The translations under genes were made by a program, and so were the position numbers. From Diprion similis (Eukaryota > Arthropoda > Insecta > Hymenoptera > Diprionidae): a DNA stretch of 64,000 nucleotides. Numbering within the stretch: the stretch's first letter is position 1; the number at the start of each line of letters is the position of its first letter. Below are positions 1 to 64,000 of the stretch, one piece after another. Location: NCBI RefSeq assembly GCF_021155765.1, contig NC_060109.1, forward strand, positions 1,885,001-1,949,000. The letters run 5' to 3'. The notes under the pieces are model-generated. The model saw only the letters and a list, made by a program, of their open reading frames with translations. It was not told the DNA's origin and ran no database searches.

Positions 1-794
1 GAATTTCTTTATTTTTTATTCTTATTTGTTCTTCACATTCTAATAAACGAATGTTATTGGAAAAATATGCGCCGCAAGAGGTTACTGTAATCATGTTGAA
101 TTTATGCAAAAATGAGTTAATAAACTAGACAATAAATAAGGAAACTCATCAACATTGAATATCAGAATCCTTATTAGATCATTTACAAAAAGTAAAATAG
201 TGCATTCCAAAACGTCAAAAGTAGAAATTTCATACCTCAAAAACTATCAGAAATGTATATCTAATAAATATACAAAGTAGGTATCTATTTCGCCCTGAAA
301 AATGTCATAAAAAATGAGCAAAGAAAAAAAAAAAAAGAAAAAAGTGAGGTTTGTACGTTACTCGAGTTGGTAAGTACAGTATTATAATCAAACCAAAATC
401 TGAGTTCCTTTCTACGCTTGGTAAAATTGCTTAGTGGAGACAGAGATTATCGCTGTTTTTAAGGCCTGTCATAATACATAATACAATATGACAAATATTT
501 TTTGCTTGCTTTGACTCACCATTATTGAAAAGTTTTTGATGCAATCTCATGTTATGAAAAGAAAAATATTTAGATCAACGTTGTACACCTGTTTTGGATT
601 AAAATAGCATCGTAAATATTGACCACAACAATACGGAGTCGGTCAGAACTCTTACTAAGCCTTGCCAAGTGAAGCTGGGATCAGTTGAAACAGTATTTCA
701 AAGTCGGTAAGCCCGAAAGGTGGATATCGAGGATCCGGATTAAAAGCAGCTCCGCAGCTGAAGAATAGATTTTTCTTAAAAGTCTTTAAGAATA
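1..794. other. AT-rich upstream region, no gene seen
   Basis: I see no convincing coding exon here. The last 150 bases or so are less AT-rich and could be 5' UTR of the transporter that starts at 795. A GTAAG at 707-711 could end a noncoding first exon, but nothing proves it. Confidence 0.4.
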
Positions 795-2672
795 ATGACG
801 AATCTACAAATCACTGAGAATGACACCGTGCATCCTCTGAAGACTGGATATACAGAGGAAAACGAGGACACCGTAACCGGCAGTCCCTACAAGGTCCAGG
901 TTTTCAAAAGACGGTGGCTTCAGCTCTTCTTGTTTGCATTATGCGGCATGTGCAGCAGCTATCAATGGCCTCAATTCACGATCATCGGCCATATAATAAG
1001 TCGGTAAGATAATTTTTGAAAACCAAAAGCAGTGTTCTTGTTCTTTTGTTCATCGTAAGAATGTTGATGAGTCACTGTAATTCAAAACAAAAGCGAAATC
1101 AGTACTCAAGACCTTCCACTCGTTTTGCTTGTACAGAAATATTGAGTCCTCAGGTACTACGGCGTCTCTATCTCAGCTGTCGCGTCGACCAGCATCATGT
1201 TGATGGTAGCCTACTCAGTTTTCCTCTTCCCTGCCTTGTTTTTAATGGAACGGATTGGCATCAAGTGGTCAGTAGTGATAGGAGCTGTATTGACTTGTCT
1301 CGGAGCTTGGATTAAGGTCTTTGCGGCAGCCCCAGATCGGTTTCCGGTTTTGCTGATAGGCCAGGCCTTGGTCGCGATGAGCCAGGTTTTCATCTGTTCT
1401 GTTCCGGGAAAATTGGCAGCATTCTGGTTCGGGAAAGACCAACTCGCCCTCGCTACCGCCATTGGCTGCTACGCAGTTCACGTTGGCCTGTCAATCTGCT
1501 TTCTGACTGTTCCGATATTCGTTGGAAACCACGACGACGTCGAGGAAATTGGGCATACATTGTCCGTCATTTACTGGACACTCGCGATTGCATGTTCAGT
1601 TGTAACGTTAGCCGTACTTTTTCGTGAGTAGTCGCAATTCTCTGCCTAAGAAGACGTCGAGTTCTTTCCTTTACTGATCTTCTTTTTCCACAAGTTTTTC
1701 AGGACGAACCTCCCATGGCACCAAGCGAGTCGCGGGCGTTTCAAAAATCCGCCCATGAGTGTCTCGATAGAGGAGTTTTGGTGTCGTTCAAAAGGTTACT
1801 AACAAAGAACAGCAGCTTCATTATTCTTTGGAACACCTATGGTCTGATTGTTAGCATATTTTACTCAATGGCGACGATTTGGAATCCATTGTTCTTAACT
1901 CACTTCAAGGTAATGCTTCAGCGCACTCTGTATGTTCCTGCGGTACCTTTAGTTGTATTCAACTCTCTTTCAGAATTGCGAAGTTGATCTTGGAATAACC
2001 AGTGTGTTGAATTGCCTTCTGGGTACCATAGGTTCGGTAATCATCGCGTCAATTCTCGACAAAACTAAGAAATTCAGGTCAGTTGACCGTGGCCATGACA
2101 TGTAACGACTTGAAAAACTGTTACTATAGCGTTCAACAATTGCAGAGTCATCGCCATCACCGTGACCAGTTCAGCCGTACTTTTCGAAATACTTTTGGCT
2201 GTGACCTTAAACGTGGAAATTAAATGGATGGTTTATCTGTCCCTTTCGTTATTCGGGTAAATATATGACTGTGATTACACTAAAATTTCAACGATCATTG
2301 AATTATTTTATACTAAAGCTTCTCAATGTGACTACACGCAACTTTTTCTATTTCAGCATTGCTCAACTCAGTTTCAGCGCGATCGGATTTGAATTATGCG
2401 CTGAAGCGACTTACCCTGAACCCCAGGCAGTGTCCATGGGGATTTTGAGCATAGCAGGCCAACTATATGGAGCTATCGTAACTCCCATTATCCTGAAGGT
2501 GATAAACGTTTACGGGGATGCAGCTGGACACGTGGCCATGCTCGCAATTCTCAGTCTAGGAACTTTGTTGACAATATCGAATAAAATTGATCTGCATAGG
2601 CAAAGAGCCGAAGAACATGCCGCGCAATATAATGCACTGAGTCAAGGAATATTACATAAGATTGACAAGTGA
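795..2672 (+). CDS. FLVCR-family major facilitator transporter (choline/ethanolamine or heme type)
   Basis: Six exons join in frame: 795-1003, 1154-1623, 1695-1909, 1974-2077, 2146-2256 and 2357-2672, giving 474 aa. All introns are short GT-AG. The family signature is clear: an N-terminal Arg-Arg-Trp before TM1, the FQW-like 'YQWPQF' stretch, 'RYYGVS' rebuilt across intron 1, 'FQDEPP' after the sixth membrane segment (rebuilt across intron 2), the loop Asp-Lys-Thr motif, and 'ATYPEPQA' near TM10. About twelve hydrophobic segments are expected, which fits an MFS protein of the plasma membrane or organelles. FLVCR proteins are host transporters named after a virus receptor role in cats. Vertebrate members are reported to move choline, ethanolamine or heme; the substrate here cannot be read from the sequence. 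The tail after TM12 is short and charged. The start is the first ATG in frame and the N-terminus is cytosolic, without a signal peptide. The assignment to family is firm, the subfamily is not. Confidence 0.92.
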
Positions 2673-3945
2673 TATAGATTTGGTCAGCCTTTCTCCTTGA
2701 TTTTTTAAATTATACGTAACAACCCACAAAAGTAATTACTCGAAATTTCTGGGAGAGGACCGTTTCCACAAGTTCGTTTCTACAAGTGTCGATCAAATGA
2801 TTTAAATTAAATTAAATGAAAATGTATCAGAAACAATAGTTAATAACGTTGTTAATGGATATGATGGATAATTTGTAGTTGACAATGAACGGAACAATAT
2901 TATGTTTCATTTAAATATAAGATTCGTTAGTTAGTTATTCCTACTTAATCACAACCTAAAACTTTTATAACCTTTAAAAAAAAAAAAAAATATACATTAC
3001 CTTTTAATAATATTTAAGCTATATCAATACTTAACTCCTGTTATTATGTGAGCATATTTGTCGTATTTTAAAGCTAAATATGAGGTTTAGTTTACGTTCA
3101 CAGCCTCATGACAACAGTTCTTATCTCGAAAAAGAAATTCGTCGGGAAAGTTCATTATTTGACAACTTGAAAAATTATCCCGTCTATTTTGCTGTCTTTT
3201 ATGGAACTGACAGTTTATGGAAAGGTCTCTTCGGATTTATTATACTGTTAATATGATTACGATATTATAATATTACGTTATATACTTTGAAACGTATATC
3301 TTAGATATGTATTTTTATTGAAAAATAATTCGTATGTAATGTTTACTCACTGAAATCAGGATCCTATTCCAGTTCTAATTTGACCCTCGCTAAGCCTAAA
3401 AAATCACATTGAAAAAATATAAAAAATGGATTCGAAAGCGGTCTAGAGTCACTCTGTACGTATTTAAAAATAAGAGTCTACTTACTGTTTGCGTTTTGCG
3501 CGTCTATATAACGTGTGCAAAATTTTTTTATGGAACACCTCCTCTCGCGTTTGATCAAGGTTACAATTTCCTATCGCAACAGTAAGACTGCATTGGAAAA
3601 TTGTAAACATGCAAAGAAAAGTTGAGTTGCACTCCGTTGTGCCAGGACTGGACATTTTTTAGGTAGTAGATTAATATATTGTCTAATAAAAACAATAAGA
3701 ATATTTTGAAATTTTGTGCGCCACCGCTATTGGTTCAACTTTGTGTAATAAAAAGTGCATTTTTTTCAATTTTGAACAACCAAAACAACTAAAATGTAAT
3801 TATATTTGGCCATGTCTGGCCAGATCTAACAATACATACCTGGTAAAAGATTGTTTTGACGCTTACCTTGCTCGTACGTTTTCTTAACGCTGAGGTTGGG
3901 CCTGCAAGACGATTCGTCACAACTCCAATCGAGTTGAATTCTTAC
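2673..3945. other. 3' flank of the transporter, no gene seen
   Basis: AT-rich, with homopolymer runs (for example near 2978-2990). It probably includes the transporter 3' UTR. I find no conserved reading frame on either strand. Confidence 0.4.
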
Positions 3946-4065
3946 GTTTATTACTTTACGTTAATAATACTTTGTGTTTGTAATTCAAAATAAATGTCAA
4001 TGGAATTGTCCTTGTGTTTATTACTTTGTGTTAATAATTCAAAATAAATGTCAATGGAATCCCCA
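3946..4065. repeat. Two-copy direct repeat, period about 60 bp
   Basis: The stretch around 'TAATTCAAAATAAATGTCA' followed by ATGGAAT occurs twice in a row, near 3978-4003 and 4034-4062, with similar TTTATTACTTT sequence before each. It is a simple local duplication with no coding potential. Confidence 0.7.
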
Positions 4066-4794
4066 ATAGTTAAATACCTGCTGGTACTAGAGTGATACAG
4101 AAAAGCGTCTGAATTGGTTTGCAAAGAAATTCCGATGTCACAGAGCAAAATCGAATGAATATCCTATATTTATTCTACCCTAGTCCGATTCTGAATCTAT
4201 CACTCTCGGAGCTCTCTACTCGGCCGTGGCCTGTAGACGAATGAGCTCTATCTGTCCGCGAGGTCGTGTGTCATGCTCGGCGGTGGCGCCGCCTGGCGGA
4301 AGATGCCGTGAAACAAGGGGCCAATCCACAGGTCTTGCAACTCATGAAGAACAATCCAGGTGGCGCTGTGATCCAGGGGTACATAAACATAACCTACATC
4401 GTGCATGTGACTGATGTACTGCATGTTGGTGTTGTTCACATTTTCTATAATATAATGTATCCCTCGATACATTAGAGTGACGTCAGTGGCTTGGCACGTT
4501 GGGAGGCCCATGTCGAAACCCACATTTGCAAGACCCAATAGAAATGTTTTAATATCGTCTTACTTGACCTGATTTGGTTTTATATGACCCCATATGGATA
4601 TATGTACCCTGTTTTTGTTATGTATTTCTATATAGGAAAATTTTCACCAGAATTGCACTTTGATATCGATAAATCGGATAACATACTAAAACAAAATCTA
4701 AGCATCCACAGCTATGTCCGGCTACGTATGGATCCAGAATCTTTTTTCCAACACATGCACGTTTATTTATTTCTTAGACTTTTTAGGTTCAGTA
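4066..4794. other. Intergenic, no supported gene
   Basis: Reading frames of 60-120 codons are open on both strands between about 4230 and 4540, where base composition is less AT-rich. None has a recognisable domain, and the two strands compete with no codon signal favouring one. I call no gene. Confidence 0.3.
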
Positions 4795-4900
4795 AGAGTT
4801 GGACTCACAGAAGGGAAGAAATCGATCGAGGCTGTGGCCTTCAGGACACCGAAAACCCGAAAAAAATCTACGACGAAATTATATTACGGAACCATGTAAG
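4795..4900 (+). pseudogene. Fossil of a glucosylceramidase C-terminal exon
   Basis: The plus-strand frame here reads Ser-Val-Arg-Val-x-Leu, then after a short gap Ser-Ile-x-x-Val-Ala-Phe-x-Thr-Pro. This is the same pattern, with the same spacing, as residues encoded near 10720-10790 in the intact glucosylceramidase 6 kb downstream. It also matches the family's SQRVGL...DAVAL region in the C-terminal beta domain. I found no flanking catalytic exons (no NEP or nucleophile motif) in 4000-7300. The segment looks like a remnant of a same-strand tandem paralogue, not a working exon. The similarity covers only about 22 residues, so a chance match is not excluded. Confidence 0.55.
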
Positions 4901-7367
4901 CCGGGTGATTATCTATAGAATAGTATATTGGTGTAACAACAACAATGAAAATTGAGTGATTTTTAACGAGTGTGAAGTTTGCAACGATTTCATAGCATAC
5001 GCCATGTTTTCCAATACTTCTGAAGGAAAGTTTGATGTAAAGAGCAGCAAAGATGGCACCGATAACGTGCGAAGTTGAGACATTCGAAAATGCGCATTCG
5101 CTGAAGAAAACCTGGTATGGATATTTGCGCAGTCCGGTTGTGCGCATGCGCTAACCTCGTTATACTGCAATGATCGGCAACAATGGTACACATAGACTCT
5201 ACAATGACTACTATTATTATGATTGTAAATAATATCCCTGTATTTCTCTACTTATTGTTACTACTTTTTTCTAGGTACAATTCCCATCAAGATAACAATT
5301 TTTTAATTTATGTACAGGGATAACGCAAGCATGAGAATTTTGTACGAGTAAACATGGTTCAAAGGAATAAAAATGTCCAAGTTGTAAATTAAGAAATTGC
5401 TGCTTGTGGGAAGCTTATTTGGAGTATTAGCGCATTGCTTTAATCATGGTCCTTCAGTACCACCATCGTTGTTCCAGCAATCAAAAATTAAACTAACTTT
5501 GTACTTTCAATGTAACGAGACATGACATCCTTTTCAACATTTCTAGATCACAAGTGTTTCGTAATATAACGGCAAGACCAATAATAGTTTGAGAAAGCCA
5601 TGAGAACCGGTAAAAGCATTTCACGCTGCTTTTGTGGGTTTACGGTTAAGTCTTGTCATTGATTATGAAATGTGCTATGCTACCTGAACATACAAGTACA
5701 GGTATGTTGAGTGATGCACGAATTTTCAACATATGTTGTACTTTTCATTCGTATCAGTAAGGTCAAAAAAATTGTCAATTTCATACGTCATAACCACATA
5801 ACTCACATCAGGTATTTGGTACTAACGTTTTTTACACTTCGTACCCAGTTAATCACTCATCCGTTAAGTGTCACCATTTACTAACAGTGAACTTGAAATA
5901 TAGCTAAAACGTGCTGTTTTATACCGCAAAACTCACTCTCAATCCGGAAAAACCAGGAAAATCTGGGAATTTTCCGGTAAAACGTCGTGATAACTCTTGT
6001 ATGAGCAAAATATCAAAATTTATAAACGATGACGTGGGTATAAGTGAATAATTTTGTCTAAGTATGAATGGAAATGAAACGTGACTCCGACAAAATTTAG
6101 TTTAACAGAAAATACGATAAGGACTATATAAAAAAAACGTCCAACAAAATATGTCACAGAATTGATAGTCATTATGACAGAATTTCATGATATAGATGTA
6201 AGCTGCTGCGATTTGAGGTAGCATAAAACGCAATAAATTATTTGACTCTGCGTTTTGAAAATATGCCAAATCACTGACAACGTAAATGGTATGAAGTTTT
6301 GCTTTTTCTGTAATCGCTGACATAATCGTGAATTGTAAAGCCAACATTTGCAATTTACTAGTGTGAAATGATCTGAAATCGAGTTTAGTGGTAAAAATAA
6401 TAGACCCAGTAACTCAATATTAGAAATTTGGAAGTCGCTATTAATTACAGCGGAGAATGATTTCACTTCACATATATAGTGAGTGTGTGCGTTATAACTT
6501 TGACGTTTTATTCTACTTTCTGCATTGTAAAAGTTAGTCTCAACATACTTTCTACCACATTTTATATTCATGGCATACAATCTAGCAGAGAACATCAACA
6601 TTTCTCCTCCTCTTGTATTATTACATTCATTACTCACGTTGCAGCGCATGTAATTTTACTTTACTAAGGCTTGGACAAACTAGAGACTTGGGATTACAAA
6701 CTTCAAGATCACTTTTCATCGTAAATGAAACATCAGATGTACTAGATAAAAAATCATAGCATATTTAATAATTCGTGATTTAGTAATTTTTTTTTTTTTT
6801 AACTTCACAAGATAAATCATGCAACAAATTACATGGGATCACTCGTGCACTTACGTGGGAAAAATTGTCTTCCCGTACGAAGAACCGCGGTGATTTTGTG
6901 GAGACGTTTTATCTTCTCTCGTCATTCATGATTATCATTTAACGAGAGTGATAGCTGTTGGCTCGTGAGCAAATAGCACGGTTCCGTGCAGCCATGGAAT
7001 TGCTATGGGAGAGAGCCGCCACTGATGACGAATAGAGCTGGACAGCAGCGATAATCGAGGAAGCCGATAAACAGTCGACTTTCAACGGTTGTGCGGTTTG
7101 GATGGAGCAGCTTGACTGGCTGCAAGATTTGCTGTGCAACACGTGTGTCCGAAGCCGAATTCTTGTTAAAATTTCTTTCACATCCACCGACCTCGACAAC
7201 CAACCAATTGACTTTGATAAGAGAGGCGTTAAGTGATCGTTGAGATGCCCGTTTGATCTGTATGATCTATTTATAGTGACATCTTGCAGTGAATCGTGCA
7301 AATTTTCGTGCAAACCTTCTGCTCTTGGGTCATCGCTGACAATAAGACAGAATCAAGAGACTGCATT
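4901..7367. other. Intergenic and probable 5' UTR of the glucosylceramidase gene
   Basis: I see no conserved gene. About 6940-7367 is richer in GC and lies directly before the GBA start codon, so it is probably promoter and 5' UTR. A 124-codon frame on the minus strand (6939-7313) covers the same bases but shows no domain; I treat it as chance. Confidence 0.4.
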
Positions 7368-10300
7368 ATGCAACGATTCTATCTCCTGCTGATATTGTGG
7401 ATATATGCAGGTATTTTCAACGGGAAATGTTTAAATTATTTCAACTTTATCAATGAGAAAGCATTTATTAAAATTAATTCGTTATGCTTGTCACGTTTAA
7501 ATCGAACGTGTCTGATGTCGGAACCAAAAATGTATTAATAATGAATTCTGATAATACAACACGTTTTTGCATTACATAGTTAAAACAAATTTGGTCAACT
7601 TTACCAAATTGCAGAAATAAATATTGTTTTGACCATAATCGTGTTCCTCTTGTGCGTTGAATAGAAGTATCCTGAATATAAAATTTCTTTCAGGGAACGT
7701 ATTGATTTCGTTGATTTTCATTGTCTTGTACACACAAAACTGGACGAATTACTTCGAGCGAGAAATAATAGTTTTAACTGTTCATATAACAGCAATTTAT
7801 CTCATTGAAATGAAGTTTTCCGTCACTTTTGTTGACTTTGAGAAAGAGTTTCTTATCACGTGATTAAAGGGATTCATCAAATACCGAGAAATAAACCGAG
7901 TACACATTTTGACATGGCATATATATGAATATAATCATATGTTGTTGTATTACATAACAGATTGTATTATATAATATAGACAAATATCATATTTAACAAC
8001 ATTTCTTACCACGTTTAGGCTCATACGTAATCATCCTTCACACAATACTTACTTATACACAGATTGTTTACAACAACTTAGATAACAATTTCATCACATT
8101 TTGTCAATGTTCGCGTATTACGTTACAACTCAATATCGTACGGTTCATCCTACGACAATCATCAATAACAAAAAGAGTCCAACGAATCTTGTTACAGTAA
8201 TTATAAGTCATAATGTAAATTTTTTTATACATTATCCATCAATATTGACATCGTTATCGATCTGTGTTTCAATATTGCAAACTAAATGTTATCTTCTGAG
8301 TCTAAGAGAAAGTAATTGTTCATAATTTGAACTTTACGTTACTTTCAGCTCCACCTTGGGATCTTAATGAAGAGGGTCTACCGAACTAACGAACTCACGT
8401 TGACCATTCAAATCTTCTGTATTCGCAGCGGAATCTCTTCCCTGCGTACCTCGAGATTTCGGAAATGGAGGAACAGTGTGCGTCTGCAACGCGACTTACT
8501 GCGACAGTACACGAGAGCTCGAAATACCGGAAAAAGGTTCGTTCGTCCGATACACCTCGAGCAAAGACGGCTTGAGATTGGATCCAACGAAGGGTGCTTT
8601 CACCAACGAATCAGCAACCGCTGACGTTACTCTTCACCTGGATCTTCACACAACTTTTCAAAGTATTCATGGATTTGGAGGTGCTTTTACCGACGCGGCG
8701 GGCATCAACATAAAGTCATTGAGAAATGCTACGGCGGAATATATACTGAGGTACTTCGCACTGTTATTGTTGTATTTGAAACACAACAGTTACCTTTTGA
8801 CTTTTGTCCTTTTTATTAATATACTTCTACGATGGCAGGTTATGCAAATAGAAAAAAATGGGTGATCACATTCATACCTTCCAGAGGTTCAATTTCGGAA
8901 CCTTCCATTTTTTTTGTTGTCCGTTTCACGGGGAGTGACCCAGAATGCAAAATGGCTTAATAAACTAATTTCCCATCATGCAGATAGAAATTAATGAGTA
9001 GAACGCATTTTCTTCTAATTGTGAGACGAACTCACGTGGACCGGTTTCTTAGAAACTCTCCCGAACTAAGAAAGAACAACAAGTTCGTGAAACTTGTGAC
9101 GTACTACAGAGATTTTTAACGAAGTTATATCTGGGTCGGTTGGTATCGTCGATGAATAATCGTAAAAGCTATTACATTTAAGTTCTTCAGTGCTTATCCA
9201 AGTTCACGATAACCGAACTTTCCACAAAATGAATCTCCAAGCCTCCGCATGAAGACTCTGCAAATGAGTCATTAGCACCTTTCATCGTGTTTTGGATTTA
9301 ATCAGGCAACAGTCGAGTGGCTTAAAAAAATCCTCAAATTTTCAGGTCATACTTCAGCGAGGAAGGAAGTAGATACAACTTGGGTCGTGTTCCCATCGCT
9401 GGGTCTGACTTCTCCACACGAGAATATACTTACGATGACTACAAGGGTGACACGCAACTTCAGAACTTTTCCCTGACTGAGGATGATCTGAAGTACAAAA
9501 TTCCAATGATGCAAGAGGCTCTTAGAATGAATCCGGACCTAAAATTTTTAGCAGCTTCATGGACTGCTCCGCCTTGGATGAAGACGAATAATGCTTACAC
9601 GGGTTTCGGTGAGTCCGTCTTTCGTTTAGTTGAACAAACCCTGTAGTTCAAGCTCAGTAAAGGACCATTCATAAAACACGTAATTTCCGGTACCAGCACC
9701 AGTCATGGGATGTCACAGATGGGGAGGGAGGGAGCTAAAATATTTATGAAATCTGCCTCATGTATTTTATGAATGGCCTCCAATGTATCGATGGATATCA
9801 TACCTCATAACTCAATTTTGTACTTGGTAACTAAATTCCGCAGGATTTCTCCGTGAAGAGTACTACCAGGTGTACGCTGAATATATTGTGAAATTTATGG
9901 ATCTGTACAAAGGCTATGGGCTCGATATGTGGGCGATGTCGACAGGTAATGAACCGTCTAACGGCATCATACCAGTGACCGGTTTCAACAGCATGGGGTG
10001 GACACCTAGTGGCATGGGAAAATGGGTTGCGAACAACCTCGGCCCTACGATTAGTAGATCCAAGCACAAAGATACTGTCATTTTGGCTTACGACGACCAG
10101 ACGTTTGGCCTGCCCTGGTACGTCTCTGACATGTTTAGCAACAAGGTGGCAAAAAATTATACAGCTGGTATTGCCTTTCATTGGTACTGGGACAATATTG
10201 TACCGTCTTGGGTAATCGACCGAACCCGTTATCATTTTCCTGAAAAGTTCTTGATCATGACCGAGGCCTCAGTTGGTAAGTCATATCATTTTCAATCTAC

Positions 10301-11020
10301 GTGTTAATGCATGCTAGATATTTTACGATCCGTCTACACCAAGTATCATTTGCTCGTACAGGAGATAAACCATGGCAATTCAAAAAAGTCGACTTAGGAG
10401 CATGGAGTCGAGGGGAAATGTACATTACGGACATCATGGAAGTGAGTATGGTTTCCGTAAGCAGGCATGGCGAAAAGAGAGTATTCCCTTGTGAATGTAA
10501 TGATGGAAACTCTTTTGAAATGGATTTATTTGTCTTGAAGAATCTACAGCATTGGGTGACTGGTTGGGTGGACTGGAATCTAGCTCTCGATCAGCAAGGT
10601 GGTCCCAATTGGAAGAGGAACTTTGTGGATGCTGCGATTATCGTAAACGCTAAGAATGACGAGTTTTATAAGCAGCCAATGTTCTACGCTTTAGCCCACT
10701 TCAGCAAATTCATTCCACGAAAATCTGTCAGAGTGAAGCTTAGTCAGGAAGGATCATCTATAAATTCTGTCGCCTTCAAGACTCCGCAAAATAGGATTGT
10801 TATAGTTCTGTACAATCCGTGAGTTCAAATGATAATTTCTCGTTATGGTTTAGAATTAATTATGATTAATATTTTTTGAACACTGTGTGATCGGTCAATA
10901 AAAATCATTTCTCGTTTTAGACTTACCAAAAAGCAGCATGCAGTTATCCGTGACCAAGAAAGAGGAAACATCGACCTGCAGCTACCACCGAAATCGATTC
11001 ACACCATTGTGTATAAGTGA
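7368..11020 (+). CDS. GBA1: Lysosomal glucosylceramidase (GBA, GH30 family)
   Basis: Seven exons join in frame: 7368-7410, 8429-8750, 9346-9608, 9844-10275, 10362-10441, 10541-10818 and 10921-11020, giving 505 aa, close to the family's usual length. The enzyme hydrolyses glucosylceramide to glucose and ceramide in the lysosome. Exon 1 encodes only a hydrophobic signal peptide (MQRFYLLLILW...). The mature start follows at once, with the conserved Cys-rich 'VCVCNATYCD' block, then 'GFGGAFTDAA', 'SYFSEEG' and 'RVPIAGSDFS'. The catalytic acid/base Glu is E246 in 'STGNEPS', the nucleophile Glu is E350 in 'TEASVG'; their spacing of 104 fits the human enzyme's 105. Next come 'WNLAL', 'GGPNW' and 'FYKQPMFY', then the C-terminal beta strands ending 'HTIVYK'. 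Several Asn-X-Ser/Thr glycosylation sites are present. Intron 5 is short and unusual (see findings). An AATAAA lies at 11242. Confidence 0.96.
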
Positions 11021-11990
11021 TCGCACACGGTAATCGCTTGATCACTTCTAAACAATTGCTTAGATGTTACTCACTTGATTTGGGGTAAAGATGAAAAATA
11101 GAAGTATTCAGTATAATAGCATTGGAAATTTTTTATGATGAATTTCTTTGACTTCATTCTGTGTCCTCAAACCTTCTGTCAAAATGAGTTTTATCTTCGA
11201 GCAAAAAGCAAATTAGCAGCTACTTGAAAACAACTGAAACAAATAAAAAAAGAACTACTGGAATCTTTTCTCAGTGATAATTTCTATACAAACTTTTCAA
11301 AATAATTTCACCAAACCCCACAAGAGTTCGTGAACCCCCATCGACCGTTACGTACTGAAAAGTTCATTATTCTGGGAATCTCTTTTCAGAAAAAATTCCG
11401 AAAATTTAATCCACGAGTTTTCATTGTATTTCGAAGAAGATATTACTTGTGCTACAAAAATGAATCATTCAACTTACTGTACGCGACTTGGATCAAAAAG
11501 ATTTTCCAAGATAATAGCCATTTATAATATTCCATTGCATTCACGAAATTATAGTCTCACCAAACCCCCAATACCGAGCGATACGATGTTACAAGTCAAA
11601 AATCAATGTAAAATATTCACCGATTTATTTCTTACATTTGCAAATTCTTCAGCATTGTTTCCGATATTCTTTTCGAACGTCATTAGTATGATGTGTCACG
11701 CAGACCGTTTGCTTATGAAATTGAATCGTATGACGCACTGCTACGTTACGTTATTATCGACCGCGTGCAAGCGATCAACACGAGCTCTCTTCTCCTATCT
11801 CCTTGAACTTCTCGAGTGGATTTATTTTCAACCTGATATCTTAAATAAAAGCTCTTCAAATCTATAAACGTATAAAACTTGTCAATTGTAGAATTTCACC
11901 CTGAGATGAGAGGATATTTGAGGAGAATTTTGCCGGTAGGCCAAAGTCTTCTCTGTGCAGTAAAAGATAGTGCATCGGTTCGCATGCGTT
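11021..11990. other. GBA 3' flank, no gene seen
   Basis: It contains the putative polyadenylation signal at 11242-11247. Beyond that, only unremarkable AT-rich DNA. The open frames at 11330-11867 on the plus strand have no domain and poor codon character. Confidence 0.4.
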
Positions 11991-11993
11991 TAT

Positions 11994-12385
11994 TTATTTT
12001 TAAGGCATGGACATTGAAAAGTCCACTTTTTGTGGCAGTTGTCGTTCCGTAAAGTGACGATTTATACGGCAGCGAACAAAGTTGCGGAATAAAGTGTTTA
12101 TTCCGCAGTTTTGATGCGCAGCTCGAAGTGCGCATCCCAAACTGCCGAATAAAGTAGCTTCATCGAACAGATCGCGACATAACCTCACTCTTCGTTTTGC
12201 TTTTCAATGCGCATACCGTGAAAAATATCGTAAAATATTGTGGCATGGCCGTAAACCGTTTTTTGGCTCGGATAATTTCAATACTCGCTTCCGGCTCGTT
12301 TCCGGCTCGCCTTCAGCGCGTCCTGAAATCTCTTTCCTTGCCAAAAAAACAGGCGGTTTACGGGCATGCCACATAAATAGCTATT
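11994..12385 (-). mobile_element. Composite double-foldback MITE, copy 1
   Basis: A non-autonomous element of about 385 bp, found four times in this window (also 25500-25872, 29896-30280 and 54688-55065). It is made of two adjacent palindromic modules. One is bounded by inverted ends of the type TACGGCATGGGCATTGAAAAG, the other by TGGCATGCCCGTAAACCG. The first module also holds an inner palindrome around TTTATTCCGCA. There is no coding sequence. This copy lies in reverse relative to the copies at 25.5 and 29.9 kb. Confidence 0.8.
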
Positions 12386-12699
12386 ATTTGTTCTTTTAAT
12401 GAACTTGGTGCGATTGGCAACCGTCGATCTTGAAATATGTAACACATATGATCTTTTTTTTGAAGCGTCTGATGAACGATATGGACTACGGTATGGCGTT
12501 TATTGAAATATGTTTATGTACTGTCAAGCTTGTAAGTATCTTAATGTACGTATGTAAACATGAGCAGTATGCATGACAGCACAAAGTTAAATGCTCTGTA
12601 TTTGCCGCCAGCGTTTCTTTGTCTTCGAACTATTCAAACATCACACAAAATGTTGAACAAACGTACGCCAGACGCTTTAAATAAACGTATGTGGATCTG

Positions 12700-13020
12700 G
12701 GTATGTAAGATCACACGTCCCTTATGAGTCAGACGTTTTCAATTCCATTGATCAACATCCCACATGAGACATAACCAGCCCAATACTTGTTTTCAAAAGT
12801 AGCTGCAGTCAGAATTCAAGAGTCACAAGCATGAGTTTCTTCCAAAAGCATGTCAAGTTCGCTTGAGTTTCGCCTTGTTGATTGGAAGTAAAGGCATCCG
12901 GGTAAGAGATCAAACGTCACTTATAAGTCAGACGTGTTCAGTCCAATTGATCAATATCCCACATGAGACATAAGTAGCCCAATACTTGTTTCCAAAAGTA
13001 GCTGCAGTCGGATTTCGGAC
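12700..13020. repeat. Two-copy direct repeat, period about 192 bp
   Basis: About 115 bp at 12706-12822 recurs at 12898-13014. Shared landmarks are AGTCAGACGT, a TTGATCAA core, 'CCCACATGAGACATAA' and 'AAAAGTAGCTGCAGTC'. No open frame is shared by both copies. Confidence 0.75.
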
Positions 13021-13179
13021 CGAGTGAAATATTCCAACGAAACCCACAGGACCGAGAGACGTTGGCCATCTGACCTTGTTGTATAAATCTGGTTGTGATC
13101 TAAGTAGACAACGTATCAATAATTTAAGGAAGGTAGGCACCAAGTGCGTTCAAGTATAGTAAACGAACGAGTCCTTCTG

Positions 13180-13330
13180 AGAAATTGCAGGAACTAGGTG
13201 CATTCAGGATAAAAGTGCACGAACTAGGTGCCTTGCTTAAGGTGCACCAACTGGGTGCAATCAAGAAGAAGGTGCAAGGAACTATGTACCTTGAGAATGG
13301 TGCATGAACTAGGTGCAGTCAAGAAAAAGG
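13180..13330. repeat. Minisatellite built on an 'AACTAGGTGC' core
   Basis: The core AACTAGGTGC, or close variants such as AACTGGGTGC and AACTATGTACC, recurs about six times with spacing of roughly 23-28 bases, alternating with GGTGCA. It is an imperfect, aged minisatellite about 1.2 kb upstream of the Gag/zinc-knuckle gene. Confidence 0.75.
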
Positions 13331-13448
13331 AGTGGACTCGACTTCAACCAGCTAATGAACCAATAAGGGTCCTACTAGCATCTCTTGGTTAGCTTAGCTC
13401 GCGCGAACTCAGCGCTGGTCGGACGAGAACTGCGGTTCGCTCCGTGGT

Positions 13449-13500
13449 AGCGCTTTTATAAAAAGCGATTGGGCGTGTTACCGACCGTTCAGAACTCGAT
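13449..13500 (+). promoter_or_regulatory. Possible TATA core promoter upstream of the Gag/zinc-knuckle gene
   Basis: A TTTATAAAAAG box at 13456-13466 sits inside a short palindrome (CGCTTTTATAAAAAGCG), followed about 30 bases later by CGTTCAGAAC, which could hold the start site. It lies about 1.0 kb before the ATG at 14499, so a 5' UTR intron or a second start would be needed. This rests on motif reading only. Confidence 0.3.
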
Positions 13501-13927
13501 CGGTAGCGTCAGAAGTCTAGGAATAGCAAATGCCTGGTTCTTAACCTTTGTGGAACTACATTGGTAGATGATTATTCATTCATTGCATGCGACAGTGAGT
13601 TCGATAGCGTTGTATTTATAAGGACACGTTAGTTGGATTACGGAATGATTACTGCTAAGTTTCTCAATAACTACAGTTTCATACTTATCAATTGCCAAAG
13701 TTGATGCAAGATGAAAATCCTTTTTCTCCTTCTTTTCCACCCTTCGGCAGAACGCTACTTGGCACCTCATCATATATCGAATCGCTGTACATGTTGAACT
13801 TTGAGTTTAAGAAATTGTACCTACATGGGATGGAAATATTGATGGTATATGCCAGAGCGCGAGTATGAATAATAAACTGAGTTACTATATAATATTATCA
13901 CAGTGTAACAATCATGTAATTCATTGC

Positions 13928-14030
13928 TATATATATATATATATATATATATTGATATGGAGTCTAAAGGTTGATGTATATACATATATAGCATATATAT
14001 ATACATCGACCATTAAACTCCATATCAAGC
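13928..14030. repeat. TA microsatellite and long imperfect hairpin
   Basis: A (TA)n run at about 13929-13952 leads into a stem with 30-nt arms. TTGATATGGAGT at about 13952 pairs with ACTCCATATCAA ending near 14029, and the inner GATGTATAT pairs with ATATACATC. Only about three mismatches or wobbles interrupt the arms, and the loop is TA-rich. It could be a small foldback element or a precursor-like hairpin. Confidence 0.65.
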
Positions 14031-14498
14031 GGAAAATAAAGAACGGTAGACGCAACACTTTATCTCTTTCGGACATTAGCGGAAATGGTTCGGCTATTAC
14101 ATGTAGATGTTGATATGTGTAGTGACGTAAGACACATGCGTGACGGGGGTCTTAAGCGTTCAGAGTTCCAAGACAGATGGCGTTGGAATTCGTATACGTA
14201 AAAGTAAATTATCACAGCAGTTCGAGCAGGAATAAGCTTTCACAAACCTCCAGGCCACCGCTTGGCCAGTATACCGGACAAACTATAGTTAAATAATATA
14301 GGTGTGAGTCATTTGAATCTGTATTAGAATCATCGATGGTCTGAAGATTGAGATCGTTCTTGTGGTGGAGTGTTAGCTTAGTAATTCACGGTAGCGATTC
14401 GAGACGCAATTCCATTTTGGACTTGTCCATCATTCAACTGGGCATCTGTGATACTTATAGGGGATTCCCACGAGTGAACAGTTATAGTGACGAACAAA

Positions 14499-17400
14499 AT
14501 GAACGATTCAATGGCAATCGGTTTTGACCAATTGACGAAAGACAATTATCGAACTTGGCGGATGAAAGCCGAAGCTTCGTTGGAAGTATGTGATCTTTGG
14601 GATCATGTCGATAAGGACAAAGAATCATCTGCAGTGGATACGGAGTCGTGGATGAAGGAGGATAGAATAGCTAAATCAATATTAATTTTACATGTAAGCA
14701 GCTCGCTGCTTCCGTTGCTCGAAAACTGCAAAACTGCGTGCGAAGTTTGGTTGAAACTTGAAAATGTTTGCGGTAATCCAGATGAAGACGGCAAAGATTT
14801 GATAGATGATTCTGAAGATAATGATGAAGATGTAATTGTAAGTGCTATTGAGGATAGTGTCGAAGATTTTTTTAACATCATCAATGATTTATCAGAGAAA
14901 AAGGTAATGGATAATGAGAAATCACTGAGCTCTACCCTTACCGATAATTTATTTTTACGATTGAAGAAAGATAACGTTGGAAAACTTCCAGATAAAAAAA
15001 ATATCGTAAACACTGTCAGTGACTTTATTAATGTCATTGGTGAATTATCTAAGATTGAAATAGAGAAACAGAAAAATGAATTATGCTGCAAGCTCATTGA
15101 TAGTTTGCTTCTGGTATTTGAAATACATCCACATAAAAATAACAATGATGAAGCGGAAAGTGAAGCTGATGCGGCGGAAATCCGAGACGATAACGTCAAC
15201 GGTGATAAGAAAAAAAATTATGAAATTACGAGCCAAGAGATTCCGTTAGAGGCTTCTGAGGATAGCCAAACGCGAAGTGAAGAAATGTTGAATACCAATT
15301 TAGAGGCAGATGAAGAAACAGAGTCTGAGACGGAGTCTGAGCCAGAGAATGACATAGTAGATGAATTCGAAACACCATTTGATATGTATTATGGACGACC
15401 TGAATTCGTAGAGCAGGTCAATGATGAGAGATTTCCGTGCAAGTTGGGTAATTGAAGAAGCGACAACTTCAAAAAATTATATCAATGTGTTCTATTTGCG
15501 TCAGATTGATAAATTTTTAAATTCAATTTTTTAGGAAACAGCGATTCAACATGTTCATTCATAGATTTGAACACTCCACCACCTACACCAACTCTTGAAA
15601 AAACACGCAAATGTGGAGTGTGTCGTGAAGAAGGTATGAACAAAAACATATTAATGAATGAAATATGATTAACGATTTAACGTAACAATTATTTTTCAAC
15701 CTAGGACACAACAGAACAACTTGTCCAATGAATAAATCAATTGCTTCTGAACCAAAAACTTCTGCTTCTAAAGCCACCGAAAGTCCCAAGAGATCATATA
15801 AATGCGGAGTGTGTCGCGAAGAAGGTATAAACAAGAACATATTGATAAGTGAAATATGTTTGACGATTTAACGTAACAATTGTTTCTCAACCTAGGACAC
15901 AACAGAACAACCTGTCCAATGAATAAATCAGTTGCTTCTGAACCAAAAACTTCTGCTTCTAAAACCACCGAAAGTCCCAAGAGATCATATAAATGCGGAG
16001 TGTGTCGCGAAGAAGGTATAAACAAAAACATATTGATAAGTGAAATATGTTTGACGATTTAACGTAACAATTGTTTCTCAACCTAGGACACAACAGAACA
16101 ACCTGTCCAATGAATAAATCAGTTGCTTCTGAACCAAAAACTTCTGCTTCTAAAACCACCGAAAGTCCCAAGAGATCATATAAATGCGGAGTGTGTCGCG
16201 AAGAAGGTATAAACAAAAACATATTGATAAGTGAAATATGTTTGACGATTTAACGTAACAATTGTTTCTCAACCTAGGACACAACAGAACAACCTGTCCA
16301 ATGAATAAATCAGTTGCTTCTGAACCAAAAACTTCTGCTTCTAAAACCACCGAAAGTCCCAAGAGATCATATAAATGCGGAGTGTGTCGCGAAGAAGGTA
16401 TAAACAAAAACATATTGATAAGTGAAATATGTTTGACGATTTAACGTAACAATTGTTTCTCAACCTAGGACACAACAGAACAACCTGTCCAATGAATAAA
16501 TCAGTTGCTTCTGAACCAAAAACTTCTGCTTCTAAAACCACCGAAAGTCCCAAGAGATCATATAAATGCGGAGTGTGTCGCGAAGAAGGTATAAACAAGA
16601 ACATATTGATAAGTTAAATATGTTTGACGATTTAACGTAACAATTGTTTTTCAACCTAGGACACAACAGAACAACCTGTCCGATGAACAAATCAGTGGTT
16701 TCTGAACCAAAAACTTCTGCTTCTAAAGCCACCGAAAGTCCCAAGAGATCATATAAATGCGGGGTGTGTCGCGAAGAAGGTATAAACAAAAAGATATTGA
16801 CAAATAAAATTTGAGCGACGATTTAACGTAACAATTGCTTCTTAACCTAGGACACAATAGAACAACCTGTCCAATGAATAAATCAGCTGTTTTCGAATCA
16901 AAAACGTCCGCTTCTAAAGCCACCGAAAGTCCCAAGAGATCATATAAATGCGGAGTGTGTCGCGAAGAAGGTATGAACAAGAACATATTGATAAGTGAAA
17001 AATGATTGACGATTTAACGTAACAACTGTTTTCCAACCTAGGACACAACAGAACAACCTGTCCAATGAACAATTTATTCGCTATTGAACCAAAAACTGCT
17101 GCTTCTACAGCCACCGAAAGTCCCAGATCATATAAATGCGGCATATGTGGTCAACAAGGTATAAACAGCACCGTCCAAGAATTCAGGGTCACGCTGAAAA
17201 TTCAAAAATAGATATCGAAATTTAGACCGGTATAGTCAATGAAAACATTTCAAAATCATCCAAAAGTTGTTTGTTCACTCAAACGAACAAACTTTAAGTT
17301 AATGCTTTTATTTTGAAGTGAATGGGTTGAGAATATATTTCAATGGCTATCCTTATCGCTATCATGTTGACAGTATAAATTGATATCAGGAGTTAAGATG

Positions 17401-19421
17401 AGGAGAACTAATCATTTTTTTTTTCTCGTCTAAGGTCACAACAGAAGAACTTGCGGCCTTCAGACTTCTTCACCATCGTCCCATCACATGTCCATCCAAT
17501 CTCCCTCGTCGTCTTACTCCGGAGGTGGTCGCAGTTATAAGTGCAGCAACTGTGGTGTTTCAGGAAAGAATTCGACGTCCTATGAGGAACTTTTAATATT
17601 AAATCTGACGACCCAACAACTTGACCCTATTCGATTTTTGTTTTATTTTTTGCCTATATCGTATAGATCAACCGTCAGACTCGTTCGAAAATTCACATTT
17701 CGGCGATACATTAGTTTCTGAGATCGACATTGCTTTGGTGAATTGAGAGAAAAGTTCTCTCACCCAAGTGTTGCGGTATTCCATGCACTTTGCGATGGAA
17801 ATTTTTATGAAAGGTTCCGATCCATTATAGCACAGTTTCCAAAAGAAGCTTACGTGAATCATTCGTAATCTGAAAGATAGTCTACCGATCTCAAATTAAC
17901 AGTATAACATTTTTTAACGACACGCACCATATTTTGGCGTTATAGATACTGAAATATTATTGTAGAGTCGATTCTATTATCGTAGCTTAAGAACACGGTC
18001 CAGAAATTCTTCCATAGCTGGATGAATGATGCAATTCAATATTACGTTGCGTACAACCACGACACTTGTCATAACGTTTCAGGAACTTTATTGCTGAAAT
18101 ACAGCTGCAAAAATTTATAGCGGCACGTTTATTTTGAAAGAATTAATGCTCAGCATTAGAAAGACGTATTGCATAATACTTTCAGTCAAATCGATTACGG
18201 ATCTTTAATGTTACACATGATTGCGGTATATTTTTTATTAGAATTGTACTCCGATGGGAGAAAATTTTTTCTCGAATCTAAGACCGAAAATTTTGTAGTT
18301 GAATCACTGAAATTAATAGGACGGATGCCAGCTGTGGAAATATCGTTGGTTTCATAGACTAAAAAAAATTCATGGCTCATTGCCTGTGAAGGTCAAGCGA
18401 AAAATCGAACAGGGTCAGGAAATGAATCGCGTTTTTTTCATTTTCGATCTAATATGAAATGCCTCGTATGATGATAATTATTGAGAGGTATTCCACGCGT
18501 ACGGTATAACAATTGGTTTTGTAATTAAAGTATATAATTGTTTTAAATATCCAGGACACAACATAAGAACATGCCCATACCTGGTATCAGAGATTTCATC
18601 ACCTCAACCTACCGCGTCCTACAGCACTCCAGTGAGATCGTACAGATGTGGATTGTGTGGAGGAGAAGGTACTGTAAGGCAGTAATAATTCACGGATTAT
18701 CGGTACAAAATTTTTATTCAAGGGGGTGTCCTGGTCGATTCCAACGTTAACGCAGATTTCTCCGAATATCAAATTCCACGTGTCTGAAACTTGACGAAGG
18801 GCTTAAACAGCCCCGTCATGTACACAATTCGAGACAAAGACACTCCAACAGATTTTCATTCGATGCAGAAGTAAAAAAATGGCACAAATTCTACGAATTG
18901 ATTCTGAATTGCAATTTTGTAGAAACCATATTTACATTTCTGTGTTGAACTGACATGCATTTGAGTGTTTTTGTTCAGAAGTGCACATAGAATGGGGCTG
19001 TTGAGCCCTTTTTCGGGTTTGAGGTACATCGACTTCGATATTTGGAAATACATACATCCAATGGATCGCTTCTAGACGTGCTGCTTTTATATACAGACAT
19101 TGTATTACGTAATGATGATCCATGTCATGAGTAAAAATAAAAAGTCAACTTATCTTTTTCCTCATGTAAGGTCACAACCGCAGCACTTGCGGTTATCGCA
19201 GCATTTCGTCGTCGTCTTATGATTACGTCTTCACACCATCCCCCTCGCCGTCATACTCTGGAGGTGGTCGCAGTTATACTTGCGGCAATTGCGGTGGTTC
19301 GGGTATGAGTATCCCACTCTGTAGAGAATATTATTATTTACAGTTAGAATAATGTTGTTTCAACTGATGTTGAGGATGTTTTCCATTCACAGGACACAAT
19401 CGGAGAACGTGTACACGTTGA
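14499..19421 (+). CDS. Domesticated copia-type Gag protein with an array of 11-12 CCHC zinc knuckles
   Basis: Exons: 14499-15447, 15535-15633, 15705-15824, 15896-16015, 16087-16206, 16278-16397, 16469-16588, 16660-16779, 16851-16970, 17042-17158, 17435-17563, 18555-18668, 19171-19302 and 19393-19421. They encode 802 aa, or 759 if the eleventh, whose donor is lost, is skipped. Residues 8-90 match the copia-type Gag domain (UBN2/Retrotran_gag_2 pattern): 'FDQLTKDNYRTW', then a Trp block, 'AKSILILHVSSSLLP' and 'TACEVWLKLE'. Residues 121-152 and 173-204 are two copies of a 32-aa helical repeat. An acidic Glu-rich stretch follows. From exon 2 onward each exon ends with C-x2-C-x3 and the next opens with G-H-x4-C, so splicing rebuilds C-x2-C-x4-H-x4-C knuckles. 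All introns are phase 1. The ATG is chosen because it aligns with the paralogue's start at 28844. No protease, integrase, RT or LTR is seen. The role is unknown; nucleic-acid binding and perhaps capsid-like assembly are inferences. Confidence 0.82.
15634..17041 (+). repeat. Tandem 191-bp exon-intron cassettes (split zinc knuckles)
   Basis: Each unit is a 120-bp exon plus a 71-bp intron. Cassettes starting at 15705, 15896, 16087, 16278, 16469, 16660 and 16851 keep the 191-bp period exactly; an eighth (17042-17158) has lost one codon. The units beginning 15896, 16087 and 16278 appear identical through exon and intron. The outer units (15705, 16660, 16851, 17042) carry scattered changes. This gradient, conserved in the middle and diverged at the edges, is typical of unequal exchange or gene conversion. 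Confidence 0.92.
18755..19050. mobile_element. Small foldback element inside an intron of the zinc-knuckle gene
   Basis: The left arm near 18762-18825 (GGGCTTAAACAGCCCC and flanks) is an imperfect inverted copy of 18978-19045 (GGGGCTGTTGAGCCC and flanks). The arms are about 65 nt with no coding content. It lies between the last two knuckle-bearing exons and does not touch splice sites. Confidence 0.55.
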
Positions 19422-21119
19422 TTAACATCCCAAGGCATCGACAAATTTCTCTACAAATATCAAACGTGAACGAAAACTGTTGCAAATGCCTTCTATATTC
19501 TAGATAATTATTGCTCATTGATTACACTTCATTAAACAACAAATGAAAATGTAAATTCTTATTTCCGGTTCAGCGTACGGACGAGGTATTTCATGCACAT
19601 TCGACAAAGGACTTTTCTTCACCATTTTTCATTTTGTTCAAACGTTATTTTTTATAAAGTTTTAAAGCTTGAAGCAGAAAAATTGTGTCGAAGTTCCGGA
19701 ATAAATACGCAAAATCCGAATGTGGAAAATGATGTTTGAATATTTATTTACCTAATTTGAAAGAAATAAACATTCATAAATTTACCATCATTCGATTTTT
19801 TTTTCTTCTAGAAGACTAAATGACGAGACTTCTAGAAGGTCTAAATTTCGTCACCCAATTTTTCCCCCCCAACCTTTAGTAGTCAAGTTCTATGAGCTTA
19901 TGAAGAATTGACGTAATTGAAAAACGAATTGTTTAGAAGCAGTTTTTCGAATCGAAAAAATTTTCAATAAAATATTAAACGTTGTGGTTTATATAGAAAA
20001 TTTACTATACTTTGAATCGTGAAATTAGATTCGAAATTTGAATTTTTTTCCATCTCACTGATTACCGCAGTGGTTTCTACTCAAATTCGAAACTCAACAT
20101 GAATTTATGTTACAGTTGAATTGGAACAGTGAAATTTTTCACTAATATCTTCTTATTTTATTGGAATCTATCAGAGAAGTGCATGGCCGGTTAAAATTAA
20201 AAAATTACCTTTCTAAGGACCACTCTTATAATTATACAAAACATAGCTACATGCTTTGCTTTTTGTACTGTCTTCAATATGAGATAAGATAGGACATTCT
20301 TGATCGGCTGGGGATTCCAGTTACTATACCGAGAAATGGCGATGAAACAGTTTCTGATCACCAGATTGCCTGATAAGTGATTAAAAATATATCGCTATCG
20401 AAGAACAGCAGTGTGACAACAGTTTGAAGTGATTAATCCTAAACCAATGTTTTTATCACACACTCTCACTGTATTCGTTATTACTAGAAGAAAAACATGG
20501 AAAATGCTTATCACGCGAATCAGTAATACTTAAAGAGTACGATTTACAAAGGGATAATAATTGCGACGGCATAATCACTTGGATCTACAATCTATAATGT
20601 TGTAATTCCAATTACAGAATGTCACTTTTTAAGATAGCTGACTTTATTGCGATGTGTATGATATATGTAAATCCTTTAGTGGATTAGATAGAAATTTCTA
20701 CACGTTGTCTGAAAGATAATCTAAAAAGAAACTATTACCCATATTTCTATCACATTGCTCTTACATTTTACAAGACTGGAAAACTAGTAATTAACTATTT
20801 ACTTGAACACCTTCATGTAAGCTTGGCCTTTCATTATAATTTGTAGCAGAATGTCACCGCAGTTTTGATGACTGAGTAACCTCGAATTCGACGTGATTTT
20901 TTCACAACAAATATTTTTATGCACTTATTCAATAATATATTGCAACGGATGTTAAATCTTGGAAAAATAGTGATTCGCACGGCAGACCAAACAACAGCAG
21001 TTTGTCACTTTCCTACATTCTAGAAAATGAAATGCTTATTCGATGGTCAAGACAGAACGTTGACAGTAATTTTATATTACTTTTCTACGTGTTCTGGTTC
21101 ACATCTCGGACCCGCAAAT
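19422..21119. other. 3' flank of the Gag/zinc-knuckle gene, no gene seen
   Basis: Probable 3' UTR, then AT-rich DNA. AATAAA-like signals occur at about 19701 and 19967. No conserved frame is visible. Confidence 0.4.
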
Positions 21120-21853
21120 TAGGGGGGGGGGGGGGGGGGGGAAGGTCTGAAATACCAAAAAAAGCATATTTTTGTAATTTTTTTTACGGAGTACCTTATT
21201 TATTAATATTTTTAAACTTATTGTACATTATTAAGCATTATTTTAAGAACATTCTGCTACATTTTCATAAAAAAATATTAAAAATTCAGCCAGTGGTAGC
21301 GGTGAGAACCGAGTCACCTCAAAAAAAAAAGTTTCCATGCGATAGTCAGTATAACTCATGATTGCTTCATCTGAAATTAAAAAACCGAAGGTATTTCTTT
21401 GATACATAAGCTTATCTTGAATTTGAACGAAGGAATTAACAAAATATTAATTTTTCAATTTTTGGTGAAGGTGCAATCAAAAAACTCTGACTTAAACTTT
21501 GATTTGCTTTTTTTCTTCAATTAAAAAATAAGTTGTAATTGAAAAAAAAATCCTTCATTCAGAAACTAGTATTCAGTATGTAAATGAGGTGTGCAAAGTT
21601 TAGGCGAAATCGGTCCAAAGGTTTTCGAGAAACTTTGACTACTGCATGGAAACTTTTTTTTGAGGTGACTCGGTTCTCACCACTACCACTGGCTGAATTT
21701 TCAATATTTTTTTATTAAAATGTAGCTGAACATTCTTAAAGTAATGCTTAATAATGTATAATAAGTTTTTAAATATTCATAAATAATGTACACTGTAAAA
21801 GAAAATCACAAGAATTTGCTTTTTTTTGGTGTCACAGACCCTTGTCCCCCCTT
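21120..21853. mobile_element. Foldback MITE of about 735 bp with long inverted arms
   Basis: The left end opens with a 20-base G run (21122-21141) and then CCAAAAAAAGCA; the right end is its inverted counterpart, closing with CCCCCCTT. The arms are about 190 nt. For example, 'GTGGTAGCGGTGAGAACCGA' at 21293 is mirrored by CGGTTCTCACCACTACCAC near 21671. There is no transposase. An open frame across the left arm is a by-product. Confidence 0.8.
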
Positions 21854-22049
21854 GAGGAATAAATATTTTGGCAAAATACAAAATCATACGACAAAAGTTA
21901 TAATCTAAAAATCATCTAAACATCCAAAAAATAAAGTCGCTAAATGATATCTCAATCCTTAGCAGAAAGTAGGTCAATCAAAATGGTTCCAATATTGACG
22001 TGCGTTGATTAATGAGGATGTGACAAGAGGTCCTTGATTACAGCTCGGT

Positions 22050-22563
22050 TTCTCAAGTAGTACAGGTGAATATTGCTAATGATGGATCACTTGGATTATT
22101 TTGTACATCTTGTTATCCGCACTTCTGGGCTAATCTTGGGTAACTTTGAACGAGAAGCCGAGAGAACGTGCAGAGTAAGCGTGCTGGCATGGCTGACATG
22201 TGCCGTTCTATTGCAAGTTCAATGAAATCAGACAGCCGTTCGGAGCATGCCAATAATTTTTCTGTACAAGCCGTGAGCTTTTCTTCTCGGCCAAGAGCCT
22301 ACGTCACCTCGCGCGTGGAAAGTTATCTTTTTTTCTCAATACACTTGAGGTGACACTGTACTCAGTCTCTTGATAAGAACTGGGTCGTCATACGCTCGCA
22401 AATTGCGGCATCGCGAGGATGTGAGACGGTCTTGATCGCGGGAGTTCCATCAAAAAGTTGACCAGAAAAGTGCAAATCTACGAAGTGTTACCATATTGTT
22501 GATAAGCACAAGTTTCTGTTGTACATCGTAGCTTTACTCGAGTGACTTTCAGAATCATTCGTT
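22050..22563 (+). repeat. Duplicated promoter block, proximal copy
   Basis: Near-identical to 28234-28748, which lies directly upstream of the intact second Gag/zinc-knuckle gene. Shared landmarks include 'GCATGGCTGACATGTGCCG', 'CGTCACCTCGCGCGTGG' and 'ACTGGGTCGTCATACGCTCG'. Here the block is followed not by the Gag exon but, at about 22566, by sequence that in the other copy sits 2.3 kb further downstream. Confidence 0.85.
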
Positions 22564-22565
22564 CA

Positions 22566-24735
22566 AAAAATCAAAAATTGCAAATCCACGTTAATCCATT
22601 GAAGCCCAAAGGGAGACTAGCAGACATATTGAAAAACTGAATACCGAGGTGAAAGCATTTGGTCAAATCAAACATAATTTATTATGTTAAAAAAAAGTCT
22701 GTTCCAATTGTTTGAACGAGTGTTGCTTAAAAAATTTATTGAAGAATGCAATATCCGCAAAAACTGATAGTGATCATCGATTTTACAGAAAAAAATCATT
22801 TACAATTAATTCATTGGACAATTTTTTTGACAACTCAATTTGTTCTAAGGAATCAGAAAAAAAGATTGCAGACAATCTCACATAGCGAAAAACTGAAAAA
22901 TTGGATGAGATTCGTAATCAACGACCCCAAAAACCCCCGAACAACAAGTTTCAAGTGAATCCATCTCATTTCGAGAATTGCATCCGCCATATTGGAACCA
23001 CCATTTTGTTTTTCCACAATTTTCACTTCAGAATCGTAATCAGCGACCCCAATAACCCCCATGTACTATGTTTCAAATAGATTTAACTACGTTTTTGAGT
23101 TTCAATCAGCTTTTCGGGAATCCTGCATAGTCTCTCATCCCTTTTAGCAGCCATATGTGACAGATCAAACCTGTTGCCACCCTATATGGTTGACGATATT
23201 TTTAGGCACCTTATGTGATAGGTCTATCTTCAATGTTTGATGACCTATATTTACTTGTTATTTATAGATGTCACATATACATATTTTCGTGCTCTGATTT
23301 CGCTCAGTAGCGAAAAAGTAAGTAAATAAATGAGTATCACTGCGCACAAGTTATTAACGAGAAAACAACTGGTTCTTTGACCATTAATTTACAACTAAAT
23401 TGTGTGACTCTACAAAGGACGTGAACAATAATACTAAGTTTGGCAGGTTTGAGTCTGTCACAAACATAATTCACGAAGTAAATTGAAAATCGGTTTTAAT
23501 GTTCAGGATGCAGCAGAACTACTTGTCCGACGAATGAATCAGTCACTTCCGCGTCGAAATCTCCTGACCGAGCTATTAAGATTCCCAAAAGATCGCACAA
23601 GTGCGGAGCATGTGGCGTAGAATAATCAAAGACGAATCAATTAATAACATGTAATCATGATAAGACTCAAATTTTGTATTTGACTTTAAGGGCTCAACGT
23701 AAGGACCTGTCAGATGAAAAAATCAACTGTATCTGTGTCGATATCTGTTGTTAAGACCCATACAACTCCGAAGACAAATAAATGTCAAGGATGCGGCAGA
23801 AAAGGTACAATCAAATATGTAATAATTGCCGAGGCATAATTTGGGATATACATATATAATGAATTGGTTCGAAATTCCAGGACACAATATAAGGACGTGC
23901 CCATGGATGGGATCAGTACCTTTCTTGCCTCGATCTGCTACCACTGGCAATCGTACGGGATCTTACAGATGTGGACTGTGCGGAAGAGAAGGTATTACAG
24001 TGTAATATCAACGTACAGGTCATACGTAAGATCAATGTTTCACAAATTTGTTGATTCGCAGGTCACAAAAGTTCATCATGTTGGCGCAATTCTGTAACAC
24101 CAATACCTTCGGCAAATGACTCTCCCAGATGCAGCATCTGTGGCGGTACAGGTATCCCAGTCTCATTTTCAGATTTTCTATGACCATTGTTATCGTTGTG
24201 ATATTGATAGTAATTATTATGACAAGTCAAGACGGGGAAAGTTGATCTACTTTTACTTTTTTCTGCAAGGTCATAACAGTAGAACTTGCGGCCGTCACAA
24301 CACTTCGTCAGTGTCCGTTCACACACACTCGTACTCGGAGGTACTTTACTCATCGTCATGTTCAGCACCATCTTACTCCGATGGTGGTCATCATGGTTAT
24401 ACGTGTGGAAACTGCGGTGGTTCAGGTATGATTACCTCACCAATTACCTCATCTTCAAAAAATCAATCTTGTTCGTCCGATGCTGTATTGATTGAATGTT
24501 ACATTCCTTTCTAGGACATAATCAAAGAACGTGCTCAGGCTAATTCGCATCACAGGGCATTGATGTTTTATTTTAACTTCTGTAACTGTCAAGGGTAAAA
24601 GGATTAGTCTAGTTTTTTTTTCAATAGGTATACTTTCCTTTGTTGTTCTATCAAGCGTAATATAATATTACATTAAGTTGATTGTCTTTTTTCTAAGGGT
24701 CGTTATTTCTTTTTTTTTTACCCTTCAACATGTAA
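22566..24735 (+). repeat. Segmental duplication block with knuckle exons, proximal copy
   Basis: Corresponds to 31020-33165 in the distal copy with many point differences and small indels. It begins with noncoding DNA (AATTGCAAATCCACGTTAATCC landmark, here cut short) and contains the six degenerate knuckle exons. Confidence 0.85.
23507..24543 (+). pseudogene. Gag-less zinc-knuckle pseudogene (proximal copy of the second family member)
   Basis: Six knuckle exons align one-to-one with exons 4-9 of the intact distal gene: 23507-23622, 23691-23804, 23881-23991, 24062-24151, 24270-24425 and 24515-24543. The Gag-domain exon and exons 2-3 are missing. The first exon has lost its donor: four bases (GGTA) present at 32098-32101 are absent here. 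Its opening knuckle His is Cys, as in the distal copy. In the second exon the His of G-H-x4-C has become Leu, while the distal copy keeps His. Exons 3-6 still rebuild three complete knuckles and the final stop is retained. A short knuckle-only product from a later ATG cannot be excluded, but the pattern is that of decay. Confidence 0.78.
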
Positions 24736-25499
24736 CGGAAAATGGATTCATCAACTCACATCAGGTAACGTTAATGTATCTTTTAAGAACTATAAATATC
24801 GGGTGAAAAATAATAAATTTATGCTTATTCCTTTATTCGACTATTGTTGAATGTTTTCCTATCAAGTCTAGAACCATACCTTGAATTATCCCTTTCTCCC
24901 AGTGGTTACTGCTTGTGCTTATTATCTTCGACACGTAATGGAAAATCCAAATATTGACTCGCATCATCAAGAAGTTAATCTATTTTTAACAATTCCAACT
25001 ATAAAACTAAAACAATACGTTTACTTGTTTATTTCCTCCATGCAACCTTATGGTCATTGCTTGTTCTTGCTTCCTCAAATACCGAACAAAGATATGATTT
25101 TTTTCTGTTTGTCGAAAGGCAAATTTATGGATGACGTAATAGTCTATCTCAATATGTTACAATTGTTTTCCCAAAACTCTGCAATTGACACGGCAGCTTC
25201 TCCGGAAACTGTCCTGGAAATTTGCATGAGCCGTGCAAACATCCGTTTGGTTATAGTTTTTTGGTGAAAACGACGTAGAATAGAAAGAACTCGACACCCG
25301 ACCGAGCGTGGGAAGAGCGTGGCAATTGCACGCACGGGCCGAATAGGGAGATTTAGCAGTACATCCTACCCACTCGAGCGCTTAATTCTAAGTAGATCGT
25401 GCGCGCGCGCACCCGCTAGACCCCGTTATCGCATAGCGCGCCGCTATGCGGCTGGGTGCCCTCACGAGGTTCGAGCACGAACACATCGGAAAATGGTTA
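24736..25499. other. Segment absent from the distal duplicate; no gene seen
   Basis: About 1.1 kb here (to about 25838, including the MITE) has no counterpart in the distal copy. A GC-rich patch at 25250-25490 is unlike its surroundings. A 128-codon frame at 24881-25267 has no recognisable domain and is not called. Confidence 0.45.
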
Positions 25500-25872
25500 T
25501 TTATGTGGCATGCCCGTAAACCGCCTGTTTTTTGGCAAGGATAAAGATTTCAGGACTAGCCGAAGGCGAGCCGGAAGCGAGCCGAAAGCGAGTACTGAAA
25601 TTATCCGAGAGAAAAAACGGTTTACGGTCATGCCACATATAATATTTTTTACGGTATGGGCATTGAAAAGCAAAACGAAGAGTGAGGTTATGTCGCGATC
25701 TGTTCCACGAAGCTACTTTATTCGGCAGTTTAGGATGCGCACTTCGAACTGCGCATCAGAACTGCGGAATAAAAACTTTATTCCGCAACTTTGTTCGCTG
25801 CCGTATGAAGCGTCACTTTACTGAACGAAAACTACCACAAAAAGTGGACTTTTCAATGCCCATGTCGTAAAA
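25500..25872 (+). mobile_element. Composite double-foldback MITE, copy 2
   Basis: Same two-module structure as the element at 11994-12385, here in plus orientation. Its last 37 bases or so also survive at 33169-33205 in the distal duplicate. The insertion therefore predates the segmental duplication, and the distal copy later lost most of it. Confidence 0.82.
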
Positions 25873-28233
25873 ATGTAACTACAGGGAAATTCGATTCTAA
25901 CTACATTTTTAATTTGTAATTAAGAAAACAAAAATTATTCTCATTACATTTGGTATTTCTCATGAGGAGAAAAATCGATTCTAATTACATTTGTAATTTG
26001 CAATTAAGAGAAAATCGATATTAAATACGTTCGTAATTTTTGCTTGAAATTTTTATAATTACAAATTTAAAATTTAATTAGTATTTTTTCTTTTCATTAA
26101 TTGATTCGATAAAAGAAATTGCCGCTGGGTAGAGCAGTTAATAATATCCAGGCAAAGAAATTTTGTGCCTCAAAACAACTGAATGTTCAGTCACTGCGAA
26201 AAATTTTTGTAGCACCGAATTTCATCACTTGTTTCAACCATGCAACTCTTGACTCAACAAAATATGAATTGAAATTAACTTTCATTAACCATGCATGGAC
26301 TATATGAAAGTGATGTTGCGAGGAAAAACCATTTTGAAATTCAATATGAGATCGCTTTGACCAATGTGTCGATACAAACAACCAAAGAACGGTGATAATT
26401 TCCCATATTTTTATCTAGAACAAGAATCACGTTACTGATTAAGCGACTATAATTTTCTACTTTATTACTAAAAAATTTCCTCTTTTTATTCATAAAAATT
26501 GTATGAACATTTTGAAACGGGAAATCTTGTGTTCCAGCTTTAGCTTAACACAGATGTTCTTCAATGACTTGGAATAGACCTGAGGGTTGTTTTAATGAAA
26601 ATTTTTCCGAATGTATACATATATCAGGGTGGTCCTTATTTGGGGGTCAGAAATTTTTTTTTGGGACTCCCCCGGATGTGTTTCAAGTCGTAAAAAAAAT
26701 CTGTGTAAAGTTTTAAGCTTCTACGTCAACTGAAACACGTGCCTCTAAGCTCCTAATGTAATTTTTATAGCCAGTTACTTCGTTTTGTATGACTTTGTTG
26801 TAAATTGAGGAATCGATTTGAAACTTGGCAGAGCTGTTGCTTGTAATGATAGACACAAGCCCCGAAAATTTGAAAACTTCATAATTATTATGCCCTTATA
26901 TATAAGCCTAATAAAAAGTGATGCTATTAAGCTTACATAAAAAAGAATGATACATTATAAAATTGTGACAAAATTTTGAAATTTTCACGGTTTGTTCCTA
27001 TCATTATAAGCAAAAACTCTGCCAAGTTTCTAATCTCATCTGGAGGGTGAATCGATAAAAAAAATTTCCAACCAGCAAATAATAATAATAATAATAATAT
27101 ATAAATATTTATGAGTGATGAATTAAAATTTTTGACTTAAGCATCTGCCATTCCTGAAATCGATAGAATTTACATCCAATTCCAGAAACTGGAAAACGTT
27201 TAAAGGTTATTACTTATTGTTACAAAGGAATAGTTTGTAACAAAATACAAGCGGCATTGTTTTTGGTTAAATCACTGCTTCCTGATAATTCGCAAACGTC
27301 ATAGCTCGACGTGTGGCTCTCACAGCGAGAGTCGCGGCCTGTAATGAAAAAAAGCAATGAAAGATTAAAAGCATATCGTAACACTGGTCAAAAGTCATTT
27401 TGTTGCTTCTGATATTTGGCGTGTTTTTGAAAGATTTGACGCAGATGTAGTTTTTCGAAATTGGCTCTAGTTTTTTGTTTGTCGACATTTTCACATATGA
27501 TTAAGAAAAGCAATTTTTAGATGAAAAATTAGATTTCTTTTTCTGATATCCAAAGGTTATCAAAAAATATTCACCACTAGCTTTAATTCTACCCAAAAAC
27601 TTCATTTAGACAAAAGTGAAAAAGGTGTTGAAAATATAATATTTTGTTGTTCCCAAAAAGAAGTCACCACAGGTTTCGTGAAAAGGGTGGGTATTAGGGT
27701 GTTCCATAAAAAAAAATTGCTTTTCCAAACGCGCATAAAAATTCCAGTATACAATCTCAAATAGAACATCTAAGCCAAATTTGAGTTCTTAAAACTGATT
27801 TTTTCCATTTTTCATTCAAATAAAAGGTGGAAAAAATTTTTTCGATTTTTTTTCCTCCCTAACGGCTTGACTTATAAACTATCTAAATACAGATTCTCAC
27901 GGGAAATCACACGCTCCATAAATAAGTACTGAATCAAAATTTTCCTCACTTCAACCGATCGAGAGATTTTTTCCCATAAACATTAAGTCATGTCGAATAC
28001 GATACTACAATAACATAAAAACTTGAGCCAATCTAATACAATCATATACTCGCAAATTCTACATTCTCTGGTACCAGAATTCACATAAAAAATCAGTATA
28101 ACAAAAAGGTTTCTATCTTGTAAAGCTGTCGTAATCAAACGTGTTGACTTTGGGGATCTTTCTGGCTTAGATGCTCAAAAAAAGACTATTTTGAGGAATT
28201 TTTTATGAAAATACCATTATTGATATTAATATC
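25838..28233. repeat. Segmental duplication tail block, proximal copy
   Basis: Matches 33168-36018 across its length, except for an extra stretch of about 450 bp (33600-34065) in the distal copy. It includes an (AAT)n run near 27082-27100, mirrored at 34866-34880. Open frames within it are broken differently in the two copies, so I read it as noncoding. Confidence 0.85.
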
Positions 28234-28748
28234 AGGTTTCTCAAGTAGTCCCGGAGGATATTGCTAATGATGGATCACTTGGATCATCTTGTACGTCTTG
28301 TTTTCCGCACTTCTCGGCTACTCTTGGCCTCAAAACTTCGAACGAGTAGCCGAGAGAACGTGCAGAGTAAGCGTGCTGGCATGGCTGACATGTGCCGTTC
28401 TATTGCAAGTTCAATGAAATCAGACAGCCGTTCGTAGCATGCCAATAACTTTCCTGTACAAGCCGTGAGCTTCTCTTCTCGGTCAATAGCCTACGTCACC
28501 TCGCGCGTGGCAAGTTATCTTTATTTCTCAATGCACTTGAGGTGACACTGTACTCAGTCTCTTGATAAAAACTGGGTCGTCATACGCTCGCAAATTGCGG
28601 CATCGCGAGGATGTGAGACGGTCTTGATCGCGGGAGTTCCATCAAAAAGTTGACCAGAAAGTGCAAATCTACGAAGTGTTACCTTATTGTTGATAAGCAT
28701 AAGTTTCTGTTGTACATCGTAGCTTTACTCGAGTGACTTTCAGAATCA
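28234..28748 (+). promoter_or_regulatory. Probable promoter of the second Gag/zinc-knuckle gene
   Basis: Distal copy of the 515-bp block at 22050-22563. It ends at TCAGT (28746-28750), a good match to the arthropod initiator, about 97 bases before the ATG at 28844. No TATA box is seen at the right distance. The equivalent position in the proximal copy reads TCATT. Confidence 0.45.
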
Positions 28749-28843
28749 GTCGTAGCGATTAGTGACGCAGTTTATACGTTTAATCTGTAGTGTTCGTGGA
28801 TTCCCAAGAATAAGCTGTTACAGTTGTTATATCGAAGAGAAAA

Positions 28844-31800
28844 ATGGACGATTCGAGTGCGGTGGTCTTTGACGTATTAACCAAAAACAATTATAAAAGT
28901 TGGCGCATTAAAGCCGAGGCTTTGCTAAAAGTATTTAATCTTTGGTATTATGTCATAGAAAACAAAGAACCACCGAAGGACGTGAAATTGTGGATGAAAA
29001 AGGATAAACAAGCTAAATCTAAATTGATATTGCATATCAGCAAGTCATTGCTTCCGTTGGTCGATAATTGCGAAACTACGCGTGAAGTTTGGTCGAAGCT
29101 TGAGAATTTTTACGGCAATCAAGATGAAGAATTTGAAGCTTCAATTTATAGTTTTAAATCAAACGATAAGGATTCGATTATCAATGCCATTGTGGAGTGC
29201 GTCAAAGATTTCTTTAATGATATCAACGATTCATCCAAGAGAAAAATATCCGAAGATAAAAAATCACTCAGCACTACTTTTACCAATAATTTATTCTCGC
29301 GGTTGAAGAACATCAATCCTAAAAATTTTCTAGATGAGAAAATGATCGCGAATGCTGTCAGTGATTTTATCAATGGTATTGATCGATTATCCAAAACTGA
29401 GATTAAAAAACGAACGAACGAATTGAGCTGTAAACTCATTGATAACTTGAGAGAGTTGATTGATTTATGCAATGCATTGTTATTCAAGCATCACTCCGAT
29501 TACAAGAAAGTACCACACGGATTGCGCAATCAATATGGTAATAGAATATTCTGAATAGATGAATATATCATGATAACATTATGCTAGTAGTTTATTAATT
29601 GAGTTTTTCAGGATACAAGAATCCACTGCATCCATTGACGCATCTTCATACTCCACCATCTACTGTGACTTCTGAAACAAAGCGGAAGTGTACAATTTGT
29701 CGTAAAGAAGGTACTGAACTTATCAGTTAAACAAACAGTTTTGTCACAATAAATACAAAAATTGATTTTACCACTTAGGGCATAACCGTAGAACGTGCTC
29801 GCTGAACAGACCGATCGTTCCCCAGCCGGACTTTGAAAGAGCCACCAGAGCTTTTAAAAGGTCGCATAACTCTGAAGCCTGTGATGACAGAGGTATAATA
29901 GCTATTTATGTGGCATGCCCGTAAACCGCCTGTTTTTTGGCAAGGATAAAGATTTCAGGACGAGCTGAAGGCGAGCCGGAAGCGAGCCGGAAGCGAGTAT
30001 TGAAATAATCCGAGCGAAAAAACGGTTTACGGGCATGCCACATACAATATTTTTTACGGTATGGGCATTGAAAAGCAAAACGAAGAGTGAGGTTATGTCG
30101 CGATCTGTTCGACGAAGCTACTTTATTCGGCAGTTTGGGATGCGCACTTCGAACTGCGCATCAAAACTGCGGAATAAAGACTTTATTCCGCAACTTTGTT
30201 CACTGCCGTATAAAGCGTCACTTTACGGAATGAAAACTGCCACAAAAAGTGGACTTTTCAATGCCTATGCCGTAAAAACAATTGAATTAATTGATCTTAG
30301 AATATTGTTACTTGACCGACACGCGCGTGGGTGGAATCGAGGGAGAAAGCGGGGGAAGGAGGTAAGACCCAGGCGTATTTTTTTTTTTCAACTATTAGGT
30401 ATAGGCCATCCAGGCGTGGTGTCCCACCCACCCAATCTTCTCCCCTCTACTCCCTCCTGAAGCGCTCAGCTTTGCCGAACAGCTGGCCATAATTCGAAAA
30501 ATGAAGTTTCATTTTTTGGATTTAGAATAAAGAGACGAATGGAGTAATGTTTAAAGAGTATAATGAAATATTTCATAAGGTATAATGAAATATTTCATAA
30601 GGATTAATGAAGTTTATCTGGCAAGTAGGAGCATGTACAAAAGAGACTTTCGCACAAGTAGCAACTCAATCGTTCGAACTCATATTCAAACGTCATATTA
30701 AAAAATTCGTAAAGTTGAAAGAAGAAAGTCGTAAAGTTGGTCTTTCTTAATTCTGCGAAATGCAGGTTTTAGGTTATAGGAAGTACTTTTATCATATGGG
30801 TAAAAAGTTGTAAGAGATACTCATGAATTAATAGCTGAAGAACGTCTAAAGTAGAAAATCATGAAACATTATGTTCGATCATTGTAGAAAAGTAGAGAAA
30901 AAGTTAAATGTTCGGCAGTGTTCCGCGACGGAACAAGTTTTGAATTGAAGTTTGCAGTATTATGTACAAAATTAGCAAGAATAAGCTGCCAACATGTGCC
31001 ACAGCGTTTTTAGTGCACGTTGGAATAAAAAAAATTGCAAATCCACGTTAATCCATTAAAGCCCATAGGGAGACTAGCAGACATAACGAAAAACTGAATG
31101 CCGAGATGAAAGCATTTGCTCAAATCAAATATAATTGATTATTATAAAAAAGTCTGTTTCCAATTGCTTGAACGATTTTTTATTGAAAAATTTGTTGAAG
31201 AATGCGATATTTGCAAAAATTGATGGTGATCAACGATTTGACAGAAAAAAAATCATTTACAATTTATTTATTGGACAATTTTTTTGCCAACCCAATTTGC
31301 TTTAAGGAATTAAACAAAAAGATTACAGGCCAGCCGATATAGCGATAAACTGAACAATTGGATGAGATTCGTAATCAGCGACCCCAAAGACCCCCGAATA
31401 ACAAGTTTCAAGTGAATTCACATCATTTTGAGAATTGCATCCGCCATATTGGATCCGCCATTTTGTTTTCCCACAATTTTGACTTCACATTCGCAATTTG
31501 CGACCCAATAACCCTCATGTACTACGTTTCAAACAGATTAAATTACGTTTTTGAGTTTCAATCAGCTTTTCGGGAATCCTGCATAGCCTTTCATCCTTTT
31601 TAGCAGCCATATGTGACAGATCAAACCTGCTGCCACCCTATGTGGTTGACAATCTCTTTAGTCACCTTATGTGATAGGTCTATCTTTAATGTTTGACGAC
31701 CTATATTTTATGTTATTCATCCATTTTACATATACATATTTTTATGCTCTAATTGTGGCCTTACGCGCTGAACATACGACAAAAGCGAAGAAGTGAGTAA

Positions 31801-33016
31801 ATAAATGAATGTCACTGCGCACAAGTTATTAACGCGAAAACAACTGGTTTTTTGACCATTAATTTACAACTAAATAATGTGACTCTACAAAAGACGTAAA
31901 CAATGATACTCAATTGGGCGGGTTTGAGTCTGTCACAAACATAATTCACGAAGTAAATTGAAAATTGGTTTTAATGTTCAGGATGCAGCAGAACTACTTG
32001 TCCACCGAATGTATCAGTCACTTCCGCGTCGAAATCTCCTGACCGAGCTATTAAGATTCCCAAAAGATCACAGAAATGCGGAGCATGTGGCGTAGAAGGT
32101 ATAATCGAAGACGAATCAACCAATAACATGTCATCACGATAAAACTCAAATTTTGTTTTTGACTTTAAGGGCACAACGTAAGGACTTGTCAGGCGAATAA
32201 ATCAACTATTTCTGTGTCGATACCTGTTGTTAAGACCCCTACAACTCCGAAGACAAATAAATGTCGAGAATGCGGCAGAAAAGGTACAATCAAACATGTA
32301 ATAATTGACGAGGCATAATTTACGATATACAATTATAATGAATTGGTTCGAAATTCCAGGACACAATATAAGGACGTGCCCACGGATGGGATCAGTACCT
32401 TCCTTGCCTCGACCTGCTACCACTGGCACTCGTACGGGATCTTACAGATGTGGGCTGTGCGGAGGAGAAGGTATTACAGTGTAATATCAACGTACAGGTC
32501 ATACGTGAGATCAATGTTACAAAAACCTTTTGATTGGCAGGTCACAAGAGTTCATCATGTTCGCGCAATTTTGTAACACCAATACCTTCGGCAAGAGCCT
32601 CTCCCAGATGCAGCACCTGTGGCAATACAGGTATCCTAGTCTCATTGTCAGATTTTTTTATAACCATTGTTATCGTTGTCATATTGATAGTAATTATTAT
32701 GACAAGTCAAGACGGGGAAAGTTGATCTACTTTTACTTTTTTTCTGCAAGGTCATAACAGTAGAACTTGCGGCCGTCACAGCACTTCGTCAGTGTCTGTT
32801 CACAAACCCGGGTACTCGAAAGTACTTTACTCACCGTCATGTTCAGCCCCATCTTACTCCGGTGGTGGTCATCGTGGTTATACGTGTGGGATCTGCGGTG
32901 GTTCAGGTACGAGTACCTCACAAATTACTTCGTTTTTCAAAAAATCAATCAGATGCTGTATTAATTGAATATTACTTTCGTTTCTAGGACATAATCGAAG
33001 AACGTGCTCAGACTAA
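28844..33016 (+). CDS. Second Gag-domain/zinc-knuckle protein (intact paralogue)
   Basis: Nine exons: 28844-29537, 29612-29710, 29779-29892, 31982-32098, 32170-32283, 32360-32470, 32541-32630, 32751-32906 and 32988-33016; 507 aa. Residues 8-90 hold the same copia-type Gag pattern as the gene at 14499: 'FDVLTKNNYKSW', 'AKSKLILHISKSLLP' and 'TREVWSKLE'. The 32-aa helical repeats fall at about residues 120-151 and 172-203. The acidic linker of the first gene is missing. Introns are all phase 1, and exon 2 is 99 bp in both genes, so the gene structure is ancestral. Seven knuckles are rebuilt by splicing, of which the second is dead (see findings). Exons 6, 8 and 9 correspond to the last exons of the first gene ('SYRCGLCGGEG', 'GHNRRTC' end). 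Intron 3 (2.1 kb) carries a MITE copy. Divergence of the seven exons from one another contrasts with the identical cassettes of the first gene. The function is unknown. Confidence 0.82.
29896..30280 (+). mobile_element. Composite double-foldback MITE, copy 3, in intron 3
   Basis: It begins just after the donor of exon 3 of the second Gag/zinc-knuckle gene (AATAGCTATTTATGTGGC, then the TGGCATGCCCG end) and closes with ATGCCTATGCCGTAAAAA. The proximal duplicate has no equivalent, because that region is missing there. Confidence 0.82.
30281..31019. other. Intronic DNA of the second Gag/zinc-knuckle gene, unique
   Basis: No repeat partner is seen in this window apart from a short internal duplication at about 30560-30603 (AATGAAATATTTCATAAGG twice). 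There is a polypyrimidine tract near 30380. No coding exon is recognised. Confidence 0.4.
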
Positions 33017-33165
33017 TTCGCATCACAGAGCATTGATGTTTTATCTCAACTTCTGTAACTGTCAAGGGTAAAAGAATTAGTCTAGTTTTTTTTTCAATAG
33101 GTATACTTTCCTTTGTTGTTCTATCAAGCGTAACATAATATGACAGTGAGTTGATTGTCTTTTTG
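31020..33165 (+). repeat. Segmental duplication block with knuckle exons, distal copy
   Basis: Counterpart of 22566-24735. The splice sites and knuckle His residues damaged in the proximal copy are intact here, except that the first knuckle exon of the block has Cys for His in both copies. Confidence 0.85.
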
Positions 33166-33167
33166 TC

Positions 33168-36018
33168 ACAAAAAGTGGACTTTTCAATGCCCATGTCGTA
33201 AAAATGTAACTACAGGGAAATTCGATTCTAACTACATTTTTAATTTGTAATTAAGAAAACAAAAATTATTCTTATTGCATTTGGGATTTCTCATGAGGAG
33301 AAAAATCGATTCTAATCACATTTGTAATTTGTAATTAAGAGAAAATCGATATTAAATACATTCGTAATTTGTACTTGAAATCTTTATAATCACAAATTAA
33401 AAATTTAATTAGTATTTTTTCTCTTCATTAATTGATTCGATGAAAGAAATTACCGATGGGTAAAGCAGTTAATAATATCCAGGCAAAGAAATTTTGTGCC
33501 CTCAAACAACTGAATGTTCAGTCACTGCGAAAAATTTTTGTAGCACCAAATTTCATCACTTGTTTCAACCATGCAACTCTTGACTTAACAAAATATGCAT
33601 TAAAACGAGCTCAATACGTTTTGGTACAACAATTTTCTATTTTCAAATCAAAACGATTGAGGTACGTTTGGTCAAATTTTTAGTTATTTGAATCATAAAT
33701 TTTCGTACGTTATTGCAAAGAACTCGCGTCGTATTATTTTTACTGAATTGATAGTCAGCATGATGATTCAAAGGCTTAATTCAGTTCTATATTAAATTGA
33801 AATAAATATTACGTCAGACAAAAGTATTTTGTTAAATCAAATACGTATTGCGTTCACCGCATTTGACTATATCATTCAATGAAAAATGCTATATGAGTTA
33901 TGGAAGATGAGATTTGAAATAGCTATTTCTAAACGGCAGGCAAAAAAAAAAAAATTAAACAATTAGAAAATGTATATTTTCTTGGCGTCGAAGTAGGAAA
34001 TAAATCGGCGAACAATTCGGTACGGATCGACCCAAACCTTATTCACGTTAATTTGGGCCACCTCGTATATTAATCCATGTAGGGACTATATGAAAGTAAT
34101 GTTGCGAGGGAAAACCATTTTGAAATTCTATATAAGGTCGCTGTGACCAATGTGTCGATAGATACAACCAAAGAACGGTGATAATTTCCTATATTTTCTT
34201 CTAGAACAAGTATCACGTTACTGATTAAGCGGCTATAATTTTCAACTTTTTTACTAAAAAATTTCCACTTTTCATTCATAAAAATTGTATAAGCATTTTG
34301 AAACGGGAAATCTTGTGTTCCAGCTTAAGCCTAACACAGATGTTCTTCAATGACTTGGAATAGATCTGAGGGTTGTTTTAATGAAAATTTTTTTCGAATG
34401 TATACATACATTAGGGTGGTCCTTATTTGGAGGTCAGAAATTTTTTTTTGGGACTCCCCCGGATGTGTTTCAGGTCGTAAAAAAAGTCTGTGTAAAATTT
34501 AAGCTTCTACGTCAACTGGAACACGTGCCTCTAAGCTCCTAATGTAATTTTTATAGCCAGTTATTTTGTTTTATACGACTTTGTTATAAATTGAGGAATC
34601 GATTTGAAACTTGGCAGATCTGTTGCTTGTAATGATAGACACAAGCCCGGAAAATTTGAAAACTTTATAATTATTGTGCCTTTATATATAAGCCTGATAA
34701 AAAGTGATGCTATTAAGCTTATATAAAAAAGAATTATACATTATAAAATTGTGATAAAATTTCGAAATTTTCACGGTTTGTTCTTATCATTATAAGCAAA
34801 AACTCTGCCAAATTTCTAATCTCAATTCGGGGGGCGTTTCGATAAAAAATTTTCCAACTACCAAATAATAATAATAATATATAAATATTTATGAGTGATG
34901 AAGTAAAATTTTTTAACTTAAGCATCTGCCATTCCTGAAATCGGTAGAATTTACATCCAATTCCAGAAACTGTAAACGGTTGAAGCTTATTACTTATTGT
35001 TAGAAAGGAATAGTTTGTAACAAAATACAAGCGGCATTGTTTCTGGTTAAATCACTGCTTCCTGATAATTCGCAAACGTCATAGCTCGACGTGTGGCTCT
35101 CACAGCGAGAGTCGCGGCCTGTAATGAAAAAAAGTAATGAAAGATTAAAAGCATATCGTAACACTGGTCAAAAGTCATTTTGTTGCCCCTGATATTTGGC
35201 TTGTTTTTAAAAGATTTGACGCAGATGTAGTTTTTCGAAATTGGCTCTAGTTTTTTGTTTGTCGACATTTTTACATATGATTAAGAAAAGCAATTTTTAG
35301 ATGAAAAATTAGATTTTTTTTTCTGATATCTAAAGTTTATAGGAAAAATATTTATCAATAGCTTCAATTCTACTTAAAAACTTTGTTAAGGCAAAAGTGG
35401 AAAAGATATCGAAAATATAATACTTTGTTGTTCCGAAAAAGAAGTCAACACAGGTTTCGTGAAAAGGGTGGGTATTAGGGTGTTCCATAAAAAAAAATTT
35501 CATTTTTAAACGCGCATTAAAATTCCAGTAGACAATTTTAAATACAACATCTAAGCCAAATTTGAGTTCTTAAAACTGATTTTTTCCATTTTCCATTGAA
35601 ATAAAAGGTGAAAAAATTTTTTTTGATTTTTTTTCCTCTCTAACGGCTTGACTTATAAAATATCTAAATACAGATTCTCACGGGAAATCACACGCTCCAT
35701 AAATAAGTACTGAATCAAAATTTTCCTAACTTCAACCGATCGAGAGATTTTTTCCCATAAACATTAAGTCATGTCGAATACGATACTACAATAACATAAA
35801 AACTTGAGCCAATCTAATACAATCATATACTCGCAAATTCTACATTCTCAAGTACCAGAATTCACATAAAAAATCAGTATAACAAAAAAGTTTCTATTTT
35901 GTAAAGCTGTCGTAATCAAACGTGTTGACTTTGGGAATCTTTCTGGCTTAGATGCTCAAAAAAAGACTATTTTGAGGAATTTTTTATGAAAATACTATTA
36001 TTGATATTAATGTGAGGT
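33168..36018. repeat. Segmental duplication tail block, distal copy
   Basis: Counterpart of 25838-28233. It opens with the last 37 bases or so of the MITE and ends at AGGTTTCT (36011-36018). The extra stretch at 33600-34065 is absent from the proximal copy. No gene is seen. Confidence 0.85.
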
Positions 36019-36482
36019 TTCTTTAGATCAACAAATACACTTTTGAATGTACAGTCAACGGGTGAACGGAAGTCCTCAAAAAATTCGTATGTCACTGGCG
36101 ATCTTGATAACTTAATAACGGCTTATCTGAGCAAAAAAACTCAAAAATATTCATGTTCAGTATACATATAAGTGGCTCTAGCGCATTCTATGGAAATTAT
36201 AATTTATCGATGAACAACAAAATGGCGGAGATTTGTGGAAAAAAACGTAAAAATGAGGCTTTTTTCACTGTTTTTAGCCCAAAAATAAATTCTAAAAATC
36301 AAAAATTTTGTTACATTGTCATGGAATAAAAATATTTTTTATATTTTTCAAAAGCGTATTTGTGCCGCTAAACAAACCTCAAATCTATATCTATAATATA
36401 TGAAACTATTTTCATGAAAAATTCTTAAACATAGTCTCGTTTTCGAGTGTCTAAACCAGAATGATCCCTTAATTCTGGTTTT
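36019..36482. other. Spacer between the duplication and the kinase gene, no gene seen
   Basis: Unique AT-rich DNA. It probably includes the kinase 3' UTR on the minus strand. Confidence 0.4.
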
Positions 36483-39400
36483 TCAACCTACTTTGAATTT
36501 TCTCCTGGCGTTAAATTCGCGCAGCTGTTTAGCAGTGTTCGGCATTGGAAGTTCGCTCGATTTTTCACCGAGAACCCACGGGTCCAAGAGGAGATCGCGG
36601 GTCGTCGGCCTATCCTCCGGTCGCTGTTGCATCAGCTGCAAAAGAACATTAATTATCATGTTTATTGCAAATTTATCGTCTCCTTACGTTCTGATACGTC
36701 ATTCGATTTACATTTTCAATAAGAAAGTAGAAGATAAAATTATCATGTATAATTTGCTGAGATCTTGTGAATAAGTCGACCTTAATATCGGTCAACACTG
36801 TTATTAACAATGATTCTTGCTTAAAACTATTCTTCAATTTTTTTCAAGCTACTAGCTCTAAATAATTTTATGGTTCCAAATATAAAATATAAAATCCCCA
36901 TTAATAAACTGTCGATTTGAAAAACTTCACGTGTACATCGCAAGCAGCTGTCTGACGAATTTTTTTTTTTTTTTTTTTATTCAGATTTGGTTTCGAAAAA
37001 ACTCAAGCTTCACACCAAATTATGTGAATTGATTTTTGACGAATTTTTTCTAACAATTTGCAGACTTTTTGTTGAGAAATGTAAGCTTTCGATTGTTCAA
37101 ATAATTACAGATGCGAATTATTTTTCGATATTCATAATAAATGAAATAAAAATTTTTTAGTAGAATTTTACTGTACGTGTCAATACTTGTAAAAACGTAT
37201 TCGAATGACTTGTATTATTGAAAATGAAAAGGAATTTAAAATCAAAGAATGTTTTGCTCATTCGTCTTTTTTTTTTTCTTCGAGTATTATTGCTATAACT
37301 TACCCTTCTTATAAGAAGTTTTGCTTCGGTAGTTTTATCATCCCAATACGGTGATGGAAAAAAGGTTACCATCGTTCCTCGAAAAGGTTCAAATCCGCAC
37401 AGCCTAAACAGGATAAAATTTCGATGATTAATCAAATTTTAGTCATAGAAAAAACAATCGTAATAATAATATCTAATGATTCTCCTCTTACAAGGAATAT
37501 CAGTTCGGTGTCCTCCTCTGATTTCGTTAAGACTCATGTACGTTGTTGAACATTGAAATCTAAAGGAAATGTATTTTTTTTTTAACTTCGAAAAACGGTT
37601 TAGAGAGGCGAAAACGAGCCCAAAGATGGCGGTTTCTTGATGCACTTGATGGATTTGAATGAAACTGATGCTGAAGTTTTTCTATTCATTAAAAAAACAT
37701 TTCAGTGTTAGTTTCATTAAAATACATGAAGCGCGTCAAGAAATCACGTCGTTTTCATCCCTTTAATTAAGCCGTTTATCCGCAGATCAAAAAAATGCGT
37801 CTTAGTTTTCAATGTTCTAAATTGTGTCATTCACTGGATTTCTGAGAATTTTTTCAGATTCAAAAAAATGGGCATTCGAAATCGACTTCAAATATTTATA
37901 AAAAATAAACGGTGCAGTAAGAAAATTTAAAAACAATTCTGTTGGCGTTTTTTACCGAGTAGAATGTTACAAAAAACATGAAATGATTTTGAGATGGTCG
38001 GGGTTTAACACTGGTCAAGTGAGCCTGGAATACTTCATATACACTTTCGAAATATGTTTAAAAAAAAAAAATATTTCATTCATTTTGTACACTTTTTATA
38101 CATAAAAACATCAGTCGAATGCAATGCCTCTAGAGATAAGGCTTTTTTTAGTTTATATTTACTATATTCTTTGATAAAAAAGGGTTAAAAAAAAACACAA
38201 TTTCTTGTTTCTGTTGAGCTTTTTCACCGCCGATTTGTTAGTTTTGCAAAAACAAGCCTTATTGACGACACAGCCATTGTCGTAATCAATCCAAAACTAT
38301 TCGATTTTTTTTTTTCAGATGGCCGAGTTTCGAGATTTTTTCAACAAGCCGGATCAACCTATTTCTAAAGGCATTGCATTAGACTGACGTTTCCGTGCAT
38401 AAAAAGTGTATAAAATAAATAAAAAATATTCTTTCAACGCATTTTAAGAGTGTATTCAACAAACCTAATAAACCCTACATCGATATCTTTATCAATAATG
38501 TCGAGAAAAAACAATTTCACAAAAACAGTGTTTTTTTCGGGGTGAGTTACTAGAGGACCCCTTAAATTGTCATAAGAACAGTTCAATCATGAAAAAAAAT
38601 TACAATCGACCGGTATAAATTGCATTTCACCATCATAACACCGAATGCATATTACGTATTGTGTACCAAATTTTCGCAATAAATTATAACAATAACGTGG
38701 CATATTAAAGCAGCAAATTCTTACATTGGAAATTACATAACTCGTCGAAAAAACTTGCAAAAAATTTCAGTAAAACTTTGGGAATTGCTTTCATCTCGTG
38801 TCTATAACATATTGATTGAGCAGCTTCAAATTCCACAACTAGATTTTTTTTTTGCTCAGTCTAGTGCAGCCACTGTAATTATCAACACTTATCAGTTGAA
38901 TAGATTACATGACGTAATTTATTCACATTCCGTACGCACATGATGTAAATGACGACTCCCAGACTCCAGATATCAGCCGCGGTATTCTCGACATGACCAA
39001 CTAATACTTCAGGAGCTGAAACAAACATGCATGTCTGGTAGTTTGATAGGTTTTGAGAACTTTTGAAGACTTTTGAAATGAATACACTTTATACTTCTGC
39101 TACTTTTTCTTATACAAATGAGGCAGTCCATCCCATTTCGACCTGCGTCCGACCCTTGACCTCTCGGATTTGGCCTGCAATTTTTGATTTGATTGTTCTC
39201 ACATTAAAGGGCAGTATTTTTTATCTACAATTTTTTAAAACGATTTTATTGATCGAGACAATTTGAAAATCTGGAAGAATTCTGAAAAATTCGACGTCAG
39301 ATATCAAAATTTTGAATCTTCGAGTCGAAGTGAGGAGATTTTTTCCTTCTTACTGTTTTTAAGCTTTTTCCGGAAAGAAAACGTTTAAAAAATTAGAAGC

Positions 39401-42400
39401 GGGAGTTATTTTACTGCAGATGGTTGCTGAAACTTTTAAAATTTCGCACCGGATTTTTGAGCATTGTTTTATTATCTCAAATTAGGTTTTTTTATTAATT
39501 CATCGCGATTGAAAACACCTTTATTAGCAAGATAATGAAAAAAGAAGGAAAACTCTTGCGAGAAGTCGGAAAAAAATAATTTTTTAAATCCGGTGTGGCA
39601 TATGAAAATGTTTCAACAACTATCTATATAGTAAAATGACTCCAGCTTCTAATTTTTGTAACGTTTTTTTTCGGAAAAAGGTCGAAAACAGTAAGAAAGA
39701 AAATCACCCTACTTTGGCTCTAGGTTTCAAAATTTTTTACATCCGATGCCCGATTTTTGATCATTTTTTTAGATTTTTAATTTGTATAAATCGATAAGAT
39801 CATTTTAAAAATTTGTTGAAAATTCAAAACGTCTCGGAAAAAACTGAAAAAAAATAAAAAATAATGCATTTCAACGCGAGAACAATCATATAAAAAATCG
39901 CGGACCAAATCCGTGAGGTCAAGAGTCGAAATGGGATGGCTAGCCCCGTATAAAGTAGCGAAAATTTGGACTAAGCTCAGAGTGAAATTGATTTTCGAAA
40001 TACGAACCGCAGTAGAGAGCATTGTACCCGTTCAACGGATTTGTGGCGATTCCACGATCTACCAGCAAGAGTCGCGAATTCTCATCCTCTGTTGCGTAGA
40101 TCAATTTCTCTGGGCGAACACTGCCATGCCAAAGTCCCATCCCGTGGAGATACTGAAAATGGTGAGGGGTTGCATGGATTTTGAAATTCAAAAAAAAAAA
40201 AAAAAAAAAAAAAAAAAACACCAATTTCATCGTATAACACAAAGCGTCAAGAATATTTTTCCAAAGTTTCAATTCAATTGGAGTGAAAGTCTAGAAAAGA
40301 GAGCCTTCCGAAAATTCCTCTCATTAAGCTTAAAACTTTATTTTTGAAGTCGGTAAGCACGATTTTTCAAAAACTAGTACTTGAACGAAAATTGTACTTA
40401 TTTGCGTACAACTTTGACGAAAATTCAAAGTTCAGTTTTTGTTTTTTTATTTTTTTGAATCCTTCGTCCAAGTTCAAGTTATATTCACCTGTTAACGGAT
40501 TTTTTTTTTGTTTTTTGACATCAGATAAAGCTAACATGAGTTATCATGTCCCCAGCGAAAATACTGGGTCCCTGAAATCTAATTCTGAAGGGTTGAGTTT
40601 TCGAAATTTTTGGATGAAAATTTTATGGAATATCGTACAAATATTGTTCTTTCATATACCTAAGGCTTGAATACAGTAATTCTTTTGGTAATTACACAAA
40701 AAAAAAAAGAAAGAAAAATAGAGAAAAAAGCTGAGCCAGCTGACAATGACTTCGAAGGTTTGGAATTCTTCAAATTTTCGAAATAAAAAACTATGCTTAG
40801 GGATGTATGGAATGTTAAGTCAGGTTAGAAATATCTTTCAACAAAAATATGAGCTACTGTTTATCAAAATCAGACAAGCAATATGAATTTTTAGATGATA
40901 AATTAGAAATGATAGAATAATCTTATTTCTAGTTGTGAATATGACGAAGTTTCTATAATTTAAATTCTGCATATCATCATTTTATTCCGTGTCACGTCGA
41001 CTTTCTTCTTAGTTACGCGTGACTCGACTATCATAAGAAGGACGTTTTTGTTTAAACCACTTCTTGGACCTGACCTCACGTCCCATACATCCTGAAACTT
41101 CGGTTTTCATGGGATTTGACAAATGGTATTGGGTTGCCGAAACTCAAATGCGAACAAACAAATATCAATACAATAAAAATCATCCGGTCTGGTACTCCAA
41201 TCCATTTGTATAATACAGCTTCAAGCAATTACGTATCTTGTTCACTTCTGACCATGAATACAAATATATTTGTCCACGTGATACATCAAACAGGTTGAAA
41301 AAAAATTGTTTTCGATCACGAAGAACAACACTTGAGCTCGCTTATAGAATCCTTAGTACAAAATTTGAATTCGACTCATGTCCAAAAAACTGTTTGACAT
41401 ATTCAGGCCCACCAGTTCCTACTCAACACTAATAACAGGTATAAATATTAAACTGAAGTAGATCATAAATTTTCCCATAGCAAACAATGACTTACACTAA
41501 TGTAGGATATGAACATAAATTTTTGTACTTCGTTGGAACAATTTTTGTACATTGAGTCAATTGGATTATTGAATCACTGGTACATAGAATCATGTTCCCT
41601 CAAGATCATGACTTCAAAAACAAATTCACATGGAAAGTGTTGAAAAGGAAATATAAACAGAGAGCTCTTTAGACGATATATTGTGGTGATCTGCTCTTTT
41701 TCGAGTTTCACGCTGCTTTTGCGACCCAGGCGTCGAAACCTGAAGCCCTTGGGACCCTCAAGGCGCCCGTGAGTCTCAGTCTAACAGGTCTTAGCCTTCT
41801 AGCGATATTAGACAAGCGAAGACGGTTCTTCCTTGTAAATTTAAATGAAAACCAAAGTAAGGATTCAATCCACTGCGTTCGATGTTATTTCTAATCCCAT
41901 TTCCAATAGAGTTAATGATAAAGTGAAGTCATGACTAACATTCAAAGCAGCCAGTGCATCTCGAACAGCTTTAGCAGCGTCTCTCTCCGAGTGTCCTCCT
42001 CTTGATGCCAGCCTCTCCAGCAGTTCTCCTCCGGATGCCAGATCCGTTATCACAAACAAATGGCGGCTCTCATTGTAAACCATCTTCACCGAGATCTGAT
42101 TGACAGAAAACAGAGATTTGTTACCAAATTTCAGGACAATAAGTAGGATTTCTATGAATGTGCACTAAATTCTTATTAAAAAAAATCAGGGTTCATAGTA
42201 CTTGGTGATCCAAATTGAACTTTGAAAAAAAAGTTGAAATACTTGACTCAGTCTGGTGAGAAAAATTTGTCAAAATCGATGGTCCATCTCAAAACAGACT
42301 CGTTATAAAATCGTATATCGGATCGTCAGGAGTACGACGACGAAAATGTAAAAATCCAAAGAGATTGTTGAAAAAAAAAAAAAAAAAATAGCGAGTAATG

Positions 42401-44962
42401 GTGGCTTGAATTTAGTTGAAACTGGGTTCGTTTGTTGTGCCAGTTTTTTACTATCGGAACTACAACGCGAATATTTTAACGCCGACATGCGGCTGGAGAT
42501 AAAAATTTTCACTGATATTTTAAAAATGTAATATGAATCGGTTAGGTTTATTATCACGCAGTTCTAGATTGTTTTATCGAGTGTACGAAGAACTGCCTTT
42601 CGAAACCTGATTCCCAGCCAATGCTGGGCTTAGTTATAATAAATAACCTGCTGTTAGCTTCAGAGAAATCGATAAATTGATTCCGGCATGTTCAGTCGAA
42701 AATCGAAAATGCTTCTAAATTTTATTCGTAAACTTACGATATTGTTGTGGCGAAGTTTCAGCAACGTTTCAACCTTGCTTCGAACTTCTGATTTGTTTAA
42801 CCGATCCTGCAATGAAAAAATTGAGTGTTAGAATATGATTGTATTATTTGTACACTTGTCTTTTTTTTTTTTTTTTGTTTAGTTTATATGGTTTTTTAAT
42901 GTCTCTTTTGCAGGTAAAAAATGATGAGGATTAATGAACTAACGAAAGCGCAATGCAGAAAAAAGGTTCAATGGAGACTGGAAGAGAGACTGGAAGAGAG
43001 ACTGGAGTGAAAGGTTCTTAAGAAAAAAAAGATATGTTCGATACATGAAATCGAGAGAAGAAGGAAGAAGAAAGAACATATGATAGAAGCATTTTTACGT
43101 AGAGATAGAGAAATACAGAAACAGGAGAGAGTGAATTTCGGTTAAGTTATTGTTCTTAGATCGTTTTTTTATATTCTATAGTTTTTGGATATCTGAGGAA
43201 TTTGTTTAGGATATTAGCGAGGGGGAAACAACTCGAGATTTGAATGACACAATAATTTTTTGAGTTAAAGTCATTTAAATAAGTTAATTTTCAACTTAGT
43301 TTTTTTTATTTCAAATTAATTTTTTAAATTAAATAAACTTCTTTAATTCATTTTGAAGCATGAGTTTCAATATTTTTTACTTGATAATTCTTGATAATTC
43401 ACTCTAATTCAAGTGATTTTCAAAAAAATGTAATTTCATTCTTTCGTATTCTTTGGTAATTCGAATTAATTATTATTTAATTCTACTTAATTTATTCAAT
43501 TCAGTTTAATTGTTTTTCTGTGCAGAGAGATAATTCTGGCACGAATTCAAACTAATTCAGATCAATTTGACTTAATTTTCGGTAAATCAATTATTTCTCA
43601 GTTATTTCTCATTGTTTTAGTTGATTTTGAATCATTCAATTATTTCTTACTAAATTAGTTACTTTGCATTACATCAGTTAATTTTCATTAATTCATAAGC
43701 TTAGTGACACATCATTTCAGCAAAATATTTATCCCTCATTGTGAATTTTTTTACGGGTTCTACATCGAAAAAACGAGATACGTATTCAAGGATTTCTTTC
43801 ACATATTTTGGGAAACAGGGGGATCGAAAATTAGAGAATCTAATGATTTTCGGCCTGGAGAATCATTTCAAAAAATTCATAATTCCGGTTCTATTTGAGC
43901 TAGAAAGTTCGGTTTTTTTTTAGTTCAAAATATTCTTCAATCTAATTATATTTTTTTAATTTGTGTTACTGTAAACTGAATCATGCTTTTGGAGTTTTCG
44001 ACATTCTCGTGATTCCATATTTCGGTTTGAGTTTATATTTTGAGTTCCGATGTTTCACCATAATTCACATGAAAATTGTATATCCATTCATGCCGAATCT
44101 GTCCACGTTTTGAATACCTCCATTTCAAATAACTTGATAATAATAATTTCCTGAGATTCACATCTCATTTGTAAAAACTTTTTGACAAACAATTGAAAAT
44201 TACTTTTCGATCGCTTGATGTACGATTCAGATGAATTCACGTTGTCTTACTTTTATTTTAAGTAAATAAAAAAACGTTAATAATCAATCAAAGTCTACGA
44301 ATTTCTCTACCGTCTGTTCAAAATTCAATATCACAGTTGCTTCACTATTTCACTTTTCTACTTTTTGACCTTCACCAGCTGTTCATCGAGGGTTGAATTT
44401 CAACAAGATCACATCATAAATTTACTGTTGATTCAAAAAGTTGACACTAATAGTGTCAAAATAGCAATTCAACTGGCGATCGAACCGATCTGAGTAAAGA
44501 ATAAAATGCAAAACCGTAAATTCGAGAGCGATTGTAAATTTTATGTGTCAGGTTAACGGCTAGTTTTACAATCCTTGCTATAGCATGACTCTGTAAAATA
44601 AACTCACTCATCTCCAGTAATACTTACCACGGAAAAACGAAAGCAGCGATTTAGGCTGTGAATCAAAATGATTGAACAACTTTTCTTCTTTTTTTTTTTT
44701 TTTCTCACCTTGGGTACCATTTTGCAGGCAAACTTTTTCCTCCCCTTGTAAAGACAGGTGTAGACTGTTGACACGGAACCCCTTTAAGTATCAATAACAG
44801 TTGTTACATCACAGTTGTTATATCTACCATTGTAATCAATAAACGATATTGCACACGTGATGAGTACCTTCCTATCATCTCGCCAAGTATGTAATCATTG
44901 TGAAAAGACCCATTGAAAATATCGCTCGTTAGCCAATCGTCTTCGTCCTCCATCATGGTCAT
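36483..44962 (-). CDS. CaMKI-like pseudokinase
   Basis: Eight exons on the minus strand join in frame: 44962-44868, 44781-44709, 42806-42738, 42095-41940, 40152-40008, 39015-38940, 37403-37304 and 36635-36483; 288 aa. The fold is a CaMK-group kinase: Gly loop 'GEMIGRGSVSTVY', the ATP Lys K52 in 'FACKMV', hinge region 'GGELLERL', 'APEVL' (180-184), helix F 'DIWSLGVVIYIMLCG' and 'SPYWDD' as in CaMKI, then 'DPWV'. Key residues are lost. The alphaC Glu position is Lys (K67). The HRD motif is H-G-S (140-142), so the catalytic Asp is gone. The catalytic-loop Lys is Arg (R144) and Asn is Lys (K147). DFG is D-R-G (163-165). The activation segment and the stretch before 'SPYWDD' are each shortened by ten or more residues. 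The protein ends at 'FNARRKFKVG', where CaMKI would carry its calmodulin-binding tail. A GTAGGT at the stop could be a donor to a further exon, but I saw none. Confidence 0.85.
38030..38465. mobile_element. Foldback element in a kinase intron
   Basis: 'TACACTTTTTATACATAAA' at 38088 and ATGCAATGCCTCTAGAG just after it are mirrored by GCATTGCATTAGACTGACG and GCATAAAAAGTGTATAAA at about 38369-38416. The arms are about 80 nt with an imperfect outer extension. It sits in the 1.5-kb intron between exons 6 and 7. Confidence 0.65.
39085..39962. mobile_element. Foldback element of about 880 bp in a kinase intron
   Basis: The left arm (CCATCCCATTTCGAC, then TTGACCTC, CGGATTTGG and TTGTTCTC at 39128-39200) is mirrored by the right arm at 39868-39950 (GAGAACAA, CCAAATCCG, GAGGTCAA and GTCGAAATGGGATGG). 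It fills most of the intron between exons 5 and 6 and ends about 46 bases from the exon 5 donor. Confidence 0.75.
40191..40218. repeat. Poly-A run next to an exon acceptor
   Basis: A run of about 28 A on the plus strand reads as poly-T on the coding strand, close to the acceptor of kinase exon 5 (40152). It probably acts as an extended polypyrimidine tract. Confidence 0.7.
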
Positions 44963-46075
44963 GAGTGCAGCAAGAAATGAATTCGATTATGCACTAGAAT
45001 GATTTTTCGGCAATGTATTTGCCGGTTCCAGGTCCTGAATAAGAACAAATGATACCTTATTTTCTTAGTTTTAAATATTTATGTCTGTTTAAGGTCTTAG
45101 GTAATCATTTTAAATCCATTGTTACGATTAAATGAGATGAAATGTTAATCAGACTAATTGTAAAGTGAGTATTGCTAGTCGTAGTTGAGAAAGTGAAATT
45201 TTACCATAAACAGTTGCGAAACGAAAGGTCTGAATTAAGGTAAAATTAAAGTCGATGAAGGTAAATTTGATTATATAACATCATTTGTTAAGGATGGAAA
45301 TGGATGATTTGCAAATATCAGCCGATAGGTTCCTGAAATTAATTCAATAACTGTTAAGAAGTTGCAATATCTTACGTTATTTGTTAATGTGTAAGAAACA
45401 TTCGTAAAAAATTTTAACAAATAGTTAGGTTATTCTATTTACTGTGTACATATAAATCTTTAATTGTAACATTGAAGAAAAAAGAAATTGGAAAAAAAAA
45501 CTGCGATGTTTCATGTTTGAGAGACAGACTGAGACAGATTATTATAATTTATATTATAATTATAAATGACAAATTAATGCTTTATTGGCAAAACCATTAT
45601 TCGCCTGATAAAAATCTGTTTTCAAACAATTCGTAAATAATTCGTTTACAAATGAAACGAAGCTATTGTTTATAAAAATTGTTTAAGCAATGTGCCGGAA
45701 GAGATAGAAGAAAAATACGTTTAACAATGTGATGTTTCTGAAGTTGGTAGCAATTGCGCTTTGCTGGTTGAAATTTGCAACTTTTAAATACCTTGTGCAT
45801 TGAGAGAACGATGAATTGGACCAAATTCAGAAGTATATAAGCCAGAATACACAGAGAAACGCTGACACGATATATATTCTACAATAGTTCACATGCGAGT
45901 GAATGTCACCGGCGGAAACCTTGTTTGGACCAGAGTTCCGAGCCAAAGTGTCTGGAGTGTGTAGGATAAAGACAATGTGCGGTCGTAGACGGGATTATAA
46001 AAGATCTTTTTTCAATTGGCCAGCTCGAAAAACACGTAAGCATTGGAACCGTGTTTAGAATCCTTGTACAGAGGA
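44963..46075. other. Upstream of the kinase; possible TATA at 45834
   Basis: No coding exon is seen. A GTATATAAG at about 45833 is a TATA-like sequence on the plus strand, but no gene follows it. The kinase promoter presumably lies somewhere here on the minus strand. Confidence 0.3.
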
Positions 46076-46077
46076 TA

Positions 46078-46565
46078 TAGATGTAAATATTATCAAGTCG
46101 ATTGAAGAGAATGCTACAATCAGTGTTTACCGACCGAGTTGAATGTCATTTGTTTTCACTATACTTCCTAACCTATATACAAATAATGCATTGTTGGCCA
46201 TAAAACTTTGCCGATACCGCAGTTCTGCATTCAATACTAAACATAAATAGCCACAGAAAAAATCGTTTTACGCAAAAAGTATCGTAAATATTATCAAGTT
46301 GATTCAAGAAAATGCTACAATCAGTGTTTACCGACCGAGTTGAATGTCACTTGTTTTTGCTATTCTTCCGAGCTTGTATAAAAATAATGCATTGTTGGCC
46401 AAAAAACTTGTTCAATACCGTGATTCTGCAATCAATGCTGAACACAAATATCCACAGAAAAAAATTGTTTCATGCAAGAAGTATCGTAAATGTTATCAAG
46501 TCGATTGAAGAGAATGCAACACTAAACACAAATATCCATAGAAAAAAGTCGTTTTACGTAACTAT
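46078..46565. repeat. Tandem repeat, about 2.4 copies of a ~205-bp unit
   Basis: Units start near 46083, 46288 and 46490 (ATTATCAAGT...GATT). They share 'CAGTGTTTACCGACCGAGTT', 'ATAATGCATTGTTGGCC' and a CCACAGAAAAAA...GTTT end. The third unit is internally deleted. No open frame is conserved across units. Confidence 0.8.
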
Positions 46566-47715
46566 GATGTCAAAAAACGCGTTTTTGTAATTAAATTACA
46601 ACGTATTATAGGAACCTAATTTTTGGCGTCACTCACATGAAACAAAAAGTTTTTAGACATATTTCTTCGGTACTGAAACCACAGAATTCTAGAATCCATA
46701 CACGCTGATTATAGCCAAAATAACTGACATTTAACTCAGTCGGTAAGAACCAACTGTAGCATCCTCTTAAGCCGCATTACATGTACACTCAACCTCGCCC
46801 ATCTCGGTTCCCATAAATTATTTATAGTTCATACTTTATACTCGTTTTTACAAAGTGCGCAGTTTTTGATCAACACGTGTATCAACAAGCTTCACGATTC
46901 CACGTGCGTTTATATGCGGCGATAAGAGCTGCTGACTCACTACAGCTAAGAGAATTATCCACGTCGCGATTCGTTCCAGTCACGTTTTCTGCATCAAGAT
47001 AACAGACGTTGAATGCAGCTGACGGTTTAGATTATGCGATAAAATATATGTGAATTCGTTCTTCTTTTTTTTTTCTTTTTTACATCCTTGCAAAAATTTT
47101 GCAAAGAGAAATATTGGGACAAAGTAATATATTTATCGGTGCGGGTTTTCAGCTGGCAATAAAAACTCCGTGAAAATTCAGCCTGCGAAATTAAGGCAAT
47201 GATGAAAAACTCACTTCACGAAGGCCGTGCACAACCTGCACGTTGCATCAGCTTATATGCAGCCGGCGGCTTGATCGAATTCGCATAAGCACATGTGTTT
47301 TTTTAGTGTTCAACAGGTCGGTTGCAATGAACTGCACCACCTGCATGCAGCTGCTTGAATTACAATACGATCGCGACGAGTGAGACGATCAGCGGATTAT
47401 CGATTCAGCAAAAAGAATTGCTGTTTTTCTAACTGTACCAAAAATGGAGAATAAACTGAAGAAGAAAAAAAAAAAAAAACATGAGGATTGCAAAGATTAT
47501 TATACTGTATTTAATTACACAGGTGACGATTTTCACACTAACAACAGTGACATTTTTTTCCGTCTAGATCAATTATTATATGGATGTGACATTTTTTTGC
47601 TTTTTGCAGTTTGGTCGTTTTTTGATGAAATTCGGTGAACGCGAAACTTTTAGAGACACATCAGCGACGTAAAAAATTGTGTTCAAGGTTTTCAAGACAT
47701 TTAAAAAAAAAAGAT
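46566..47715. other. Intergenic, no gene seen
   Basis: It contains A- and T-rich runs, plus a less AT-rich patch at about 47215-47380 with CACCTG and CAGCTG sites. No coding signal is seen on either strand. Confidence 0.35.
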
Positions 47716-48359
47716 GTATATATATTAGGGTGGCGCAAAAAAACAGAGTATATTTTTTTTTTTTGAGTCTCGCGTGACAAAATGTTAGTTTTTGATGTTT
47801 TAAGAGCCCAGTCCAAAGGACAGTTGGAAAAAAAAATTTTAAGAGATCGCTCCACATTTTTTAAAACGTCAGAAATCGTCAAAAATCGATTTTTTTCTTT
47901 TTACAATTTTTTTTCTCGCTACGGTATAATTTTATAGACAGAAGAAAAATTAGTTTCCGAAAGTTTCAGTTCGAAATTTGAATTTTGAAAAGTCGCTCAT
48001 AATTTTTTTTTCAATTCTTTGGTACATTTCTTTAGATCTTTTCTAGCGACCTTTTAATATTCATATTAAAATTTCATACATTTATTTTTCTTCAATTTAG
48101 TAAGAAAGAATCGATAACAATACACCACGACATGAATTAAAAATCAAACAAAATACTGAAAATACAATTTTTTTAATTTAATTTTTTGAAAATTTTTGAC
48201 ATTTTTAAAAATTTGGAGCGACCTCTTAAAAATTTTTTTTTTCAACTGTCCTTTGGAGTGGGTCCTTGAAACATCAAAAGCTAACATTTAGTCACACGAG
48301 ACTCAAAAAAAAAAAAAAAAAAAAAACAGTCTTTTTTTTTGTGCCACCCTAATATATAT
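47716..48359. mobile_element. Foldback MITE with TATTAGGGTGGCGC ends, about 645 bp
   Basis: The left end TATATATTAGGGTGGCGCAA is mirrored at the right end by TGCCACCCTAATATATA. The inner arms match as well: GAGTCTCGCGTGAC with GTCACACGAGACTC, and 'GTCCAAAGGACAGTTGG' with CAACTGTCCTTTGGAG. No transposase is present. It is probably a mariner/Tc1-style TA-flanked MITE. Confidence 0.82.
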
Positions 48360-51300
48360 GTACCAGCTAAAACCTCGACGTTTCGCAAACGCAAATTTTT
48401 CTCCGAAAATCCATGAAGGTAATTGCACACCGAATAATCCGAAGAATTGATATTTCTTTGGAAAAAATTCTTTTCCAAAATAAAGTAAAAAAAAAGTTCT
48501 AAAAGCCTCTTCGAGATTTCATCAAGTATTTTGAAAGTTCGCTTGGAATATGATATCTTAGAATTTTTTAATCAAGTCTCGAGGGAACAGTATTTGCAGT
48601 TGGAAAAAATGTATTTGAATAAGATATCGAATGATCGTAACTTAGAGCGTTGAATTTGTGGCTGGTATAGATCATAAACGACGAGGATTATGCGTCGTTA
48701 ATCGAGTCGCAAAGTGATATACTACCTACGTGAAAGTTAGAACGTTGTAATAATTTGTCAGTAAGTTCCACACAATAGCGTAACATACATGCATACATAC
48801 CTACACGATATTAGGCCAAGATCATCGAATTGAGTTGATGCTGAGGTAACGCGTTTTGCAGGGACATTAAGAAATCTAAACTCGTGTGTAATAGTCATGA
48901 AACAAATAATAAACTCGGATTTCAGCTCTTTGCCTATTTTCCAAAACTGATTATTCAGTAATGCTGTAATTATTTATTATGAAAACGATTTTATTTTATG
49001 GTTTAGATAACCGGACCAAATCAGTGACATGTCAAGTACTTAAGCTCGAGTGTCTAATTTATTTTAAACAGCGACGAAGATTTTCTGGAATTTAACGAAC
49101 GCGAGTTTAAACAGTCACTAATAAATATTTGCTTCATAAATTTGAAGATTATAATTATTTTATTCCACTTGCAATTGGCTTTCATCAAATAATATTCAGG
49201 TGTGTCACGTTAATATTCACTCATGAATCACTGTTCAGTCAATTTGAACAAATTTTATGGCAGTGAAGTGGCTACAAATCTCATTCAAAATCATTTAGAT
49301 GTAAAGTTTTCGACGTTTCTAAAACAAAAAGTGGAAAAATTTCTATGACTGTAATTTTTTCGACACGAGTGTCTTTTTTTTCATTCCCTTCTCTATTTGT
49401 CGTTGGTTTAATACAAATTTATTTCCGAAAAAATGGCTGTCTCCAACAAATGAAATAAATTCAATAATTACAACTTGAAACCTCACTACCGACAAGTTAT
49501 TGGGTTATTGGTCGATTAGTCATGATCAATAATCTGACTGCTGATGATGGAACTTCAAAGCGTCCTTTTAATCTTCGTCCTTATTTCAGACTATATTTTT
49601 CGAGATCAAATATTAAGTTTTTCTTGAACAAAATAATTGCAGTTATGATTGCAGTGACTAATTTGGCAAAGAATTTTGACATATTTTGTTGATTTTGATT
49701 TACATGATCTGAAGATAAATGAATAGACACTTGAACCGTGGTTTTATGATTACCTCAGCAGAAAACTGAAAACGATTAGTAGTCTTGTCAGCATGCATGA
49801 AGCACCCAAAAATATGATTGCCTATTAACACAAGGTTTTTTTTTTAAACGTGTTTCAATATTTATCTAGTCGACCTGCCAGTCGAATATCCGATGATTTT
49901 CTTCAATGGCTACTAACGAGTTTTGAGAAGTGAATGAAATCTCACTAATCACTTCTTATCGCTACTTTATTTTCAAACAATCCACACACGTCAAGTAGTT
50001 TCATGTTTCCGCTCCGTTTCTTTCCCGTATTCGATTTCGTAATCTGATGTTATAGAATCAAGAGTATCGAGAAAGTCGAACAATTAAACGACCACTGAAT
50101 TTATTGCGTTTGAATAATCATGACGTATCGTTGACAGCACATGCAAAACTCGACTGGCTGCAACTCGACTTGGCAAGAGAACAAACGTAACAAAAATAGA
50201 CGATTCAAGTGTTTGAATCAAGAGGACAAAATCCACGTAAAACAAATTTTTTCCAAATTCGGGAAAATTTTGAAAAATCAATTAAGTCTCGGCTCGGAAC
50301 GACGATTATTGTTTTAAAAATGTTGAAAAGTCACTGAACTGCACAACTCACCGATAAATTATAACAAGTATCGTATTTCCGACGATCGTTACTGACAGTC
50401 CGTCAAAACGGACACTGAGAACGTAGCGTCGTCGTCGCGTTGCTGTTGCGATGTTTTATGCCGAAAGGCCGCTCGCTCACTGCGGACGTTGAAGCCGCAA
50501 CGAAGACGGTTGATTATCTCGATCGCTTCGACGAAGGCCGGAGGTGTAATGAACTGAAATTAATCACTTCCACGCGGAAAATTTCACCGAGATGGATAAT
50601 TACGTCCGACTGTTCTTTCTCCGCGTTTGCCTTGTGCGATCTGGAAACGGAATTGCTATTTTCAAATTGCTTCATCTTCTTCGGACGAGCAAGAACTGCG
50701 TTTGAAGCCCACATTTCCTGCACTTGTTTCCTGCACTTGTTACCTCTAACGCTTCGCACGTCTGACTAGCCGCAGAGTTTCTGACGTCCGTGGAAAACAC
50801 GCGTACATCATGAGTAGAGCGGGTTGCAAAATTTTCAGACTCGCGGTCGATCAACCTCGAAACGACGCTCGCTGCAATAAACTGTTCGTTTCATCCACGC
50901 GACTTTTAAACGGCGATAAATGTGTATAACACACACTTTGTTTATACATTCATTAGGTTTGATCTTTCTTTACTTTTTGGTTTTGTGTGACGTGATGTAG
51001 GATGATTAGGAACGTAACTTGAAGTTGATAGTTTCCAATTTACGCCTAATTTTGTATCAGCAGCGTGAGGGAAAAAATTTTGTTCTCAATTTTCTTCTTC
51101 GGATTCGACAATATACTGAAACTAGGTTTTAGTTGTTTTGATGCAAATTTTTGTATGAAATAAAATTTTGATTCTTGTGACTAGTTTTTTTGCCATAAAT
51201 TTTTAACACTTGACAAGAAAATTATCAAATTTTTGGAATAATATAAAAGTTCATTAACGAAAACAAAAAAATTACTGAACGTTTTTGTTCTAATAATTTG

Positions 51301-52845
51301 GCTTTTTGAAATTATAAAATATTCTGCCTTGGAGGAAAAAAATAATAATAGAAGTGCTAAAACGTGTTTCTTCAGAAATTCAAACAAAAAATGCGAAAAA
51401 AAAGTGAAAAGTGATGACAAATGATCGCGATAGTCGACATGACGTAAAATGCTCATCCTTGCACAGGATCTTTCTTTTAATCCAAACAAATTTTTTACAG
51501 TGTGCCAAGGTGGAAAATCGTAAATTCTTTTCTTCTGAAACACCCTAATACACCTTCATTTTGTTTTTGGTATTATATAAAAGATTAAATTTTGTTTTAC
51601 GATGATTTGATTTCCATAAACTGAGAAATTGATAGAAAAATTTCATTTTTAATCAGGAAAAAAAGGAAAAAACAAAAAAAAAAATTAGAAAAGCAATCGC
51701 AATTTTGATTTCAAAACAACGTTTAACGATAACAGAGTCTCCCAACAAGAGTATCACAACTTCTGACGATCGTTGCCAAAATAATTTAGTGTCGAAAATA
51801 TTTGCGGAACGATAAATTGAGGGAGACATCTACATGCTCGTAGTTCAATTTTGCTTTAGTCAGTTTGGCAGCGATTTGTGTGGGAAACATTTGGCGTTAA
51901 AGGTTCGCGAAATTTTGGCAAGCGACGATAGTGACTGTAACAGCATTCGTCTTGGTCTTTGCGAACTTCATTTACTCCCTAGCCAAGTCAGCCAACCATC
52001 AAGTGACAACTGATGCAAATACAAATCCTATTAATAAGCTGGCGCCAACATAATACATGTTTTGGTCCAAGCCATCTCATAGCGATTGACGCCATTTGTA
52101 ATTTCTCGCGTTGATCGCTGCAGCTGAAAACTGGTTTCAAACTCGTCGCAATTTCCGATTTATACTATTACGAGGGAATTTAATTATGACGAAGAGTAAA
52201 AACTTGAATTTGATTTGGTGATTTTTATTTGAAAGCCAATAGTTGGCATAAATCAACAAATCGCATCTGCGAATTTTTTGCAAATCATTAGCATCGTCGG
52301 GAATTTCTATCCTTACGATTAGTCAATTTGCATTATTCAATATTTTAACTATTCGCAGTTTTAGATTCAAAATGTTGTTTTTGATGCAAAAGTGCTTTTT
52401 AAAAAATGCTAAATCACTGTAACACAGATTTACCATTACGTCGAATCTTCATGATTCTTCCTAAGAATCAAAACTCGAAGTGATTTCAATATGATTGCTA
52501 ATTTTTGGGGTAAACTAACAAATTGATTAGCATCGTTAGAAATTCACACGCTTAGTCGATTTTAATAATCATTCAAAATTTTGACTAAACGTACTTCTGA
52601 CTTTTGCACAAACTTATACCCACGATTGTTTAGAATAATTGTTTATAAATCCGAATTCCGATCATTAGAAATTGTGTCACCTGTAGAGCAAGTCACTGTA
52701 TTCAAACCCAGAAACGTCAGAATCGCTCCAGGCGTAATTACGCAATCGAAGGGCTTCATTGCGGTTAATTACTTTAAAAATTCGGATTTCAAAGCGCACG
52801 TGAAAAACCTGCAGTGATTCAATTAATCGTTTAATTTCCTTTGGT
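48360..52845. other. Long intergenic region, no supported gene
   Basis: Mostly AT-rich. A CpG-richer patch at 50390-50900 (repeated GTCGTCGTCGCG, GACGTTGAAGCC) stands out and could be a promoter or a noncoding first exon. Overlapping 60-110-codon frames there on both strands show no domain. A 51180-51550 segment ends with CACCCTAATAC, resembling the TATTAGGGTG ends of local MITEs, and may be a one-ended remnant. Confidence 0.35.
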
Positions 52846-52955
52846 TCCTTTTGAGTGGGCTCTTAAAACATCAAAAACTAACATTTTGTCACACGAGACT
52901 CAAAAAAAAAAAAAAACATAGTCAGTTTTTTTGCGCCAACCTAATATATATATAT
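52846..52955. mobile_element. Solo end of the TATTAGGGTGGCGC MITE family
   Basis: About 105 bp match one arm of the element at 47716-48359: GTGGGCTC, 'AACATCAAAAACTAACATTT', TCACACGAGACTC and TTTTGCGCCAACCTAATATA. No partner arm is nearby, so the element is truncated. Confidence 0.75.
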
Positions 52956-53244
52956 ATAAACAATCCGTGTGATTTTCAGTCTCGCTTGTTTTATTCTCTC
53001 GTTATTCCCCTTGGGATTAAATCCCCGGACGACTTACGAATGATGTATACCTATACTCAGAGTCCTCAGAGATCGATGGGAATGGGCACAAGTATATGTA
53101 ACAAACTCTGGTTTGGCACAAGGTCTTCGAGTCGGTCATTATATTGCAAATTATCGGCAACAACTCAACACGCGATCCCTGACAGACCAGACCTGCAGGT
53201 ACGGCGTGAATTTTTACGACACGATCGTCTCGTTCACCCGCATC

Positions 53245-53290
53245 CATGGATGGTTGTATGGATGGATTGATGGATGGATGGTTGGTTGGA
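53245..53290. repeat. Short (ATGG)n repeat
   Basis: GGATGG, GGATTGATGG and GGTTGG tetranucleotide-style repeats run for about 45 bases. The flanking 53040-53350 has open frames in several phases because stops are few, but no domain. Confidence 0.65.
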
Positions 53291-54687
53291 TCACACTTTT
53301 GCACCGCTCGCCTGCCTACATGATCCGATATACTTGTTCAGACCGACCCTGACCGCCATGGGACTCGCGGCAGTTTGTGATGGGAAATTGAGGTCAATGT
53401 TAGACAGGAAATATCCGTTTAACGTTGAATGGAAGGATAATGAACGTTGACCTAACCACTGATCGTCGAAGCTTGGCTACGATTTTGAGCAATGAATATT
53501 CTTTTCACTTTCAACATGTTCACATAATTTGAATTTCGAATACAGTACCTACTAGAGTTTATATAATGATCGCGCTGACAGACATCTTCTTTCATTCAGG
53601 GACCATTTTGTTTACAGTTGTACACTTACGTCGTCGACAACTCGGTAAATAATTCTCTTCAGAACTGTCACTTGAATGTCTATAATAGACTGAAAAATAT
53701 CATCGTGAATAACTCGTCCCGCATGTGTGTATATTCGACCGAAGACAGTACGTTTGCTTTCAATCAAGGATCTACCTAGTCGGTACGAAATACTTCAGAT
53801 ATGTTTCACGGAATATTTTGTTGCAACATTTTAGAAAAATTTTCATGACATACGAGTACTTAAAAAATTTGGTTTGTCGAAATAAATAGTCCGTAAAATA
53901 AAAACCGCAAACTCGCCAAATGAGATAAATTTATTACATTGACGTGAAACTGATTATATTAAATAACCTAATTCGAATTGACTAGGCGAATCAATCAATT
54001 GGATTTACTAATTATTGTGTATTTATACTTCGAGTTTACTTGAAAATATAAACCAATTAGGTTGATTCCGTCAAATTTATTCTCGACAACGTTTCGTTTT
54101 GTACGATGTAATCATGAACCTCATTGTGAGCGATGATTGCGATTTTCAAGCACATTTGAACAAGCGATGGGTGAGATTTTTATGCAAAAATATGCTGTTT
54201 AAATCAAATATACTCAACATATTTGAATACCTGTTTTGCGCAAAGAATATCTGCTGCTAAAATCGTCGAGAAGAGGAGAGAGGAATAGGAAGAAGATAAA
54301 CGAGATGGAAAGAGAAGACGGAAGCTAACTGCGTAAAACTACGTGGATAGAATTGCATTTATTAGGCAGGTTTTTCCTTATATTATATTGTATTCATATT
54401 TGCGAACAACAACAAGGACGAATGAAAAACATTGAATGTAGCGTTGCGAGAGAGGGAAAGTACGCAGAAATATCATCAAGTGGGAATAACATTTGCATAA
54501 GGTTAACTCACCAGAAACGGTTTCCTTATTCACTTTTAGCTGCGACATCAATCAGCCGGGAGAAAGAAAGAGAAAAAGAATCTTGTCACACCCCCGAGGC
54601 AGACCTTCAATTAGGATTTCAAAATTTGATGATGAAACTGTACGCAGCACTTTTCGTAATCCTTGCGTAGCGTACTCGATTATATAT
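53291..54687. other. Intergenic, no gene seen
   Basis: AT-rich with a purine-rich patch at 54265-54325. Frames at 54353-54708 end in MITE-flanking DNA and have no domain. Confidence 0.35.
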
Positions 54688-55065
54688 TTTTTACGGCATG
54701 GCCATTGAAAAGTCCACTTTTTGTGGTAGTTTTCGTTCCGTAAAGTAACGCTTTATACGGCAGCGAACAAAGTTGCGGAATAAAGTCTTTATTCTGCAGT
54801 TTTGATACGCAGTTCGAAGTGCGCATCCCAAACTGCCGAATAAAGTAGCTTCCTCGAACAGATCGCGACATAACCTCACTCTTCGTTTTGCTTTTCAATG
54901 CCCATATCGTAAAAAATATTGTACGTGGCATGCCCGTAAACCATTTTTTCGCTCGGATAATTTCAGTACTCGCTTCCGGCTCGCCTTCAGCTCGTCCTAA
55001 AATCTTCATCCTTGCCAAAAAAACAGGAGGTTTACGGGCATGCCACATAAATAGCTATTCTTCTT
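54688..55065 (-). mobile_element. Composite double-foldback MITE, copy 4
   Basis: Same two modules and order as the copy at 11994-12385. It begins TTTTTTACGGCATGGCC and ends GGCATGCCACATAAATAGCTATT. The open frames across it (for example on the minus strand at 54680-55048) are the same spurious frames seen in the other copies. Confidence 0.82.
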
Positions 55066-55149
55066 CTTTTGAAGGATCATTCTTAGAACTTGAAGATTTT
55101 TTTGCTACATTTATGGCTTGAACAAAAGCAGCAGTTGCTTATAGTTGTG

Positions 55150-55393
55150 GAAATCTTGTGGGGGGGGGGGGGGGGGGGGGGGGCTGGGCAAAGTGGGCCC
55201 CTTAAAAAAATAATGCCCCAGATCAGAATAACATGTTTAGAACAATTACGATTTCCAAATCATTCATATTTAACGAAAAGTTCAGATGGTTAATTTTATT
55301 CCTTGTTATTTAAAAATTTTCAGGGGGCCCATTTTGCCTCAAAATTTTTTGAGATATCAAAAACCTTAAGGTGCTCACTTTGCCCCACCCTCC
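55150..55393. mobile_element. Small foldback element led by a G run
   Basis: GGGGCTGGGCAAAGTGGGCC with CCTTAAAAA at 55175-55209 is mirrored by CCTTAAGGTGCTCACTTTGCCCCACC at 55364-55389. A 24-base G run (55160-55183) marks the left edge. Length is about 240 bp. Confidence 0.75.
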
Positions 55394-55597
55394 ACATAAA
55401 TTCGGCGTAACATGAATTGTCAGTGTAATTATCAACTTGCATAATAAATCATTTCCGGCCAAGCGTTCACAGCAGAATTGTATCCATAATATTTGATTTG
55501 TATAACGCGCTTAATGACGTAAAATTTTATTGAAATCCTTTTTTATTATCCCGGTACGCTGATAATCTACCCAGCCATGTTGCACGTATACGAGAAG

Positions 55598-56263
55598 CTT
55601 AAGGGGGTATTCTGGTGTTGAAATTTGAAAGAATCGATTTTTTTCTGCATAGTTTCGAAGTTCAGATCTTTAAGAATAAGCTTCTAAGAGGATTTTTGAA
55701 AATTCAAATTATTTTCGTAGTTACAGTTGTTTTTGTGACGCGCTAACTAAACTGATCCGGCCGAAACGAACCTTTAAACGCGTTTTTTTCGAAACTATTT
55801 TTTTCGATACGATTGACATAATATCTCAAGTTCTGTTAGACCGATTCATTTGAAATTTGGTGGGAATGTTCTTTGTACATCCTTCTGTGGTTAGAATCAC
55901 GGACTTGAAAAAAAAAAAATTGTTACTATTTTCAAAAAATTCGGTAAAGTCAAAAGACAGTCGCACAAAGAAATTTTTTTTTCAAATCGTCGGCATTCTG
56001 CGAAATAATTTTTCGAATTTTTCATCTCGGAACACTACAAGAGTCAAGAGAACGAAAAAAGCTGACCATGACGCACCCTTTTTTGTAGCCCCCACTTCAC
56101 CACCCTGTAACTTTTTGTATTTCTGGCTATTTTTTTATATTCTTGAAACATCAATAAAGGTCTTGTAAAAAAACAGATCACAAAAATGTCTTTCATTTCT
56201 TTTTTACATCACTTATAAAAATGCGTCAAATTTATGCCTCTAGACCAGAATCCCCCCTTAAGT
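55598..56263. mobile_element. Foldback MITE with CTTAAGGGGG ends, about 665 bp
   Basis: The left end CTTAAGGGGGTATTCTGGT is mirrored on the right by ACCAGAATCCCCCCTTAAG. The interior is AT-rich with an open frame at 55857-56168 that has no domain. Confidence 0.75.
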
Positions 56264-59200
56264 ATGTATAAATTCACTTGCGCAACGTGCATGGGTATAT
56301 ACATATATTCATGAAATTTCGCTGGAGGCGGTGAGCTCGAATGATCAAAGTGGTTGACCATGCAATTGACAATGGGAAGCCAAAGCGGTAGCTCGTGTTC
56401 CGATTAATTTGAATAATGTGCTGCTGCCTAGTGAATCGGCGATATGCGAAACATGCAATATTTTGTCCTTAACCGGTATTGTGCACAAGTATTGTGGAAT
56501 TACTGTGGCTTAACTGGGATTGTAAGGCGAAGAATTTTACTTAGACACAATCACCGGAAGGTGAACGCTATTTCGAAACTCTCGACAATTTGCGCGTACT
56601 TTGTATGCTCACTTGTTGCCCACGTCATGCTTCACTTTTGCAGGGTTCATGGTCGATGAATTTACTACTTCAATTTTAATTCAACAAGAACCGATTTACT
56701 CATTCTGAGTCACTTGATTCATTGCCACGCTGGATTAGGTTGGATTGGGTTGTATAACACTCAGTTTACTGTTTGCAATGGATACTTTCATCTCTCGAGA
56801 CGTGTCAAATTTTATTGTTTATTCATGTGTATCGCAGAGACAGACAGATTGAGATTCTGGAAAATTTTGGTTCGATAATCGTCGTTTCAACGTGAAATGA
56901 TTTATTCGTAAGAATTTATAAATTAAAATGAGAAACATTCGCATTCCAATCAACTGGAAATAATGGATTCGATCCTTATTGACGACATACCTTCGCAATG
57001 AAAAATTCAAACTCTGATTTGCGCAAAGTTACTAATTCAAATAGCGAATTCTTTGTTGGCCCACGTCTGCTAAAAAACAATAGTTTTCAAAAATTTTAAC
57101 AATTAATTGACATATAATCTGACCCATGTAAGTTATTTTCTACAGATCATTAAACAGACATGACAGACATCAGAAGATCATAAGTCATTTCGTATTATTG
57201 CACGTTACAAGGTTGGTAAGATTACTATTCCTCGGATGAAAAATGGTTCGGTGAATAAATGAAAAAAAAAAGGTTGTTTAAAGTAAGCAGACATTCATCA
57301 GAATGAACTAATAATAGATTAACCGGCGTAAGAAAAAGGTTGGTGGTGTTACAATTAATTCGAATTCATGCATGTCAGTGACGAAATGTTTGCTATTAAA
57401 TTTGTTTTTTTTTTTTATCACGAATTTAGAGTCTGGGTTCTAGATGTCAAATTTTGATTTCTTATACGTAATTAATAAATGAAAGAATAGGTTTATGAGA
57501 TGAAATTTTGTTTTTGATTTGTTTTGGTAGAAGCCAGAACGATATTTCAGATTTTAAGAAAAATGACCTATTTCCTTAAACATTTATTGTAAACAAGAAC
57601 CAAGCGAACTTCAGTTTCGCATTCAAATCATTTTTGTTGAAAAATAATAATCAATAATAAACTAAAAATATAAAAGAATTAATAAACAAAGTTTAAAAAT
57701 AAACCTTTTTCGTACTTCTTTTATTTTTGCCCCGACGTTGTTGTATCAAACCCCAAACCCCCTGATAACGTTAATAACAATAAAGTCCATCACATCTTTG
57801 TGAAAATATTTTCTCTTTTCTTCTGAATAGGTAGCCACATTAGCAATCAACCAAAAACTTCAAGACTTATTTATCAATCTGAAAAAGACAGAAACAAACT
57901 TAATAAGTAATAAATAAACCTTTCGGTTATTATTCTATGTATAGAATCGAAATTTATTAATATTAATAGATACTAAAAAAAAAAAAATTCTTTTTCGTTT
58001 ACCTGTATAATACAACGCGTAGTGAATTCAGTTTGAAAAAAACTTGCAAATGTACGTCACGATCAATTCGATACAATTAATTGGATTTGAACTAACAAAT
58101 TGTGAAATATTTTGGCCTATTTCGATACGATTCAGTTTAGTAGTTGCTAGTCACTGACCAGTGGTGATTTTGACTTGCAAAAGAAACTTAGAGTGAATAA
58201 TTTGCTGTTCATTCAGGCATACAATATTCATTTACAAAAATTCCCATGAATCAAAAATCACAATTCAAATCAAAAATTTATGGAACCAGAATGTGTTCAA
58301 ATGGTACGAATCGTGAAACTGATTGATATACAGGCTGCAATCAGCTAAAGTGCTTCAGTTTCTCTTATAAATTAACATCAATGATCTTTTTATTAGTCAC
58401 AGGTAATTCAGACTCCTAAGCTGTGTGAGGAGATGTTATCTTATGCAATGCCCGTGATCATTATTCTGGATTAAATTCGTATTTCATAGAAGTAAAAGTA
58501 CGAATAAACGGATTATAAACGTGTCATTTTAGTATGAACTCCAAAATATGTTCAGATGACGCTTTTCAGCTAGATGTATAAAATCTAAATATCATTAGAC
58601 AGTATGGATGCAACGACGTGCTCATTGCAATTAAAAATGTCTCAACTACGATTCGAAACAGCTATTCTTGCGACTTAATACACTGTTTCTTCCGTCTTAT
58701 TTCGAGACACATTTTGAAATTGGTCTATCGATAAGTGCCAGTTTGTAACACAAACTTATACCCGAATGATTAAATGAACATTGCGTATGGTTCCTTTTTT
58801 ACCGATGTTTGGTAACACATTTATACACTGAAGCGAATACCTTAACTACAGCTGACCAGAGCCATAGTAGTTTCACTTATAGAAGAAGCTTACCCTTATA
58901 GTTACCGACATTTGATAGCTAACCGGTGAAGCTAACCGAGTCGTGTTACCGACAGTAAAAAATATTGACTGATAATGGGAATGGTGGCATAATGACTCAT
59001 TTATTCTACATGAGACTCAAATGCTATTTTCTCACAATCAGAATAGCAGAAACAGCAATGTATCATTGAGTCACTTGTAAATCAGTCTATCAGCTATTAC
59101 GTATAAACTAAAATTAGTTGGTGGCAACACTGAAATTCACACACAGTGACATGTGAAAATTGTAGACCGAAATAAACCGCGATGATGTGTCAGCAACAAA

Positions 59201-60122
59201 TTATTTTAATTAATTATTTATTCTCAGATTGTTGGTAGACACTTGGCATTGAGATTATATTTTAATGTCGATTATCACCCATAGTAGCATTTTCTTGATT
59301 TGATCAAGCTAACAAATACATTTTATTCGTAGAAATTATATTTCCTTAATGAAAAATCTATTATACTGATTATTGGTATTGGAATTAACGATTTTCGAGC
59401 AACACGAGAAAGAGAAAAACGAAATTCCCAATTTTCGAACCCAAACCTGCAATAAATGCTGAGAATCTAAGGGTTTTAAGTACTCACTCATTATTAGAGA
59501 CCTTTGAGTATAATAATCAAGCCTTTGCTATCACTACGTGTTTGCAAATGAGTTTCGTGTCTCTTTATTCGACATTATATTTTTCCGCAACCAACACGAA
59601 ACTCGGTACTTCATCTCTGTTTCAGACACATAATGGCAGAGCCAATAAAAAACTCACCTTTAATCCGCCAGAGTCTAACTTAAGGATATTTTCGAATCAA
59701 ACTAAAGCTAAGACGTTAAATATATAAAGTTAAAACGTCACTTGGCCAAAAACTGCATGTATCTGTTGTACTAATTCGGCCATACGTAATAACCACGGCC
59801 GCTCTAATTGTCTTGATAAGACGTTACTTTTAAGAATAAGATAAATTGTACTCGAATGACACTGTCCAGACTACCAGCAACTCGAGATTTGAATCCGTCT
59901 TCTAGAAATGACGTCGTTCTAACAAAGAAGTACCCCGTCGAGGTTCTCCATCCAAATGCATTCACTCACTTTCACTTCGTCACATGAACAAGACAGAATT
60001 CGAATGTTTAATCTCGAAATTGGGTGGTTATGTTCTCTTCCACATCGTCTCTGGTCTCTTCGGGCGAAGAGAGAACCTCACAACCTCTGAATCTGACTGC
60101 AAAAGTTCCAGCTTCTCCTGGA
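56264..60122. other. Intergenic, no gene seen
   Basis: AT-rich, with no recognisable coding exon or RNA gene on either strand. The end nearest 60122 is probably the 3' UTR of the minus-strand ADAMTS gene. Confidence 0.4.
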
Positions 60123-63100
60123 TTACTTTCGTGACAAATGACGTCGATTATGGCGTACGTGTCGTCGCCCCTGGGAGCAAGTTACGCAGCATGACTCCCG
60201 GAGTGGCGCAGATACGTTGCACATGTGGCTGTACTTGTCGCATGTCGTTGAGTCCAGAGTGTCTCTACAACCTGGAAGAGATTTAACGTTTTTCGTCACG
60301 TACGAGACAACGGTAAATCACTCGATTTGTTCTAGCAGTTGAATTTTATGTTAGTATACAAATACATATCGATCACAGATTATCATCAAAAGCTAGGGAC
60401 ATGCACTGAAACAATCGGAGTCCTCTTTAAAAAAAAAAAAAAAAATGGAAATCAATGTAGGATTCTTAGTACTACAATAACGCTGGGACGTTTAGAAATC
60501 TCTAATAGTAATAATGTATGATTCAAATAACTCGAGTAATATTTTAATACATCTAGACAACTCACTATGAACTGATGAGTCACACTGTCTCCTCATGTTG
60601 CACCTTCGAATGCCCAGTGGACGTCGCACTGGATTGCAATCCTTGGCCAACAAGTTCGTTACTCTATCGCGACATTCAACGTTGCGTCTTTTGACGCCGG
60701 TCCTGGAGGCGCAAGTAGCATTGCAGGATTTCCATTTCCCTGAAATGCAAATGACTGGGATGAGTAATAGGAATGACGATCAGGTCACGCTATACCGTAA
60801 TATCAAGGCGTAAATTGAGTCCTGGCAAAAGGGTGAAGGTAGTTTAGACCGAAGCGTTACCACCCAATTTGGAGAACACTTATCTTACCAGTGACCCATT
60901 TCCCGATCCGACAATCCTCCACTGAAACCGGCTTCGCTAAGGGGTCGCAATCTCCGGAAGCAGGACAAGATACTTCCCGTGTACGTTTTCCATACTGACA
61001 GAGGCTCCACTCCGAGACGGTCCACTTCGCCTTAGCGTCGTACATCGAGCTGTCCGTGTTTCCGTCCACGACGTTGTCGAACTCCAAGATCTCCGGTTTC
61101 TCAGTAGTTAGACTGCTGATCACAGTTATTCCGTAGTTCTCGTTCGACGTTACGTTGTAGAAGGCGTTCTCTTTGCTGCTGGCGTAGACTATCAGCGGGA
61201 TCTCTGAGGTCGTCTCGCACATTGGAAGCGCTGGACATGTATCAAGTTCCTCGGGACGGATCTCTCCGTTGCAATCGCTATCGGGCAGCGCAAGATCTGA
61301 ACTCTCTTCGCCCTCGCCAGATGACACACACATCACCGACCTTTTGCGCACTCCAATTCCGCATGTCACTGTGCACATCTGCCACGGTCCGACCCACCAT
61401 CTAAGAGAAAAGTGGCACTTTTTGTTCAAAATCAATGGCTCGTGAGAGATACCTAATTTATGGCAGTCGGGAATGGGTGAATTCTGTTACCTGGCAGGGC
61501 ATGGTTTCTGGTTGCATTCTTTGGTGACCGGTTCCGGCTTGTTCGTATCTTTGCAAAAGTCCTCCCCCACAACGCCACTCTTGCTTTCGTGACAAAATGC
61601 TTTGGAAATTTGAAAACCGCCTCCACAAGTCACCGTACATAACGACCAGTCCGAGAATACCCAGGAATATTCTGGGGCACGGTCGGGCTCGGCTTTTGGA
61701 ACCGTGTATTCATAACGTAGGCCAAAGTTGCGGTAATGACCTCTGCAAATTAACTAAAATAATAGCACCGCGTTATTGGAAAGGAGAAGTATAGAACAGG
61801 AGCTGGAAACGGAACCGGCGACGTAGACGGGTTCTGGAAAACACGAGGCGTAAGCGGTTCAAGTAACAAGGAAACCAGTTCAAACTACACAAGACATACT
61901 TTAACCTCCACTAAGGTCTGATATCGTGCATTTCGATCTATGAAAAGTCGATTTCGAAATACAAAACTACATGACACAAGACATTAGGAACTAAATGGTG
62001 GTCAACGACTTCATATTTTCCACCAATAGTTGAATTTAGATACCGTATCAAATATATACAAGAAACCAGTGACATGTTCGTTTGATTTTCAAACTTACGT
62101 AGACGACGATATCTTCTTTGATTGGTCCGGGAATTCGCACCTTCTCGCGTTCACGGTCACGTTCATAGAGAGCCGGAGTCCCCGCAACTTCGTATTCGCC
62201 AGCTAGGGTGATCTGCCTATGCAAAGGAACCTAAGCATCAGACTTTTAATCTTGAAACTCCAGGTTCGCGTCTGTTGCACAACAAATTACACACCGCTTT
62301 CCATTGAGAAAGTATTTGTCCGACTTGGGTACACCGATGCCGATGTAGTTCCTGTTGTTTCCAATCTCCTCGAGATTTATGTTCCTTGATCCGGCCGGAA
62401 TGACGACCACTTCGTTGTATCCTGGACCTTCGTTTTTATCGTACTGCCCTGTGGTTGTCTTACACTGCGTTCCGTCACCGTGACACACTCCACAGCGATC
62501 CTCCGTCGCATCTGATTCCACAACCCAATCACATCCAACCTTCTGAAAATTGTATTTTTACTAAAACTCCACTTTTACCTCACCAGCATCAAATTATTTT
62601 TATTATCCAGTAGTCTTGCTGTCATAATTTGACCAAATTTGTTCATTCTTAGGCTTCTGACAATTGTTACCTTGCATATACCAGCAATGCACATATCTCT
62701 TGTTCCTACGTTACATGGCGTTCCATCTAGCGCAGATTCACCCCAAGGCACGATGACGCTCTCTTCGGTATCGGTACAGTACAGTTCACATGGTTCACCT
62801 GAAATTCAAGAATACATTGGTGAATTGTTACGTAACGGAAAATCTGAACGCATTTAATAATTCACTACGAAATAAGCTCACTCTGATCAAAATATGGCAG
62901 CCAAGTGTAATTCTTCCCTTTGTAAGGCTTGTCATTGTAAGCGGTACACTGGACACTTCTAAAGCTTGGCGCCCCTTCGGGACAAGGTTCTGTGTTGCAA
63001 ATCTTGTATCGACGCCTCTCGCCGACGCAAAATTTACCGCCGTGAGCTGGCTCCGGGTGATCGCACTTTCTTTCAATGATTGATACACCTGCTCCACATG

Positions 63101-64000
63101 TTCTGGAACATGGTTCCCACTTGCCCCATTCTCCCCAGCCACCATCAATTGCACTGGGCATGTCGACGATCGGTACGCACTCCTGATTTTGACACCACTG
63201 TAAAATTGAAAAGTTTCTTTAGGTGTGAATTCACGGCAAGAAATATCGAAATAATGAAAGCCAAGCACTAGTAATATTGACCATGTGTTTGCCGCAGTGT
63301 GTCCCTGGTGCTGCGGGATGAAGCATTGATGTACAAATTCCATCCACAACGCACCACAGCTTGGAGCAAATCTAAAAATGAAGAATCAGAGTTGAAACAC
63401 GCGCTCAGGTTGTATCTTCGCTATGCAAATTCGAGAAAACACACCTCTTGTAAAGGAGAACACACGGCTGCTTCACGCACACCGAACTGGAGTCTGCATT
63501 GATGTTCTGCGTTGTACATAGCACCTGGAGGGAGATCAGGATATGCGTAGTCGTTATCAGCAGGCTCGTCTTCGAGACATTGTCCTTTTCCTTGACTGAG
63601 ATGGTATTTGACGTTATGACTGAGAGCTCACTGAAGTAAGGATGGTTAATCTAGTGTCCGAACTTACTCTAAGAAGTTAGTTATGTCCCTTCTGGAACAC
63701 CTTGACCAAGCCACACCCACTGTGTCCACTTCAAATGATGGCGTCATCACATGTAAGGTGTTCCCGTCCCTCCTGCTACAACCTATCTTCTCTGTGTCAT
63801 GGTACATTCCGAAACTAAAGAAGAGTATGCAAAGTTAGGGGAGAATAAATTCATACATCAGCAAAAAGTAAATGAAAATCGAATGTAAAAAAGGTTCACT
63901 CACTTGTGCCCCAACTCATGAGTGATCGTGTGTGCCAAGGTGATACCGTTATCTTCATTAACACTGCAGCTTCTATCCGGTTGACACATACCAGCAACGT
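60123..64000 (-). CDS. ADAMTS-family secreted metalloprotease, partial (3' part)
   Basis: Twelve minus-strand exons join in frame: 64000-63904 (cut by the window), 63814-63668, 63595-63445, 63371-63282, 63197-62882, 62798-62671, 62542-62295, 62216-62099, 61753-61491, 61400-60889, 60739-60566 and 60271-60123; about 796 aa are visible. It is a zinc endopeptidase acting on extracellular matrix. Domains in order: the end of the reprolysin domain with 'HELGHNFGMYHD' (rebuilt across an intron) and a Met-turn in 'VMTPSF'; a disintegrin-like region ('CSKLWC'); a central TSP1 repeat ('[15 protein letters not shown]'); a Cys-rich region; '[19 protein letters not shown]' opening the spacer; 'YFLNGKR' and 'IPGPIKED' in the spacer; four C-terminal TSP1-type repeats ('[12 protein letters not shown]', '[11 protein letters not shown]', a diverged 'SEWSLCQYG' and 'WKSCNATC'); and a closing PLAC domain with its CC-x2-C. 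Signal peptide, prodomain and most of the catalytic domain lie beyond 64000. The exact ADAMTS subtype is not clear. Confidence 0.93.

Follow-up and report, generated by a model that had tools for sequence, protein, structure and literature searches.

Gene A lies at 14499-19421 on the forward strand of the 64,000-nucleotide stretch of Diprion similis (pine sawfly) DNA analysed here (the window). It belongs to a gene family consisting of A, B and C together with a relic, B'. We think it probable that these are host genes of pine sawflies, in which the N-terminal lobe of a copia-type capsid is joined to an array of split CCHC knuckles, and that their products bind nucleic acid and perhaps act against copia elements. 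The preliminary description had proposed host domestication followed by cassette amplification. Copia-Gag descent and the near-identical arrays of A and C support this, but for a family and not one gene.

Exon layout of gene A and its paralogues

Gene A is predicted to consist of a Gag exon and 12 further exons, with its stop codon ending at 19421 (all features described below in the window are on the forward strand). Exon 1 (14499..15447) encodes the N-terminal (CA-NTD) part of a copia-type Gag, followed by a stretch in which no domain is recognised and by an acidic linker with a net charge of -26 over 101 aa. Exon 2 (15535..15633) provides a linker and the front half of knuckle 1, and has no knuckle back half. 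Exons 3-10 (15705..17158) are eight cassettes, each composed of a back half, a linker and a front half. Exons 3-9 measure 120 bp, exon 10 measures 117 bp and introns 2-9 measure 71 bp; the unit is 191 bp, and a tandem array of period 191 with 8.2 copies spans 15609-17167. Further downstream are the cassette of exon 11 (18555..18668; GHNIRTC...CGLCGGEG), the terminal-class cassette of exon 12 (19171..19302; GHNRSTC...CGNCGGSG) and exon 13 (19393..19421), which holds the final back half GHNRRTCTR and the stop codon.

All 12 introns of gene A have GT..AG borders and phase 1. Eleven of the 12 split the Gly codon of a CX2CX3G/HX4C knuckle just before the His (a slash marks the splice position), while the first intron, leading from Gag to the array, splits no knuckle (CKL-G/NSDSTC). 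The lengths of all 11 internal exons are divisible by three, and symmetric 1-1 cassettes (3n length, phase-1 borders) make up the internal exons of A (11/11), B (7/7) and C (11/11). Two earlier claims are thereby confirmed: that the knuckles are all cut at the Gly before the His by a phase-1 intron, and that the exons fit one another so that whole knuckles remain in frame.

A further cassette of gene A (17435..17567) is donor-less, with CAG/GAAAGA in place of the expected GT. It is similar to the cassette at 19171-19302, and skipping it preserves the reading frame. The frame-keeping model has 11 knuckles, and the acceptor-plus-back-half pattern finds 12 when the donor-less cassette is included. 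Because P0005, annotated as the protein of gene A, takes in this cassette, goes out of frame and loses the final knuckles, gene A may be partly decayed.

Paralogue B (28844-33016) has a Gag exon and knuckle exons as well. Its exon 1 (28844..29537) encodes the Gag domain and lacks the long acidic linker, and exons 2-9 (29612..33016) encode six standard knuckles plus one altered pair (SEACDDRG/GCSRTTC). The spliced model of B is identical to P0006 (LOC124406370, 507 aa). Intron 3 (29893..31981; 2,089 bp) bears one copy of a repeat (29895-30281) that is present at three further sites in the window. Relic B' (22573..24691) is a decayed copy of the tail of B, 89% identical to 31030-33164, with knuckle cassettes at about 23507-24543; no Gag match was found within 22573-24691. 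Comparing B' with B by eye, we notice that one donor in B' is gone through a small deletion, visible as a gap in the alignment. The divergence between B' and B is 48/615 in exons and 50/562 in introns.

Paralogue C, located 1.07 Mb away, has its own array of near-identical 191-bp units, and its predicted protein in D. similis leaves out four genomic cassettes. Both B and C keep an open frame, and all of their introns have GT-AG borders. A complete CCHC set is found at all 11 split sites of A (donor-less cassette excluded) and at all of those in C.

In the window, the front-half and back-half patterns match 21 and 24 times on the forward strand and not once on the reverse strand; 50 dinucleotide shuffles gave means of 0.62 and 0.40 and maxima of 3 and 2, respectively. 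In the 269-Mb genome, the acceptor-plus-back-half pattern has 32 matches, 30 of them inside loci A, B', B and C, and its reversed-pattern control has 3. The two matches outside these loci are one on C4 and one on C12 (the L070 match). A looser back-half pattern has 34 matches in the genome (12 for its reversed control), 25 of them at these loci, and seven of the nine back-half matches outside the loci have no front-half-like pattern on their own strand within the 3.5-5 kb examined. L065 and L067 were rejected as split-knuckle genes, the front half lying 656 and ~1,570 bases off and the match having no AG acceptor; L069 and L070 were rejected too, with an AG acceptor present and no front half on their own strand. 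Apart from chance-level matches, the split-knuckle pattern is limited to loci A, B', B and C. A scan for bacterial-type promoters was uninformative for this insect DNA.

The Gag part, the array and their relatives

Gene A matches the Pfam families PF14223 (Retrotran_gag_2; E 3.4e-13, residues 26-90) and PF13961 (DUF4219; E 1e-6, residues 12-35). The Retrotran_gag_2 match spans profile positions 3-72 of 172 (the first ~40%); a copia element of the same genome (L014) matches the Gag profile at 1-171 and carries Pol domains. Residues 9-91 have 41% identity to copia of the own genome, and hhalign gave 98.8% over 85 columns for the Gag part. A PDB profile search returned the Copia VLP protein (E 1.3e-5), with 8s41 and 8vvw as the nearest solved relatives. 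A second (C-terminal) lobe, which known capsids have, went undetected in the Pfam, hhalign and PDB profile searches. The recognisable Gag portion thus appears to be the capsid N-terminal lobe only, and these comparisons support gene A as a probable host gene of copia-Gag descent. The fusion of a copia-type Gag to 11 knuckles, or 12 with the donor-less cassette, stands as first described, but the Gag is matched over only part of its profile, and the profile check proposed for the N-terminal region recovers Retrotran_gag_2 and DUF4219 without the second lobe.

The array has a net charge of +35 in A and +47 in C. Its knuckles match the zf-CCHC_2 class (PF13696), of the CX2CX4HX4C type; the PF13696 profile has 69 matches in the genome, the best being on C2. 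Because the copia element L014 has a single, unsplit knuckle of the PF00098 class, the array may not have arisen by multiplication of the knuckle native to the Gag.

Exons 4-7 are mutually identical within A, and likewise within C. The mean identity within the array is 0.96 for exons and 0.91 for introns in A, and 0.945 and 0.97 in C. The 191-bp units of A and C show greater likeness inside one gene than across genes. In the cassette tree, 3'-proximal cassettes cluster according to their position, across paralogues as well as species; the tree has 40 columns and 46 distinct rows, and its deep forks, including the place of the wasp (98/85), are tentative.

The Gag dN/dS (w) is 0.21 for A-B, 0.32 for A-C and 0.27 for B-C, with bootstrap upper limits of 0.36, 0.46 and 0.41. 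The dN/dS check suggested at the outset, run here between paralogues, therefore supports purifying selection on the Gag coding frame. For the cassettes, w is 0.58 for B-C, which is weak constraint, and 0.35 for A-C (upper limits 0.90 and 0.61). Comparing the A-array with the C-array cassettes gave a w of 0.12, for which only 350/500 bootstraps were usable.

Predicted proteins related to the family are found in four Neodiprion species and one braconid wasp. That of N. virginianus has five identical cassettes, whose sequence differs from the A and C arrays. Two predicted proteins of N. pinetum, one of 665 aa and one of 545 aa, have 400 residues in common at one terminus and 179 at the opposite one, and the difference between them is exactly three cassettes. 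Knuckle number might thus vary through splicing, as judged from predicted proteins only. Predicted proteins are a weak guide to cassette number: as four genomic cassettes are missing even from the D. similis model of C, the Neodiprion cassette counts may be too low. We dropped the comparison of one cassette in N. lecontei with five in D. similis C, as C's own predicted protein also shows one. The Gag match of the M. mediator relative stops at residue 84, and its knuckles begin at 162. A search for viral relatives of the wasp protein (viral_contigs) gave one pattern-matching stretch and none confirmed.

Alternative explanations

It is very improbable that the loci are retroelement copies with extra knuckles and not host genes, and this reading is largely contradicted. 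Gag homology to elements of the same genome would fit it, as would the direct repeats, which around C measure 1.24 kb (93.6% identity, spaced 8.1 kb apart) and around B 1.96 kb (93%) plus 0.44 kb (95%). However, A and C have 12 introns each, and Gag matches of >50% identity are confined to A itself, B and C, three places on one contig. Tested for the traits of a Ty1/copia retrotransposon, gene A shows neither Gag-Pol coding nor a match to a whole two-lobe capsid. The claimed absence of pol holds: copia ORFs of the own genome (at least 190 aa, from the seven loci L013-L019), reverse transcriptase included, match only the Gag exons of A, B and C, and the ORFs of L074 (832-aa, with a YVDD reverse-transcriptase motif) match nothing in the window, nor in the 20-kb region of C. 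As to the claimed absence of LTRs, no flanking pair of direct repeats was found at A within 11-23 kb, but B and C do have flanking long direct repeats, which show no LTR features. The C repeats lack TG..CA ends and occur nowhere else in the genome, and the B repeats are the continuation of the tandem B'/B duplication; by their sequence, both are probably better read as local duplication than as LTRs. At 93% identity, compared with an A-C Gag dS of 1.05, the repeats are much more recent than the divergence of the flanked genes.

Neutral growth of the array seems to us unlikely, though worth serious attention. Here an exon-intron minisatellite would grow by unequal crossing-over, tolerated by the symmetric exons, and knuckle number would be meaningless. 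Exons and introns alike are nearly identical in both arrays, and the donor-less cassette and the altered knuckles persist, as neutral growth would allow; the complete CCHC sets at the split sites of A and C and the low w between the two arrays argue against it. We are more doubtful of a cellular RNA carrier or organiser like Arc or Copia Gag, whose particles would package or tether host RNA with the array setting the capacity. The Gag part does match a Copia VLP protein of known structure, the tail is basic with many knuckles, and Drosophila Copia Gag capsids pass between cells, according to the published study (PMC11835246). On the other hand, the C-terminal capsid lobe goes undetected, and the gap between Gag match and knuckles in the M. 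mediator relative also weighs against a carrier. A family in decay, formerly useful and now shedding cassettes and copies in D. similis, is a still less probable explanation: open frames and GT-AG introns in B and C, their mutual Gag w and the long relatives predicted in Neodiprion speak against it, despite the relic B', the donor-less cassette of A, the altered knuckle and repeat-bearing intron of B, and the annotated A protein that runs out of frame.

Proposed origin, function and related systems

For the host gene family that we favour, an origin can be proposed in which a single intron would have entered a knuckle at a proto-splice-like site (AAG/G), in keeping with the proto-splice site notion of intron entry. 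Tandem duplication of the knuckle with its intron would yield symmetric 1-1 exons, and unequal crossing-over or gene conversion would amplify or even out the units inside each gene. A broken cassette could then drop out with the frame intact. In the protein, the capsid-NTD piece may let the product associate with itself or bind copia Gag, and the knuckles would bind RNA or single-stranded DNA with a strength set by their number. The predicted nucleic-acid-binding mode is more secure than its target. Interference with copia-type elements in the genome would be the most likely role, though taken alone we give it less than an even chance. Positive selection is a usual mark of restriction factors.

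Arc, PNMA and Fv1 are likewise host genes from Gag, low in copy and conserved; to our knowledge, they are of Ty3/gypsy or retroviral descent and have no comparable knuckle arrays. LPA kringles and PRDM9 fingers likewise gain and lose repeats in frame through unequal crossing-over, but there, as far as we know, the unit does not pair a short exon with a short intron interrupting each motif at one codon. We know of no domesticated Gag with a row of knuckles each cut at one codon and forming interchangeable cassettes. Domesticated Gags as such are a known kind. No paper on this gene family was found in open-licence PMC. Plant zf-CCHC_2 proteins with 4-8 knuckles, one of them named HEXBP, have the same subtype CxxCxxxGHNxRTC in a row; unlike the sawfly family, they have no Gag family among their listed Pfam accessions.

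The yeast restriction factor DRT2, domesticated from Ty1' GAG, is alike in that a Ty1/copia-type GAG piece is retained as a host gene (PMC10951436). DRT2 is a capsid C-terminal domain kept as an intact ORF in a GAG relic with solo LTR pieces at its borders, whereas the sawfly family has the capsid N-terminal part, a knuckle array and as many as 12 introns. Drosophila Copia Gag, also from an insect, is the nearest solved relative of the Gag part, and Copia has a spliced gag isoform; it differs in belonging to a functional transposon, with both capsid lobes and a zinc finger placed towards the C-terminal end of NC (PMC11835246).

In a more speculative extension, which we hold to be rather improbable, cassette number would set binding strength or target in an arms race with copia, through copy number over generations and skipping within the animal. 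Such a race would be the RNA-level counterpart of the way finger arrays evolve in PRDM9 or KRAB zinc-finger genes, and, if it is real, the system possibly predates the split of sawflies and parasitoid wasps. Pine sawflies, with near-identical arrays in two paralogues and another in a Neodiprion protein, would let one follow a modular nucleic-acid-binding protein as it is rebuilt, and the family would allow testing whether knuckle number is selected, spliced or drifting.

Gene A and its split knuckles

Gene A extends on the plus strand from an ATG at 14499 to 19421 and comprises one Gag exon and 12 further exons. Exon 1 (949 bp) encodes the Gag-like domain, which matches Retrotran_gag_2 (E 3.4e-13) and DUF4219 (E 1e-6) in Pfam, with the Gag profile covered at positions 3–72 only, out of 172. 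All 12 introns are GT..AG and in phase 1. The preliminary description placed such an intron at the Gly codon of every knuckle; 11 of the 12 introns split a CX2CX3G|HX4C zinc knuckle there; the remaining one cuts none. Each internal exon, or cassette, carries the back half of one knuckle, a linker and the front half of the next. The 11 internal exons measure 99, 120 (seven exons), 117, 114 and 132 bp, each a multiple of three, in agreement with the earlier view that cassettes can be removed in frame.

The frame-keeping model encodes 759 aa with 11 knuckles. An extra cassette (17435–17567) possesses an acceptor and both knuckle halves, with CAG|GAAAGA in place of a GT donor. Skipping it keeps the frame and including it gives 12 knuckles, so the described count of 11–12 holds. 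For gene A, the predicted protein is P0005, with 7 knuckles; it takes in the donor-less cassette, runs into the intron and loses frame, which counts against a fully intact gene A. We notice that this frame loss (17435–17567 and 18555–19000) reflects either annotation error or real decay.

The split patterns are far from chance expectation. The window contains 21 front-half and 24 back-half patterns on the plus strand and none of either on the minus strand, while 50 shuffles gave means of 0.62 and 0.40 and maxima of 3 and 2, respectively. Across the whole genome (269 Mb), an acceptor plus back half matched 32 times (A 12, B' 3, B 5, C 10, elsewhere 2), against 3 matches for the reversed-pattern control. 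With a looser back-half pattern there were 34 matches, of which 25 fell in the A, B', B and C loci (control 12); in the flanking stretch examined, none of the other 9 combines an AG acceptor with a same-strand front-half-like pattern.

The window also holds genes with Pfam matches to an MFS transporter (1197–1631), glycosyl hydrolase family 30 (9870–10822) and a thrombospondin type-1 domain (60857–61435), and a 201-bp tandem repeat at 46083–46521 (2.2 copies, 85% matches).

Paralogues, relatives and array evolution

Paralogue B (28844–33016) has 9 exons, with 6 knuckles of standard form plus an altered pair, and its spliced model is identical, letter for letter, to the predicted Diprion similis protein P0006. 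Its 2,089-bp intron 3 contains, at 29895–30281 (+), one copy of a roughly 385-bp dispersed repeat that recurs at 11994–12387 (-), 25492–25873 (+) and 54688–55059 (-) with 92–95% identity. The copy B', within 22573–24691, shares 89% identity with the tail of B. On sequence grounds we regard B' as a relic, because ORFs of the genome's Gag-matching loci find no Gag match there, one splice donor is lost, and its divergence from B is similar in exons (48/615) and introns (50/562). Related 41-bp tandem repeats lie downstream of B' (25887–26039) and of B (33205–33373) in the duplicated block. Paralogue C (C5:2976061–2979214, on contig NC_060109.1) has 13 exons and 11 knuckles. Gag identity to A is 55% for B and 51% for C.

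Related predicted proteins occur in four Neodiprion species (N. lecontei, N. virginianus, N. pinetum and N. fabricii). A single protein of Microplitis mediator, a braconid wasp, also matches (E 3.5e-57); it has DUF4219, 7 knuckles and a Retrotran_gag_2 match right at the cut-off, and its last cassettes cluster tentatively with the sawfly terminal class (support 98/85 in a 40-column tree). Residues 1–215 of P0002 retrieved diprionids only (7 proteins). The absence of relatives elsewhere is weak evidence, since the first search scored 8,000 candidates and its method needs shared words.

The array of A consists of seven 120-bp exons with 71-bp introns (mean identity 0.96 and 0.91), and that of C of five 117-bp exons with 74-bp introns before and between them (0.945 and 0.97). 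Array units of A are 68–71% identical to those of C. We notice that the unit is 191 bp in both A (15705–17041) and C (C5:2977392–2978155) despite the different split; the equal length may be coincidental. The other cassettes of C give unit sums of 186 to 276 bp. In a cassette tree built on 40 columns, with many forks unresolved, 3' cassettes from A, B, C and Neodiprion cluster according to position, and near-identical cassettes fall within one gene and species. In the N. virginianus protein, five cassettes are identical to one another and have a sequence of their own. The pattern fits either repeated amplification of the units or homogenisation of an older array inside each gene. Some cassettes of P0003 (N. 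virginianus) and P0004 (N. pinetum) have lost knuckle residues (e.g. EHNRSTR) yet are still in frame.

The predicted protein of C omits exactly cassettes 4–7 with the frame kept, and a difference of exactly three cassettes (120 aa) separates two N. pinetum predictions annotated as isoforms X5 and X13. As predictions, these show frame retention but not variable splicing, since near-identical cassettes can mislead gene models; cassette counts of the Neodiprion proteins are therefore also uncertain.

Host gene or retroelement copy

Eight Gag-matching loci of the genome (L012–L019) were examined through ORFs of at least 130 aa. L013, L014, L015 and L018 carry one unsplit knuckle, and L012, L016, L017 and L019 none in the stretch examined. 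L014, a copia element, has a full-length Gag match with Pol_BBD and gag_pre-integrase domains. The earlier statement that pol is absent is borne out: ORFs of 190 aa or longer from L013–L019 matched the window and a 20-kb C region at no place other than the three Gag exons (A, B and C), and a further ORF of 832 aa bearing a YVDD motif, taken from the adjoining stretch of L014, matched neither. The proposed dN/dS comparison, run between paralogues, gave Gag values of 0.21–0.32: A-B 0.21 (0.10–0.36; dS high at 1.53, 468 of 500 bootstraps usable), A-C 0.32 (0.20–0.46) and B-C 0.27 (0.17–0.41). Cassette values are 0.58 (0.40–0.90) for B-C and 0.35 (0.20–0.61) for A-C.

The preliminary description reported no LTRs. 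At A, 11–23 kb contains no flanking direct-repeat pair, but long direct repeats flank B and C, which counts against that statement, although these repeats do not resemble LTRs. At B, the pairs 26284–28241 and 34069–36022 (93%) and 25836–26274 and 33167–33605 (95%) both extend the B'/B tandem duplication; the whole 1.96-kb stretch has two copies only, and parts of it match many genome places. At C, repeats of about 1.24 kb (C5:2972635–2973872 and C5:2980752–2982018, 94%) lack TG..CA ends, contain no ORF that reaches 90 aa and have no further match genome-wide. With 93–94% identity, the flanking repeats are much younger than the A-C split (dS 1.05) and hence are not LTRs of a founding element. 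They would be better accounted for by a local duplication after which one gene copy was lost.

Knuckle type, capsid part and possible function

The array knuckles fit zf-CCHC_2 (PF13696), and a 97-aa array piece shows no PF00098 match in Pfam even at E 10, whereas L014 carries a PF00098 knuckle. Knuckles of the GHNRRTC type occur also in plant and other proteins. The array may therefore be an addition to the Gag piece and not a multiplication of Gag's own knuckle. A profile of six Gag parts matched the Copia VLP protein in PDB (positions 15–94, E 1.3e-5), and hhalign against copia Gag gave 98.8% over 85 columns. Both matches end near residue 97, so the capsid N-terminal lobe alone is recognised; the profile search proposed earlier gave the Retrotran_gag_2 match.

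The knuckle array would bind nucleic acid, which suits its net charge (A +35, C +47), and the capsid piece could provide self-association or contact with copia Gag. Yeast DRT2 shows that a Ty1-type Gag piece can turn into a restriction factor (PMC10951436), and Drosophila Copia Gag builds capsids that are transferred between cells (PMC11835246). Among the functions considered, we rank action against copia first, as a tentative proposal less certain than the anatomy: these sawfly genes may possibly restrain copia.
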